Below are positions 1 to 64,000 of a DNA stretch of 64,000 nt, one piece after another; position 1 is the first letter of the stretch; each line of letters opens with the position of its first letter. The position numbers and the translations under genes were made by a program. The notes beneath the pieces are model-generated. The model did no database searches. It was not told the DNA's origin and saw only the letters and a list, made by a program, of their open reading frames with translations. Location: contig CM068586.1 in the NCBI GenBank assembly GCA_035048485.1, positions 28,786,349-28,850,348 on the forward strand. The letters run 5' to 3'. This DNA comes from Pteria penguin. Its lineage: Eukaryota; Mollusca; Bivalvia; Pterioida; Pteriidae.

Positions 1-1867
<1,867 letters not shown>

Positions 1868-2647
1868 TGAAACTCTGATGTAAAGCTATATATTTCACAT
1901 TTCCTATTGGGTATTCTTGGTAAATTGTTTGCTCTGTTACCATTTCGGGATTCCACACTTTTGGGAATTGGAATAGATAATTTGAAAATTTTCTAAACTG
2001 CTTTTGCACTAAATTTATCTGACTATTTATTCTAAGTCATTATTATTTTATTTAAATCTAATCATTTTTCTCATCTTGCAAAGATAATTTTAGAAAAGAT
2101 TTGATAAATTCTATTTTTCATGGTACTTACTTATTTCTTAATTAATCTTTCAATCAGATACAACTATCTGGTTTACTTTTTCTAATAAAGAAAGACATAT
2201 TTCAAAATACGAAAGGAAATGGTGATACGCCACTGTTTTGCACAGAACAATGCAATATGACGGATATTCAGGCTCTCGGATTACAGAACTTAGACAATCT
2301 ACAGAAAGGATCTAAAGAACCAAATTGCATCCTCCAGTGTCATTTATCTCTGTTTCAAAGAACTCGAGCTCTCCTCTAGTAGGGTTTTACTACAATACGT
2401 TACCTGTAACATCTATTCAAAGATTACTTGTCGTGCGTTAGGAGACTTGCTGTTATATATGGATGTCCAATATAGCAGTTTCACTTATTCATATCATTAT
2501 CATATCGTAATACGTAAAATCATATCATGCAGTCACTACAAAATGCGAACTCATGGAGGAGTTTTGAATATTGCTGTAATAACATTTCATTGATTTTGTT
2601 GTTTCTGTCACTGATTGTACATTATTGCTATTATTCACATTTTGTAG
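1868..2647. other. Non-coding stretch upstream of a putative terminal exon
   Basis: No gene recognised. If 2648-2829 is a terminal exon, this is probably intron. It ends in a pyrimidine/T-rich tract and an AG at 2646-2647. Confidence 0.4.
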
Positions 2648-2829
2648 GTCTGGAATGCTACCGCCGTTACGTTCCAGAGTATGCGAAATTTAACAGCGGA
2701 AATCCACCCGCAGAAGGGGAAGGAATCAAACCTGACCGATTGTGTGTCCGGAATGCTGTAGTCCAAGCAGAGAGAGCTGCCTTCTGGCAATGTTACATGG
2801 ATCCTAAATGTTCAGGACCTATACCATGA
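2648..2829 (+). CDS. Putative 3'-terminal exon of an unidentified gene
   Basis: After an acceptor-like TTTTGTAG the base composition turns markedly less AT-rich. The frame stays open for about 60 codons to a TGA at 2827-2829, and an AATAAA follows 25 bp later. The peptide begins GLECYRRYVPEY, contains PDRLCVRN and AAFWQCYMDPKCS, and ends SGPIP. It has four cysteines spread over the segment and no transmembrane run. The 40 upstream residues in the same frame are hydrophobic and AT-coded, and I take them as intron read-through. I do not recognise the family. Upstream exons were not found, so the gene may start outside or be broken. The composition shift, splice acceptor, stop and poly(A) signal together support a real exon. 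The function is unknown. Confidence 0.5.
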
Positions 2830-2853
2830 GCGCCATCCTTCATGTATATCGTC

Positions 2854-2859
2854 AATAAA
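2854..2859 (+). terminator. Poly(A) signal AATAAA
   Basis: Canonical AATAAA 25 bp after the stop of the putative terminal exon, consistent with a short 3' UTR. Confidence 0.45.
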
Positions 2860-3352
2860 CATGTTATGAACGCCCACCATGTGGTTTGCTATTACATCAT
2901 TGTGACGTCTTTCATTGTCAGTATTTATTGAGCTGCTGCAATTAGACAATAAGGAATGATATGTGATACTTAAAGTAAAATGATAACACAGTGACTGCTT
3001 CTTTTGATTTTTGATATTTATTTTATACTTATTTATTTTACATTTTTTGATTTTACGGTTCAGAAAATAGCAGAGAAGGGAAGCATTAAGCGGAGACTTA
3101 ATATAGTGTATTGACAAAATGTCTTCTGGTTTACTCATATTTTCTGCTGATGCAATGTCTTGTACTGAAAAGAACTTGTACATTGCATATTATGAATATA
3201 TAATAAAAGCTATTTGATCTAGTGGTGTAAATATTGGAAAGTCATTTATGTTTATTTCCAACCAAAATTGAAATCTGGTCATAGCCTCACAAGGAACAAA
3301 TATATATTGAATAAGTAAGCAGTTTATTTGCAGGCGGTGTGAAAGTGTGAAA

Positions 3353-3519
3353 GTCTTGTATAGTGAGGTATAACTTGATGCATTTTATTTGTTTGATGTT
3401 TAATGTTATGCCAGATAATGTCACCTTATTTTCTCCGGAACACTTGTGTCAAGAGTGTTAAGATATCGATCAGTTGTCATTAAAGCTGACCTATCATCAT
3501 AAAAGGTCAAGATGTTTCG
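3353..3519. repeat. Direct repeat, copy 1
   Basis: About 167 bp, nearly identical to 4333-4499 (same orientation, offset 980 bp, only a few substitutions). It contains a short self-complementary stretch (AGGTC / GACCT) near its right end. The second copy abuts a 5'-truncated PLE RT, so this may be a PLE flank or pseudo-LTR-like repeat. Its identity is not established. Confidence 0.8.
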
Positions 3520-3527
3520 AAAAGTTG

Positions 3528-3571
3528 TATACGGGAGCGAGATCGATCTAGGTCAACCTCGCTCCCGTATA
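3528..3571. repeat. Perfect 14-bp inverted repeat (hairpin)
   Basis: The arms (TATACGGGAGCGAG form and its complement) surround a 16-base spacer. A related sequence in inverted orientation is at 12266-12320, where it interrupts a PLE fragment. It therefore behaves as a mobile or terminal hairpin shared between repeats. Confidence 0.75.
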
Positions 3572-3916
3572 TTTTATGAATACTAAATGAACGTTTGACC
3601 TAACTTAAAGAAATGCCAAATCGACAAACTGTGACATTTAACTGGGGGCTACCTGCACGGACAGTCAACATGGCTGTACAAAACGTATGAAAACTTTATG
3701 TTTCTTCACTATGCACAGTACATCGATATTCAACATTTACAGCATTTGACGAATTCATTTTTTTTTAAATCTTTATATTTATTTAATTTTTACGATATTT
3801 TAGTTATGTGTTTATTAGGGACTGGTCAATATTAATCATGGAATGGGACCGGTGCAAATGGGCATGGAACAAGAACTTTTTAAAGTCATATTTGCATGGG
3901 ACATTATTTTTTTCAC

Positions 3917-3917
<1 letters not shown>

Positions 3918-3986
<69 letters not shown>
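3918..3986. repeat. (CTAT)n microsatellite
   Basis: About 17 perfect tandem CTAT units. Confidence 0.97.
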
Positions 3987-4332
3987 GACATCAACATTTT
4001 TTAATCATTGCTTGAGAACACCCAAATTCTTTAAGATCCCTTTTCTACAAAATATGATGAACGATTCATATGACATTTAATCAGTCTTCACGCTTTTTAT
4101 CATACACAACAATTATCAACTCAGATAGCAAATTTGATACACATTCAATTAACTTCTCAACAATGAAATCAAAATTGAAAAAAAATAACACCATATGGTT
4201 GTAATGACCATATTGATAGTATTAGAAATATTACAAGTCCTGGATGCCGGTCTGTAAGTGTCATGCGTTTGTTTGATAATACGCCAAGAAGATGTCGAGG
4301 CCATGGTAAACGAAAATATAATAGACCTGATA

Positions 4333-4499
4333 TTCTTGTATAATGAGGTATAACTTGATGCATTTTATTTGTTTGATGTTTAATGTTATGCCAGATTATG
4401 TCACCTTATTTTCTCCGGAACACTTGTGTTAAGAGTGCTAAGATATCGATCAATTGTCATTAAAGCTGACCTTTCATCATAAAAGGTCAAGATGTTTCG
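4333..4499. repeat. Direct repeat, copy 2
   Basis: Second copy of the 3353-3519 repeat. It ends six bases before a 5'-truncated PLE reverse transcriptase. Confidence 0.8.
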
Positions 4500-4505
4500 G
4501 TAAGA

Positions 4506-5213
4506 GGTAAGGTTTTTCAACAAATTGTCGGCATTCCAATGGGCACTAACTGTGCTCCACATCTGGCTGACATATTCCTTTACTCATACGAAGCTGAATT
4601 CATTCAGTCATTTCTTTCGCAAGGAAAAAAAAAACAATTGGCTCTTGGCTTCAATTCTACTTACAGATATATAGATGACTTGCTTTCAATTAATAATCCT
4701 TCATTCGCTGATTACCTTAGCATCATCTATCCAAGTGAACTGGAGGTAAAAGAAACCACAGAAAGTAGTAATTCTACTTCGTATTTAGATATTATGTTGT
4801 CTTTCGACATTAATGGTCAATTGAACACCTCACTCTATGACAAACGTGACGATTTCAATTTCGCTATCACAAACTTTCCTTTCATAAGTAGCAACGTTCC
4901 ATCATCGCCCGCATACGGCGTATTCATATCTCAGTTAATACATTATTCCAGAGCATGTTCAAATTACAATGACTTTGTTCTGAGGGCTAGGCGACTTTCA
5001 GTTAAGCTGCTCAACCAGGGTTATATATGTGCTAGACTAGCAACGCCACTGAGGAAGTTGTACGGTCGTTACGAGACTCTTATTATTCCATATGATATCT
5101 CGTTATCCAGACTTTTAAATGATATTCTGGACTGAGACCGATTCCTATCATTTTACACATATTTGACACCTTCTGTACTACAAGGTTACCTACTTCGACT
5201 TCTCCATATATAA
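4506..5213 (+). pseudogene. PLE (family A) reverse transcriptase, 5'-truncated, with in-frame UGA at a Cys position
   Basis: The C-terminal half of a Penelope-like RT. It opens at GKVFQQIVGIPMGTNCAP (fingers/palm motif shared by all copies here), then has YRYIDDLLSINNP with the catalytic YIDD, DKRDDFNFAITNFPF and AYGVFISQLIHYSRACS. The frame is open from 4506 to a TGA at 5133-5135. Continuing through that TGA gives 25 more codons (DRFLSFYTYL through LLRLLHI) to a TAA at 5211-5213. The copy at 16124-16807 has TGC at this position and the same downstream residues, so the UGA may be a recoded selenocysteine rather than a terminator. N-terminal RT motifs and the nuclease are missing. This is the best preserved family A copy, and apart from truncation I see no frameshift. 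Confidence 0.8.
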
Positions 5214-5455
5214 ATACATATGGAATTTACACGATTTGACTCTTTCTACTGGGTATATGTGACGGGTGTTGCTAGCAAGCAGGAGATGCTCACTATCTTC
5301 GGGCACATGATCTCACTCCATTACAGGGGTTCACATATGCTCTTCAAGTAGACATATTTTGTTATTTTCCATTTGTTTTTCATTTTCACTGATTTTGTAT
5401 GTCCTCTGGTTTCATGATTTTTGGACTTGTGGTTTGGATTTATCTATCATCTTTA
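5214..5455 (+). repeat. PLE family A 3' UTR/tail
   Basis: A conserved non-coding tail follows the RT. It runs from a TTTACACGATTTGACT-like start to the ATTTTTGGACTTGTGGTTTGG-type end. Related copies are at 15035-15170, 16808-17040 and, on minus, 31330-31566, 62640-62885 and 63285-63530. It carries the SECIS-like element listed separately. Confidence 0.8.
5259..5311 (+). promoter_or_regulatory. SECIS-like fold, family A (weaker)
   Basis: A GTGA core, thirteen bases, AA, a GGAGA.. stem, then CACATGAT. This copy has a change (CACATGA instead of CACCTGA) that weakens helix II, and a damaged CTCTCC arm. It lies about 125 nt downstream of the in-frame UGA at 5133. Treat as candidate only. Confidence 0.3.
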
Positions 5456-5479
5456 AATTCATAACACCTCTTTCGATTG

Positions 5480-5945
5480 TCTTATATCATTTATCAATCA
5501 AATTTTAGGTCTTAATTATATTCGTACTAAACTTTATTCCCTACCTTTACAAAGGCTACATGAATTGTACGAATCCACGTTAAACTAACGTTCTACCGAA
5601 TCTGGCACTTCAAAATATCGATTCCAAGGTATTATCTTCGACATCCCCTGTAACAGACTATTTCAAATCGTCCTTTCTGATAAGCCTGTAAATGGCAATG
5701 AGAATCGCCCCTTTCTTAAAGTATATTTTGCAAATAAGGGAATTGGCGCACTTAATTTTAATAACAGTTTAAATCATAAGTGTGTTTAAGATAATATTCC
5801 TCCGTACTTCAAAATGACGGAGTCGCCTTGTATTTCCTATAAATATACACCAACAGTTGCTTCCAAAATCTTTAACAATACACAACATTTGAAATGTAAA
5901 GATCTGAAAGGCTCTCATAACCCTATACAGTGTTCATGTTCCACA
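5480..5945 (+). pseudogene. PLE N-terminal (pre-RT) fragment
   Basis: Decayed coding for the region before the RT palm. Readable pieces are FQIVLSDKPVNGNENRPFLK, IGALNFNN, IPPYFKM, SYKYTPTVASKIFNN and QCSCSTS. The same block is recognisable on minus at 12266-12745 (FDISCPLEFVNNGSDLLNIS, YFENLEPPLICYQYK). Stop codons and at least one shift are present. It follows the 3' UTR of the upstream copy in the same orientation, as in head-to-tail PLE arrays, and is broken at about 5945 by an inverted RT fragment. Confidence 0.65.
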
Positions 5946-6716
5946 TCCGTGGCAAGAAGCCTTGCTTTCAGGACGAAATATTCGTATTTAGACCATGCCC
6001 ATAGCGTATAAGTTGTGAAATGAAGACGCCACCTGCGGGAGAAGAAGGTATGTAGCTACTTAGAAAAGAGAAAGTGGTAATAAGAAAATTGAAATCGTCA
6101 CATTTATCACAGAGAGAGTTACTAATGAACCATTGCCACTAATTAATAGGAGTATATCGAGGTGTGAAGCAGAAGATGCGCTCTCTGTTGTACATGTATC
6201 TTTTAACTCGAGTTCCTTTGGATATATGATGTTGAGATGATCCTTAAATACAGGGTTGTTAATCGACAAAGTGTCATCGATGTATCTGCATGTATTGTTG
6301 AACCCAGATGCTAATTGTTTATTGCCTTTAGAGAGCAAAGACTTATGCATTTTGCTTCGTAAGAGTACAAAAATATGTCGGCCAAAGGAGGCGCGCAATT
6401 AGTACCCATCGGAATGCCAACAATCTGTTGAAACACATTCCTATCAAATATCATAAAAATATTATCTATAAGAAATTCTAACATTTCGATGATCTCTTTC
6501 TCGGTATATTTGCTGCTGGAATCAGACTGCTCCTTTACAAAATATGTGTCGTTGTGGCCTAAAACGAGATACTTCTACCAGCGAATTCCTTTTTTGTTAA
6601 AGAAGGCGTTTTGAATAGTGAATGTTATTCTTTCTTAAGGTTTTGATGAGGAATGGTTGTAATAAGTGTTGAAAAGTCCAAAGATGTTATGCTAGTGACA
6701 TTATTAAAAATGAATT
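5946..6716 (-). pseudogene. PLE (family C) reverse transcriptase, inverted and frameshifted
   Basis: Read on minus: SLDFSTLITTIPHQNLKK, then KYTEKEIIEMLEFLIDNIF, FQQIVGIPMGTNCAPPLADI, RYIDDTLSINNP, IPSSPAGGVFISQL and a decayed LIRYGHG. The motif order is correct for RT palm motifs, with YIDD intact. Frameshifts occur around 6335-6375 and 6095. The 5' side ends at a SINE (6717). The 3' side ends at a junction with a plus-strand N-terminal fragment. Confidence 0.75.
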
Positions 6717-6882
6717 CGCATTGAGGGATTATGTACATGCCACATCTATCGCGTCAAATGGTATCAGTTTTACTATCTCGTGTGAAAGACAGGGCAGTGG
6801 CATGATCAAGGCAGGACTCGAACCCAAGACCTCCCAGTCACTAGACAAGCGTGATACAACTAGATAACTCCAGCTTTCTTAA
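6717..6882 (-). mobile_element. tRNA-derived SINE, truncated
   Basis: On minus the sequence has a box B-like GGGTTCGAGTCCTG and the AGTAAAACTGATACC plus TGAGGG-type core shared with SINEs at 27855, 31008 and 56385. Box A is degenerate (GTTGTATCACGC). Confidence 0.6.
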
Positions 6883-7109
6883 TACTACGAATGCAAAACG
6901 CTTATCGCATACAAAATGGCGAATCACTATAGGTTTGGCTACATGAAAACCACCTAGAAGGAAATATTTTATGCGTCAATCAGTGCCTCCGATCCTATAT
7001 TGGTACATTATATATGTCCCTGGTTCTTAACTTCATTTAATTGATCGTGAATAAATTATACAGTTGTACTGTAATGATATCTTTAACAACAGGACTGTCA
7101 ATTAATTTT
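6883..7109. other. No feature seen
   Basis: AT-rich spacer between SINE and PLE remnants. Confidence 0.4.
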
Positions 7110-7978
7110 GGTCTATCAAAAATTCTAATGAAGTCATTGAAAAATTCCGTTTGAGAAATTTTGAGGCTAATAACGTTTTACTTTTGATTTTTCGACACTA
7201 TATACCTCTTTACCTCATGACTTAATCAAAACCAAATTGCTGTCTCTCATACACTGGTGTTTCAACAGAGAGTCTAAACCATATCTCTGTACTTCAGTTA
7301 CATCTTATCTTGATGATATTTTATCAATCGATAACCCTGAGTTTGAAAACTATATATCTGACATTTATCCATCTGAACTTCAATTAAACAAAGCCAATAC
7401 TTCCGACCAGGAAACACCTTTTTGGGACTTAAATTATTAATAACAATATATATACAAACATATATGATAAACGTGATGACTTTGGATTTCCTATCGTTAA
7501 TTTCCCTTATCTAGATGGTGATGTCCCCAGACTCCCATCATATAGTATTTATATTAGTAAATTAGTTCGGTTTGCTACAGCCTGCACTAACGTTTTGGAT
7601 TTTCACGAAAAAAATTCTCAGATTACTTTTAAATTTCTTACTCAGGGTTATAGATATCATAAACTTCGAAAAACTTCTGGTAAATTTTATAGATCTTATT
7701 CAGACATTTTATCTAAATTGGGAAATGTTACTTTTCAACAATATGTATCCAGATGAATTTCCCATTCTAATTTCGACGGTGATCTAGTGTACAAACTAAG
7801 GAGGGTCAAAGGTTCCGATAATTGCATATCAACTAGTTCTAACACTCTACAAGTTCTAACAATATGACCCCAAAATCATCGCGAAGACCATAGGTCTTGT
7901 ATTGGGTCCCTCTACAACCCAATGCAGACGTTTACTTGAACGTTGCACGCTGACTAACAGGGTGGTGGGGACTGTATG
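7110..7978 (+). pseudogene. PLE (family B) reverse transcriptase with internal deletion
   Basis: Pieces in order: IKNSNEVIEKFRLRNFEANN (N-terminal), LIHWCFNRESKPYLCTS joined directly to SYLDDILSIDNPEFENY (the GIPMGTNCAP block is deleted), KANTSDQETPF, DKRDDFGFPIVNFPYLDGD, RLPSYSIYISKLVRFATAC, FYRSYSD, then GDLVYKLRRVKGSDN. It has several frameshifts and a TGA at 7754-7756 at a Gly position (nonsense). The reading ends at a TGA (7977-7979) that is also the AUGA of the SECIS. Confidence 0.75.
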
Positions 7979-8045
7979 ACGGGCTTTGTCCAAACCTTTT
8001 CAGAGGAGACAAGGTCCTGATCCTCGTCCCCTCTGACTGTTAGTC
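7952..8045 (+). promoter_or_regulatory. SECIS element (type II form), PLE family B
   Basis: Outer stem GACTAACAG/CTGTTAGTC, then helix I GGGGAC/GTCCCC and an internal loop. Next comes the non-Watson-Crick quartet UGAC (AUGA at 7976-7979) opposite UGAU (8018-8021). Helix II is GGGCTTTGTC/GACAAGGTCC with two G-U pairs. An AAA bulge sits 11 nt after the quartet, followed by a short CCT/AGG helix III. Spacing and core bases match eukaryotic SECIS, the signal that recruits SBP2/eEFSec for UGA recoding. Folded by eye only. Confidence 0.65.
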
Positions 8046-8345
8046 GGGACTCCTATTGATCTGACCTCGCTTACAGACGGGCAGAGCACGGTTTACTTAT
8101 GTTGATGTCTTCTTACATATTTTTGATAGCAACATACTATTCTATAATTGTTTCGTGTGTAATAATTTTTTATGACCTCTCTCCTTGAGAAACCTGTTGA
8201 TCCTTGTTCCCCATATGGAGGATTATTCATAAATTTTAAATGTGTGTCCTTTGATTGTGCTGCTTTTGCGGTGAGTGGGAAGGTGGGCGCCCGTACATCG
8301 GTTAACCACACCAAGTGAGTGACGTTTGTTACTTCAATTGACCGT
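8046..8345 (+). repeat. PLE family B 3' UTR tail
   Basis: Shared with 53032-53345 and 32430-32560 on plus, and in inverted form with 28745-28930, 45590-45800 and 61070-61320. The hallmark is a GGTGAGTGGGAAGGTGGGCG block followed by GACCGTCCTAAGTC. It marks the 3' end of family B. Confidence 0.75.
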
Positions 8346-11090
8346 CCTAAGTCGAATATTTTTTAATGTTGTTCCTTGTATATTATGTTGTTGTTATTTT
8401 TTGTGTGCATGTGATTGTCATACAGCTTTGTCAGTTGATTTTTTCTTTTGTTCAGCAAAGAATATTTCTGGATGATCCCTATTTCTGCCCAGTATTTAAT
8501 TGTTGGTATCGAATTTCATTTCATATGATAATTTCTGACCTTTCAGAATTAATTCCATTTCCAGAGTTCTCGTCCGTAATATTGCAAACTTCTACAATAG
8601 ACTGGCAATGCCTAGCAAACAAGATATCTGTTTCAATAATTAATACATTTTTGTTTGCATTTGTGAATTCAATATACATGCAGAATGTAAATGACTGATA
8701 CAAACAATACTTTGCAATTGGCATTTTATTTGATGATTTTGATATATACAAATGTGTTTTAATAATATCAAGGGTATATGTATTTTTTCTTGTTTACTTG
8801 GAACTAGTATACTAAATGTATAATATTTGTATACTGAAACGCTAAATAATAGAAATCTTTCTTTTTTACATTACATTATTATTTCAATGAACATTAACAT
8901 TTACATGTTCTTAAGCATTGCACCAATACATTTTTCCGTATCAAAAGTGTGGGACATGCTTTTTTATGGACATAAAAAATGGTACCTTTACCATCCGGTT
9001 GAGAAATATTGACCGGTCCCTTATTTCATTTTTGACTGGTTTATACAATACTGATGGAAGTCTACATGTATAATGTAAACATACGTATGTTATTATATTT
9101 CGTAACATGATCCACCACAGTGTTTAAGAGAGGCAGGGGGTGTCTTGTCTTATCCTTTAAACCCGTCTTCGATATTGTACCCGGCTGGCATCCAACCAAG
9201 TTCAATCCCCTGCAGGTCTTCCCTACCATGCATCCTTTCCCTAGATTCTTCTCTTTCCCACCTTACCCCCGAATTCGGAATTAGTATACAGCATTCCCAC
9301 GGACACTTTTTTTCATTTATAGTGTTCGATTTTAAGTATTTTTTACATTTTCAGAGACAGAAATGTTGAAGAGAAGAAATAAGCTGTCTGTTCTTCAAAC
9401 AAGATATTTTCTAGTAGAGGTAGTGGGGTAGCAATGGTGGATGAGTATGAAGTTCCGCACGGTTTTGTATTATTATGAATGGGGATCCATGTAAAATGGA
9501 ATAGTTATGAAGGAACAACATTTTTATTAATTGTAATTAGTATAAGAATTTTAAACATTTTTTCCTTTCACTTTATCGCTTCGCCCCCCCCCCCCCCCTT
9601 TTGCACCTGTCTAAGAAATCTTGTGCAAAAATATTCGGTCGTTCCGTCCGTCTGTATGTACTTCCGTAATTTCATAGCGCCTGGTTACTTTAGATAAAAC
9701 CAAAAACCAAAATTCAAAAGTAAGTATGTCCCTTACGCGTGACCCCGTAGTAAGACATTGACAGCTAAGTTTATATGGGACATTCGTGTTTCAAAAACGC
9801 AAGTTGTTTAGCTGAACATTTCACTAGTTCTTGAATTTGTTTTAACAACGCATCAGTCCGTCAATTATAAAAAAAATTATCACACTAGTGTCATATAGTT
9901 TTCTGTTCCGTACTATTATTGATGTAAATTGTTTGTACTTGAAATAGAATAAAATAAAATAAATAAATTAAACTAAAATAAGATAATACATTTGTGAATC
10001 CAGAGGGGGTATAGATCTTGGGACGGAATAACCCTACTCTTTCGGGATTTTTCATAATGAAGGTTTTTAGGTTGATTTTGAAGCTGGAACCTTTTATGCC
10101 AGGCGCAGATATTTTTTTCTTCTTTACCTATTTAGACAGGGCATTGCTTTGTCCAATATATCTTCGAGTGTGGCTATAAATAATGAAAGGGCTGGAGCAA
10201 AACTGTAAAACACACTCCTTTCCAAATCGGAAAAGTAATTAATCTGGATAGTTCTCTGTTGGCAGATCCAGAGAAGGGCATTGATAATACAAATTATAGG
10301 AGCCACACCCCCTCCCCTTGCACACACATCCCTTATGTCATAAAAGTCTTTCCAGGCAATATGAGACAGATCCTTTTCATGGTTGTACAGTTACCAACAT
10401 ACCACATTACACTTTAGATTGGTAACCCCCTCCCTTTTTCATTCAAAATCGGCTTCATTCGCTCTAGTGTATGTTCAATGAGTCTCCACTGTGTAGGATC
10501 GTAAACAAAATCTTGTGCATAATTTTGTAGGTTTGTATATAACTTATTCGAACAATCTAAAATGTGCCAACAAACGGATGTGTAAATTGATGTGTATTTG
10601 TTTATAGTAAAGATATACATGTATAAATAATATTATGTTTCTTAATGTGTGGAGTATTGGAATTTGGCTGTTCTAATTTGGAGAAAGGATAGTATCCTCT
10701 GAATATCGCAAGTTTTCAATATACCTATATCTCATTAGCCTTTTAACATTTTCACGGGGAGGGTGGGTTCGTTACAAGTGTAACCGAGTCAATCAATCGA
10801 TAATATAATAGACTCGGCAGGTTCGAGAACAATGGCTTTAATATATGGGTGTATGATAAACCCTGCAACACGATACAAACATAATAACTATTCACAGACA
10901 ATATTCCACATCACATTAAAACACAGGAAATATGAAATGCATTTAGCGAATTACACACACAATGAATTTCAAATCATGATATCACATTCCAGAAATAAAT
11001 TTTATCAAAAATATACTCAAATATAAAAGTTATATCCCTTATCACATACTTTCAAATGAAAAAATCTATTTGCACAAAAGATAATTATGA
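8346..11090. other. Non-coding, no supported gene
   Basis: AT-rich sequence with a 15-base C run near 9584, AAATAAAATA-rich sequence near 9945-9985, and G/C-rich islets near 10300 and 10760. Open frames here are short, lack domains and overlap on both strands. Confidence 0.5.
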
Positions 11091-11330
11091 TTGATAATAT
11101 TTTGGAATGCGACTAAATGACCTGTTTAGTGAACACCAAATATGACTTTGTATACCACTTTTGTACTTTCGTATGTACAATTAGGAAACCAAAACTCTTG
11201 ATTTTGAAATGTTTCTTAAGAACTGCTGTGACAGGTGATGCATGCAAACAGGAGACGCTTACTCTCCCCGGGCACCTGGTCTCACCTCGGACTTTTTCAG
11301 TATTTCGGGGTTCATAACAATTTCTTTTTT
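11091..11330 (+). repeat. PLE (family C/D) C-terminus and 3' UTR with SECIS-like fold
   Basis: Begins with the last RT codons (NILECD, then TAA at about 11113) followed by a 3' UTR. The UTR matches 51170-51430 on the minus strand almost base for base. A GTGACAGGTGATGCATGCAA...CACCTGG structure (about 11228-11283) parallels the family A fold, but its 3' UGA is changed to TGG here. Confidence 0.6.
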
Positions 11331-11429
11331 AAACTTACACGATTTTGCATCTGTCCGTGGACTTTGAGAATTATTAACGGTTTGGTACTTCTTCGATTTT
11401 TATTATATGATGCTTTCAAAAATACCTAA

Positions 11430-12265
11430 AAATAATTTAACATATAAAAATGTATAAGTATTTTCAACCTAGATAAATATTATTTATCTAAAATACAATA
11501 GTGAAAATTGTAAAGGTTTAAAAGCAATGCATACCCGGTTATGGAGCGTAGGTTAATATCTTCAAACAATACCCTCACAAAAATGGACAGAATAATGGGT
11601 TCGAAACATTGAATCGGGCATATGTATGAAATGTATAGAAATATCAATATATGGACAATAGTATATGTACTGCGTGTTACAATAATTAAAACATAATTAC
11701 AGAGAGCGACTTATATATCCGTACACTTAAATTATATCAAAATAATAATTTCACCTTTTTTCCCTCGACACTATGGCGGTCTCTTCTAATATTGATCTAC
11801 TTCGGCAAAAAGAACAAATGAAGACTAAATTGACCAATGAAATGACCGGAGTAACATAATGAGAGAGTTAACTAAAAGCAAAAGGCGGCCAATTCAAATT
11901 GGAAAAAGAATTGACTATTTAGAAAATAGAAATAAATAACACAAAATAATATTTTAAGATAATTTAAACTAATGAAATATTAATGGTATTAAATTAAAAA
12001 TATGAAAACATCCTCGCTATCACTCAAGTACATCTGACCGCACAATACTATTTTTGCATTATGATATATGTCATACCTAGTCATATCACAACATCTAAAT
12101 AACTAGTACATGTAATATAATTTGTTCGATCAACTTTAAAATTCGTTTATTTACGTTACATCACGTTGCCTTTATCGTGTTTTCGATTAAATGCCAAGGA
12201 TGCATGTCTCCGCCTGCTTCTTTCATACTGTTGGCGAGAGGCCTGTTCCAGCATTTGGGTCAGAC
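11430..12265. other. No feature seen
   Basis: Very AT-rich, with runs of A/T and no long frame. Confidence 0.4.
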
Positions 12266-12745
12266 GTTCATTTAATATTCATAAAACATACGGGAGTGAG
12301 GTTGACCAAGGTCTCACCTCGCTTTTTTATGGTGAGAGGCCAGCTTGAAGGAAGTTTTAAATGCTTTTTCAACAGCATCCAGGCATTTGGTGAAATCAGT
12401 CCTGGAAGATAATCTATACTCTGGCCCTTTATTAAAAAGTGAAAGTAGATTTTTGACTGAAAAACAATTACGATCACCTGGCCCGCAGGCTGAAAAATGA
12501 AATCAGAATTATTGCATGCACACGGCGATGAAATAGAGTCAAGATAATTAAGACTAGATGTAACTGCATTGTAATTAAATATACGGTTTCTAATAGGTTT
12601 TTGTACTGATAGCAAATCAGGGGTGGTTCAAGATTCTCGAAATACTGAGAAATTGTAGATTTGACTCTATGATCACGAAAAATATTAGAAATATTAAGCA
12701 GATCTGAGCCATTATTTACAAATTCCAGAGGACAGCTTATATCGA
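12266..12745 (-). pseudogene. PLE N-terminal (pre-RT) fragment
   Basis: Read on minus across frames: FDISCPLEFVNNGSDLLNIS, YFENLEPPLICYQYK, NRIFNYN, SSPCACNNSDFIFQPAGQV, then LFNKGPEYRLSSRTDFTKCL. This is the conserved Cys-rich CxC...PAGxV block upstream of the RT palm in these PLEs. Several frameshifts are present. The inner end is interrupted by a hairpin sequence related to 3528-3595. A shorter relative is at 63555-63680. Confidence 0.65.
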
Positions 12746-13175
12746 ACCTATGACATCATACTTTGAAATTATTTTAAATATCATTTATATAATTATGAAT
12801 TTACCAACACTACAGTGAACGCTGAATACTCTGTATATATTAAGATCGTACCGTTTAATAAATAGGGAGTGACCGAACTACTTCAGCTTTAACTAGTTGA
12901 AATGGTGTCATTGAAATTTCATAAACGATCTTTTCATTGTGCTTTAAAAATATTGCGCAATGACTTGGTCTGAGTTGTTCAGAATATTAACCAGCGGTTA
13001 AGCTGCCTGTTAAATCTATGCTACATTCATTGCTTTTATTCAAGTTGTAATGTTCTGATTTAAACTAGAGTTATCTTGCTTTGGTCACATGTCTCAACAT
13101 GTATTTGTATATCGGTTATTATTTTGTATGTTATCAGTATTAAGTTCCAGAATAAAGAGTTCAGATAAACTAAAT
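12746..13175 (+). repeat. Putative LTR of a Ty3/gypsy-like element, copy 1
   Basis: About 430 bp upstream of a gag remnant. It includes AATAAA (near 13152) close to its right end, and a TGGCC primer-site-like sequence begins about 13196. The first 340 bp match 63660-64000 with few differences. Exact ends are not resolved: the match continues leftward into the PLE fragment, so the left boundary is approximate. Confidence 0.45.
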
Positions 13176-13237
13176 TGCGGCTTTCATTTTCCTAAGTGGC
13201 CAAGACAAATACTATAATAAGAACACGTAATTTGGCA

Positions 13238-14430
13238 ATGAGAGAAAACAATATGGCAAGTAACTTAATTATAGTCCCTTTCCCTCCGTTCGATGACGAA
13301 TAAGATGAAGCAAACGCCGGTCCCAGGTGGCAGAAATATGTCGATCGCCCAGAGAATTTGTTGGCTTAAAACTGAATGATGACGCTCAGAAAAGAGCTTT
13401 ACTACAGCACCTACCCGGTGAAAAAGTATATGACATATGATGCAGAAAAAGGCACAAGTGGGGATTCGTATGACGAAACAAAAGCCGTACTCTTAAAATA
13501 CTTCGAACCTAACAAAAATATACAAATGGAAGTGTACACTTTCAGGAACTATAAACAATCGCAAGACCAATCCTTTACATGAGCACGTGACAGAACTAAG
13601 GCGACTAGCCAAATCATGCCAAGTTGCTTATGTTGAGCACGAAATCTTTTTGAAAGTTATACAACACAATCGATCAAACCGCTTACGACGAAGGCATAAC
13701 GTGAACCAGATAAGTCACTCGACGACATTTTGATGCTAGGAAGGATCCTAGAAATTGCCGATCAGCATGCCTCAACAGTTGAAAGAGAATTACAGCAGCC
13801 CGTCAACAAACTGAGCCACAGGGGTACGGGTCCCAAACAGAATAACCCAAAACACAATCGCAAACACAATAGATTGCATGGTACACAAGAGTAAGTTTTC
13901 TCACAATACTAGTCATGAAACAAATAACAGAAAACAAGGACTTCCAAAGGGTACTAAATGCTGGAGTTGTGGAGAAAACTTCCGCATCGTGGACCGTTCC
14001 CAGCAAAAGGACAAACATGCAACTACTGTAAAAACCACTTTGAGAAGGTTTGCAGATCAAAAAGCCAAATTTCAAACGAAACAAAAGAGAATGGAAAAGT
14101 TCTCTAGAAACAAGCAGATAACACCAGCACCTCAGACGAAGAATATATGTTCTAAGTAACAACAGAAAACAATGTTGCAAATGGAGACGGATCATCTACA
14201 ACAAATATTAAACTGAGCTGTAAATGGTGTGGAATGATGATTGATACTGGAGCAATTGTTAATATCCTAGATGAAAAAAACATACCCATCAGATTCATTT
14301 TCCAGATTAATCTCTCCAGATTCGCCACTGACTGTCCGGCATACAATATCATGTCAGAACGGCCATCCACTGTTTACTTTAAATCCTGTGATGCCAAGTT
14401 AAACGGCAAGATCCTCTGATTTGGATAACA
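13238..14430 (+). pseudogene. Ty3/gypsy-like gag-protease, decayed
   Basis: Starts near ATG 13238 (PFPPFDDE). Gag follows: RALLLQHLPGEKVYDIYD, LLKYFEPNKNIQMEVYTFRN, HVTELRRLAKSCQVAYVEHE, and an LRR..-REPDKSLDDILMLGR segment reached by frame changes. A zinc-knuckle region has CWSCGENF then TCNYCKNHFEKVCRSKS. The aspartic protease has MMIDTGAIVNILDE (DTG). The reading needs several frameshifts and passes stops. RT, RNase H and integrase are not seen, so the element is truncated or deleted after the protease. Confidence 0.75.
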
Positions 14431-15034
14431 AATTGGCCCAGAAAGCGGGATGTTTTTCGTCCTTTTCCCCTTAAATCAGGCGAATAATGCGTCCTCGACA
14501 TTCATATGTGTCCCTATGACGCTTTCTTTGCGGAGATATGGAAGACATATTATAAGTTTGCAAAATGATATCACGGCTTTTAATTATCAGTATCAATGTA
14601 TTTTTGGGAATATCAAAATCCGCCGCAATGTCCTTCTTTGCCCTTTTCCCTTCATTAACTTTAACAATGATTTGATATTAAGTTTCTAACGTTATCGCTT
14701 TGCGTTTCCTAGATGGGGAATCCATTACCAAGCTTAAAATATCCACTCCAAAGTAAGATAAGGACACGTAAGACCGACGGGCTTTTATTTGTCAACAGTT
14801 ATTTCCTCAAATCTGAATTTTGATCAGTTCGTAAAAACAGTATGTAGGAAGAAATTTAACCAAGGGAGACAACGAGTTTATGCATCAGTTCGTACTATTG
14901 AAATTCGCTAAAAACGAAAAAAAAAATCCATATCTTTACATAAAGACAAGGTCGGGGAATTAATCTTGGTTCGTAATAAGCATAATTTTTAATAAACGTG
15001 TTCGCTGTATGTGGAGTTTACTGTATTATTCATA
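14431..15034. other. No feature seen
   Basis: No continuation of the gypsy polyprotein was recognised. Possibly diverged or deleted element sequence. Confidence 0.4.
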
Positions 15035-15170
15035 GGGGTTCACATATGCTCTTCAAGTAGACATATTTTGTAATTTTCCACTTGGTTTTCATTTTCACTG
15101 ATTTTGTATGTTCTCTGGTTTCATGATTTTTGGTCTTATGGTTTGGATTTATCCATCATCTTTACATCAA
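15035..15170 (+). repeat. PLE family A 3' tail fragment
   Basis: Matches the distal part of the family A 3' UTR (GGGGTTCACATATGCTCTTC onward). The SECIS-like part is absent. Confidence 0.75.
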
Positions 15171-15199
15171 AAACAAACATTTTAAAATTATTATCCATA

Positions 15200-15335
15200 C
15201 AGAAAACAATGACAAACAGGCTATTCGAATACAGATGTCATAAGATTATAAATATTAAAATTGTCATGGAATTGATATCAATATCAAACATATTAAGTGA
15301 AATCAACATGAGCCAACCGTGTTCAGAACTGAAAG
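15200..15335. repeat. Segmental duplication marker, copy 1
   Basis: Contains AACAATGACAAACAGGCT, ATCAAACATATTAAGT and CAACATGAGCCAAC, matched at 36040-36172. It sets the left edge of the duplicated block holding the synthetase genes. Confidence 0.7.
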
Positions 15336-15344
15336 TAAGCTAAG

Positions 15345-15720
15345 GTCTCTGATATGTAGGAGTCCGAACTAGCGATCGGGGAAGAAGAGATTCAGGACCT
15401 TGTCTCCTCTGACAAGGTTTAGACAATGTTCGTCAACGAGTCCCTACCGCCATGTAAATCGCGATGTAACATTCTTCGAAAAGTCAGAATAGGGCTTTAG
15501 AGGGACCCAATACAAGGTTTAGTCTTTGCGGTGATCTCAGGGTCATACCTTGGATGTAACTATTTTAATCCCGATAAGACCGTGACGAGAGATACCGCTG
15601 GATACAAATTGCTGAAAACCAGGATGCCTCGTTTGTTTGAATGAAAACTCTGAATAATCTGTAGAATTTTTAAATGTTTTTGAAGTTAACGGTATCTGTA
15701 ATCTGAGTCAAAACATTTTT
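15345..15720 (-). pseudogene. PLE (family B) 3'-end fragment with decayed SECIS
   Basis: Minus-strand RT C-terminal and 3' UTR sequence like 61330-61740. The SECIS helix II/III is still readable (ACATTGTC...GACAAGGTCC, core TTGAC/TGAATC at about 15392-15437). The outer stems have diverged and the core AUGA is now UUGA. Confidence 0.6.
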
Positions 15721-15879
15721 ATACGTCCGTGCGCTGTGGGTCCTTGGGTTTGTTCCTACCTTGATAACACGATACTAACCACACCGTTTAAGGTAGGACT
15801 AAAGTAGTACACTTATTCTTTTTAGCATCAGGACAAACCCTAATGAATTCAATATCAAGGTCAAAGGTTAAAATAAATA

Positions 15880-16100
15880 TAAAACATGTATACCTTTTAA
15901 TTTTGTGTACCATATGCACATTTCGACAACTTACGTCTCTTCAGTGATGCTCCTGGCCAAATGATAGGAATTCTCATAATATGTAAAGATTTGAAGAGCA
16001 GTGTTGAAAGCAAAACGACCGAAAAGTGAACGAAAAAATCTACCTAAGGACAGAGCTATGCATGATGGAGATACTCCTTAGCTTTTGAGCGTTTTACTTA
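15880..16100. repeat. Dispersed repeat (copy 1)
   Basis: Contains CACCATATGCACATTTCGAC-type and CTCTTCAGTGATGCTCCTGG blocks. It is repeated at 17165-17390 in the same orientation and partly at 49377-49450. No coding capacity. Confidence 0.75.
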
Positions 16101-16123
16101 TATTTTTGTGGTGTTTGGAGGAA

Positions 16124-16807
16124 TGGTTTTTCAACAAATTGTCGGCATTCCAATGGGCACCTAGTGTTCCCCGCTATTGGCTGACATATTCCTGTACTCA
16201 TACAAAGCTGAATTCATTCAGTCCCTGCTTTCGCAAGGAAAGAAACAATCGGCTCTTGGCTTCAATTTCACTTACAGATATATAGATGACTTGCTATCAA
16301 TTAATAATCCTTTATTCGCGAATTACCTTAGCATCATCTATCCAAGTGAACTGGAGGTCCAAAACAACCACAGAAAGTAGTAATTCTACTTGGTATTTTG
16401 ATATAATGTTGTCTTTCAACATCTCACTCTATGACAAACGTGACGATTTTAATTTCGCTATCACAAACTTTCCTTTCATAAGTAGCAACATTCCATTCTC
16501 GCCCGCATACGGCGTATTCATATCTCAGTCAAAACGTTATTACAGAGCATGTTCAAATTACAATGACTTTGCTCTGAGGGCCAGGCGACTTTCAGATAAG
16601 CTACGCAACCAGGGTTATATATGTGCTAGACTAGCAACGACAGTGAGGAAGTTCTACGGTCGTTACGAGACTCTTATTACTCCATATGATATCTCGTTAT
16701 CCAAATTTTTAAATGATATTCTGGAATGCGACCGATTCACATCATTTTACACAGATTTGACACCTTCTGTACTACAAGGTTACCTACTTCGACTTCTCCA
16801 TATATAA
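16124..16807 (+). pseudogene. PLE (family A) reverse transcriptase, 5'-truncated, Cys version
   Basis: Starts at VFQQIVGIPMGT, then a stop (TAG) in place of the NCAP residues. LADIFLYSYKAEFIQ, YRYIDDLLSINNP, DKRDDFNFAITNFPF, YGVFISQSKRYYRAC and RRLSDKLRNQGYICARL follow. The C-terminus reads FLNDILECDRFTSFYTDLTP and continues to a TAA at 16805-16807. TGC at 16727-16729 occupies the position that is TGA in the copies at 4506 and 31567. A frameshift lies near 16360-16380 and an 11-codon gap follows YFDIMLSF. Confidence 0.8.
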
Positions 16808-17040
16808 ATATATATGGAATTTACACGATTTGACTTTTTGTACTGAGTATATATGAGGGGTGTTGCTAGCAAACAGGAGATGCTCACTCTCCCCGGGCAC
16901 CTGACCTCACTCCATCATAGGCGTTCACATATGCTCTTCAAGAAGACATATTTTGTTATTTTCCACTTGGTTTTCATTTTTACTGATTTTGTATGTCTTC
17001 TGGTTTCATGATTTTCGGATTTATCCATCTTTAAGTTACT
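16808..17040 (+). repeat. PLE family A 3' UTR/tail
   Basis: Full-length tail following the RT, as at 5214-5455. The SECIS-like fold (16853-16905) is better preserved here. Confidence 0.8.
16853..16905 (+). promoter_or_regulatory. SECIS-like fold, family A
   Basis: AUGA core, then GGGGTGTTGCTAGC, AA, a GGAGA/TCTCC apical stem, and GGGCACC leading into UGAC. Helix II is short (GGUGUU/GGGCACC, with G-U pairs and a bulge), so the call is weaker than for family B. It lies about 125 nt after the Cys/UGA codon position, a workable SECIS distance. Confidence 0.4.
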
Positions 17041-17480
17041 AAATTTGATAACTGAAAATTTGAAGTAGATATTTCGTGTCAGTACAAAAGCACTGAAAAC
17101 TAGACTTATGATGCCCTCGGGAGCTATCAGTCCACCAACAGTGACACCGGCCTAGTGGCTTTAATAAATATGGAACATATATACCTTTTACTTTTGTGCA
17201 CCATATGCACATTTCGACATTTTATGTCTCTTCAGTGATGCTCCTGGGCATATGATTGGAATTCTAATAATATCTAAAGATTTGAAGAGTAGTGTTGAAA
17301 CCAAAACGACCGAAAAGTGAACCAAAGAATCTATCTAGGGACAGAGCTATGCATGAGGGAGATACTCCTTAGTTTTTGAGTGATTTACTAAATTTGATGA
17401 CTGAAAATTTGAAGTAAATATTTCGTGTCAGTACAAAAGCACTGAAAACTAGACTTATGATGCCCTCGGGACCTATAAGT
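17041..17480. repeat. Tandemly duplicated dispersed repeat
   Basis: An approximately 80-bp phrase (CTGAAAATTTGAAGTA..., CAAAAGCACTGAAAACTAGA...) occurs at 17050-17120 and 17400-17475. The two copies flank a second copy of the 15880-16100 repeat. Confidence 0.75.
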
Positions 17481-17579
17481 CTACCAGCAAAATCATGTAG
17501 GTTCAAAAATATCAAAATTTTGAAATTGCATTTTTAAACAACTTACAGACCAACCTGTTTATGCTGAAACTTAAACTTT

Positions 17580-18020
17580 GCACTCTTATTTCCTATGACT
17601 GGTGATGAACCCTTTTGATTCTCCAGTCATATCTGCAAAGTCAAAGTGCTTATGTCACTTAGAGTCTTGGTGTCCAGGCCATAACTTTTTACACCTTGTA
17701 TGGAAGCAAGGTCATATCTCCAAAGACAAGATCACAGTTTATATGATGGCTAAATCATTGTCCATAGCTGTTTACCCCTCACCCGGATTAATGAAATTTG
17801 CACGAAATTGTTGCCCAGAACCCAATGATTTGTCATGATCTTGTCGCAAACTCAAATCTGCAGGATCAAGGTCACACTCCAAATGATGGGTAAATTTTGT
17901 CCACGGATTTGAATAATATTTCACTGAATTGTTGCACAAGAGCCAGCGGGTGTCATGGCGTTGAACCATGTCATCTTGCGGCCCTGAATAATAGGCAAAG
18001 GGGGGATATTTCCACACTTT
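17580..18020. repeat. Diverged 'CATATCTCCAAGGTCAAGGTCAC' type repeat
   Basis: Degenerate units with GTCCAGGCCATAACTTTTTA, AATTGTTGCC and GGTCAAGGTCAC phrases. Matches 37930-38560 (segmental duplicate) and resembles the array at 60000-60900. Confidence 0.6.
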
Positions 18021-19643
18021 CAAACTAAGCGACGAGCGTATATTGCCACGCTAGGCGTTGCTCTTGATTTTGTTTTTAATGGAAGACAAAAACGCTTGTA
18101 CAGACTATAGGCAATCAAAAGAGAAATATATATATGCCAATTATTGGGAGCCTTGTCCATTATGTTATAAGAAAATAAATGGAAATACAATCATTTCATT
18201 ACTGTTTTTAAAAGCTTTGAAGTTGAATTAACATAATTTGTTTCGAGTATCTATGTGGGGAACTAAGTATAACTAATAATATATATTGAATTGTATGATG
18301 ATTATCACGGGCGAGCCTGAGGAATGCTAGAGGATACTTACACTTGTTAATATCATTGTGTGGAAATAAATAATGAAGCAGGACCTTCTTCATCAAAATA
18401 CGTATTTGTATGGTTTACGAGCGTTATGCAGAGGTGTTTCGTACTTGTTAAAATATAAGTAAAATCAACATTTAATCATTTAATGAATTAAAAATCATAA
18501 TTAAATATAATCCAATGATATTTTACACAGTAGTGTTAAACAATGAGCAAGTAATATTCAAAGCATACATTACATATTATTATAACTGTTAGATAGTCAA
18601 AAGTTCAACAACCTTTACTCAATTAAGTCACTTCACAATTTGACAATTTGCATAACAATCTCTCTTCAAAAAATCAAAGATATACTTCCCAATATTATTT
18701 TAAATGCGTCCACTAGCTGAAAAATAAACCAGACTGCAGATTTCAAGTCGTCTTTGTTTACCATGATACAGCTTCTCGGGGTTTTCTTTTCTGAAAATAA
18801 GTAGACTGAAACAGGTGTCATGAACTAACTGTATTCCAGTGCTCACTTTGGACAATTCTTTACTCATACGAAACTGAATCAGTCAGATTTCGCTTTCTAA
18901 AGAGTAGATGCAATTTGCGTTTCGGTTCAGCTTCACATACAGATTTCTACTAGACGTTAATAACAGGTGCTGCTACCATGAAGCGAAGTTTTCTCTCCGC
19001 AATCACCTGATCTCTCTCCGTCTTGGGTGTTCTCATATGCTCCCTCTATAGATGTTTCTAAATTGGTTTTATCCATTAACTTATTTAGATATATCAGAGT
19101 TCCATGCTTGTATACTGAATGTTTTATTGTAACATACATGTATTTCGTATGTATATTTCATTTAGTTGTCCTATTTTAAGCATTACATGATTAATATACA
19201 AGTCAGTCAGATTAGAACGTCGTAGTGTTAGTCCTGGTAACTTGTAATGGATTCAAATATTTTATTTGAAAGTGTTGTATTCAATTTTGACACAGCTATC
19301 TTGTCTCTGTAAAATACTGTGAGTACAATTTTACAACTCCTTCGTGTAGTTTATTTGTCGACTCTGACTAGAAAATTGCTATGTAAATAACAAAGACGAA
19401 TTGTCAATACAAACCAAGCACTGTTTATTATTTTCTATATCTTATACCAGTTTTCAGAAAAAAAACCATTAAAACAATTGTAGATTAATTCTATAATGCG
19501 ACATTAAAAGTATGCTCAAAGTGTATCGTTTTACGTCAATATTCCGCTTTTTATATAGTCGATAAAATCAGGAACCGTCATCTGACATGGCATATCTGTC
19601 TTATTATACCGTTGATGTTATAAGGATATGTCACATTATTAAT
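18021..19643. other. No gene; part of segmental duplication
   Basis: The part near 18955-19400 resembles 38700-39120 (same short phrases ending in AGAAAATTGCTATGTAAATA). Otherwise nothing is recognised. Confidence 0.5.
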
Positions 19644-19829
19644 AGTAATGGTGACCATTTACTGATTGTAATCGTGACTATTTACTGATTGTAATCGTGA
19701 CTATTTACTGATTGTAATCGTGACTATTTACTGATTGTAATGGTGACTATTTACTGATTGTAATCGTGACTATTTACTGATTGTAATCATGACAATTTCC
19801 TATTGTAATCGTGACTATTTACTGATTGT
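19644..19829. repeat. 23-bp minisatellite, about 8 copies
   Basis: Unit GTGACTATTTACTGATTGTA plus ATC, with few substitutions, so it has recently expanded. Not present at the matching place in the 38.7-40 kb duplicate. Confidence 0.9.
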
Positions 19830-20234
19830 GAGTTTACCGTTACCCCTTAATGTAACTCTGGGCTATACTTGCAAGCATAATCGTATGGCATTACGGCGGG
19901 TGTGACCAGTCAAAAGGGGATACTTACTTCTCCATGGCATCTGGTAGCACCTCTGGTACTTCAACGAGTCTTTGAAGGCTTATATCTCTAGTTTGTCTTC
20001 TTAAATGGATGATCCTTATTGAATACTCGGTATCTTGTCGTTTTACTTACTATTCATAACAAGAAAATTTACTAAATATTTACTACCTTTAAAACAGGCT
20101 TTATCAGAGGTATAAGTGGTCAGTAGGGTATATTTACTCCTTTGTAACAACCGATTCAGTCATTAATTCTACAAGGGTTCCCTAATTACTCTTTCCCCGA
20201 GTTTGAATCGGAATTTCTTTCATTCCATGTTTGG

Positions 20235-20402
20235 TGTCATATCAATTTATAGTATCTAAATATTCTGGTTATGGTTATCAATTTCTAATATCTAATTATT
20301 ATTGTTATGATTATCCATCTAAAATATCTAAATATTATAGTAATGGTTACCCATTTAAAATATCTAATTATTACAGTTATGGTTATCCATTTATAATATC
20401 TA
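20235..20402. repeat. 36-39-bp AT-rich minisatellite, 4-5 copies
   Basis: Units of TTATGGTTATCCATTTATAA type followed by TATCTAATTATTA. A diverged counterpart is at 39355-39465. Confidence 0.8.
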
Positions 20403-20621
20403 GGTCCGGCGCCATAAACCGAGAATATACTTAAGTCAAAAATTTCATTTTAATTTATTCTATTATCAAACGTTCTGATAAATTTTAATGCAGAATGGTT
20501 TAATTCTATATATCAGTAGAATAAAACTAAATAAAATCCAAATCCCAGTTATTAATTCATTGATGAACAGAAGAATATGAATTTTTGACTTAAGTATATT
20601 CTCAGTTTATGGCGCCGGACC
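20403..20621. mobile_element. 219-bp MITE with 43-bp terminal inverted repeats
   Basis: The ends begin GGTCCGGCGCCATAAAC and match as inverted repeats over about 43 bp with only a couple of mismatches. The inner part is AT-rich and non-coding. No convincing target-site duplication was seen. The counterpart segment near 39470 lacks it, so it inserted after the duplication. Superfamily unknown. Confidence 0.85.
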
Positions 20622-22064
20622 CAAATTACTATAATACCTTTTTATATTATGGAATTTTAAAACGTTTTTAAAAAGTATTTTCCCGCTTTTATTCATTGAT
20701 ATTGTTGATGGTTTAGACATCAATTGGGCACTGTAATAACATCTTTTGTGTAAAGAAAATGAAGGAGTGACAAAGTTATTACAGTTAATAGTAAATAGAA
20801 AAACAATGACTAATTAAAAATGTCAAAGTTTGGAACAGGTGCAATAAAGGAGAAAGTATTAAACATCATAAGATTTAACCCCCATTTTTACAAATTACAG
20901 CTTTACCGCTATCAATAAAAAGGTATATATCTTTATCCAGATATTTAATTATTAACAATGCAGTTTATATCTCTAGTATACAATTGGCTGCAGTCCTAAC
21001 GTTATATAGAGTGTACTTCAAGTTCACTGTATGAACGGTTTTAGTTTACTTGGCGACAATAGAGCAAATGTGAAATCAAGTATAGTACGAAACTTGAGTC
21101 CAAATGTACTTCAGATTTGGTTTACTTTCTATACTTACTCCAAGTGCACTAAAAATTTGGTTTACTTCCTATATACATGTACATGTATACAGCTTCACTT
21201 CACTTGATGGAACCCAAAATAGAAGCTAGAGTAGTTTTGACTACGGAATGCCTAAACAAAGGATAACATCTTTATACCATGTCGAAGTGAAACCACAAAA
21301 TGGCAAAATAACGAGTTGGTACCGTATAACAAAAGAAATAACAATAATAATTTATAACGAGTTGGAAGAAGAAATAAACAGATATGCCCCGGGTATAGTA
21401 TAGAATTTCCGATAAAATACCATCGGAATGTTCATCATGATATCAATATGGTAAAATTGTTAATTGTTTCTAAATATTTACTATATTTTTCTATTCAAAC
21501 ATGTTTTTTTTTATAAAATATGCAATTGTACAACATAAAAGAAATATTTCAATTGTGTTATACGAAAGTGGATAATTTAATAACTGAACGTGAAAAGTAA
21601 GAATGGTGTCACGTGACAGTATACATGAAGACGGGATTACTTTAAAGTAAACTTGACATCAAGTGCACTTGACTACACTTTATTACTGGTTTTCAGGGCA
21701 AACTAACAAAAATTGAAATGCACTTGTCAAGATTAGAACTGCACCCAACTGTATTTATCCATATGGAAAATATTAATAGATATTTACATGATTCATCATG
21801 TACTTTGTATTTCAACAATCAACTTTACAATAATATCAGCCTCAATACAAGTTGTTATTAATGTTCAGTATGAAACTAGCACAAATAATTGATTCCTGTT
21901 TATTTTGAAAATAATTAATGTTATTTAATCCCGATCAGTAGTGATTATTGTTCAGTGTATATCTTCAATAAACGATAAATTTGTGTTTTTTAATAATAAA
22001 TGTTACTTATTTCTGTTCATTTATGCCGTCAAACCGCTTTCGTATCATGAGCAGTGCATCGTCA
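20622..22064. other. Downstream flank of dead synthetase copy, no gene
   Basis: AT-rich. 21740-22060 is homologous to 39840-40080 downstream of the intact copy. TTTATT near 21899 could be the minus-strand AATAAA. Confidence 0.45.
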
Positions 22065-22670
22065 TTATAAATCTGTTTTATGTTGAAAAATCCTTTCACA
22101 GCATATATTGGCAACTTCTTTTCTGTTGATTTTGCCATTTTAAGTCTTCGGAAACTGGTCAAAGAATAAAAAGTTCTTGGGAACCTGCATTTGTTGTAGT
22201 AGGTTGGCAGTAGTGTTGTTTGAATTGAGTAGAAAATCTTCCATTTCATCGATAGTTACTTTACAACCTGGTTTTAAGACAACTGCACAGCAAACAATTT
22301 GGAACTCGTTTGGATCTCTACAGATAATTACAGTAGCATCATGAATAGACTCGTGCTGTTTTAATTTGCTTTCCATGGAGACAACAGATTGCAATATTGC
22401 CCCTACTTTAACCAAACTATCAGATATTCTACCTTCAACAATGAGACAACCGTCTTTTGTTATCCGTCCGGAATCCCCCGTTTTGAACCAGCCTTGTTTT
22501 GTAAAGGCTTGTGATGTTTGAATATCATTGCCAAGATAGCCTGCAAATGCCAGAGGTGCTCGGACCAACACTTCCCCGTTTTCTTCTTTCATTACAACAT
22601 TTCCCTTGTCATTGACGACTTTTATCTCCATGCCGGCTACCGGGAAACCGACTTCATAATCTACAGATGG

Positions 22671-23278
22671 GTGCAGTCCTAACATAACATTCACGTTAAC
22701 GCGAAAAGCGGTCACGAGGACTGCTTGAGCACACGTGCTAGGACTGCTCTACCGGACGCGCGTGCGCTCCTTTCGTTAACGCGGGAGGAAATTCGCGTTA
22801 ACGCGATTTAATCCCGTGTGCGCTCAGTCCGGTCGTGCGTTCACATGATTATATTTGTAATTCTCTTTACAGTGGTACGGATGGGGGAAATAAAAGGAAT
22901 CTAATTAAATAACCGCAAATGTCGCTATATATACGTGCATTAAATGTGATGTTGAAATGACACCACGCATTAAGGGTTTCATATGTAATATAATAATGGT
23001 AATCACCGCGCAGACATGCACTCAGGTATTTATGAAAAACTTTGTCAGTTTATACTATAAAGACTCTAGGAAAATTACATTCTAATTCTATCTTATTTGT
23101 TTATTTTCAATTAATAAAATTATGTATTTATTTGTTATTTGTTTATTTATTTATAATTTACTTATGTATTTTTTCTTATTTATGTATTTACATTTTTTTT
23201 TGTAATTTAGCTATTTTCCATAATATATGAATACCATGCTTATCATCGTTATTATTCTTTTCATTAATTTGATTATTA

Positions 23279-23351
<73 letters not shown>

Positions 23352-23768
23352 CATTATTATTATTATTACCCTAAAATAAAAATAAATTTCATTATATTCA
23401 ATGTTCGGAATTTGTATTCAATATTTTTTAAATTTACCCCTTTACTCGTAAGCGTTTTATTTAATTCTAAATATTTATCTACACAGTAATATGTTTTTAT
23501 ATTTAAATATACAATGTATATATATATCGATTCTCCTTTAAATCCTTCTCTATATAAGTTGTAAGCAAGGGAACGTGGCTGTCAGGCACGTTCACGCGGC
23601 AGCCAAGCGCGTGTACGCGGCAGTCCAGCGCGTTAACGCGGTCTCAAAATTTAGTTCACGAGGAAATCTGCGTTAACGCAAACGCGTGTGCTCAGCAGTC
23701 CTGAGCGCACGAGGAAAGCAAACTTCACGTTAACGCGACGTTAACATAATGTTATGTTAGGACTGCAC
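22671..23768. mobile_element. Non-autonomous DNA transposon in synthetase exon 2
   Basis: The ends are a perfect 18-bp inverted repeat (GTGCAGTCCTAACATAAC). Similarity continues imperfectly for over 100 bp into the element. Both subterminal regions are crowded with the palindrome GCGTTAACGC and related CGTTAACG and CACGCG words, far more GC-rich than the AT-rich core. No transposase frame. Comparison with the uninterrupted copy at 40680 fixes the insertion site. Flanks ctacagatgg and ctgtatatgg suggest a diverged target duplication of about 8-10 bp. Confidence 0.88.
23267..23369. repeat. (ATT)n microsatellite inside the transposon
   Basis: About 30 near-perfect ATT units. Confidence 0.95.
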
Positions 23769-25384
23769 CTCACTGTATATGGGACTTGTTTCTGTCGAAT
23801 GTTTGAAAAGATATGATTCCAATTTCTGTGCATCCGTAAACAATTCCAAATCTTTCACATACTTGACTCATTTTATTCGTAAGAGATGCAGGAATAGGAC
23901 ACTAGGGATTTGAACTTCCAGGACTGATTTTTGTCAGTCCTCATTTCAAGAAGGGTGCTGGGTAAGACATATGATGCATCACATTCCTCCTCTAGCAAAA
24001 TATTGTTTACGACTTTGTTGTAATCGGCAATGCTTGGTATGGAAGATAAGTTCTTTATGACAACGCGGGTACCTCCTGTAAGGATTTCACAGGTAGGATA
24101 TCTGTAATATGAATAACAGCATCAATATCAACAAAATAATATCAGCAAGCAATCATATCAATACATTATCTCATTTATAAATTTTGTAAGTTTAAATTCC
24201 GAATATCCTTAGGAAACAAGATATGAGATTAATGGTTTTTTAAAGACTAAGAAACAATTATTCTATTAATCATAAATCATAATCATAAGGTATGAATTAA
24301 AAACGAGTAAAATCGAGTATTTCATGCATAGAAAATCCGTTAAGCCATGGATGAAAGTGATTTCGTGAATATTAGCAAGAGAATATCCTGTATATGTAAC
24401 TTTTCTTGTTACAGTGGCTTTTGAAACGAAAACAAAATTCATTAGGAGCACCTAGTTACGTTCTTGATATCAAGAGGATAATCTGGATCTTCACACCCCA
24501 CTCTTATATCTGAATTCGCTAATACGAATTTTGTAATTTTTTCGAATATGCGCTTTGAAGACATATAATCAAAATCTGACATACTCGTTCATGATATCAT
24601 CTTCAAATATGCATCGTACATACCCTGCTATCCATTTAAATGGTCGGTCATTAAAAGTCTTTTTACTTTCTTTGCCGAAGATATGTTCAAAGTTGTGTCC
24701 GGTAAACAGCAAAGACAAATGCGTTAATGGGATCAACTTTGGGGTTCCCGTACTCCCTGACGTCATCAGTATCACTGCATCATCCTCTGGGTATATCGTT
24801 GGTAGACGTATTTCTGAGTGTCCCATTATCATAACGTCACGAAGTGTAAGGTAAACATTCTGTTGATCCTGGGACATTGCTATTAGCAATTTCAAATTTG
24901 GTAAAGCAGCACAAGTTACTTGACCCTTGGTAGTGCAAATTTCGAAAATATGTTGCAAAATGGACACATTTATATTATTCTGACCCGGAGGAAATATGAC
25001 AGCTTTGCATTTGTCGTTGAGATTTCTTAATATATCCATCAAATCGCTTCCATCCTTGACATTGAAATTGAAGAGCAATGTGGTAGCTCCACACATTTGT
25101 GTACCGACTGAAGCAATCATCCATTCCGGACAAGTCTCCGTCCCTATAGTAACAATATCGCCTCTCTTGATTCCAAGGTGGACAAGTCCTTTAGCAAACT
25201 TCGTAGCATTAACCAGTATTTCTGCAAATGTTATTGTTTCCTTTCGTTCATTCATCCAATCCATAAATATTTGTGCAATACCCTTTGTTTCAGCATGTCG
25301 TGATATCATATCTGGAATGGTTGTAAATGGAACATCTATATCCCCATTACCTCTGATATAACTCATACTACATTCCCTGTCCAT

Positions 25385-27854
25385 GGTTAATGTGTATCTG
25401 ACGAGAGCGTGCTCGCTAAAGATCGATTAGTTGTATGAACATTCAAATGTATTTGCCAATGGGAAAGACATTCGAACAAAAAGAAACACAAGTTAAAGTT
25501 CAAAGAAATATATAAAACATTTTGGTCTGATGATCACAAAAATGGGTAACGTGTAGCGGAAGAATGGCCACAATATGAAATTATCGTTTCAAACATTTAT
25601 GATGATGGATTTCTAAAATTGATTCAAATCCATTACAAAATTTACTTATTTATGTTTTATATCAGTAAAATAGTAATGATACACAGTATTGCTATTACCA
25701 ATGAGCATATTCAGAATATATGTATGTTACTCTTCATGCCGAAGACATTCATATAAATGGTCTACAGATTTGTGTTTTCCCCTGCGTATCGGTATGTAGT
25801 ACCTGTATGTCACTTTCGTTAGCGCCTATGAACCGAAGACGTTATTGGCTATTTAAATAACTCGTCATCCAGGGTCTGTCCATTCATTTGTCTGTCTTTC
25901 CGTCCGTCCGGCGTAAACTTTCCGATCCTGTGGCCAAACTGGTTAGACATAAATAGATTACAAGTGTTAACGTTGTTATATGTTGTTCAGATCTGCCAGT
26001 ATGTGTACCAATGCCTGGTTAGGTAAGCCTCAGAAGGTGCCGTCCTTTAACTTCTATAGACTGGCTGCATAGATCAATTAATCGAAGTATAAGAATAATC
26101 TAGAAGAGTGCTATAAGTGATTGGATGTTTTGGTGAAGTTCCTTAGATCAATGCGAGGAAGATATTATATAGATATGATGGTCTCCTCAGAACTAAGCGT
26201 ATGCTGTAATGTTAATGAAACTTATTAGGTATGAAGTACTCTCGTCTCCAGCAAGCATTGCTGGGTGCACCAAGGTCACAGTGACAACATCTCAAGAGAG
26301 TATGTTACTTTGACAAACTATTTACTTCAGACCACCTGCACAGACCAATAAATCTATGGCAATATATATATTGCACTTCGAGTTGTGGAAATCGTCTGGT
26401 ATCTCAGATTTTTATACAGAACACTAGAATATGCAATTTTATGTATACATCAATGTATAAGAGGTTAAAACAGATAAAAATTGATATTATTCACGGTCAC
26501 ATTGCCAGTGAATCTAATAAACCACGAGTTCTTGTTTAAAATTACTGATTTCAACACAACCGTATAGGCCACACGTAAAACCTTTTTATTCTCGTTCAGA
26601 GTAATAAGTTAAAATTTTGAGAAAATATCCACTAGGGATAGGGACCAGCAAAAGGTCATAGTCGTAATATACTACATATTAAAGTGATTTTTAATTCAAA
26701 CTTGCCTAACGTGATTCAGTCTGAGTTGTATGACATAGGTATACACAGCCATGCATAAAAACATAGTTTAAAACAGAAACGTAAATAATCTTATGCAGTG
26801 TTGGTATCGATTAAAGTAGTTCGAGATTCTCTGCCCTTCTCCCACTTTTGATATCGGCGGTTTCTAGAAGAGGATCAGAGAGACTCCAGGTCTAAAACAT
26901 ACCTGAGAGTAAAACAAAGTGTAAATACGGTTTGTCTTAGCAACTTCCACATTTGTAGTAAATGTTTAAGGCGCGAATTAAGCTTAACATTAAAACGAAC
27001 CAACGATTATTACCAATCTGGAAATGGAATACAAACGTGTATCATAACCTCAATTTAACAAATGAAACCTTTTAATAATGCATCTTGGTATTTGATTTCT
27101 AAATTTTTTTTCATTTTGAAGGCTTGAAATACATTGTTGAATTCTATTTTTTAATGATATAAACTCAGAGTATTAGGACAAAGAAAGACAATGTTTTGTA
27201 TAAGAAGGCCGACAGGTAGCTTTCAGTTTCAAAAGACAAGTATATCAGACAAACCATACTAAATTTATATTAATTTTGACTGATTTATTGTTAATACTTT
27301 GAGCCACACGTAGACCGGTTTGCTTTTTTCATAACTGTAAATCAGTGAAACCATTCTTTATATGTAAAATCACGCACTAGAGTTTCATATCGTACCCCGA
27401 TTGTAATGGGCACTCACTTGTCCCAACACTAATATAGAATTATCCATGTATATGCCCTGTCTTTTGAATGTTTTCCTATTAAATAAGTGAGATATAATTC
27501 ATTAATTTGAAAATATATGACATTTCATTTGTTGTAGAAAGATATTGTATTCATTTTGAAGACATTATTTCCAATTGAGGATTTTCTATGTGTTCACCAT
27601 GGTATATTATTTGGGTGCTAGAGGGACATTGCATATTATAAAATACGAAAAACAACAAAAACATTTCCAAGAAAGACGAGTCAAAATTAGTTCAACTTTA
27701 CATATTTATACGATAAAGATATTTCGGAATTTTGTGAAATTTATTTATAACATATCGCCGTTGGAAAACAGCAACTTATATTAAAAAAAATAATAATTCG
27801 TACCATTAAAACACCGGAGGATATCATACATTTCGTAAAACGAAATTATGAAAA
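25385..27854. other. Upstream flank of dead synthetase copy, no gene
   Basis: Non-coding. Many blocks match 42370-45000 (for example TTTCAACACAAC near 26550 and 43190). The block 27180-27660 recurs at 43870-44940, 53560-54050 and 59290-59860, so this is part of a multi-copy segmental duplication. Confidence 0.55.
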
Positions 27855-28127
27855 GCCGGAATGACCTAGAGGTATCGCGCTCGGATCCTGATCGGGAGGC
27901 CGGGGTTCGAGATCCGCTCTGGTTATGCCGGTGTCCTGTCTTTCGGATGAGACAGTAAAAACCGATGCCCTGTGTCGTGGTGTGCATGGCACGTTAAAGA
28001 TCCCTCACTGCTTCGGGTTGGTCTGTTGCAAAGGTCAAAATTTGTATGCCCCGCATCAGGCAGATGCCGTCACCATATACGTGAAATATTCGTGGTGTGG
28101 CTTTAAACAAAAATCAATCAATCAATC
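27855..28127 (+). mobile_element. tRNA-derived SINE, near full length
   Basis: 5' tRNA-like head GCCGGAATGACCTAGAGGTA (box A-like) with box B GGTTCGAGATCC. A core follows with CTTTCGGATGAGACAGTAAA, CACGTTAAAGATCCCTCACT and GCATCAGGCAGATGCCGT. The 3' tail is (AATC)n. The structure is typical of molluscan SINEs, transcribed by Pol III and mobilised by a LINE in trans. Related copies are at 6717 (-), 31008 (-) and 56385 (+). Confidence 0.85.
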
Positions 28128-28744
28128 GAAATTTTGAATGTTTCATAATTGCTTGGACCCAGTTGTTCTAAACTTCAATCCGATACTAGGCTGCTTATAG
28201 TTGTAGTTAGCATATATAATAGATTGATTATTTAATGGATTCCACTCCGATGAATTTACGCAAAAAATTGATTAAGACTTTTCAACGTTAAAGAAATACA
28301 TCAATTGCCTTTTCCCTTCCATGCAAACCATAATATATCGTTTTCATTTTACTGCGTGTAAACTTTATCAAATATTATTCATTAGACCCTTACGATAGAT
28401 AATAAAGTATCGCATCTATCCTTTTAACGGTATGCGTATCGTTTGAATACTTCAAGTTTTTTATAACTGCGTCTAATGAATTACCACATTCAGAGATATG
28501 ACAAAGTGTTAAAATGAAGCACTGAGCTTTACAACCAACAAACTATAAAATAGGCATATTAGCAATATTATTAAATCCATTTATCTGTTACATATTTGTA
28601 TATAAACAAAAATTGATAAATTAAATCCATGAATTCAAAGTGAATTAAAATATCGAACTTTTCATCGTTAGCAAACGAATCCCACAACATCCGCATAAAG
28701 CCACCGCAAACAATAAATGGATAGAAAGACACTATAAAACGAAA
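28128..28744. other. Segmental duplication flank, no gene
   Basis: Homologous to 45080-45590 and 54200-54900 (phrases such as GCACTGAGCTTAACAACCAAC and AATTCAAAGTGAATTAAAAT). Confidence 0.55.
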
Positions 28745-30035
28745 TTGTAATATAGTTGAGACACCGACTTAGGACGGTAAATTGAAATAATGCTGGTCAC
28801 TCAATTAGTATGGTTAACCGCTTTAGGGGCCCACCTTCCCACTCACCTCAACGCAGAGCACTTAAAGAACATACATTTAAAATTTATGAATTATACTCCA
28901 TATATACATATCAAAAAGGTGCTTGTTCCATCAGAGTCCAAACTAACAGTCAGAGGGGACAAGTCTCGGGACCTCATCTCGTCTGAGAAGCTTTCGACAA
29001 GGTCGCCTTAAAGTACTTACCGCCCTGTTAGAGTGCAACGCTCCAGGAAAGGCCTGTAAATTGTTGCAGAGTGGTCCAGTACATGACTTACTGTCGTGTC
29101 GATGAAGTTAGATTCATGTTGGCAATGGAAAAGGCGTTTGGCTATTTTAAAGCCTGATGCGATGAAGTAATCTGAACTTTTGACCCCTCTAAGTTTATAT
29201 ACAATGTCACCATAGAAATGTGGATTGGAGACCCCGTTAGATACATAAGTTTGAAAAGTAATATTGATAAAAGCTCTGAAAATGATCGATCGAATTTTCC
29301 GAAAATTTTTTGTCTGAGTTTATGTTATCAGTAAACCTGAGTCAAAAGTTTCGATGCATATTTGTTATGAAAATTAAAAACATAAATAGAGGTTCTAGCA
29401 TATCGAACCAACTGCATCTGGGAAATGTAAATACACTCTACTATATAATGGGAGTCCAAAAACTTTTCCATCTAACCATGGAAAATTAGCAGTAGGAAAT
29501 CTGAAGTCTATAAAAGACACTTTTTCTGAATGGCTTAACCTTTTGGTATCTCGTTGTTAACTTACAGTAAATATAAACGTGTATATAGATTTTATTCTTA
29601 ATCTTGATATAGACGTCCAAACAAAGGTGATTCGTTGTTGGATTTATTTAGTTGAAGTTCCGGAAGATTGTTTTAGGGTTATCGATGATTATCCATATAT
29701 CTAGACGTGTTGTTAAACTTGCCAATAAGGTCACAGCCTTAGATTTTTGAAGTTGAATCATGAAGTCCCTCTCAAAACAAAACAAAAATAGGTCTTCCAC
29801 AAGAGGGGCGTAGTTGGTGCCCGTGGAAATCCTAGTACTCGTCTATATAATTATGTTGCTGTCAAATTGCACATAAATATTGTCCATCGGAAAAGTGATG
29901 AGATTACAAATCTTACTTCAAGTTCAATATTTGTATTTTTTAATTTTATAAAAGAAAAAGAAATCCAGATTTATTAGAAGTGTAGAAGTATTTTAGACAC
30001 TGTAGAAACACCAGCGTATTAGAGACAATTCCGAG
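28745..30035 (-). pseudogene. PLE (family B) RT and 3' UTR, heavily decayed
   Basis: On minus the order is: LRYAGVSTVSK-like N-terminal remnant, the FPTDNI..CQFDSN block, a degraded GTNYAPLVEDLFLFCFERDF, IIDNP, then C-terminal HFYGDIVYKLRGVKS-like sequence and a 3' UTR. The SECIS at 28941-29030 retains the outer CTAACAG arms, but its core has mutated. Stops and shifts occur throughout. Confidence 0.7.
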
Positions 30036-30179
30036 GGGGGGGGGGATTTTGATTTTGAAACAGTGCATTACCTTTCGGTGTTCAAGAAGTACATTGTCTT
30101 TTGGTAGCTTTGTATGTACTCGTGAACTTAACTTCAGTTTGAAAGAACTTCGATATATAGTATCGTTAACGTATAGTAA

Positions 30180-30245
30180 ATAGGGGACGCTTACTCCATC
30201 CGGGCACCTGGTCTCACCCGGGCACCTGGTCTCACCTTAGTTGAT
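30180..30245 (+). repeat. Partial SECIS-like tail with internal duplication
   Basis: GGGGACGCTTACTC then a tandem duplication of CCGGGCACCTGGTCTCACC. A remnant of the family C/D 3' UTR. Confidence 0.6.
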
Positions 30246-30534
30246 TTGGAGTTCGTATTTATCTGAATATGACATTGTACACGATATTGGCCTTTCATTC
30301 CAGGGACATCGAGATGCCATTAACCGTTATGTACGTCTTCGTTGTTTACTTTAGTTTCAAACAGCTATACTTTTATTGCAATTGGCCGCTTTGTCAGCAA
30401 AAGAAACACAAAAGTATCATGACTTGCTGCCATTTCATTTTTAATGGACTTTTCTGGGTTTTTTTAGATGGTTGTTTAAATTTAATGTGGATTTAGTGTA
30501 CAATTTTCCAATCATCGAATCATGTTTTAACCTC

Positions 30535-30960
30535 TTCTCTCTTGTTCCATCGTTCATAACAGGTTGGTAACGCTTTATCTACGACATCCCGACATTTCTT
30601 TAAGTCTGTCTAGGATCGTTATCTATATTCTGGTCTTTTATTTAACAGTGTGCGTAGTTTTTAATCCAAAATACAAATAAGATAACAGGTGACAATATGG
30701 CCTGCAGATGAATATGCTAATTTAAATAATCACAAGATCAAGAATATGGTTTAGATTCAGAAATATCAGGGTCGGAATGGACACCATTGTAATTAAAAAT
30801 AATATTTCTAATAGGGATTTTATATCGAGAACAAATGAGTGATAGTTAAAAGGTTTTGGAAATATGCGGAATTTCAGATTTGACTCTATGATCAAAAAAT
30901 AGTTTGAAATAGTAAAGAAATCTAAACCTTTCTTTTTTAACAGACTTCACGTTGAGACAT
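30535..30960 (-). pseudogene. PLE N-terminal (pre-RT) fragment
   Basis: Homologous in order to 12420-12700 (phrases such as AGATTTGACTCTATGATCA and CATTGTAATTAAA). Coding is lost to frameshifts. Confidence 0.6.
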
Positions 30961-31007
30961 TATATTTTTGGTGGAAGTGATGGTATTTTTAGAAAACTGA
31001 TTGATTG

Positions 31008-31268
31008 ATTGATTATTGTTTTACATCACTCCAGGATTATTTCAGGGATATGGTTACGGCATCTGCCTTATGCATTGGATACAAATTTAGAGCTTTGCAA
31101 AGGACCCACCCGAAGCAGTGAGGGATCTTTAACGTGCGACGCCTAACGTGACACGGGACCTCGGTTTTACTATCTCAAAGACAGAACACCGGTGTGCCCA
31201 GGGCGGGAGTCGAAACCGGGACCTCTCGATCAGGAGCCGAGCACCTTATCCACTAGGCCACATCGGTT
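31008..31268 (-). mobile_element. tRNA-derived SINE
   Basis: Minus-strand copy of the 27855 SINE family. It has a box B-like GGTTTCGACTCCC, a core with CGTTAAAGATCCCTCACTGC, and an (AATC)n tail (seen as GATTGATTGATTGATT on plus). Confidence 0.82.
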
Positions 31269-31329
31269 TGTATTTTTGGAAAAAGTTTGTTCATTGAAAA
31301 TAAAATATTAATTTTTAATTTAAATCAGT

Positions 31330-31566
31330 CAATTGAAACATGATGGATAAATCCAAACCATAAGTCAAAAAATCATGAAACCAGAGGACATACAAAATCA
31401 GTGAAAATGAAAAACAAGTGGAAAATAACAAAATATGTCTACTTGAAGAGCATGTGAACCCCTGTAATGGAGTGAGACCAGGGAGAGTGAGCATCTCCTG
31501 CTTGCTAGCAACACCCGGCACACATACCCGGTAAAAAGAGTCAAATCTTGTAAATTCCATATATAT
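31330..31566 (-). repeat. PLE family A 3' UTR/tail
   Basis: Inverted copy of 5214-5455. The SECIS-like fold is damaged: the core reads GCCGGGTGTTGC rather than GACGGG, and the distal arm is changed. Confidence 0.78.
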
Positions 31567-32420
31567 TTATATATGGAGAATTCAAAGTAGGTAACCTTCT
31601 AGTATAAAAGGTGTCAAATCTGTGTAAAATGATCGGAATCGGTTTCAGTCCAGAATATCATTTAAAAGTCTGCATATCGAGATATCATAGTCTCGTAACG
31701 ACCGTAGAACTTCCTCAGTGACGTTGCTAGTCTAGCACATATATAACCCTGGTTGAGCAGCTTAACTGAAAGTCGCCTAGCCCTCAGAACAAAGTCATTT
31801 TAATTTGAACATGCTCTGGAATATCGTATTAACTGAGATATGAATACGCCGTATGCGGGCGATGATGGAATGTTGCTACTTATGAAAGGAAAGTTTGTGA
31901 TAGCGAAATTGAAATCGTCATGTTTGTCATAGAGTGAGATGTTCAGTTGACCATAATGTATAATAAGGAATATGTCAGCCAGAAGCGGAGCACAGTAAGT
32001 GCCCATTGGAATGCCGACAATTTGTTGAAAAACCTTTCCTCCAAACAACACAAAAATGTTATCGATAAGAAAGTTCAACATCTGGATGACAGCTGTTTCA
32101 GTGTATTTATTTTTGGAATCAGAATTTTCCCTAACAATGTAAGTTTTATCGTAGCCTATTACTATATATTTGAATTTGCGGCTTCTGTTTTTACTAGTAA
32201 ATGCATTTTGAATAATTTCCGCTAATATGTCTTTTAATTTCTGATGAGGGATCGTTGTGTAAAGAGTCGAAAAGTCAAAAGACTTGATGGAGTGAATTTT
32301 AATAAAACTTTTTGATTTTAGATGTTCTAACAACTCTTTTGAATTTTTATGGATCCACATTTGATTAATTCCACTTCTGGAATATACTGTTTCGCAATAT
32401 CTATGAAGGCCAGATTTTTA
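31567..32420 (-). pseudogene. PLE (family A) reverse transcriptase with shared UGA codon
   Basis: Read on minus: YCETVYSRSGINQMWIHKNS, KSFDFSTLYTTIPHQKLK (RT motif A region), KYTETAVIQMLNFLIDNIFV, KVFQQIVGIPMGTYCAPLLA, then a deletion removing the YIDD block. DKHDDFNFAITNFPF and AYGVFISQLIRYSRACSN follow before a TAA. After a 13-bp deletion the C-terminus reads LLNDILD-UGA-NRFRSFYTDLT (TGA at plus 31645-31647), to a TAA at 31569-31567. The UGA is at the same position as in the 4506 copy. The element is dead, but it preserves the most N-terminal RT sequence of family A. Confidence 0.8.
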
Positions 32421-32429
32421 TATGTATGT

Positions 32430-32850
32430 CTTTTGATTGTACTAATTTCTTGTTGAATGGGAAGGTTGGCGCCCGTAAACCGATTTACCACACCAATAGA
32501 GTGACGTTTCTTACTTTAATTGACCATTCTCAAACAGCATTGTAACTTCAGTACAATCGTATTTTCTGTAATGTCGTTTTCGGTGTTTATTTGACTATTA
32601 TCATGTATCATGAACATGTCCTTGGTGATTTATGGGAAGGTAGGCCAGTAAACAGGTTAATCACACCAAATGAGTACTGTTTGTTACGTCCTAAGTCAGT
32701 ATCGCATCTGTCGTAAAATGAATATTTTTTGTAATCTCGTTGCATGTATTGTATTACTACTTACCAAGTTTTAATGTACATGTCCTTGGTGACCTCTGCC
32801 CAACAGATAAATCAGAAGTTCTTCCCTTTCTTTTTCATACATCCTGCTCA
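32430..32850 (+). repeat. PLE family B 3' terminal region
   Basis: Contains the GGGAAGGTTGGCGCCCGTAA block twice in diverged form (32457 and 32635) and GTCCTAAGTCAGTATCGCA, as after 53270. The orientation is opposite to the adjoining family A fragment, so this is a chimeric junction. Confidence 0.65.
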
Positions 32851-35629
32851 GATATCTTCTGTCTCTTTCGAAGAAAATAGAGGTAGGGAATGAAAATGTG
32901 GTTTTCCACAACAAGTAAAGCCAAAAATAAAAGTAAAACATTAGCGCTCTGTGTAGCTTTATATATTTGTAGAAGTTCAAGGTCGTGTTTTGTGTAGTTA
33001 ATTAATGTGCAGTTAATATTTTCATGGTTATTTAGAAAGAAATTTCAATAAAAGACCCCAAGTTTAGCATTTCCTAGTTTAAAAATAACCCTTTTATGAC
33101 ACACACAAAGGTAGGGAGGCCCAAACCCTTTCCTTAAAAACACATGAGATACACTTTTTAGATACCTATAAATAATTTACCTGTATCACAATATACCAAA
33201 CAATAAGTAAGTTACAAAGCATATTTTATAGTCAACAAACTCTGAAAATTTCATTGGTTTATCTTGAGTACTTTACAAGATATGAGGATTTGAAAATGGA
33301 CAATATTGCATTTTCACACTTTTTTCAAGCAAATGAAAATGCACAACCTCGCAGTTTTATGAGTGTATAACTTAATCAGTTATGCATAAAATTTGTGATT
33401 TATTTATATTAATCTACTTTATGTACTACAGGTATTACGAAAAAAGATAAAAACATTGGTTGTAAGTCTTATCATCTCAAATATAATCTCTTAAACTTGA
33501 CGAAGAATGCTTTTTTACTTTGATGAAAATGACGAAGTCCAAATGTCCAAGGTCATTTTTCTAAAAACTTATACAACGATTCATAATAAGGTAAAAACTT
33601 ATTTAAAATGGTTACTTATAAGGATATTTGAAGGAATTTAGATTGTATGACAAAAAATAAGCTCTTTATAAGCAAAAACATTTTTACCTAAATCAGGGGC
33701 GGGTAACTCTTTTAAAAAATGTGAAAAATGTCACATACCTTTTAATTTATCATAGTATAGCTTAGTTTTTTATATTAATCTACTATATGTATTACATTCA
33801 TTATTTTAAAAACATAAAAACTTTTAATAAAAGTGTTATAATCTCAAATATTAACTCTTCATAAAGTTTCATAAACTCTTCATATTTTCGTAAAGTTTGG
33901 TTGATTTCAATTCCGGTTCTTTATGTCTCCTTCATGATAATCCACAATTAACAGGAAACCTGATAATTAGTCCTCGTCTTTCATTAATATGAATACCCAG
34001 TTTATTAAGATCGCTAATTAATATCTTGAAAGCTGTTAAAATGTACGGAATAAAGGTTGATATTTGCTGGGTCAGACAGCCGGTTGAAGTGATATTACGT
34101 AATAATTTAGCCGCACAGGTGACAGGTGATCGCCCTAGATCTAAATTGGCAGATTATTTTGGTTTATATTGGACTTTCACTTGTGCGCCTCCCCCCCCCC
34201 CCTTTCCCATTTCGGAAATTCTGGATTCGCCACTGATATAAATACCAAAATTAATTAAAGAAGATTAAAACCAAATCATTTGAATCAAAAGAGGCTCTTA
34301 GTCTCGTCATTTTTCCTTTAACAAAAAATGTCTTCCTTAAATATGAATAAATTAACCCCCCCCCCCCTCCACACACACACACACACCTTCCTTTCGCAGA
34401 GGTCTAGACTTATCTACAATTAAAATGTAAGTCTGAAGTTGTAAACAGTGGGGTCAATGTAAACTAAATGATGAAATGATGTCTTATTTCATCGCACAAT
34501 ATATGCCTTGGTATTTATTACATTGAAATGTGTATTTCTGTACATAATTCTATACGACAATACGTGGAGGTCGCCCCGAGTCAGAGGAAACATGTGTAAA
34601 ATCGTATTAATAGTGCTACAAAATTACAATAAACTATATGAAATCGTCAAATATTTAATTAATGTAAATACCAATAATTATCAATTCGAATATAAAAATC
34701 GTCCATGGTAAGTATCAGCCCACGCGCCCACGCTGTTCTTTAAATTACATCAAGAATGATGAAATGAAACTTTTGAGAAATAAAACTTTGTAAATAATAG
34801 CTACGGGGTAATTTTTTCACAAATAAGATAATCATAATTACTTCTATAGACATTGTTTTCGTTATGTGTTCTCTTATTTGAGAACTATATAATGTACGAT
34901 TGTTTACTATCTATATCGATGTAATCAAATGACTCTTGAAAACAATATGGCGGACCGTTGTTTTTATTTTCAAATGTTTGTAGTCATTTCTAGGTATATT
35001 TTCATAAAAATGGTATCAAATGAATCGGCGGAAACATACTTATCGCATATTATGGGCCGGTAGAAATAAATTAAAAACTGAAAATTATATATATATAAAA
35101 CTTACGTGTGCCCGCATTGCATATCGTTTTCGCTTCGGCGATCAGTTGTTTACAGGTAATGGACGTATCTACCTGAAAAACCTTACCTCATTGGATTTGA
35201 TACAACTGTGACCCCGAACAACGCCAGTGAACATACCGCTTTTATGCTCATTGATTCTAAGCGCGCCGTCAATTATAAGGCAAAATAAACATCTCGCTGT
35301 ACCGCTGCGGTATCGTTAGATATTTTAATCATTTAAGCTATTTTCAAATTGCCCATAATTTCTTTATTTCTACTCCAAATGAGATGAAATTTGAGAAATG
35401 AGAAGAAAACAAAATGAATATTCTAATGATATGATTTTGATTTACATGTTAAAAATATTTCCCGATAAATTATTGATGCGAAAATTGCAAACAACGCATT
35501 TTGATTAATTTGAACTTGGTCATTTGCGATGGGCCTCACTAACAAAGGCAAAGATCAACAAACCGTATATTTTCAATAGATTCATCCTTTTACTTTATAC
35601 TTTAATTTTATCTCAGCATCATAGTGAGG
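32851..35629. other. Non-coding, no supported gene
   Basis: AT-rich. A run of C occurs at about 34190 followed by GGATTCGCCACTG, which resembles a transposon end, but no partner end was found. A second C run and CA repeat lie at about 34358-34385. Confidence 0.45.
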
Positions 35630-35809
35630 CAGTGGCGGATCAAAGACTTCCGAAAGGGCGGGGGCACATGTGAGAGTCAAATGCTAGCAAAATACATCTT
35701 GGGTGCAACATTGGAGTATTATTCATATTATTTGAGTTTTTTCTATCTAATCATCTATATATGTCTTGTAAAATGGGGGCCTGTCCCATTTCCTCTAAAT
35801 ATGCCACTG
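35630..35809. mobile_element. Possible 180-bp MITE with CAGTGGC ends
   Basis: The left end CAGTGGCGGATC and right end ATGCCACTG are inverted, with further weak complementarity (GGGGGC near both ends). No clear target duplication. Tentative. Confidence 0.4.
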
Positions 35810-36039
35810 TACGATCTGTATCCCGACACATGCATGAATGACCGATATTGTAAAGTGCAATAAGTAATCTCATTTGTGTAATTTTTCTTAATTGTTGGAA
35901 TACCATCCCACTTATTTTATAAACTGGTCAGTTATAGAATCTGTGATGATTGTTTCTTTCCCGAGCAACGGGTCAACTTTGGAACTTTCCATTGAAGCAA
36001 TATAATTAAAAAGAAATATTTCAAATCTACTGTTCATAT

Positions 36040-36172
36040 AAAAAACAATAACAAACAGGCTCCTAAAATACAGAGGTCATAAAGACATAAATAGGAAAAT
36101 TATCATGGAATTCATATAAATATCAAACATATTAAGTCACATCAACATGAGCCAACATTACTCAAAGCTGCT
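36040..36172. repeat. Segmental duplication marker, copy 2
   Basis: Matches 15200-15335. Confidence 0.7.
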
Positions 36173-37639
36173 ACTCTGAGAATTATGGAGCAGGTTGTCA
36201 ATGAGTGGACGAGAGGTTCCGAGTAACAAAGATGGCGTAAGATATGCTGAAGGCGTTTGTAGGCGTGAAGTTTTTGTTTGAGGAGGAGAGATGTCAGAAT
36301 ATAAACATACAAGACAGATAAACAGACAGGCCAAAATTAGATGCCCCTGAATTTTATTCAAGGGGAATAGAAATCATGTGTCATACATTTCCTTCAAATT
36401 AAAACAAATGTTAATTTGGTTATTCAATATTAAATGATTTACAGTACATTATAATGAAAAATGTGTAACACACATCTTCCATTCTATCACTTTCCCCCCT
36501 AAATTCAGCACCGCTTCATTTCTCCCCAAGATGACCCAAACCATGACTCAACTTTACTCCTTTCCTCTGCACCCTAATTAATAATGATTTTCCTAGCATT
36601 GTTTTTGTTCTGTCTTTCTGACTGTTCGTCTGTTGTCAACACTTTTTAAGTCCTCCTTTAATTATCTGAGTATGCCTTTTGCCAGGACCCATTCAAAGGG
36701 ATAGATTGCATTAATTAATAAGCCTATATTAATTAATACATGTATAGATTTTACAGAAAATCAATATTAATTGATATAGGCTTATTAATTAATGCAATTT
36801 CTCCTTTTGCACCCATCATTTTTATTACCCCCAAATCATTTCTGCTTTTGGTAACCCCATTCATTTCCCTCTGGGTTATCATTCCTTCTCTGACTTAGTT
36901 CGTCTGACTGTAGGTGGACAACTTCCCCCAGACGAACTGCCTTTCTTTTTTCATTTGATAGTTTAACACACCTTCCCTCCTCTTGCATGTTTGCTTCTTA
37001 TTCCGTTTCTCTCAACCCTGTATTTCTGCACCACATTCAGGTGGGGGGAGGGGGGGGGAGGGCTTTCATGCACTAAATTTAAGGGAAATACCACTGCATT
37101 AGTGAAAGCATTTACCTGTATGTGTAAGTGTGAAGTGCTACTGCAGGACAAATACTGTAGGCGGATCTAGAATATTTTGAAAGAGGGGATGCAGTCACTG
37201 TCAATGGGACAGACGGACAGACACACGCCGGACAAAGTTATTCCTATGTGCCGCTAGCACTTTGCTTCAAATGCTACGGAAAAATTTGACAAAAAATAGA
37301 ACTGACACTGATTGATCGATTATCGGTTTACATTTTTATTGATTATCGAATGAAATCAAATGATTCTCCATTCTTTTATTGTTAAAATACATACTCTCAT
37401 CATCACACTGATGTCTGTTGAACGTTAACATGTCACAAAACAGCATCTGGCATGTTTCACAGGAAAAAAATGTTCTATCGTGGTTCAAACAACCGGACGC
37501 CATTTTGAAAATCTGGCTACACCACCTGTCGAATATGTGCAGTGAGGATAGCTCTAGAGTTACTCTGGAGAAGAGCTCGCAATCACTCTATTTATTTGGA
37601 GCAGCTCGAGGTAATCCGAACAAGTCAAAGAAATACGTC
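36173..37639. other. Non-coding with a hairpin
   Basis: Holds the inverted repeat at 36706-36797, a G-rich run near 37039-37062, and no supported gene. Confidence 0.45.
36706..36797. repeat. 92-bp imperfect palindrome
   Basis: The arms begin TTGCATTAATTAATAAGCCT and its complement, about 32 bp each, separated by about 28 bp. Possibly a very small foldback element. Confidence 0.85.
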
Positions 37640-37929
37640 CCAAGCTAATGTTAGAGTTCCAACTAACAGTCAGAGGGGACGAGATTCAGGACCATTTGTC
37701 TTTTGACAAGGTTAGACAAGGTTGGTCAACGAGTCTCCACTGCTGTGTAAGTCACAATTTTAACGCTCTTCGAAAAGTCTGTATAATGCCAGAAAGAGAC
37801 CAAACAGAAGACTTGGTGTCTTTGTGGTGATCTCAGAGTCCTACCTTCGATGTAGAAAGTGTTTAACTATTTTTGATCTCAATTAGATTGTGATGAGAGA
37901 TTCCTCTGGATACATACTGCTGAAAGAGT
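37640..37929 (-). pseudogene. PLE (family B) 3'-end fragment with SECIS-like remnant
   Basis: Inverted 3' RT/UTR sequence. Helix II/III is readable at 37661-37745 (ACCTTGTC...GACAAATGGTCC with core UUGAC and UGAA). The outer CTAACAG arm is on one side only. The same UUGA core occurs in the 15.4-kb segmental partner. Confidence 0.6.
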
Positions 37930-38560
37930 TTTCTTATGATTGGAGGATGAACCCTATTGATATTTAAAGGTCATATCTGCAAGGTTAAGGTTACAGTGCC
38001 TATGTCAGTTAGATTCCTGTCCAGGCCATAATGTTTTACACCTTGCATGAATTTGAATATTTCACAGAATTGCTGCCTACTATCAATGGTTATTACATCA
38101 CCTTGATTCCATTGTCATATCTCCACGGTTAAGGTCACAATGCATGTGATATGTAGATCGTTTTCTGAGCCATAACTTTTTAACCCTAACAAGGATTTGA
38201 ATTATATTTTACAGAATTGTTGCCTAGAATCGTTGCGTAAGTCTTGCCCTTGAATTAAGGTTATATCTACAAGGTCAAGGTCACTGCATATGATGGGTAA
38301 ATCTTTGTCCAGACCATAGCTTTTCACCCCTTCCATGTATAATATTTCACAAAATTGTTGACCAGACCCCAATTCCAAAGATGTGCCGTGATCTTGACGC
38401 ACTGTCATATCTTCAAGGTAAAGGTCATAATGCATATGATGGGTAAACCTCGCAAACGGATTTGCATAATATTTCATAGAATTGTTGCTCTGGACCCAAG
38501 GGTGTCATGACATTGAATCATGTCATCTTGAGGTCGTGAATAATAGGCAAAAGCGGAATG
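37930..38560. repeat. Diverged 'GGTCAAGGTCAC' repeat (duplicate of 17580-18020)
   Basis: Same phrases and order as the 17.6-kb block, with extra internal units. Confidence 0.6.
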
Positions 38561-40086
38561 TTTCCATACTTTTAAACTTCATCTCTTCAAACCATATATC
38601 TTCTTAGCTATATTCTTGACTGAGACCTATTTTTAACTTTGAATTTCATACCTTCCGTATATGATTCAATTACTACTATTTCTACTATACGTATATAACA
38701 GGTTTTGCTAGCAGAAAGCGAATATTTACTTCTCACACTCACCTTATCTAAGTGAATCACCTAAATTTTGGGATTCCCATATACTCCATATACTCCATAC
38801 TCCATATACAGATTCTTCTTGGCCTGTTTTTTAAATTGCTGTTATCCATTATCTTATTTCGATATATCATATTTATATGCCTGTATATTGAATGTATCAT
38901 GGTTACATACCTTTATAATGTCGATTTCATTTATTCTGTTATCCCATTTATTAAAAGAGTTTCATTCAATTTTGACACAGCTAGTTTTCTCTGTTAAATA
39001 TGGTGTACAATCTAACAACAAATACATATATGGCTACCTCGTATAGTTTATTTGTTGACTCTTAATAGAAAATTGCTATGTAAATAACAAAGACTTGTCA
39101 ATACAAAACAAATACTGGTCGATAATTAATATCTCTATTTCGTTTTGTTAAATAAATGTTCTTTATTGACTACTCGGTGTGGTAACGTTTTATTTACTAA
39201 TCTTGACAGCCAAAATTATTTATTTACCTATTAAAATGTTTCATCTAATCATAGGTTGTCATCAGGGTAAGTTTATTCCTCTCTAGCACCTGATCCAGTC
39301 AGCAGTTCCTAATTAATCGATTCCCAGTTTTGAATCTTGGATTACTTGTTTACTATCTTACCAATTTACAATATCTTATTATTCTGGTTATTATTATCTA
39401 TTAATAATATCTCATTATTATTGTTATATCTATCCATATATAATATCTAATTATAATAATTATAATAGTATGAAATGGTAATCATAAGGTGTTAATCATA
39501 TCATACGTTTAGAAACAAAAATAATATCTTTTCATATTGAAGAGCTTTAAAACTTTTCATTTCACGCAAACAAAAATTTTTCACTTTTATTCATTCTTAT
39601 CATTGATGGTTTAATGTTATTGCATCCTTTGCGTGAAGAGAAAAAAGGACCGGCAAAGTCATTACGGTCACCAGAATTTATATGAAAAATGCAATGACTC
39701 TCCATAAAAAGCCAAAGTTGGGAATAGGTGTTATAAAGGAGAAAGTTTTAACTGCCATTGTAACAAATTACACCTTCATCGTTATCAATAAAAAGTGAAT
39801 ATTCCCTTTTCCCGCGATTTAGCTTTTAACAGTGCAGTTTATATCTGTCGATATTTTCTCTATATTGAAAATAGTTAGTGAGATATTTACACGATTTATC
39901 ATGTACTTCGTACTTCAACAATCATCTTGATTAAAATATTAGCCGAAACAAGTAGTGATTTATGTTCAGTATGAAACTAGTACAAACCATTAATTTGTGT
40001 ACTTTTCATAAATAATACATGTTACTTATTCCCGTTGATTTTTGCCGTCGCACGTCTTTGGGACCACAAGTCATACATCACTAATA
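38561..40086. other. Downstream flank of intact synthetase, no gene
   Basis: Homologous in blocks to 18950-22060. It lacks the 23-bp minisatellite and the MITE found there. Confidence 0.5.
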
Positions 40087-42366
40087 TCAGTCTTTTTTAT
40101 ATTGAAACAACCTTTCATTGCATATATTCGCAACTTCCTTTCTGTTGATTTTGCCATTGTACGTCTTCGGAAACTGGTCAAAGAATAAATAGTTCTTGGG
40201 AACCTGCATTTGTTGTAGTAGATTGGCAGTAGTGTTGTTGGAATTGAGTAGAAAATCTTCCATTTCATTGATAGTTACCTTGCAACCTGGTTTTAAGACA
40301 ACTGCACAGCAAACAATTTGGAACTCGTTTGGATCTTTGCATGAAATTACAGTAGCATCCTGAATTGACTCATGCTCCTTTAATTTGCTTTCCAGGGAAG
40401 CAACAGATTGGAATATTGCCCCTACTTTAACCAAACTATCAGATATTCTACCTTCAACAATGAGACAACCGTCTTTTGTTATCCGTCCGGAATCCCCCGT
40501 TTTGAACCAGCCTTGTTTTGTAAAGGCTTGTGATGTTTTAATACCATCGCCAAGATAGCCTGCAAATGCCAGAGGTGCTCGGACCAACACTTCCCCATTT
40601 TCCTCTTTCTTCACAACATTTCCCTGGTCATTGACGATCTTAATCTCCATGCCAGCTACCGGGAAACCGACTTCATAATCTACATTTGACTTGTTTCTAT
40701 CAAATGTTTGAAAAGATATGATTCCAATTTCTGTGCATCCGTAACCAATAACAAATCTTTCACATACTTGACTCATCTTATTCGTAAGAGATGCAGGACT
40801 AGGTTGGCTGCCAGACACTAGGGATTTGAACTTCCAGGACTGGTTTCTGTCAGTCATCATTTCATGAAGAGTGCTGGGTAAGACAGCCGACGCATCACAT
40901 TCCTCCTCCTTCAAAATATTTTTCACGACTTTGTTGTAATCGGCAATGCTTGGTATGGAAGATAAGTTCTTGATGACAACACGGGTACCTCCTGTAAAGA
41001 TTTCCCAGGAAGGATATCTGTAATATCAATAACAACATCAGTACTAACGCAATAATATCAGTGAGTTATTATCTCAGTAATTTTTCGCATTTATAAATTT
41101 TTAAATAAATACGAAAGTAGTTGATATGGTATTTCTACCAAAAATACAATTCTGAACATTTATTAATGTCTCTTGAAAGCAAGAGGTGGAATTAATGTTT
41201 TTCAAGAATAAGAATCGATTAATCTAATATTTCTATACCGTGAAAAAAAAACGATTAAAATCGAGTCTTTCATGCATAAAACATCCTTAAATCCATCAGT
41301 GAAACTGATTCGTCGTTTTAGTAAATATAAGCAAGAAAAAGAAATTCTTTTCTATCTAACTTTTCTTATTGCAGCGGCTTATGATAAAGATCAAATTTTC
41401 CTCAGGAGCACCTGATAATCATGATAATTTTTATCTTCATACCCCCCCCCCCGCCCCACTGTATGATTTTGTTCATACAAGCCTTTGTGATTTCTTTTCT
41501 GATATCCGAGTACATAGTGATGTCTTACATTCTAAAAACATATAATCAAAATGTTGCATACTCGTTCATGATGTGTTATTTTCGTCAAATATTAACCATA
41601 CATACCCTCCTATCCAGTTAAAAGGTCGGTCATTAAAAGTCTTTCTACTTTCTTTGCCGAACGTAAGTTCAAAGTTGTGTCCGTAAAACAACAAAGCAAA
41701 ATGCGTTAATGGGATCAGCTTTGGGGTTCCCGTACTCCCTGACGACATCAGTATCGCTGCATCATCCTCTGGGTATATCGTTGGAAGATGTATTTCTGAG
41801 TGACCCATTATCATAACGTCACGAAGTGTAAGGTGATTAGTCTGCTGTTTCTGAGACATTGCTATCAGCAATTTAAGATTTGGTAAAGAAGCACATGTTA
41901 CTTGACCCTTGGTATTGCAAAATACGAAAATATGTCGCAAAATGGACACATTTATATCATTCGGATCCGGAAGAAATATGACAGCTTTACATTTGTCGTT
42001 GAGATTTGTTAATATATTCATCAAATCGCTTCCATCCTTGACATTGAAATTGAACAGTAATGTGGTAGCTCCACACATTTGTGTTCCGACTGAAGCAATC
42101 ATCCATTCCGGACAAGTCTCCGTCCCTATAGCAACAATATCGCCTCTCTTTATTCCAAGGTGGACAAGTCCTTTAGCAAACTTCGTAGCATTAACCAGTA
42201 TTTCTGCAAATGTTATTGTTTCCCTTTCTTCATTCCTCCAATTGATAAATATTTGTGCAATGCCCTTTGTTTCAGCATGTCGTGATATCATATCTGGAAT
42301 GGTTGTAAATGGAACATTCATTTCCCCATTACCTCTGATATAACTCATACTACATTCCCTGGCCAT
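40087..42366 (-). CDS. Acyl-CoA synthetase (AMP-binding enzyme), two exons, apparently intact
   Basis: Activates a fatty or carboxylic acid to acyl-AMP and then acyl-CoA. It most resembles medium-chain/ACSF2-like ligases, but the substrate is not determined. Exon 1 is 42366-41606 (ATG, MARECSMSYIRG; 253 codons plus two bases, donor GG|GTATGT). The intron is 411 bp. Exon 2 is 41017-40087 (acceptor ATTACAG), ending FQYKKD and TGA. The joined protein is 563 aa. Motifs in order: MSSGSTGTPKLIPLTH (P-loop-like A3, about residue 210), IGYGCTEIGI (A5, about 340), GWFKTGDSGR (A7), EGRISDSLVKVG (A8) and PKTYNGKINRKE (A10, catalytic Lys) near the C-terminus. No clear mitochondrial presequence or signal peptide. 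The upstream ATG is the first in frame after stops. Its paralogue at 22065-25384 is dead. An alternative is a longer gene with extra 5' exons. Confidence 0.88.
41017..41607 (-). other. Intron of the acyl-CoA synthetase
   Basis: A phase-2 intron bounded by GTATGT (minus strand from 41605) and ATTACAG (ending 41018). It contains a C-rich run near 41443. The orthologous intron in the pseudogene is 24623-24102. Coordinates are given in transcript order. Confidence 0.8.
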
Positions 42367-44214
42367 GGTTAATGTGTATCTGACGAGAACGAGCTCGCTG
42401 ACGGTCGATTAGCTGTATGAATATTCAGCAGCATTCTATGGGAAGACATTCGCACAAAAAACCCACATTTTTGTCAATCTCTATATCGGAGGCGCTCATA
42501 CAAATGGTCTACTTTTGTGTTCAGGCAGATTTTTGTGGTTTCACCTGTGCATCCCTGCGTAGTACCTCGTATCCGAATTGCACTGCATACCATAGAACTA
42601 GGATAAGCACTAACAAGGTGACCTTGGTGTAATCTGCCGACCTTTACGTGTGTTTATTCACCACACTCAAGACCCTTTTTAAAAATCACTTTTACATTTG
42701 AGATCAATATGTGGTTAAAATATATGACAATTTGGAAACTTTGTAAAACTTGCAGTATGCAGTGATTTCTTTAACACAACGTGATTAAAATAAAATTCCT
42801 ATTAAATATAAGAAAAGCTTGAAATAATGAACATAACCTTTTTTGAAAAAGATATGACCATCGTTAAAAACCGTGCAGTGTTACCATAAGGAAATATCTT
42901 AAATAATTAATTTTCAACTTACTTGTAGTAAAACAGAACTGGTTTATTGACTTTGTTTCATTGTTGTAACATTCATTCTTTTTGCAGTATGGATCTCTCC
43001 ATAATAAAATATCATTCACCTATTTAACTGTTATGGCTCGACGTTTTCTGCGTCATTTGTGCAGCTTGTGGGTATTGTATGCTTAATCAGTCATGATGTT
43101 TGAAGTTAAGTGATCACTGAGATTGAAACGTCACACGTCACATTGCCAGTAAATCGATTTCATGACTAAACTGTACTGATTTCAACACAACTGTACAGGT
43201 CAATTATAAAACCATAATATCCTTGTTCAGAAAAAAATCTTTTGCTGAAATATCCACTAGAGATAAGAAAACACCAAGAGGCCATTTTCTGAATTTTCCG
43301 CATATTAAAGTGACTTTCAATTTTAATCTTTACGTGTCTAACGCGATCTAAGGTGTATGACATAGACATTCGCAGCCATGCATAACAAATACATAAACAG
43401 TTTAATACAAAACCGTCAAAATGTTAATTTATACAGAGTCGGTACCGACTAAAGACGATCAAATGCAAATAAATTTACGAACCAGTGTGAAACTCAGCAA
43501 ATCTTTGCGTAGCACCATATATCAGAGTTTATTTCATAACAATTAAGAGTACTTAATGTTATCTTATGTCAATTAAGCAATTTTCCCACGCTTAAATCAT
43601 ACCTCAAATTAAAACAAAGTGTAAATGCAGTAGTTTTAGCAACTTTTACAGTTGTAGGTCATGTTTAAGATACGAATCAGGCTTATCATCAAAGCTTATC
43701 TGGAATACAAACATGTACTCCATGTATCATAAACTTAATTCAACAAATGAAGTCTATCAATAATGCCTCTTGGTGTATTTTCATCAAATTTATTGTTGAA
43801 TACTTTGTCCTAAGTTTTGATAAGATAACCTGAGAGCATTAGGGCAAAGAATGACACGATTCTGTGTAAAACGATGGCCGACAAAAGGCAGGTATATAAG
43901 ATAACCCATACTAACTTTATGTTAATTTTGCCTTATTTAAATTTTATACTTTGAGCTACAAGTAGACCAGTTTGCTGTTAACTGTTGCTGTAAATCCATT
44001 GAAAAAAGATCTTTATATGTAAAATAACGCAGCAGTGGAATGTGGGATTTCATTTTTTTCTGTTATTGCATTGTGTACTTTGCTTCTTCTTCCAATATGA
44101 AGTGTACTCAAAAGTGGAGCATTATACTTCATGTGGCAGTCAAGATAAAAGCCTCACAGGGCAATATGTTACAGGTAAAAAGTTAAAATCCTTGATCATC
44201 ATCCTAAGCTGAAG
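42367..44214. other. Upstream flank of intact synthetase, no gene
   Basis: Presumably contains the promoter, but no element is distinctive. The first 50 bp are almost identical to the flank of the dead copy (25385-25435). Confidence 0.5.
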
Positions 44215-44690
44215 TGGTCAGGTGAGGAACTCGAAGGAACATGCTGATGTCATTGCTGATGGAAGTCTGTTCCAATACCTGATGGTACGTGGGAAGAAGG
44301 AGAAACTATACACACCATATTTCGTTGTTGGGATGCGAAAGGTATTTTGTCCCCTTGTCCTGGTGTCTGTCTGGATTAGGTATTTCTGCTGGAATGGCCA
44401 CTAGAATGTTCTGGATTTTGAATAGCAACAGAAAGCAGATCTTTACTCTTTTAATCTGCAGCGGTTTCCATCCCAGGGAGTTGGTGACGCTGCCTGCTTT
44501 CCTATCCCAGTAGCTCTTAGTAGCGAATCGTGCAGCTCTACGCTGGACTTTATCTATCTGGGTGGTCTGTCCGCTGATGTGAGGGTCCCATGTGGAGGCA
44601 GCAAAATAGTAGTGCTTCGTAGTATCTGCCCCGTGCTGAGGTTCTGCAACCTCTGAGATTTCGCTTTAGGAAGCCTAGAGCTTAACGCCG
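44215..44690 (-). pseudogene. LINE (CR1/jockey-type) RT C-terminal fragment
   Basis: On minus, across frames: LGFLKRNLRGC, WDPHISGQTTQIDKVQRRAA, RFATKSYWDRKAGSVTNSLG, WKPLQIKRVKICFLLLFKI, then YSFSFFPRTIRYWNRLPSAM. This is the characteristic post-RT tail of non-LTR retrotransposon ORF2. It has stops and frameshifts, and no 5' part is present. It lies inside the duplicated flank of the intact synthetase copy and is absent from the 27-kb and 53-kb copies, so it inserted after duplication. Confidence 0.78.
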
Positions 44691-45589
44691 GTATAAAATT
44701 ATCCATGTAGATGTCCTTTATTTTATTTTCATTTTTGATTTTCTGTATTAAATAAGTGATACATAATTCATTAATTTGAGAAAAAGCATGTAGCATAAGG
44801 ATTTTCTATTGGTATTCAAAAAATTAATTCCTACTGGGGATTTTCTATGTGTTCACCATGATACATCATCTGGGTGCTAGAGGGACATTGCATATTATAA
44901 AATGCGAAAAAAAAAAAAAGAAATGTCCAACAAAGACGGCTCAAAAATAGTTCAACATAATATAAATACGATATGGAGTACTAGGAATTTCACACAATCT
45001 GTTATTTTGTAAAATAGTGACCGAGTATATCAAAATGATTAAATAATACCAAGAAAATGCCGGACGAAATCAATTGAAATTTTGAAATGTTTCATAATTA
45101 CTTGGACCCAGTTGTTACAAACTTAAATCACATATTAAGGATTATTCATTATATTTTAGAACCTTATGATGGTTAATAAGGTTTTGCATAGTCGGTTTAA
45201 GCATCGTCATTTTATTGTACCTATATGTAACAAACATTGCTCTAATTCCTATTCTATGAAAACTGCAAAAGTCGATAACTGCGTCTACGAATTACCACAA
45301 TCAGAGGCATGACAAAGTGTCAAAATGAAGCACTGAGCTTAACATCCAACAAACAACAAAATAGTCCTATTCGTGGTATTCAATTCATTTACCTGCTATA
45401 TCGATCTGTATATGTACAAAACTTGATCCATTAATTCAAAGTGAATTAAAATATAACACACTGAAATGTCAACAATCGCACAAAAGAAAGCATAAAGACA
45501 TATGACTCAGTCATGTGACAAAACGCATCACAGAACCGCCCCCCCCCCCCCAAAAAAAAACCAACATAAAAATTCAATTGTTAAACAAG
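44691..45589. other. Segmental duplication flank, no gene
   Basis: Homologous to 27430-28740 and 53790-54900. Includes a C run at about 45538. Confidence 0.55.
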
Positions 45590-46125
45590 TGAGACATCGT
45601 CTTAGGAAGGTCAGCTGAAATAACGCTAGTATCTCAATTTGTGTGCTTAACCGGTTAACCGGGAAAACCTTCACACTCACTACAACGTAGAGCGATTAAA
45701 GGACTTACATTTAAAATGTATAATGGATAAAAATTACTATTTGAAATATAAAAGTGCCGTATTGTTCTGTTTTCTGAAGGCGAGGTAAGGTACTTGTTCT
45801 ATCGGAGTTCCGACTAACACTCAGTGGGGACAGGGTTCAAGACCTTCTCTCCTCTAAGGAGGTTTAGACAATGCCCGTCTTAGAGTCCCCAACGTTCGAA
45901 GTAATTTGTACAGTAAAGTTATGCAATTCAAAAATGTCAGTACAGGTTCCGGCAAATCGAACCGATCGCAATTGGGAACTGTAAATAATATATAGTCTAG
46001 AACATCGCCATCTTACCATGGGAATCTGAACTCTTTATGAAAGGCTGAAGTCAATCAGTAATTTGCTAACGAAATTAATTCGACGACTCTATCATTTCTA
46101 TAACAATAACCTCAAGTCTGTATTT
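45590..46125 (-). pseudogene. PLE (family B) 3'-end fragment with decayed SECIS
   Basis: Inverted 3' UTR and RT C-terminal remnants. The SECIS at 45811-45890 keeps helix II/III (GGGCATTGTC, AAAC, CTCC..GGAG, GAGAAGGTC) and the GGGGAC-type helix I. Its core AUGA has become AAGA. Confidence 0.6.
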
Positions 46126-47600
46126 CATGACTCGAGTTAGAGAACTTTCTCGACTTCACCAAAATTTCATCATTGTTCCTGCAGCTGGTAAGGTAGCTGA
46201 ATATTACACGTTCTTATGTAAGGCATATTATAGTAAATGTATTCTAGAAGACCTTGGTCTTCATCAGCATCTGGTAATCCTCACAGTTACAAATCTGTTT
46301 TCTTCAGAGGTATTGAATAACCACAAGTTTAGTTCTCAGTTCATTTGGCATTACTACAAATGAATCTGATCTTCAGTTACCATATCTTGTTTGAATTCCA
46401 AAAGTGCATAAAACTTAATATATGCATCGATTCACACCTGGTTCTTCCAAATGTTCTCTACCAAGCCTCTTTCCATATTACTGACAAAAATTCAAACATG
46501 GTCTTTAAAAACACTGCCCTACTGCTTACTCGAGAAGCGGAATCAATCACATGCGAATCCTAAAGAATTTGCAGGAACTTCTAGAGCACTTGAAATTTCC
46601 TTTTTTACTGTTACTAGCATAAAGTCTCTTAACACTGCCATTCCGCATAAAAAACTGAAGAAGAGATAACATTAATTATTCCAAACGCCTTCTTTGACGA
46701 ACATAAAATTTGCAGGTAAACGTATCTCGTTTTAAGCCACAACTATACGTATTCTGGTCTCACCCCTGAATTTCAGGGGTCCGTGAATGTCAGCTGTGGT
46801 ACACTGTTGTTAGTGCCATAGTCATGCGACACCAGTTACTTTCGTATTTTACATTTTGTAAAGGAGCAGTCTGATTATAACAGGAAGTATACAGAAAAAG
46901 ACATCACCCAAATGTTAAAATATCTTATAGATAGGTTTTTTTGTGATCTAGGTTGGAAAGTAGATAATTAGCATTCCGTTGGGTATTAATTACTCCCCTG
47001 GTCGGCATTTTCTGTACTCATGCGAGGCATAATTCATACTGTTTTACTTTCCAAAGGCAATAAACAACTAGTATCTCGGTTCAATTTTACATACAGATAC
47101 ATCGATGATTTTTTGTCGATTAACGACCCGTCTTTAAAGATCACCTCAACATCATATATCCAGAGAACTCGAGTTAAAGATGCAACTGAGAGCGCATCTT
47201 CTGCTTCATACCTAGATTTGCTCCTATCAATTAGTGATGCTGATTCGTTATGATTCATTAGTTCCTTCTCTTTATGACAAAGGCGACAATTTCAATTAAT
47301 TATTACCAACTTCCCTTTCTTGAGTAGCAACATACCTTCGTCTTTCGCATATGGCGTCTTCATTTCACAACTTATACGCTATGCCAGAGCATGTTCTAAA
47401 TACGAAAATGTCGTCCTGACAGCCAAGCTTCCTGTCAAGAAACAACTCTCAGAGGATATATTGAGGAACGTTTGAAATGATCACTGAGGAAGTTATACGT
47501 TCGATATGGGGAGCTGGCGCTATTTGAGATGCCCACTTCAAGACTGTTAATCGACATTTTGGAATGTGATCGTACAAACTAACCACCTTGAACATTTGAC
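46126..47600 (+). pseudogene. PLE (family C) RT, multiple frameshifts
   Basis: Order on plus: LHQNFIIVPAAGKVAEYYTF (VPADK-type N-terminal block), LPYLFWIPKVHKT-like, KCSTKPLSILLTKIQTWSLK, SIKSLNTAIPHKKLK, KYTEKDITQMLKYLIDR, a degraded GIPMG block, RYIDDFLSINDPS, ASYLDLLLSIS, SSNIPSSFAYGVFISQLIRY and DILECDRTN, then a stop. It preserves the longest continuous run of RT sub-domains in the window. TGT (Cys) occupies the position that is UGA in some family A copies. Confidence 0.75.
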
Positions 47601-50600
47601 TATTGAATTTCCGATCTGAATATATGATCTCAAAACTATTAGAGATATTAAGTAAGTCTAAACTTCAGTTTTAAATGGGGGTGAATGTATTTTTAGGTCA
47701 AAGGCAACATTTTATGTGAGGAATCAATAAATAATCTATTGACATTCATACCAGTAACTAAAATGTATATTATAAAACCTTGTAATTTACATAATACGAT
47801 AAAATTTTATACATTATCATCAGCGAAATTTTAAGGATGAAGTTTTGCTACTTGAGAAGTGGCGAATTACAGCGCGCTACAACTCTTCAGTAATCGTGCA
47901 GTAGTCGAACTGATTTTCACAAATAACGACGATAGGTATCTTTTTATCACAAGTACTCGTCAAGATCTTTTACCATGGTATCCATATGTTGCAAATCATG
48001 GTTCGCTATAATTCGTCACAACTCTTCAGGAGTCGCAAAATGTTCGATACGATGTATTTGCATGTTGTAAACCTATTTTTACATATCGAGAATAATTGTC
48101 AGACAGCATTGACAATATAGTACTGTAAAAGGCATGCGTGTATGTCATACATACGCAGTATTATATGCTGTGAAGGTGTCGCCGAAAACTCTAATATATT
48201 TTGTAGACATGCCGTCCTACAACAATCGCAATTTGTCGCCTTCATTTTGTATACTTCATGAAGCACACGTGTCATAAATCTCTAATTAGAGCATTGTAAC
48301 AACACGCAACAAACAATATCATAAATTGTAATTTAGATTATAAATAACAAAAGTGTGTCCCACATTTAGTCGAATTATAAGAATCCTGTGTAATGCATAT
48401 CAGTTGTTTGAACTGTAGATAAGGAACACGATCTATCACAAAATAGGACGGTGAATTATCTTATGCCACCTTGCCTGTATTAACACGTATCAATGTACCT
48501 TTAACATGCATTATACACGAGACATGTTAAGCGATCTAGTTACATCATTTTCATTCCTCCTGTCGACGCCCTCTATAAAATATAGCTGCAGTTTCTACAC
48601 GGGGCGAAGTATATAACAAGTACTGTATATATACTGATTGTTAAGAAATAATCTTTGAACAAAATAATGATATCGGAGTATAATGAAAAAGAAAAATGCA
48701 TACAAATGATGTAAATATTTCAAGCAACAATCTTCACATCTAGACCAGTTGATAATAATTACGTCATATCATTATCTTTTTATCGTCAATACCATGATGC
48801 TACCAACATCAGTTCTTTCATTTTCCATACATATGTGCGACATTGAAATTTTTGTTCTCGGAACTCATCTCTTCCATAATGCGGAACTGGAAAATTTTGC
48901 ATTGTATGCAAACAAACAAGAACAAAAACTTGTTCAAGTTTGATTTGAAATCAGCTTTGTCAATGGGCAATTTCATAAACGTTTTGTTTAAAACAACCCC
49001 ATTAAGAACGGTGAACAGATATCTAGGACATTTGAGTTCTGAACTACTTGGCCCTTAGGCATATCGGTCAGTGCATAGGACCACTCGTTCCGTATACACA
49101 GGACTACTCGAACACTCGTCATGAAGTTGATATACTAAGAATTATGTATATATTGACTGTCTTTGAGATGTTTCAGTAATTCTTGTCAAGGAAAGACAAG
49201 GAGAGGAAGGAGTGCCCATTGAAAACCCGACATAGCGGGAATAGTTGGTTCGTGCATAGAACATGTATAGAACAGATAAATCAAGTTAATTACCAGATCT
49301 CTTTTTATATGAAGAAAACTTCCCGTTTATAGAATCGGTCCTAGAACTCCGGCAAGTAAATGTTCAGTCCTTTTAAATAAATATAAAACATACATACCTT
49401 CTAATTTTAATGCACCATATGCGCATTTCGAAATGTTATTCGAAAAGGAGTGTCAGTATTGTCTATTACTAACGCTCAATGTAATTAATGCATTGATACC
49501 ATCATTATTCAAAACTTTGCTGAAAATCTCATTTTCTGATAAAATATTCAATCATATACATAATATATATGTAATTTTCCTATAATGACCACTGACAGAA
49601 ATGCATTAATTTATTTTCTAGCCCATGCATAGTGCACTTATATTAACTGTAAAATTATACTAGTGCTCACAAATAGTTAACACAAATTTTGATTGGCTGT
49701 TGGAAAATATTTGAGACAAGAATCATATAAAAACACAATATTTCTAAATCGACATGCAGTCGAAATTCGTACTGCATTGATTTAGTTTTGGAATCTCAGA
49801 AGCTCCTTCTTTATTTCAAGTATTTCAGACAATGGCTGGACCGTTATCACTAAAACTTCTACTATATCACGGGTAATAATTATTCTAAATCCTTTTTCTG
49901 TTTTCAAAAATTCACATATAGTGCTTAGCAACGAATTAGAAGTATATAATACACAAAGTGTCAGAGACCAAGTGTGACTCTATAAGTATTACTTATTATA
50001 TAAAGATTATTAAATTACCAAGCCTTGTCTACATCAACCTTCAAACGCCAATTCGTAGTAGAAATATCTTTAAACACAGTTATGATGACTGCCGTCATTT
50101 GGATAAAGGACTTTATGTTCACACAAAAGAAGAGAGACCTCAAATATATGGATTAACATGGGACTCAACATATTAGTCTTTGATCCATCGATATTCCTCC
50201 TCGATTTCATTGGGTTTCACATGTGTCTGAATATGACACTATACACGATAGTGTCCTTTTATGCCATGGACTATGAGATATGGTTTACCCTTCGGTACTT
50301 CTATGTTTTTTACTTAAGGGGAATCTGGCAGGTATGAGTATTTGAATACTTAGACAAAATGCAACAAAAGAGTAAAAAGCATCAATATTGAAAATCCAGG
50401 AAAATTCAGTAAGGTCTTTTCGTCATAGTTATTTGCCGTATAAGCAGGTATCTGACGTTAAACCGTTGTTATGTCATACAGTTTCTACACCATTTCCCGT
50501 ATTTTTACACTTTTATACCATTTCCATGCTGCCGATGATAGGAGGATACACCTATACTAGAACCCCATACAAATTCTTAAAGAAGGCGCTCACTATGTGG

Positions 50601-51149
50601 CTGGCATAAGACCGTTTGAATGACATTTCTAACAAATATGATCAAATCATAGGAAGATATAAATTAAATATGCTTACATGTGTATTTTGCCAAAACCGAG
50701 ATAATCATTAACGTAATATGATGACAGAAGTAACCAAGAAAATGCGCTGTTAATAATGTAATTATTTCAAAAAGCAGTCAAACATAAGAACATCACAAAA
50801 TCCTTCGATTAAAGTACAGCTGCAATGTTGAATAAAAACGACCAATTAATACGACAGTAGTCAGTCAAGTGCTGTTCTTAACCGGCTTACGGGTCCATCT
50901 TCTCACTTAATATCTAAAATAGTATTTAGCGATAGGACTCAATTCCATTTAAAATATATTTGTTTTAAATATAAACTTTGGTTTAGATTTTTTTTTTATG
51001 TTTTGGTATTTCTGTCCATGTTTCAAAAATGACGCAGAAATACTCCTCCATCTCTGATCTCAACTTTTACCATAAATATGTACTGCATATGCTACTTATT
51101 ACGCGCGTTGAATGGATTGCTTTTCAATCAATATCGAAGCAGTACCAAA
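47601..51149. other. Non-coding, few repeats
   Basis: 49377-49450 is a fragment of the 15880 repeat. 50860-50960 resembles the start of an inverted family B tail. Otherwise AT-rich with no supported gene. The short frames at 48749-49058 and 49958-50176 have no recognisable domain. Confidence 0.45.
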
Positions 51150-51665
51150 CCGTTAATCATTCTCAAAGTCCAAGGACAGATACAAAATCCTGTAAGTTTC
51201 AAAAGGAACTGTTGTGAACCCCGAAATACTGAAAAATTCCGAGTTGAGACAAGGTGCCCGGGGAGAGTATGCGTCTCCTGTCTGCATGCATCACCCGTCA
51301 CTGCAGTTCTCAAGAAACATGTTAAAATCAAGGGTTTTGGTTTCCTAATTGTACGTACGAAAGTACAAAACTGGTATACAAAGCCATATTTGGTGTTCAC
51401 TAAACAGGTCATTTAGTCGCATTCCAGAATATTATGAATCATTCTGGAAAAGGCACATCATATTTTCGTACAAGATCCCCATAGCGACCGTAGAACTTCC
51501 TCAGACGTTCTTTAACATATCCCTGCATGAGCAACTCCAGTCGTTTGGCCCTTGGAATAAAACCTTCGTATAGAGAACAGGCTCTTGCGTACCTTATAAG
51601 TTGAGATATATAAACTCCATAGGCAGGTGAGGACGGGGTATTGCTACAAAGAAACAGGAAACGAA
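51150..51665 (-). pseudogene. PLE (family C/D) RT C-terminus with 3' UTR
   Basis: On minus: SNTPSSPAYGVYISQLIRYA, RACSLYEGFIPRAKRLELLM, QGYVKERLRKFYGRYGDLV, then a one-base deletion, and NILECD with TAA. The 3' UTR (51150-51412) is nearly identical to 11117-11330. It contains a GTGACGGGTGATGC... SECIS-like fold at about 51247-51301, whose 3' UGA has become UUG. Cys is the penultimate residue in this family. Confidence 0.72.
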
Positions 51666-51747
51666 GATTAATACGAAACTTATTTGGAATACAAACATGT
51701 ACTCCATGTATCATAAACTTAATTCAACAGATGAAGTCTATCAATAA

Positions 51748-52087
51748 TGGCCCTATTCTAAGATTAATAAGTGCAACGCCAAGAAATGTCTTACTTGCCA
51801 TCATTTAATCTGCAAGTCCAATATTGAATCTTCAGTTAATGGAAATACATATAACACCAAATTAGACAAAGACACAGATTGACATACTGCCAGTGTTATA
51901 TATGTCATCACTTGGGAAGCTAGAGGATGTGGGGTTTAATATGTCGGGGAAACTTCTCAAACTTTGAAACAACGTTTTCGGAATCAATCCTGTAAAATTC
52001 GTAATAATTCAGGACGTAAATACCAGAAATTTCTTTATAACTACTTTAATAAATACCAACATAATATTAACAATGTGAAAATAACTC
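51748..52087 (+). pseudogene. GIY-YIG nuclease domain of a PLE (N-terminal position)
   Basis: A Cys/His cluster (INKCNAKKCLTCHHLICKS) is followed by a linker and the GIY-YIG core. The core has VIYVIT (51895-51912) for GIY, YVGETSQTLKQRF (from 51940) for YIG plus the catalytic Arg, and KYQKFLYNYFNKYQHNI in the C-terminal part. The frame has a TGA at 51880-51882, five codons before VIYVIT, where homologous GIY-YIG proteins commonly have Cys. A TAA is at 51937-51939, just before YVGET. PLEs use this domain to nick target DNA. Here it precedes the RT, the permuted order of Naiad-type PLEs. Confidence 0.75.
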
Positions 52088-52964
52088 ATGAATAATATTC
52101 TTGTGCAATTTGATGGCAAGATATATCAAGAAATAGTTGGGATTCCTATGGGTACTAACTGCGCGCCTCTGATAGCAGATTTATTTCTTTATTGTTATGA
52201 GAGGGATTTTATGGTTTGTATTAAAAAATCAAAACGTTTCGATCTCATTGACAAATTTAATAATACTTGCAGATATCTGAATGACATTTTGGTTATCGAC
52301 AACCCTCAGTTCGAACAATTTATATCAGAAATATATCCACCAGAGATCAAATTCAATAAAGCTAATACCTGAGATAAATCTACACCTTTCTTCACATTTC
52401 AACATCAAAATTATCAACCGCCTAATATATGCTAATATTTATGATAAACGTGAGGAGTTTGGATTTCCTATTGTACATTTCCCTTACTTGGATGGCGATG
52501 TCCCTCGACTCCCATCATATGGTATCTATATATCTCAATTAGTTCGATTTGTCAGAGGCTGCACCGATGTTTTGGACTTTCATAAACGAAATTTACAAAT
52601 TACTACTAAACTTTTAACTCAGGTTTACAGATACCACAAGCTTAGAAAAACATTCAGCAAATTCTTTAGATCATATTTAGAACTTCTATCTAAATTTGGA
52701 AATATTTCTTTACAACACTATGTATCCAATGGAATTTCCCATCCTAATTTTTATGGTGATCTCGTATGTAAACAAGGGAAAGTAAAAGGCTACGATAACG
52801 TTATTTTATCCTGTAATAAAATAGTCAAACGTCTTTTAAATAGACAATATGACATTGAGATCATCAAAAACACTATAGGTCTTGTATTTGGCCCCTCTAC
52901 AGCCTTATGCAGACTTTTACTTGAATGTTGCACGCTGACTAACAGGGCGGTGGGGACTATATGA
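52088..52964 (+). pseudogene. PLE (family B) reverse transcriptase, N-terminal RT deleted
   Basis: Directly after the nuclease the RT resumes at NNILVQFDGKIYQEIVGIPM, GTNCAPLIADLFLYCYERDF, CRYLNDILVIDNP (YLND in place of YIDD), KANT and a TGA (52370-52372, Ser position, nonsense). A frame change follows into DKREEFGFPIVHFPYLDGDV, RLPSYGIYISQLVRFVRGC, HKRNLQITTKLLTQVYRYHK, NFYGDLVCKQGKVKG and ALCRLLLECCTLTNRAVGTI, ending at TGA 52962-52964. The missing segment between nuclease and RT indicates an internal deletion. The stop codon lies within the SECIS AUGA. Confidence 0.82.
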
Positions 52965-53031
52965 CGGGCCTTGTCCAAACCTCTTTCAGAGGAGACATGG
53001 TCCTGAACCTCGTCCCCTCTGACTGTTAGTC
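52937..53031 (+). promoter_or_regulatory. SECIS element (type II form), PLE family B
   Basis: Outer stem GACTAACAG/CTGTTAGTC; helix I GGGGAC (52952-52957)/GTCCCC (53012-53017). AUGA is at 52961-52964 and UGAA at 53004-53007. Helix II is GGGCCTTGTC/GACATGGTCC. The AAA bulge is followed by a perfect five-base CCTCT/AGAGG helix III with a TTC loop. Compared with the 7952 copy, helix III differs in sequence while pairing is kept. The UGA in the nuclease is about 1.1 kb upstream, within the range over which eukaryotic SECIS acts. Confidence 0.7.
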
Positions 53032-53465
53032 GGGACTCCTACTGATCTAGGGTCTTAGCTCGCTTTCAGACTGGCAGAGCACGGTTTATCATGTTGATGT
53101 CGCATATATTTTTATATCATTATGTGTTTTACAATACCTTACGTGTTTATATTTTTATGACCTCTCAATATGCGATACCTGTTGACCCTTGTGCTTTACA
53201 TGGAGGATTATTTAAGATTTTTAAAATTTACGTCCTTTGATTGTTCTGCTGTTACGGTGAGTGGGAAGGTGGGCCCGTAAACTGGTTAACTACACCATTT
53301 GTTTGGCTTTTGTCAAATTAAATGACCGTCCTAAGTCAGTATCGTAATTGCACTACAATCAAATATGTTTGTAATGTGTTATATGTGCTAGTATATTATT
53401 GATATTCATGTATTGTATAGCTCCATGGTGACTTCTGCCACATAACTTAGCCAGTAACTCCTCTT
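53032..53465 (+). repeat. PLE family B 3' UTR tail
   Basis: The longest family B tail, with the GGTGAGTGGGAAGGTGGGC and GACCGTCCTAAGTCAGTATC blocks. It ends near TGACTTCTGCCACATAAC, after which segmental-duplication sequence begins. Confidence 0.72.
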
Positions 53466-54960
53466 TTTTCTTTGGTATATTTTCAGTTTGAAGTCTAGAA
53501 ATGTATTGTTGAATACTTTGTCCTAAATTCTAATAGGATAATCTGAGAGCATTAGGACAAAGAATGACACTATTCTGTATAAAAAGAAAACCGACAAAAG
53601 GCAGGTATATCAAATAAACCATACTAATCTTATATTAATTTTGCCTTATTTAAATTTTATACTTTGAGCTACACATAGACCCGTTTGCTGTTAACTGTTG
53701 CTGTAAATCCATTGAAAAAAAATTATGTGTAAAATCACGTAGCAGAGGAATGTAAGATTTCATTTTCTTTCTGCTATTGTAATTGGTTCTTAGCTCAACG
53801 CCGGTATAAAATTATTAATACTGATGATCGTTTTTTTTTTTAAATTTTCTGTATTAAATAAGTGATACATAATTCTTTAATTGGATTGAAAAACACGTAG
53901 TATAAAGGATATTCTATTGACATTCAAGAAATTATTTCCTACTGGTGATTTTCTATTTGTTCACCATGGTATACCAATTGGGTGCAAGAGGGACATTGCA
54001 TATTATGAAATACGGAATAAGAAACGTCCAAAACAGAACAATAAAAAATAGTTCAACTTTATACAAATACGATATGGAGTATTAGGAATTTCACACAATT
54101 TGTTATTTTGTAAAATACTGCTGTTGGAGGACAGCGTATGTCAAAATGATTTAATCATACCATAAAATTGCCGGACGAAATCAATTGAAATTTTGAAATG
54201 TTTCATAACTACTTAGACCCAGTTGTTCAAAACTCAAATCACATATTAAGCCTCTTATTGTTATACAAAGCATATATAATAGATAAATTATTTACTGGAT
54301 TCCAGTCCGATGACTTTGCGCAAGAAATTATTAAGAAATACTTTTTAATTTTATTTTTAAAAATTATGTACCCATTCAAACTTTAACGAAATAAATCCGT
54401 TATCTTTTCCTTTTTATGTAAACCTGACCTATACTTCTCATTTTTCTTTAATGTAAACTGTATCAAGTATTATTCATTAGACTCTTATGATAGATAATAA
54501 GATATTGCATCTTCGAGATAAGCATCGTCATTTTATTGTATCTATATGCAACGAACATTGCTCTAACACTTATTCTATGAAAACTACAAAAGTCAATAAC
54601 TGTGTCTATGATCTATAAATTACCACACTCAAATTTATGACAAAATGTTAAAATTAAGCACTGAACTTAACAACCTACAAACTACAAAATAGCCCTCTTG
54701 TTTATCTTATTTAATCCATTTACCTGCTGCATAGATCTGTATACAAAACTTGATCCATTAATTCACAGTGAATTATAATATAAAACACTGCATCGTCAGA
54801 AATCGCATAAAAGAAAGCATAAAACATCTGACTCCGCCGTGTGACAAAAGTCATCACAGAAGGAATGAAAGAAAGAAAAAAACCCATAAAAATTCAATTG
54901 TAATACAGTTGAAATATCGTCTTATAACGGTTAACTGAGATAACACTAGTTTCTGAATTC
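53466..54960. repeat. Segmental duplication flank, third copy
   Basis: Parallels 43800-45590 and 27120-28740 block by block (for example ATTTTCTAT.TGTTCACCATG, GAGGGACATTGCATATTAT, AATTTTGAAATGTTTCATAA). No synthetase exon accompanies it in this window. No coding. Confidence 0.75.
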
Positions 54961-55005
54961 ATTCTGTTAGCGCTTTCGCCATGTTGGCTCTTCAGACAGA
55001 ATATG

Positions 55006-55558
<553 letters not shown>

Positions 55559-55659
55559 AAATCAAGTATAGTGAAAAAGTTATAGTGAAAAAGGTGGTTA
55601 TTTTTGTATGGTCAGGTCCCAAAATGTCGGTTAACATTCTTTAAAGAGGAATCTAAAAT

Positions 55660-56260
55660 TGCACTAGAAGGTGAGGTAAGGTACATGTTCTATTTGAGTC
55701 CAAACTAATACTCATTGGGGACAGGGTAAGATTTATTGTCTTAGCGATGATCTTAACGTTATATTGGCAATGGTGAAGGCGTTTGACTATTTTAATAAAC
55801 ATGATGCGATGAAGTCATCTGAGCTTTTCACCCTTTTAAGTTTATATGAAAGATCACTGTGGAAATATGGATGGGAGATTCCGTTATACACATAAGTTTG
55901 AAAGGTAATATATCCGAATTTTAATAAAAGCTATGAATAAAATCTATAGAAATTTCCGAAAGATTTTTTTCTGAGTTTATGGTATCGGTAACCCTAAGTT
56001 AAAACTTTTGAGGTAGTTTGTATATTTTTATTATGAAATTCATAGATATCAGTACAGTTTCTAGCAAATCGAACCGATTGCAGCTGGGAAACATAAATAC
56101 CATATCATGGGAGTCTAGGAACATCGCCATCTAACCATAAAAATGCGAATTCTTCACATTTATCAGACACTCTTTATGATAGGCTGAAATCAATCAGTAG
56201 TTTGCTAACGAAAATAATTCGACGACTTCGACTTATCATTACCGGAAATTTAAGGTATGA
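55660..56260 (-). pseudogene. PLE (family B) 3'-end fragment
   Basis: Inverted and decayed, matching 45830-46110 and 29130-29480 (ACACATAAGTTTGAAA..., AATTTCCGAAA..., GTATCGGTAACCCTAAGT). The SECIS part is almost entirely deleted (only an AACTAATACTCATTGGGGAC remnant near 55703). Confidence 0.62.
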
Positions 56261-56384
56261 CGTTTTGCTGCTTGATTTACTCAATTGTGATATGATACAT
56301 TCTAAATTATACAATAAAATCTATTAATATTATCTAAAATTTATGATATCACATTCTTATGCTCGGCTCGTGACCGAGAGCACC

Positions 56385-56610
56385 CAAACTCGACTTCCGC
56401 CCTGGGCACACCGGTGTTCTGTCTTTCGGATGAGACAGTAAAATCCAAGGCCCCGTGCCGTGGTATGCATTGTAGTAAAAGATCCCTCACTGCTTCAGGT
56501 GGGTGTGTTGCAACGGTATAGATTTCTGTGCAATGCATCAGGCAGATGCCGTGACTATATATGTGAAATAATCGTGGAGTGACGCAAACCAATATTCAAT
56601 CAATCAGCCG
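56385..56610 (+). mobile_element. tRNA-derived SINE, 5'-truncated
   Basis: Core CTTTCGGATGAGACAGTAAA, AAAAGATCCCTCACTGCTTC and GCATCAGGCAGATGCCGTGA. The 3' tail is AATCAATC. The tRNA-like head is missing. Confidence 0.8.
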
Positions 56611-56639
56611 AAATTGATTAAGATTAATAAATAAGTAAT

Positions 56640-57240
56640 ATCCATCTACACGGTGGCGATAAAGGTTTCTTATCTAAGATCTATATCACCTACCCTGATC
56701 AAGGATTTGCTACATGGTAAGTGGTATGGATCTTACCTCTTGCCCTTATCGGAATTTGTGACATGATAAATGTTATGCATACAACTACCTGCCGTTATTG
56801 TTTTTGTGACATGGTGAATAGTATGGATATTACCACCTGCCCTTACCAGAGTTTGTAACATGGTACATGTAAATGGTGTGGGTTTTACCATCTGTCCTTA
56901 CCCGGCCAAGGTTATTTACATAGTAAATGATATGTATATTACTAACTGTCCTGACTGGGGTTAGTGGTGTTCATCTTACCACTTTTCGTGACCAGGTATG
57001 GATATGTTATGTCCTGACCAGAGTTTGTAACATGGTAAATGGTGTGGGTTTTACCACCTATCCTTACCTGTAAGTTGTATAAATTTTATCAGCTGCCCTG
57101 ACAGGCATTTGTAACGTCGTGTGGATCTAGCTACTTTCCGTGATCGGGTCGGGGTTTGTTGCTCATAAAAGTGGTATCAATCACCACATGTTCGAATTTT
57201 TACATGGTAAGTGGTCTGGATATTACTATTTGTACTGACC
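56640..57240. repeat. Degenerate minisatellite of about 60 bp
   Basis: Units contain ACATGGTAAATGGTATGG, TTACCACCTGCCCTTACC and GAGTTTGTA in order. About ten variable copies, with outliers at 58415-58505. Confidence 0.8.
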
Positions 57241-57348
57241 GGATTTTTTATGTCGAAATTGGTGTATATAACACACTAACATTTCTGACAGGAAAATCCT
57301 CATTTGTATTTGGAAAAGATTTTGTTATCTCACCCTCCGTTATCTCAC

Positions 57349-57459
57349 CCGGTGGCTGTGGCTTAAACTGGAAGTTGACGAACTCCTTCTCATAACGTCT
57401 TAACACTTCGGTCTTAATCAGCTCGTTCAGCAAGAATGCAAAGTGTAAATTTTTTATAT
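57349..57459 (-). CDS. Possible orphan coding exon
   Basis: Between an acceptor-like CATGACCATAG and a donor CCGG|GTGAGA, an open 111-base segment encodes about 37 residues. These start with KNLHFAFLLNELIKTEV, then LRRYEKEFVNFQFKPQPPG. The composition is less AT-rich than its surroundings. The donor phrase GGGTGAGATAAC is tandemly duplicated just downstream. I do not recognise the protein, and no neighbouring exons were found. It could equally be chance. Confidence 0.3.
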
Positions 57460-57478
57460 CTATGGTCATGTTGCACAC

Positions 57479-58250
57479 ACATAGATTTTAGGAGTAGTTC
57501 TTCAACTTCCACTAGTTAGGAAGTATTTTTCGGTAAACACTTCTAGACAATAATATACCGGATACACAAGCAGTACACATCACTGGGCATAAAAGTCCTG
57601 CTTCATTAAACAACTACAGGGCCCTCAGCAATCATCAGAAAGTCTTTGATCTCTATTATCTAGGTCATCGCCATTGAATGCCAAAAGTTCTTCCCTCACC
57701 AGCTTCATGTTCCTCGTCGTCAACCTCGCACAATACATATGAATTTTCCAAAAGCATTAGTATAGAAATCCAATGCACAAAATCATCTATAACACATGAA
57801 TTTACGGAGGCAGTCTTAATACCGTCAATACCGTTAATACCGTCATCACAATCAACACAAGCGTAAAAGATCTTAAGGTAGCGGTGAAGATTACTGAAGA
57901 CTGATCACTGTGTAACAAGTGTTAACATGCTGTGTGCATCTACATATTCACATGAGTGCGCGTTGTGTACTTATGTCAGCGGAATAGTCTAAAATCTTCG
58001 TGTTTGCACGATGACCATAATTATAAAAATATACACTTTGAATTCTTGTTTAATAAGCTAACTATTACGGAAAATCTTCTTTATGCTGTTTATATTTGTC
58101 AATAAAATTTAACTTGAATAGAGACTTATTTTTCTTGCGTAAGGCATTGGACAGAGTTTGTCTGTAGTTATTAGAGTTGTATTTCTTTGACTGCCGACAA
58201 ATTATAAACAGTGAAAAGAGGGAAATGTGAGAAAAGGGATCAAAACCCAA
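57479..58250. other. No supported gene
   Basis: An open frame at 57678-57866 is Ser/Thr-rich with no recognised domain. It contains a short ATACCGTCA tandem repeat (57820-57846). Confidence 0.4.
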
Positions 58251-58381
58251 TCTTCCGGAAGGGACACAGAAATCCCAATCCTCGTGCCTATGCCGATTGA
58301 AATCTATGACTCGGCAACGTTCGTCATGGATATCAATAGGCATAGCACTCGGATTGAGATTTCGTTGTCCCTCCCGGGACA
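58251..58381. repeat. About 130-bp foldback palindrome
   Basis: The arms (58261-58310 and 58322-58371) pair over about 50 bases with roughly ten mismatches or single-base gaps: GGGACA..GAAATC..CAATCC and their complements. Outer CCGGAAGGG/CCCTCCCGG adds more pairing. The minus-strand open frame across it is a consequence of the palindrome. Confidence 0.88.
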
Positions 58382-58509
58382 TGGTGTTAGATCCTTTTAA
58401 TCTCCCCCGGGGTTTTTTACGTGGTAAGTGGTGTGCATCTTAAAATAACGCTAACCGAATTTGTTATGTGGTAAGTGGTATAAATCTTACGACTTGTCCT
58501 CAATCGCAG

Positions 58510-59270
58510 TGGTTTGAATTAGTGCTAACACCTTATGTCATTGTTGCCACTCTAGTGACATAACTGTCTGCTATACGCAAACCGGAAGTAGTGATTCGTT
58601 TCGAAAATTTGAGAAATTACAGGTAAATAACGTCAGTTAATCAGACTTATCTCTCGGGATCCAGAGTGCGAAGCTAGATGGATATTTGGACATTTGGGGT
58701 TTATTACCTTAGCTTTGTCAATAGATGAAAAAAATATATATCGTGTTCCTCTTCTTCAATAACCTTTTCTTCTGTAGTTTTTTTTCAAGGGTTTTTCTCT
58801 CCTTTTAGGATAATCTCCTCGAATTTGACTCCGAATTAATTGTGACTGACGTGTTTAGTTTGTAGAAAATAGTCATGACACACACAATCATCATTTACAA
58901 TGTGCTTTTTCAGATAAAATGGGAAATACTCTATAACGAAACTAAAGGAACATCAATATCTTCTCTTGTTTCATTGCGAGCGCAAAATATGCAGCAAAAA
59001 ACATATAAGATACTAAACGAAGCAATTAAAAGCCACCCTAATTTGTGTTGCAAATCGAAAGTTTACAAAAGATGAAAAATCGAAACTCCCTGGTGATATT
59101 ACTCCATAGAACGTTAGTGGTGTAATGTGACTGTGGGACTCAGAGGACATTTAAGGGCATCTAAAATACATGGATCCCTGATGTCTCTTTTTACTGTGAT
59201 ATTATTACCCCTAGCCTACGAACAAAATAACTGGCATCTGTCTCTGTGCCAGAGCAAATCTTATCTGTAT
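58510..59270. other. No feature seen
   Basis: AT-rich. A frame at 58875-59075 has no recognised domain. Confidence 0.4.
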
Positions 59271-59880
59271 AAAATGTAGGCGGGTGGGTAGATTTCACAT
59301 TCACAAGGCAAATATATCAGATTCACCATGCCACACTTATATTACCTTGTCTGATATATATGTAATAGATTGAGTGACACGTAGACCTGTTTGGATCAAA
59401 CTATAACTGCAGATCCATTGTTAAGCATTTATTATATGTAAATGTTTGGAATGTTTCCGTATTAAACAAGTATATTAATTTATAAATATATGTAATTGTT
59501 TGACCTACATGTAGACCTTTTTGCTCCAAACAGCTATAGCTGCATTGTAAAATGATGTACTAAAAAAAAAAGAAATATTATTTCATTCTTTCGTGCGTTT
59601 ACATTGAGTTTACTGGCCCATCGCTAATATAAATTATCCGTGTTAATGCCCTGTATGTGAAGTGTTTAGGTTTCAAATATTTAAGTGGTAAATTGATTTT
59701 TATATTTGAAAATTATCTAACATCTTATTTGTAATTCTTAGAGATTTAACTGCGATCAAGATACATCAAATCATTTCCTGTTGAAGAATATCTTGTTTCC
59801 CACTATGCTATCTTTTCCTTAAGTATTGTATATCAAATAGGAAATAGAGAAATGTCCAAGATAGACAAAAACTAGAGCTG
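59271..59880. repeat. Segmental duplication flank, fourth (short) copy
   Basis: Diverged relative of 27180-27660, 43870-44940 and 53560-54050 (AGGCAAATATATCAGA..., TTGAGTGACACGTAGACC.GTTTG, AAATCATTTCCTG). Confidence 0.6.
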
Positions 59881-59999
59881 TCCTAACTGGATAAATATCC
59901 CCCGCGGCAACAATGTTGAAACATGCAATAATTCATCCCAAGATACATCACTGGTATAAGTGTAATGGATATCCCCCTTGTTCATTTTGAGGTATAATC

Positions 60000-60900
60000 A
60001 ATGAAAACACTCTGGTTCGTGTGCACTCTTTGACCTTAATCTTGTAGATATGAACTTGGTTTAAGGTCATTACACATTCTTGGGTCATGGACAACAATTG
60101 TGTAAAATATAGTCCTCCAGCAATTCAACAGGAAAAAGTTATGACCCAGACAAGAATTCTGACTATGTGTACACTGTGATATTTCCATTGTAGATATCAC
60201 CTTGGTTCAAGGTAATGACACACCCTGAAGTCGTGAACAATATTTGTGTAAAATATTATCTCCCTCCAAATTAAAAGGAAGAAGTAACGACTCGGACAAG
60301 AATTCTGTCTATGTATGAACTGTGACCTTGACCTTGGTTTATAGTCATGACATACCCTTGGGTCATGAAGAACAATTGTGTAAATTCGATCTCCCTTCAA
60401 AGTAAAAGGAAGAAGTTATGGCCCGGACAATTTTCATGGACAGACAGACAACACTTTCCGTACAATGTCATACACACCTTTGAATCATTAACAACAATTG
60501 TGTGAAATGTTATCCTGATCTAACATAGCAGTAAGGAGTTGCGGTCCGGACAACGATTTTGACAACTGTGCATTCTGACCATGACATTGGAGATACGATC
60601 TTAAATCAAGGTCATAACACATCCTTGGGTCATGGACAACAATTGTGTGATTTATTATCCAAATCAATCATGGTGGAAAGAGGTTATGGCCCGGACAAAT
60701 CTTTTTGCTTTGTGTGTACTGTGACCATGACCTTAAAGATATGACCTTGAGTCAGGTCAAGACATTTCCTTCGGGCATGGACAACAGTTGTGTGAAATAT
60801 TATCCCGATTAGGGGGTAAGAAGTTATGGCCCGTACAAATGTGAACAGACGGACAGATAGACAGACAGGGTGATTCCATAAACCACCACCAAACTTTGTT
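60000..60900. repeat. Tandem array of about 120-146-bp units
   Basis: At least six units, each with GTTATGGCCCGGACAA, a CTGTGACC(A/T)TGACCTT phrase, TTGGGTCATGGACAACAATTG and TGTGAAATATTATC. Related to the repeats at 17.6 and 37.9 kb. Non-coding. Confidence 0.82.
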
Positions 60901-61069
60901 TGCGGGGGTATAATAATTCAACTCGGCATAGATAACTTGTATTCGTAGTTTCACTATGCACACAAAACTTGATAACAGTAGAATATACACAGAAAAGCGA
61001 TATTACAAAAATACTCGATTTTTGCTGCGGTTACGATACCGACAGGATAGTCAGCTGTAGTAAAAAATA

Positions 61070-62560
61070 TCGCTCAATTGGTGTATTAACCGGTTTACGG
61101 GCGCCCACCTTCCCAATCACCGCAAAAGCAGCACAATCAAAGGACACACATTTAAAAATTTATAAATAAATCATATGGAGAACATGGATCAACAGGTTTC
61201 TGAAAAAGTTATTACACACAAAACGTTTATAGAATAATATGTTGCTATCAAAAATACATAAGGCGCCATCAACATATGTAAACCGTGCTCTGCCCGTCTG
61301 TAAGCAAGCTAGGATCCTTGATCAATAGGAATAGCGGCTAACAGTCAGAGGGGACGAGGATCAGCTCCTTGTCTCCTCTGAAAAGGTTTAGAGAAGGCCC
61401 GTCATAGAATCCCCACCGACCTGTTAGTCAGAGTGCAACGCTCAAGTAAAAGTATGTATTGGCCTGTAGTGGGACCCAATACCAGATATATGGTCTTAGC
61501 GATGATAGCGGGGTCATACTGTCGACGTCGAGGGCGTTTAATAATTTTAGATCCCACCGATATGAAATTATCGGAACCTTTCAACCTCCTTACTTTGTAC
61601 ACTAGATCACCATAGAAATTGGGATGGGGAATTCCGCAAGATACGTATTGTTGAAAAGTCACATTTCCGAATTTAGATGAAATGTCCGAATAAGATCTTT
61701 AAAGTTTACCAATCGTTTGGCGAAGTTTATGATATCTATAACCCTGAGTAAGAAGTTTAAAAGTAATCTGAGAATTAAATGCGTGAAAATCCGAAACGAA
61801 CCATTTGACTAATATAAATACCATATGATGGGAGTCTGGGTCATCACCATCTAGATAAGGGAAAATTACTATAAGAAATCCAAAGTCGTCACGTTTATCA
61901 TATATATGAAAATGGTTGTTAATAATGTTTCTTAGTTGGAAGTATTGGCTTTGTTTACATGAAGTTCAGATGAATAAATGTCAGTAATATAGTTTTTAAA
62001 CTCAGGGTTATCGATGACTAAAATATCAGCAAGATATCTAGAGGTGTCATTGAACTTATCAATAAGGTCGAAACGTTTAGAGTCTCTCTCATAACTGTTA
62101 AAAAATAAATCTTCTATAAGGGAAGCAGTTAGTGCCCATATGAATCCCAACGATCTGTTGATAAGTTTTGCTGTTAAATTGTACATGAATATTATTTATA
62201 AAAATGTGATGGCATTACACAACTCAATACAACACCAATATTTATAATTATCATATTGTTTGTTAAAGAAAAACCCAGATGTAACTGAAGTACAGAGGTA
62301 TTTACACTCTCTGTGGAAACACCGGCGTATGAAAGACAACAATTTGGTTGTGATTAAGTTATAAGATAAGAGAGGTATATGTGTCGAAAAATCAAAAGTA
62401 GAAACGTTATTTGCCTCAAATTTCTCAAACGGAATTTTTCAATGACTTAGTTAGAATTTTTGATAGACCAAAAGTAATTGACGTTTCTATTGCTAAAGAC
62501 AATTCTAGATAACATGGTCTTTAACTGCAGTAAGAGCGCAAGTGATATGTTTAGAAATCA
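61070..62560 (-). pseudogene. PLE (family B) RT with 3' UTR, frameshifted
   Basis: On minus, in order: VNYFWSIKNSN, LRYAGVSTESV region, NLTAKLINRSLGFIWAL (damaged GIPMGTNCAP), SLIEDLFFNSYERDS, RYLADILVIDNPEFKNY, KANTSN, a decayed DKRDDFGF region, then FQQYVSCGIPHPNFYGDLVY, KVRRLKGSDNFI and LLERCTLTNRSVGIL. It ends at TGA 61404-61402, within the SECIS, followed by the family B 3' UTR. Several stops and shifts are present, but it is one of the most complete family B copies. Confidence 0.78.
61336..61431 (-). promoter_or_regulatory. SECIS element, PLE family B (minus copy)
   Basis: On minus: outer arms CTGACTAACAG/CTGTTAG, helix I GGGGA/TCCCC, AUGA (61405-61402) opposite UGAU (61363-61360). Helix II (GGGCCTTCTC/GACAAGGAGC) has mismatches. 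AAA bulge and CCTTTTCAGAGG apical part. Slightly decayed. Confidence 0.6.
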
Positions 62561-62639
62561 CAGTTGTAGATTAATGACTAGAAGTTGATATTAACGTGAT
62601 TTTTATGGATTTTTGTGTAATTTGGGAAGCCAATTAATT

Positions 62640-62885
62640 GTTGGAATGTAAAGAAGATGGATAAATCCAAACCATAAGTCCGAAAATTATGAAACCAGAG
62701 GACATACAAAATCAATGAAAATGAAAACTAAGTGGAAAATAACAAAATATGTCTACTTGAAGAGCATGTGAACCCCTATTATTGAGTGAGATCAGGTTCC
62801 CGGGGAGAGTGAGCGTCTCCTGCTTGCTTGCAACACCTGTCACGTATATCCAGTAGAAAGAGTGAAATCGTGTAAATTCCATATA
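62640..62885 (-). repeat. PLE family A 3' UTR with SECIS-like fold
   Basis: Inverted tail. The fold reads GTGACAGGTGTTGCAAGCAA...GGGAACCTGATC (about 62838-62786). The change of CAC to AAC is the kind of drift expected in a dead copy. Confidence 0.75.
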
Positions 62886-63190
62886 AAGATCATTTAATTT
62901 AATTTCGTTTAAATTAAAGTCACAAATAGCTTTACAATGATCAGATAGGATTTTGTCTTTAAACAATGGGGGTTCAACATACGTAGACGTAGAGTTTAGT
63001 TCCGTTTTAAGAACTGTAATAATGTATATTTTTCAAACAATGATAAAAGAATTAGCTGCTTTGTCAGCAGGTACGAAGACATACGTATTATGTAAATCAG
63101 CCGTTTTCTTTTTTGTAGACTGGACTGGTACATAATGTGGCTGTTTGAATAAATGGGGATTAATTGTAAACTTTTGGATGCGAATATCGA
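62886..63190 (-). pseudogene. PLE (family A) N-terminal RT fragment fused to 3' UTR
   Basis: On minus: HYVPVQSTKKKTADLHNTYV, FVPADKAANSFIIVWKIYII, ELNSTSTYVEPPLFKDKIL, HCKAICDFNLNEIKLNDLYM, then directly the 3' UTR. The whole catalytic RT is deleted. The frame is open for about 100 codons and preserves the VPADK block. Confidence 0.72.
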
Positions 63191-63284
63191 TATTTTTCAG
63201 ATTTTACTTTTCAAGTCATTCAAGGCATGTATTTTCACACCTTCTATTTACACCATCGTTTACAATAAGTGTTTAATGTAAAGA

Positions 63285-63555
63285 TGATGGATAAATCCAA
63301 ACCACAAGTCCAAAAATCATAAATAGGACATACAAAATCAGTGAAAATGAAAAACAAATGGAAAATAACAAAATATGTCTACTTGAAGAGCATATGTGAA
63401 CCCCTGTGATGGAGTGAGATCAGGTGCCCGGGGAGAGTGAGCATCTCCTGCTTGCTAGCAACACCCGTCACATATACCCCGTAGAAAGAGTCAAATCGTG
63501 TAAATTCCATATGTATTTATATATGGAGAAGTCGAAGTAGGTAACCTTCTAGTAT
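63285..63555 (-). repeat. PLE family A 3' UTR, second inverted copy
   Basis: Well-preserved tail, including GTGACGGGTGTTGCTAGC, AAGC and CCGGGCACCTGATC (about 63472-63418). Confidence 0.78.
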
Positions 63556-63680
63556 GCTTCTTCAACAGCATCCAGGCATTTGGTGAAATTTATCCTGGAA
63601 GGTAATCTATACTTTGGTCTAAGCCATTATTAACAAATTCCAGAGGACAGCTTATATCGAACCTATGACATCATACTATG
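63556..63680 (-). pseudogene. PLE N-terminal fragment, internally deleted
   Basis: Matches 12361-12420 joined to 12706-12760 (deletion of about 285 bp relative to that copy). Confidence 0.65.
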
Positions 63681-64000
63681 AAATTATTTTAAATATCATT
63701 TATATAATTATGTATTTACCTACACTACAGTGAACGCTGAATACTCTGTATATATTAAGATCGTACCGTTTAATAAATAGGGAGTGACAGAATTACTTCA
63801 GCTTTACTAGTTGAAATGATGTGATTGGAAATTTCATAAACGATCTTTTCATTGTGCTTTAAATATATTTTGTAATGCCTTGGTCTAAGTTGTTCATAAT
63901 ATTAACCAGTGGTTAAGCTGAATGTTAAATCTATGCTACATTCATTGCTTTTATTCAAGTTGTAATGTTCTGATTTATACTAGAGTTATCTTGCTTTGGC
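63681..64000 (+). repeat. Putative Ty3/gypsy LTR, copy 2 (cut by window end)
   Basis: Closely matches 12760-13090. Whether gag follows lies outside the window. Confidence 0.45.

Follow-up and report, generated by a model that had tools for sequence, protein, structure and literature searches.

A SECIS element overlapping the predicted stop codon of a probable selenoprotein gene in a Naiad-type Penelope-like retroelement of Pteria penguin

The window analyzed here, a stretch of 64,000 nucleotides of the Pteria penguin genome (GCA_035048485.1, contig CM068586.1), contains dead copies of a Naiad-type Penelope-like retroelement whose single open reading frame (endonuclease, CxC motif, reverse transcriptase) very probably encoded a selenoprotein. 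A SECIS element at the 3′ end of the retroelement is predicted to direct the incorporation of selenocysteine (Sec) at UGA codons which replace nearly invariant cysteines. A sequence-only reading of this DNA had proposed that the element represents a present or former selenoprotein gene, and this proposal is now supported both by the score of the SECIS element and by the presence of UGA at three near-invariant cysteines in three copies. The in-frame UGAs at cysteine positions constitute better evidence than the fold itself.

Detection of SECIS elements was based on the Rfam model RF00031 (SECIS_1), for which the curated gathering score is 35 bits. The element at 52937–53031 (plus strand), which includes a 9-bp outer stem, gave a match at 52953–53016 with 36.6 bits (E = 0.0011), and the best-scoring copy, at 7952–8045 (plus strand), gave a match at 7968–8030 with 43.6 bits (E = 1.3e-5). 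Both exceed the gathering score, so that the SECIS fold announced at 52937–53031 is borne out, together with that of its sister copy. Three copies on the minus strand registered below the threshold: the copy at 61336–61431 (match 61350–61414, 23.7 bits) and a decayed copy at 45783–45894 (match 45827–45889, 29.8 bits; also seen by blastn) in a permissive Rfam search, and a decayed copy at 15338–15496 (match 15379–15444, 19.6 bits; also seen by blastn) in a local search. Two other decayed copies of the minus strand, at 28934–29031 (blastn, 78%) and 37654–37789, were recognized by blastn, and the local Rfam search gave no SECIS match at 28.9–29.1 kb or at 37.6–37.8 kb. A high SECIS score had been suggested as a check on the copies: five of the seven registered with SECIS_1, two of them above 35 bits and three below, and two went undetected. 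The four SECIS_1 matches found over the whole window with E ≤ 5 all lie inside copies of one retroelement family, and the seven copies listed in the earlier reading are mutually homologous by blastn.

The fold at 52937–53031 has a predicted energy of −46 kcal/mol (z = −5.2), and none of 200 dinucleotide shuffles was as good. The corresponding values were z = −3.7 for 7952–8045 (1 of 200 shuffles as good) and z = −2.1 for the minus-strand copy at 61336–61431 (5 of 200). For the first two copies, the architecture described previously was recovered, with the 9-bp outer stem, the GGGGAC/GUCCCC helix I, helix II, the AAA bulge and a small helix III. In the alignment of the seven copies, the AUGA of the core is kept in three, the opposing GA in all seven and the AAA in six. 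Paired cells amount to 83.6% in this alignment vs. 43–50% when the pairing is slid by 1–3 columns; a shuffle control showed no excess. Compensatory changes, which had been hoped for as support, did not appear, as 0 of 31 pairs were altered on both sides among the seven window copies. As these are dead copies of a single family, among which there is little variation, the missing covariation is hardly informative either way. The AUGA:GA quartet, the apical-bulge AAA and helices I to III are the features given for eukaryotic SECIS elements in the text of PMC8704476, and in these respects the present fold is like the RF00031 family.

The position of the fold is less usual. In the 52-kb copy, the C-terminal part of the RT (52383–52961, plus strand) is open and runs into the SECIS core, its translation ending in “CTLTNRAVGTI” before a TGA at 52962–52964, which by translation and model alignment is the UGA of the SECIS quartet and the predicted stop of the RT frame. 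The 8-kb copy, a broken RT at 7067–7976 (plus strand; translation and blastn) with an internal deletion and a frameshift at about 7858, likewise ends in “CTLTNRVVGTV” before the TGA at 7977. The 61-kb copy ends in “CTLTNRSVGIL” before the TGA at 61404 of the minus strand, and the core UGA (61404–61402) is again in the local RT frame. In all three copies, the terminal TGA is the one contained in the AUGA of the quartet. Since the local RT frame enters the SECIS core in the three copies, we take the 5′ arm of the fold to be coding, with the core UGA as predicted stop and the remainder of the element 3′ of it. The SECIS had been placed directly after the RT; the adjacency to the RT stands, but the element does not merely follow it, as the frame reads into the fold and stops at the core UGA. 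Known eukaryotic SECIS elements are placed in the 3′ UTR in the passages of PMC3316567, PMC6163693 and PMC8704476 that bear on this point, whereas the one reported here spans the end of the ORF.

The tails of database homologues show the same boundary. Among 120 homologues listed of 1858, and under a stricter tail rule, 54 end exactly at the SECIS codon, and others read through it with W (41), R (4) or another residue (4); an earlier, looser count had given 53 ends and 40 W. The remaining 17 fall outside the tail rule, although 5 of these likewise end in VGTI on inspection. Homologues with W at this codon typically go on with “RALSKPPQRRQGPDxRPLWLLVG”, and the same tail is obtained when the SECIS of the window is translated in the RT frame with UGA as Trp.

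In-frame UGAs were found in three copies, one in each, at three different cysteine sites and each with a SECIS copy downstream on the same strand. A TGA at 51880–51882 (plus strand) occupies a conserved endonuclease cysteine, by homologue alignment, in the copy which carries the SECIS at 52937–53031. A TGA at 30738–30740 (minus strand) occupies the first cysteine of CxC (TCT TGA TCT TGT); the SECIS remnant at 29.0 kb lies downstream of it. A TGA at 63033–63035 (minus strand) occupies the cysteine of RT motif 1 (AANSFIIV-TGA-K), upstream of the 61.4-kb SECIS. Outside the SECIS family these positions hardly vary: 89 of 90 homologues have Cys at the RT1 site (DKAANNxIII-C-K) and 83 of 83 at the first position of CxC, the other CxC position being Cys in 84 of 85. 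Within the SECIS family, the RT1 site is W in 8 of 9 proteins and R in the ninth.

A comparison is provided by P0170 (596 aa), in which W occupies the RT1 site, the first cysteine of CxC and two positions of the endonuclease. Its first endonuclease W aligns with Cys, and the second stands opposite Cys in one alignment and opposite a gap in another, so that its assignment to a cysteine site depends on the aligner. The window DNA has TGA at three of these four sites and TGG at the fourth, the second endonuclease site (51913–51915, plus strand). As W is what a UGA yields when it is read as sense, this pattern fits UGA codons in P0170; the database states no genetic code for P0170 or P0127, and any single W could therefore be TGG. 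Over the 493 window codons aligned with P0170, we counted 4 TGA, three of them at Cys-to-W sites, and 6 TAA or TAG, none of them at such sites. The unconditioned p-value for TGA at Cys-to-W sites is 2e-6. Ordinary cysteines of P0170 are the fairer control because a single substitution can turn a Cys codon into TGA: TGA occupies 3 of 5 cells at Cys-to-W sites vs. 0 of 14 ordinary Cys cells, 11 of which are still Cys codons (Fisher p = 0.010). Some observations count against this reading. With P0127 as query, 4 TGA fell on 75 Cys cells, of which one is the CxC site and the others lie in doubtful frames or in another family, showing that decay alone can produce UGA. Also, a related fragment at 12353–12728 (minus strand), with no SECIS match nearby, keeps the CxC as Cys-Ala-Cys (TGT GCA TGC). 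Two UGAs of the C-terminal RT part, at 52370 and 7754, were considered as Sec codons and rejected as decay: P0127 has Ser and Gly there, and the other copies have sense codons.

Proteins outside the window give further information on the family. With UGA taken as sense, P0127 (955 aa) and P0128 (821 aa) are long proteins without interruption; both read through the SECIS and both have Cys at CxC. Seven pattern-matched relatives span RT1. Five of them also read through the SECIS stop, which indicates a gene prediction that treated UGA as a sense codon, and the other two end short of it. P0213 (FSP39_024732 of Pinctada imbricata) is a chimeric gene model, the last third of which is a SECIS-family element. 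Its last residues are “DKAANNTIII”, and the RT1 site would come next, as expected, from the protein alone, of a standard-code model if a stop codon stood at RT1. In a FastTree phylogeny of 96 proteins and 296 columns, from which 5 further UGA-type proteins were left out as too short, the UGA-type proteins P0127, P0128, P0170 and P0172 formed one clade with P0213 (support 0.989). In the protein search, all seven homologues carrying an organism name were from Pinctada imbricata.

No relative was found in viral contigs, and genome contigs gave two, L001 and L002. All three sites are Cys in L001; in L002 only the RT1 site is visible, and it is also Cys. No Rfam match at E ≤ 1 was obtained on either contig. 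Penelope-like RTs were also seen in three records labeled as bacterial, namely L001 (a Flavobacteriales MAG), L002 (a Bathymodiolus symbiont MAG) and P0235 (Campylobacter sp.), and these likely represent animal DNA binned with bacteria.

Naiad elements are characterized by an N-terminal GIY-YIG endonuclease, a C-terminal RT, a CxC motif between the two and an insertion-in-fingers domain, and they are not known to carry a hammerhead ribozyme. The window copy at 51754–52961 has this domain order. A remnant of a GIY-YIG-type endonuclease (51754–52086, plus strand; 54% to P0170 with E = 1.7e-33, and E = 2.5e-9 to P0126) precedes a middle RT part in another frame (52085–52393, plus strand, by homology; GIPMGTNCAPLIADLF) and the C-terminal RT part. 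No Pfam family matched the RT and endonuclease pieces of the window, nor P0170. The relative P0173 presents PF01541 at 131–222 and RVT_1 at 642–857, the latter below the Pfam cut-off. The CxC motif occurs in the window as TGT GCA TGC at 12.5 kb and as TGA TCT TGT at 30.7 kb, the latter within the region around CxC (30505–31031, minus strand, by homology) of the copy ending near 28.9 kb. No hammerhead ribozyme was among the 17 Rfam matches of the window up to E = 5. By domain order and the lack of a hammerhead match, the SECIS family fits a Naiad-type Penelope-like element, and the order of endonuclease, CxC and RT agrees with the link to Naiads made in the earlier reading. Canonical Penelope/Poseidon elements share with it an RT and a GIY-YIG endonuclease in one ORF, but their endonuclease is C-terminal according to PMC11167929, whereas that of the SECIS family is N-terminal and unaccompanied by a hammerhead match.

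A literature search on selenoprotein Penelope-like or Naiad elements returned no match, from which we claim no absence from print. The Naiad clade was reportedly described by Craig, Yushenova, Rodriguez and Arkhipova in Mol Biol Evol in 2021, with selenoprotein Naiads containing several Sec in spiders and clams. On this account, the SECIS family would be a further example of a kind of element already known. A truncated SECIS-family copy (56173–55677, minus strand) is bordered on its 3′ side by an extended (TA)n/(TG)n array (55007–55677); insertion at microsatellites is typical of Naiads.

A second Penelope-like family is present in the window at 4400–5450 and 16100–17060, and on the minus strand at 31330–32400, 62656–62884 and 63284–63554. 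The last two are 3′ fragments lying inside the SECIS-family copy at 61.0–63.6 kb, a broken copy (61405–63617, minus strand) which covers sequence upstream of RT1 as far as the end of the RT and which they interrupt. The Rfam search of the window gave no SECIS match in this second family. UGA in this family as a putative Sec codon (for example ILDUD at 4.5–5.2 kb vs. ILECD at 16.3–16.8 kb) has no SECIS match near it and was attributed to decay.

We considered whether the fold could be a structural RNA of the 3′ end of the element, such as one recognized by the RT that the element encodes, and only resembles a SECIS, with the UGAs arising by ordinary decay. Retroelement 3′ ends often bear structures which their RT needs, no compensatory changes were found, and all the copies found in the window are broken with many other stops; that they are broken also counts against the selenoprotein reading. 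However, the match is specific to the SECIS model and exceeds its curated score in two copies. Decay would also have to place UGA on three near-invariant cysteines while sparing the 14 ordinary Cys cells and putting none of the six TAA or TAG there, and it would have to account for W at the same three sites in P0170 and for the end of P0213 at one of them. We thus regard this explanation as very improbable. Even less credible to us is that ordinary readthrough of stop codons, or a change of the host code, accounts for the reading of the UGAs, and not the insertion of selenocysteine. The database homologues in which UGA is read as W would agree with it, but this W most likely reflects the choice of the gene predictor, and the UGAs stand at Cys sites, not at Trp sites, in an element provided with a SECIS.

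A weightier alternative, although we still hold it to be unlikely, is that a former selenoprotein family is now a Cys-containing or non-functional relic which keeps its SECIS only by descent. The window has no intact copy, and the CxC cysteine is present in the 12.5-kb fragment as well as in P0127 and P0128. On the other hand, P0127 and P0128 are long and unbroken with UGA as sense, and relatives elsewhere thus look recent. This alternative also bears on the timing of events in this host and not on the mechanism. Weighing these points, we retain the reading of the element as a selenoprotein gene.

If so, the host factors SBP2 and eEFSec would bind the AUGA:GA kink-turn, and distant UGAs, located 1 kb or more upstream, would be decoded as Sec. 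In eukaryotes, a Sec UGA and its SECIS are separated by a minimum of 51–111 nt according to the relevant passages of PMC3316567 and PMC6163693. In the 52-kb copy, which has undergone an internal deletion, the 1082 nt between the TGA at 51880 and the core UGA at 52962 exceed this spacing. The core UGA is far nearer to the SECIS than this minimum and should therefore terminate translation, acting as a stop inside the SECIS. The protein would then end in residues encoded by the 5′ arm (TNRAVGTI), and signal and stop codon would share bases. Selenoprotein P, for which the text of PMC8704476 gives several Sec codons per mRNA, offers a parallel in this multiplicity, but it is a cellular protein, whereas the SECIS family would encode a mobile-element enzyme with UGA at near-invariant cysteines.

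We tentatively propose, as a possibility rather than a probability, that a retrotransposon using the kink-turn UGA of its own SECIS as stop has a conserved protein tail dictated by RNA structure, and that terminating ribosomes open the SECIS, tying the recoding of upstream UGAs to termination. The overlap raises the question of how a SECIS can function if ribosomes have to move into it in order to terminate. Dependence on the selenium machinery of the host would, if true, tie transposition to selenium supply. Also, the exchange of Sec and Cys could be compared directly within one enzyme family, the sites being Cys in nearly all other homologues examined.

The same arrangement may exist in a sister family (P0144, P0216, P0220 and relatives), for which 18 proteins were retrieved. 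Most of them end in “RASDSMMAPT”, with Cys at RT1 where this site is visible. A pattern search found no CxC region in any of the 18, several of which are chimeric models, and P0216 and P0220 begin just past the expected place of CxC, as if after a stop. Any DNA that encodes “SMMA” has to include ATGATGG, a possible SECIS core. These features hint weakly that the sister family is possibly a second selenoprotein family.

Other features of the window were noted. Two similar gene copies, about 17 kb apart on the minus strand (22140–25426 and 40081–42408), presumably encode an acyl-CoA ligase of ACSF2 type. A tRNA-like match at 31195–31267 (minus strand; RF00005, 31 bits), which ARAGORN did not report, is possibly a SINE or due to chance. 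Tandem arrays occur at 19645–19829 (23-bp unit), 20240–20402 (36-bp unit) and 60042–60325 (146-bp unit).
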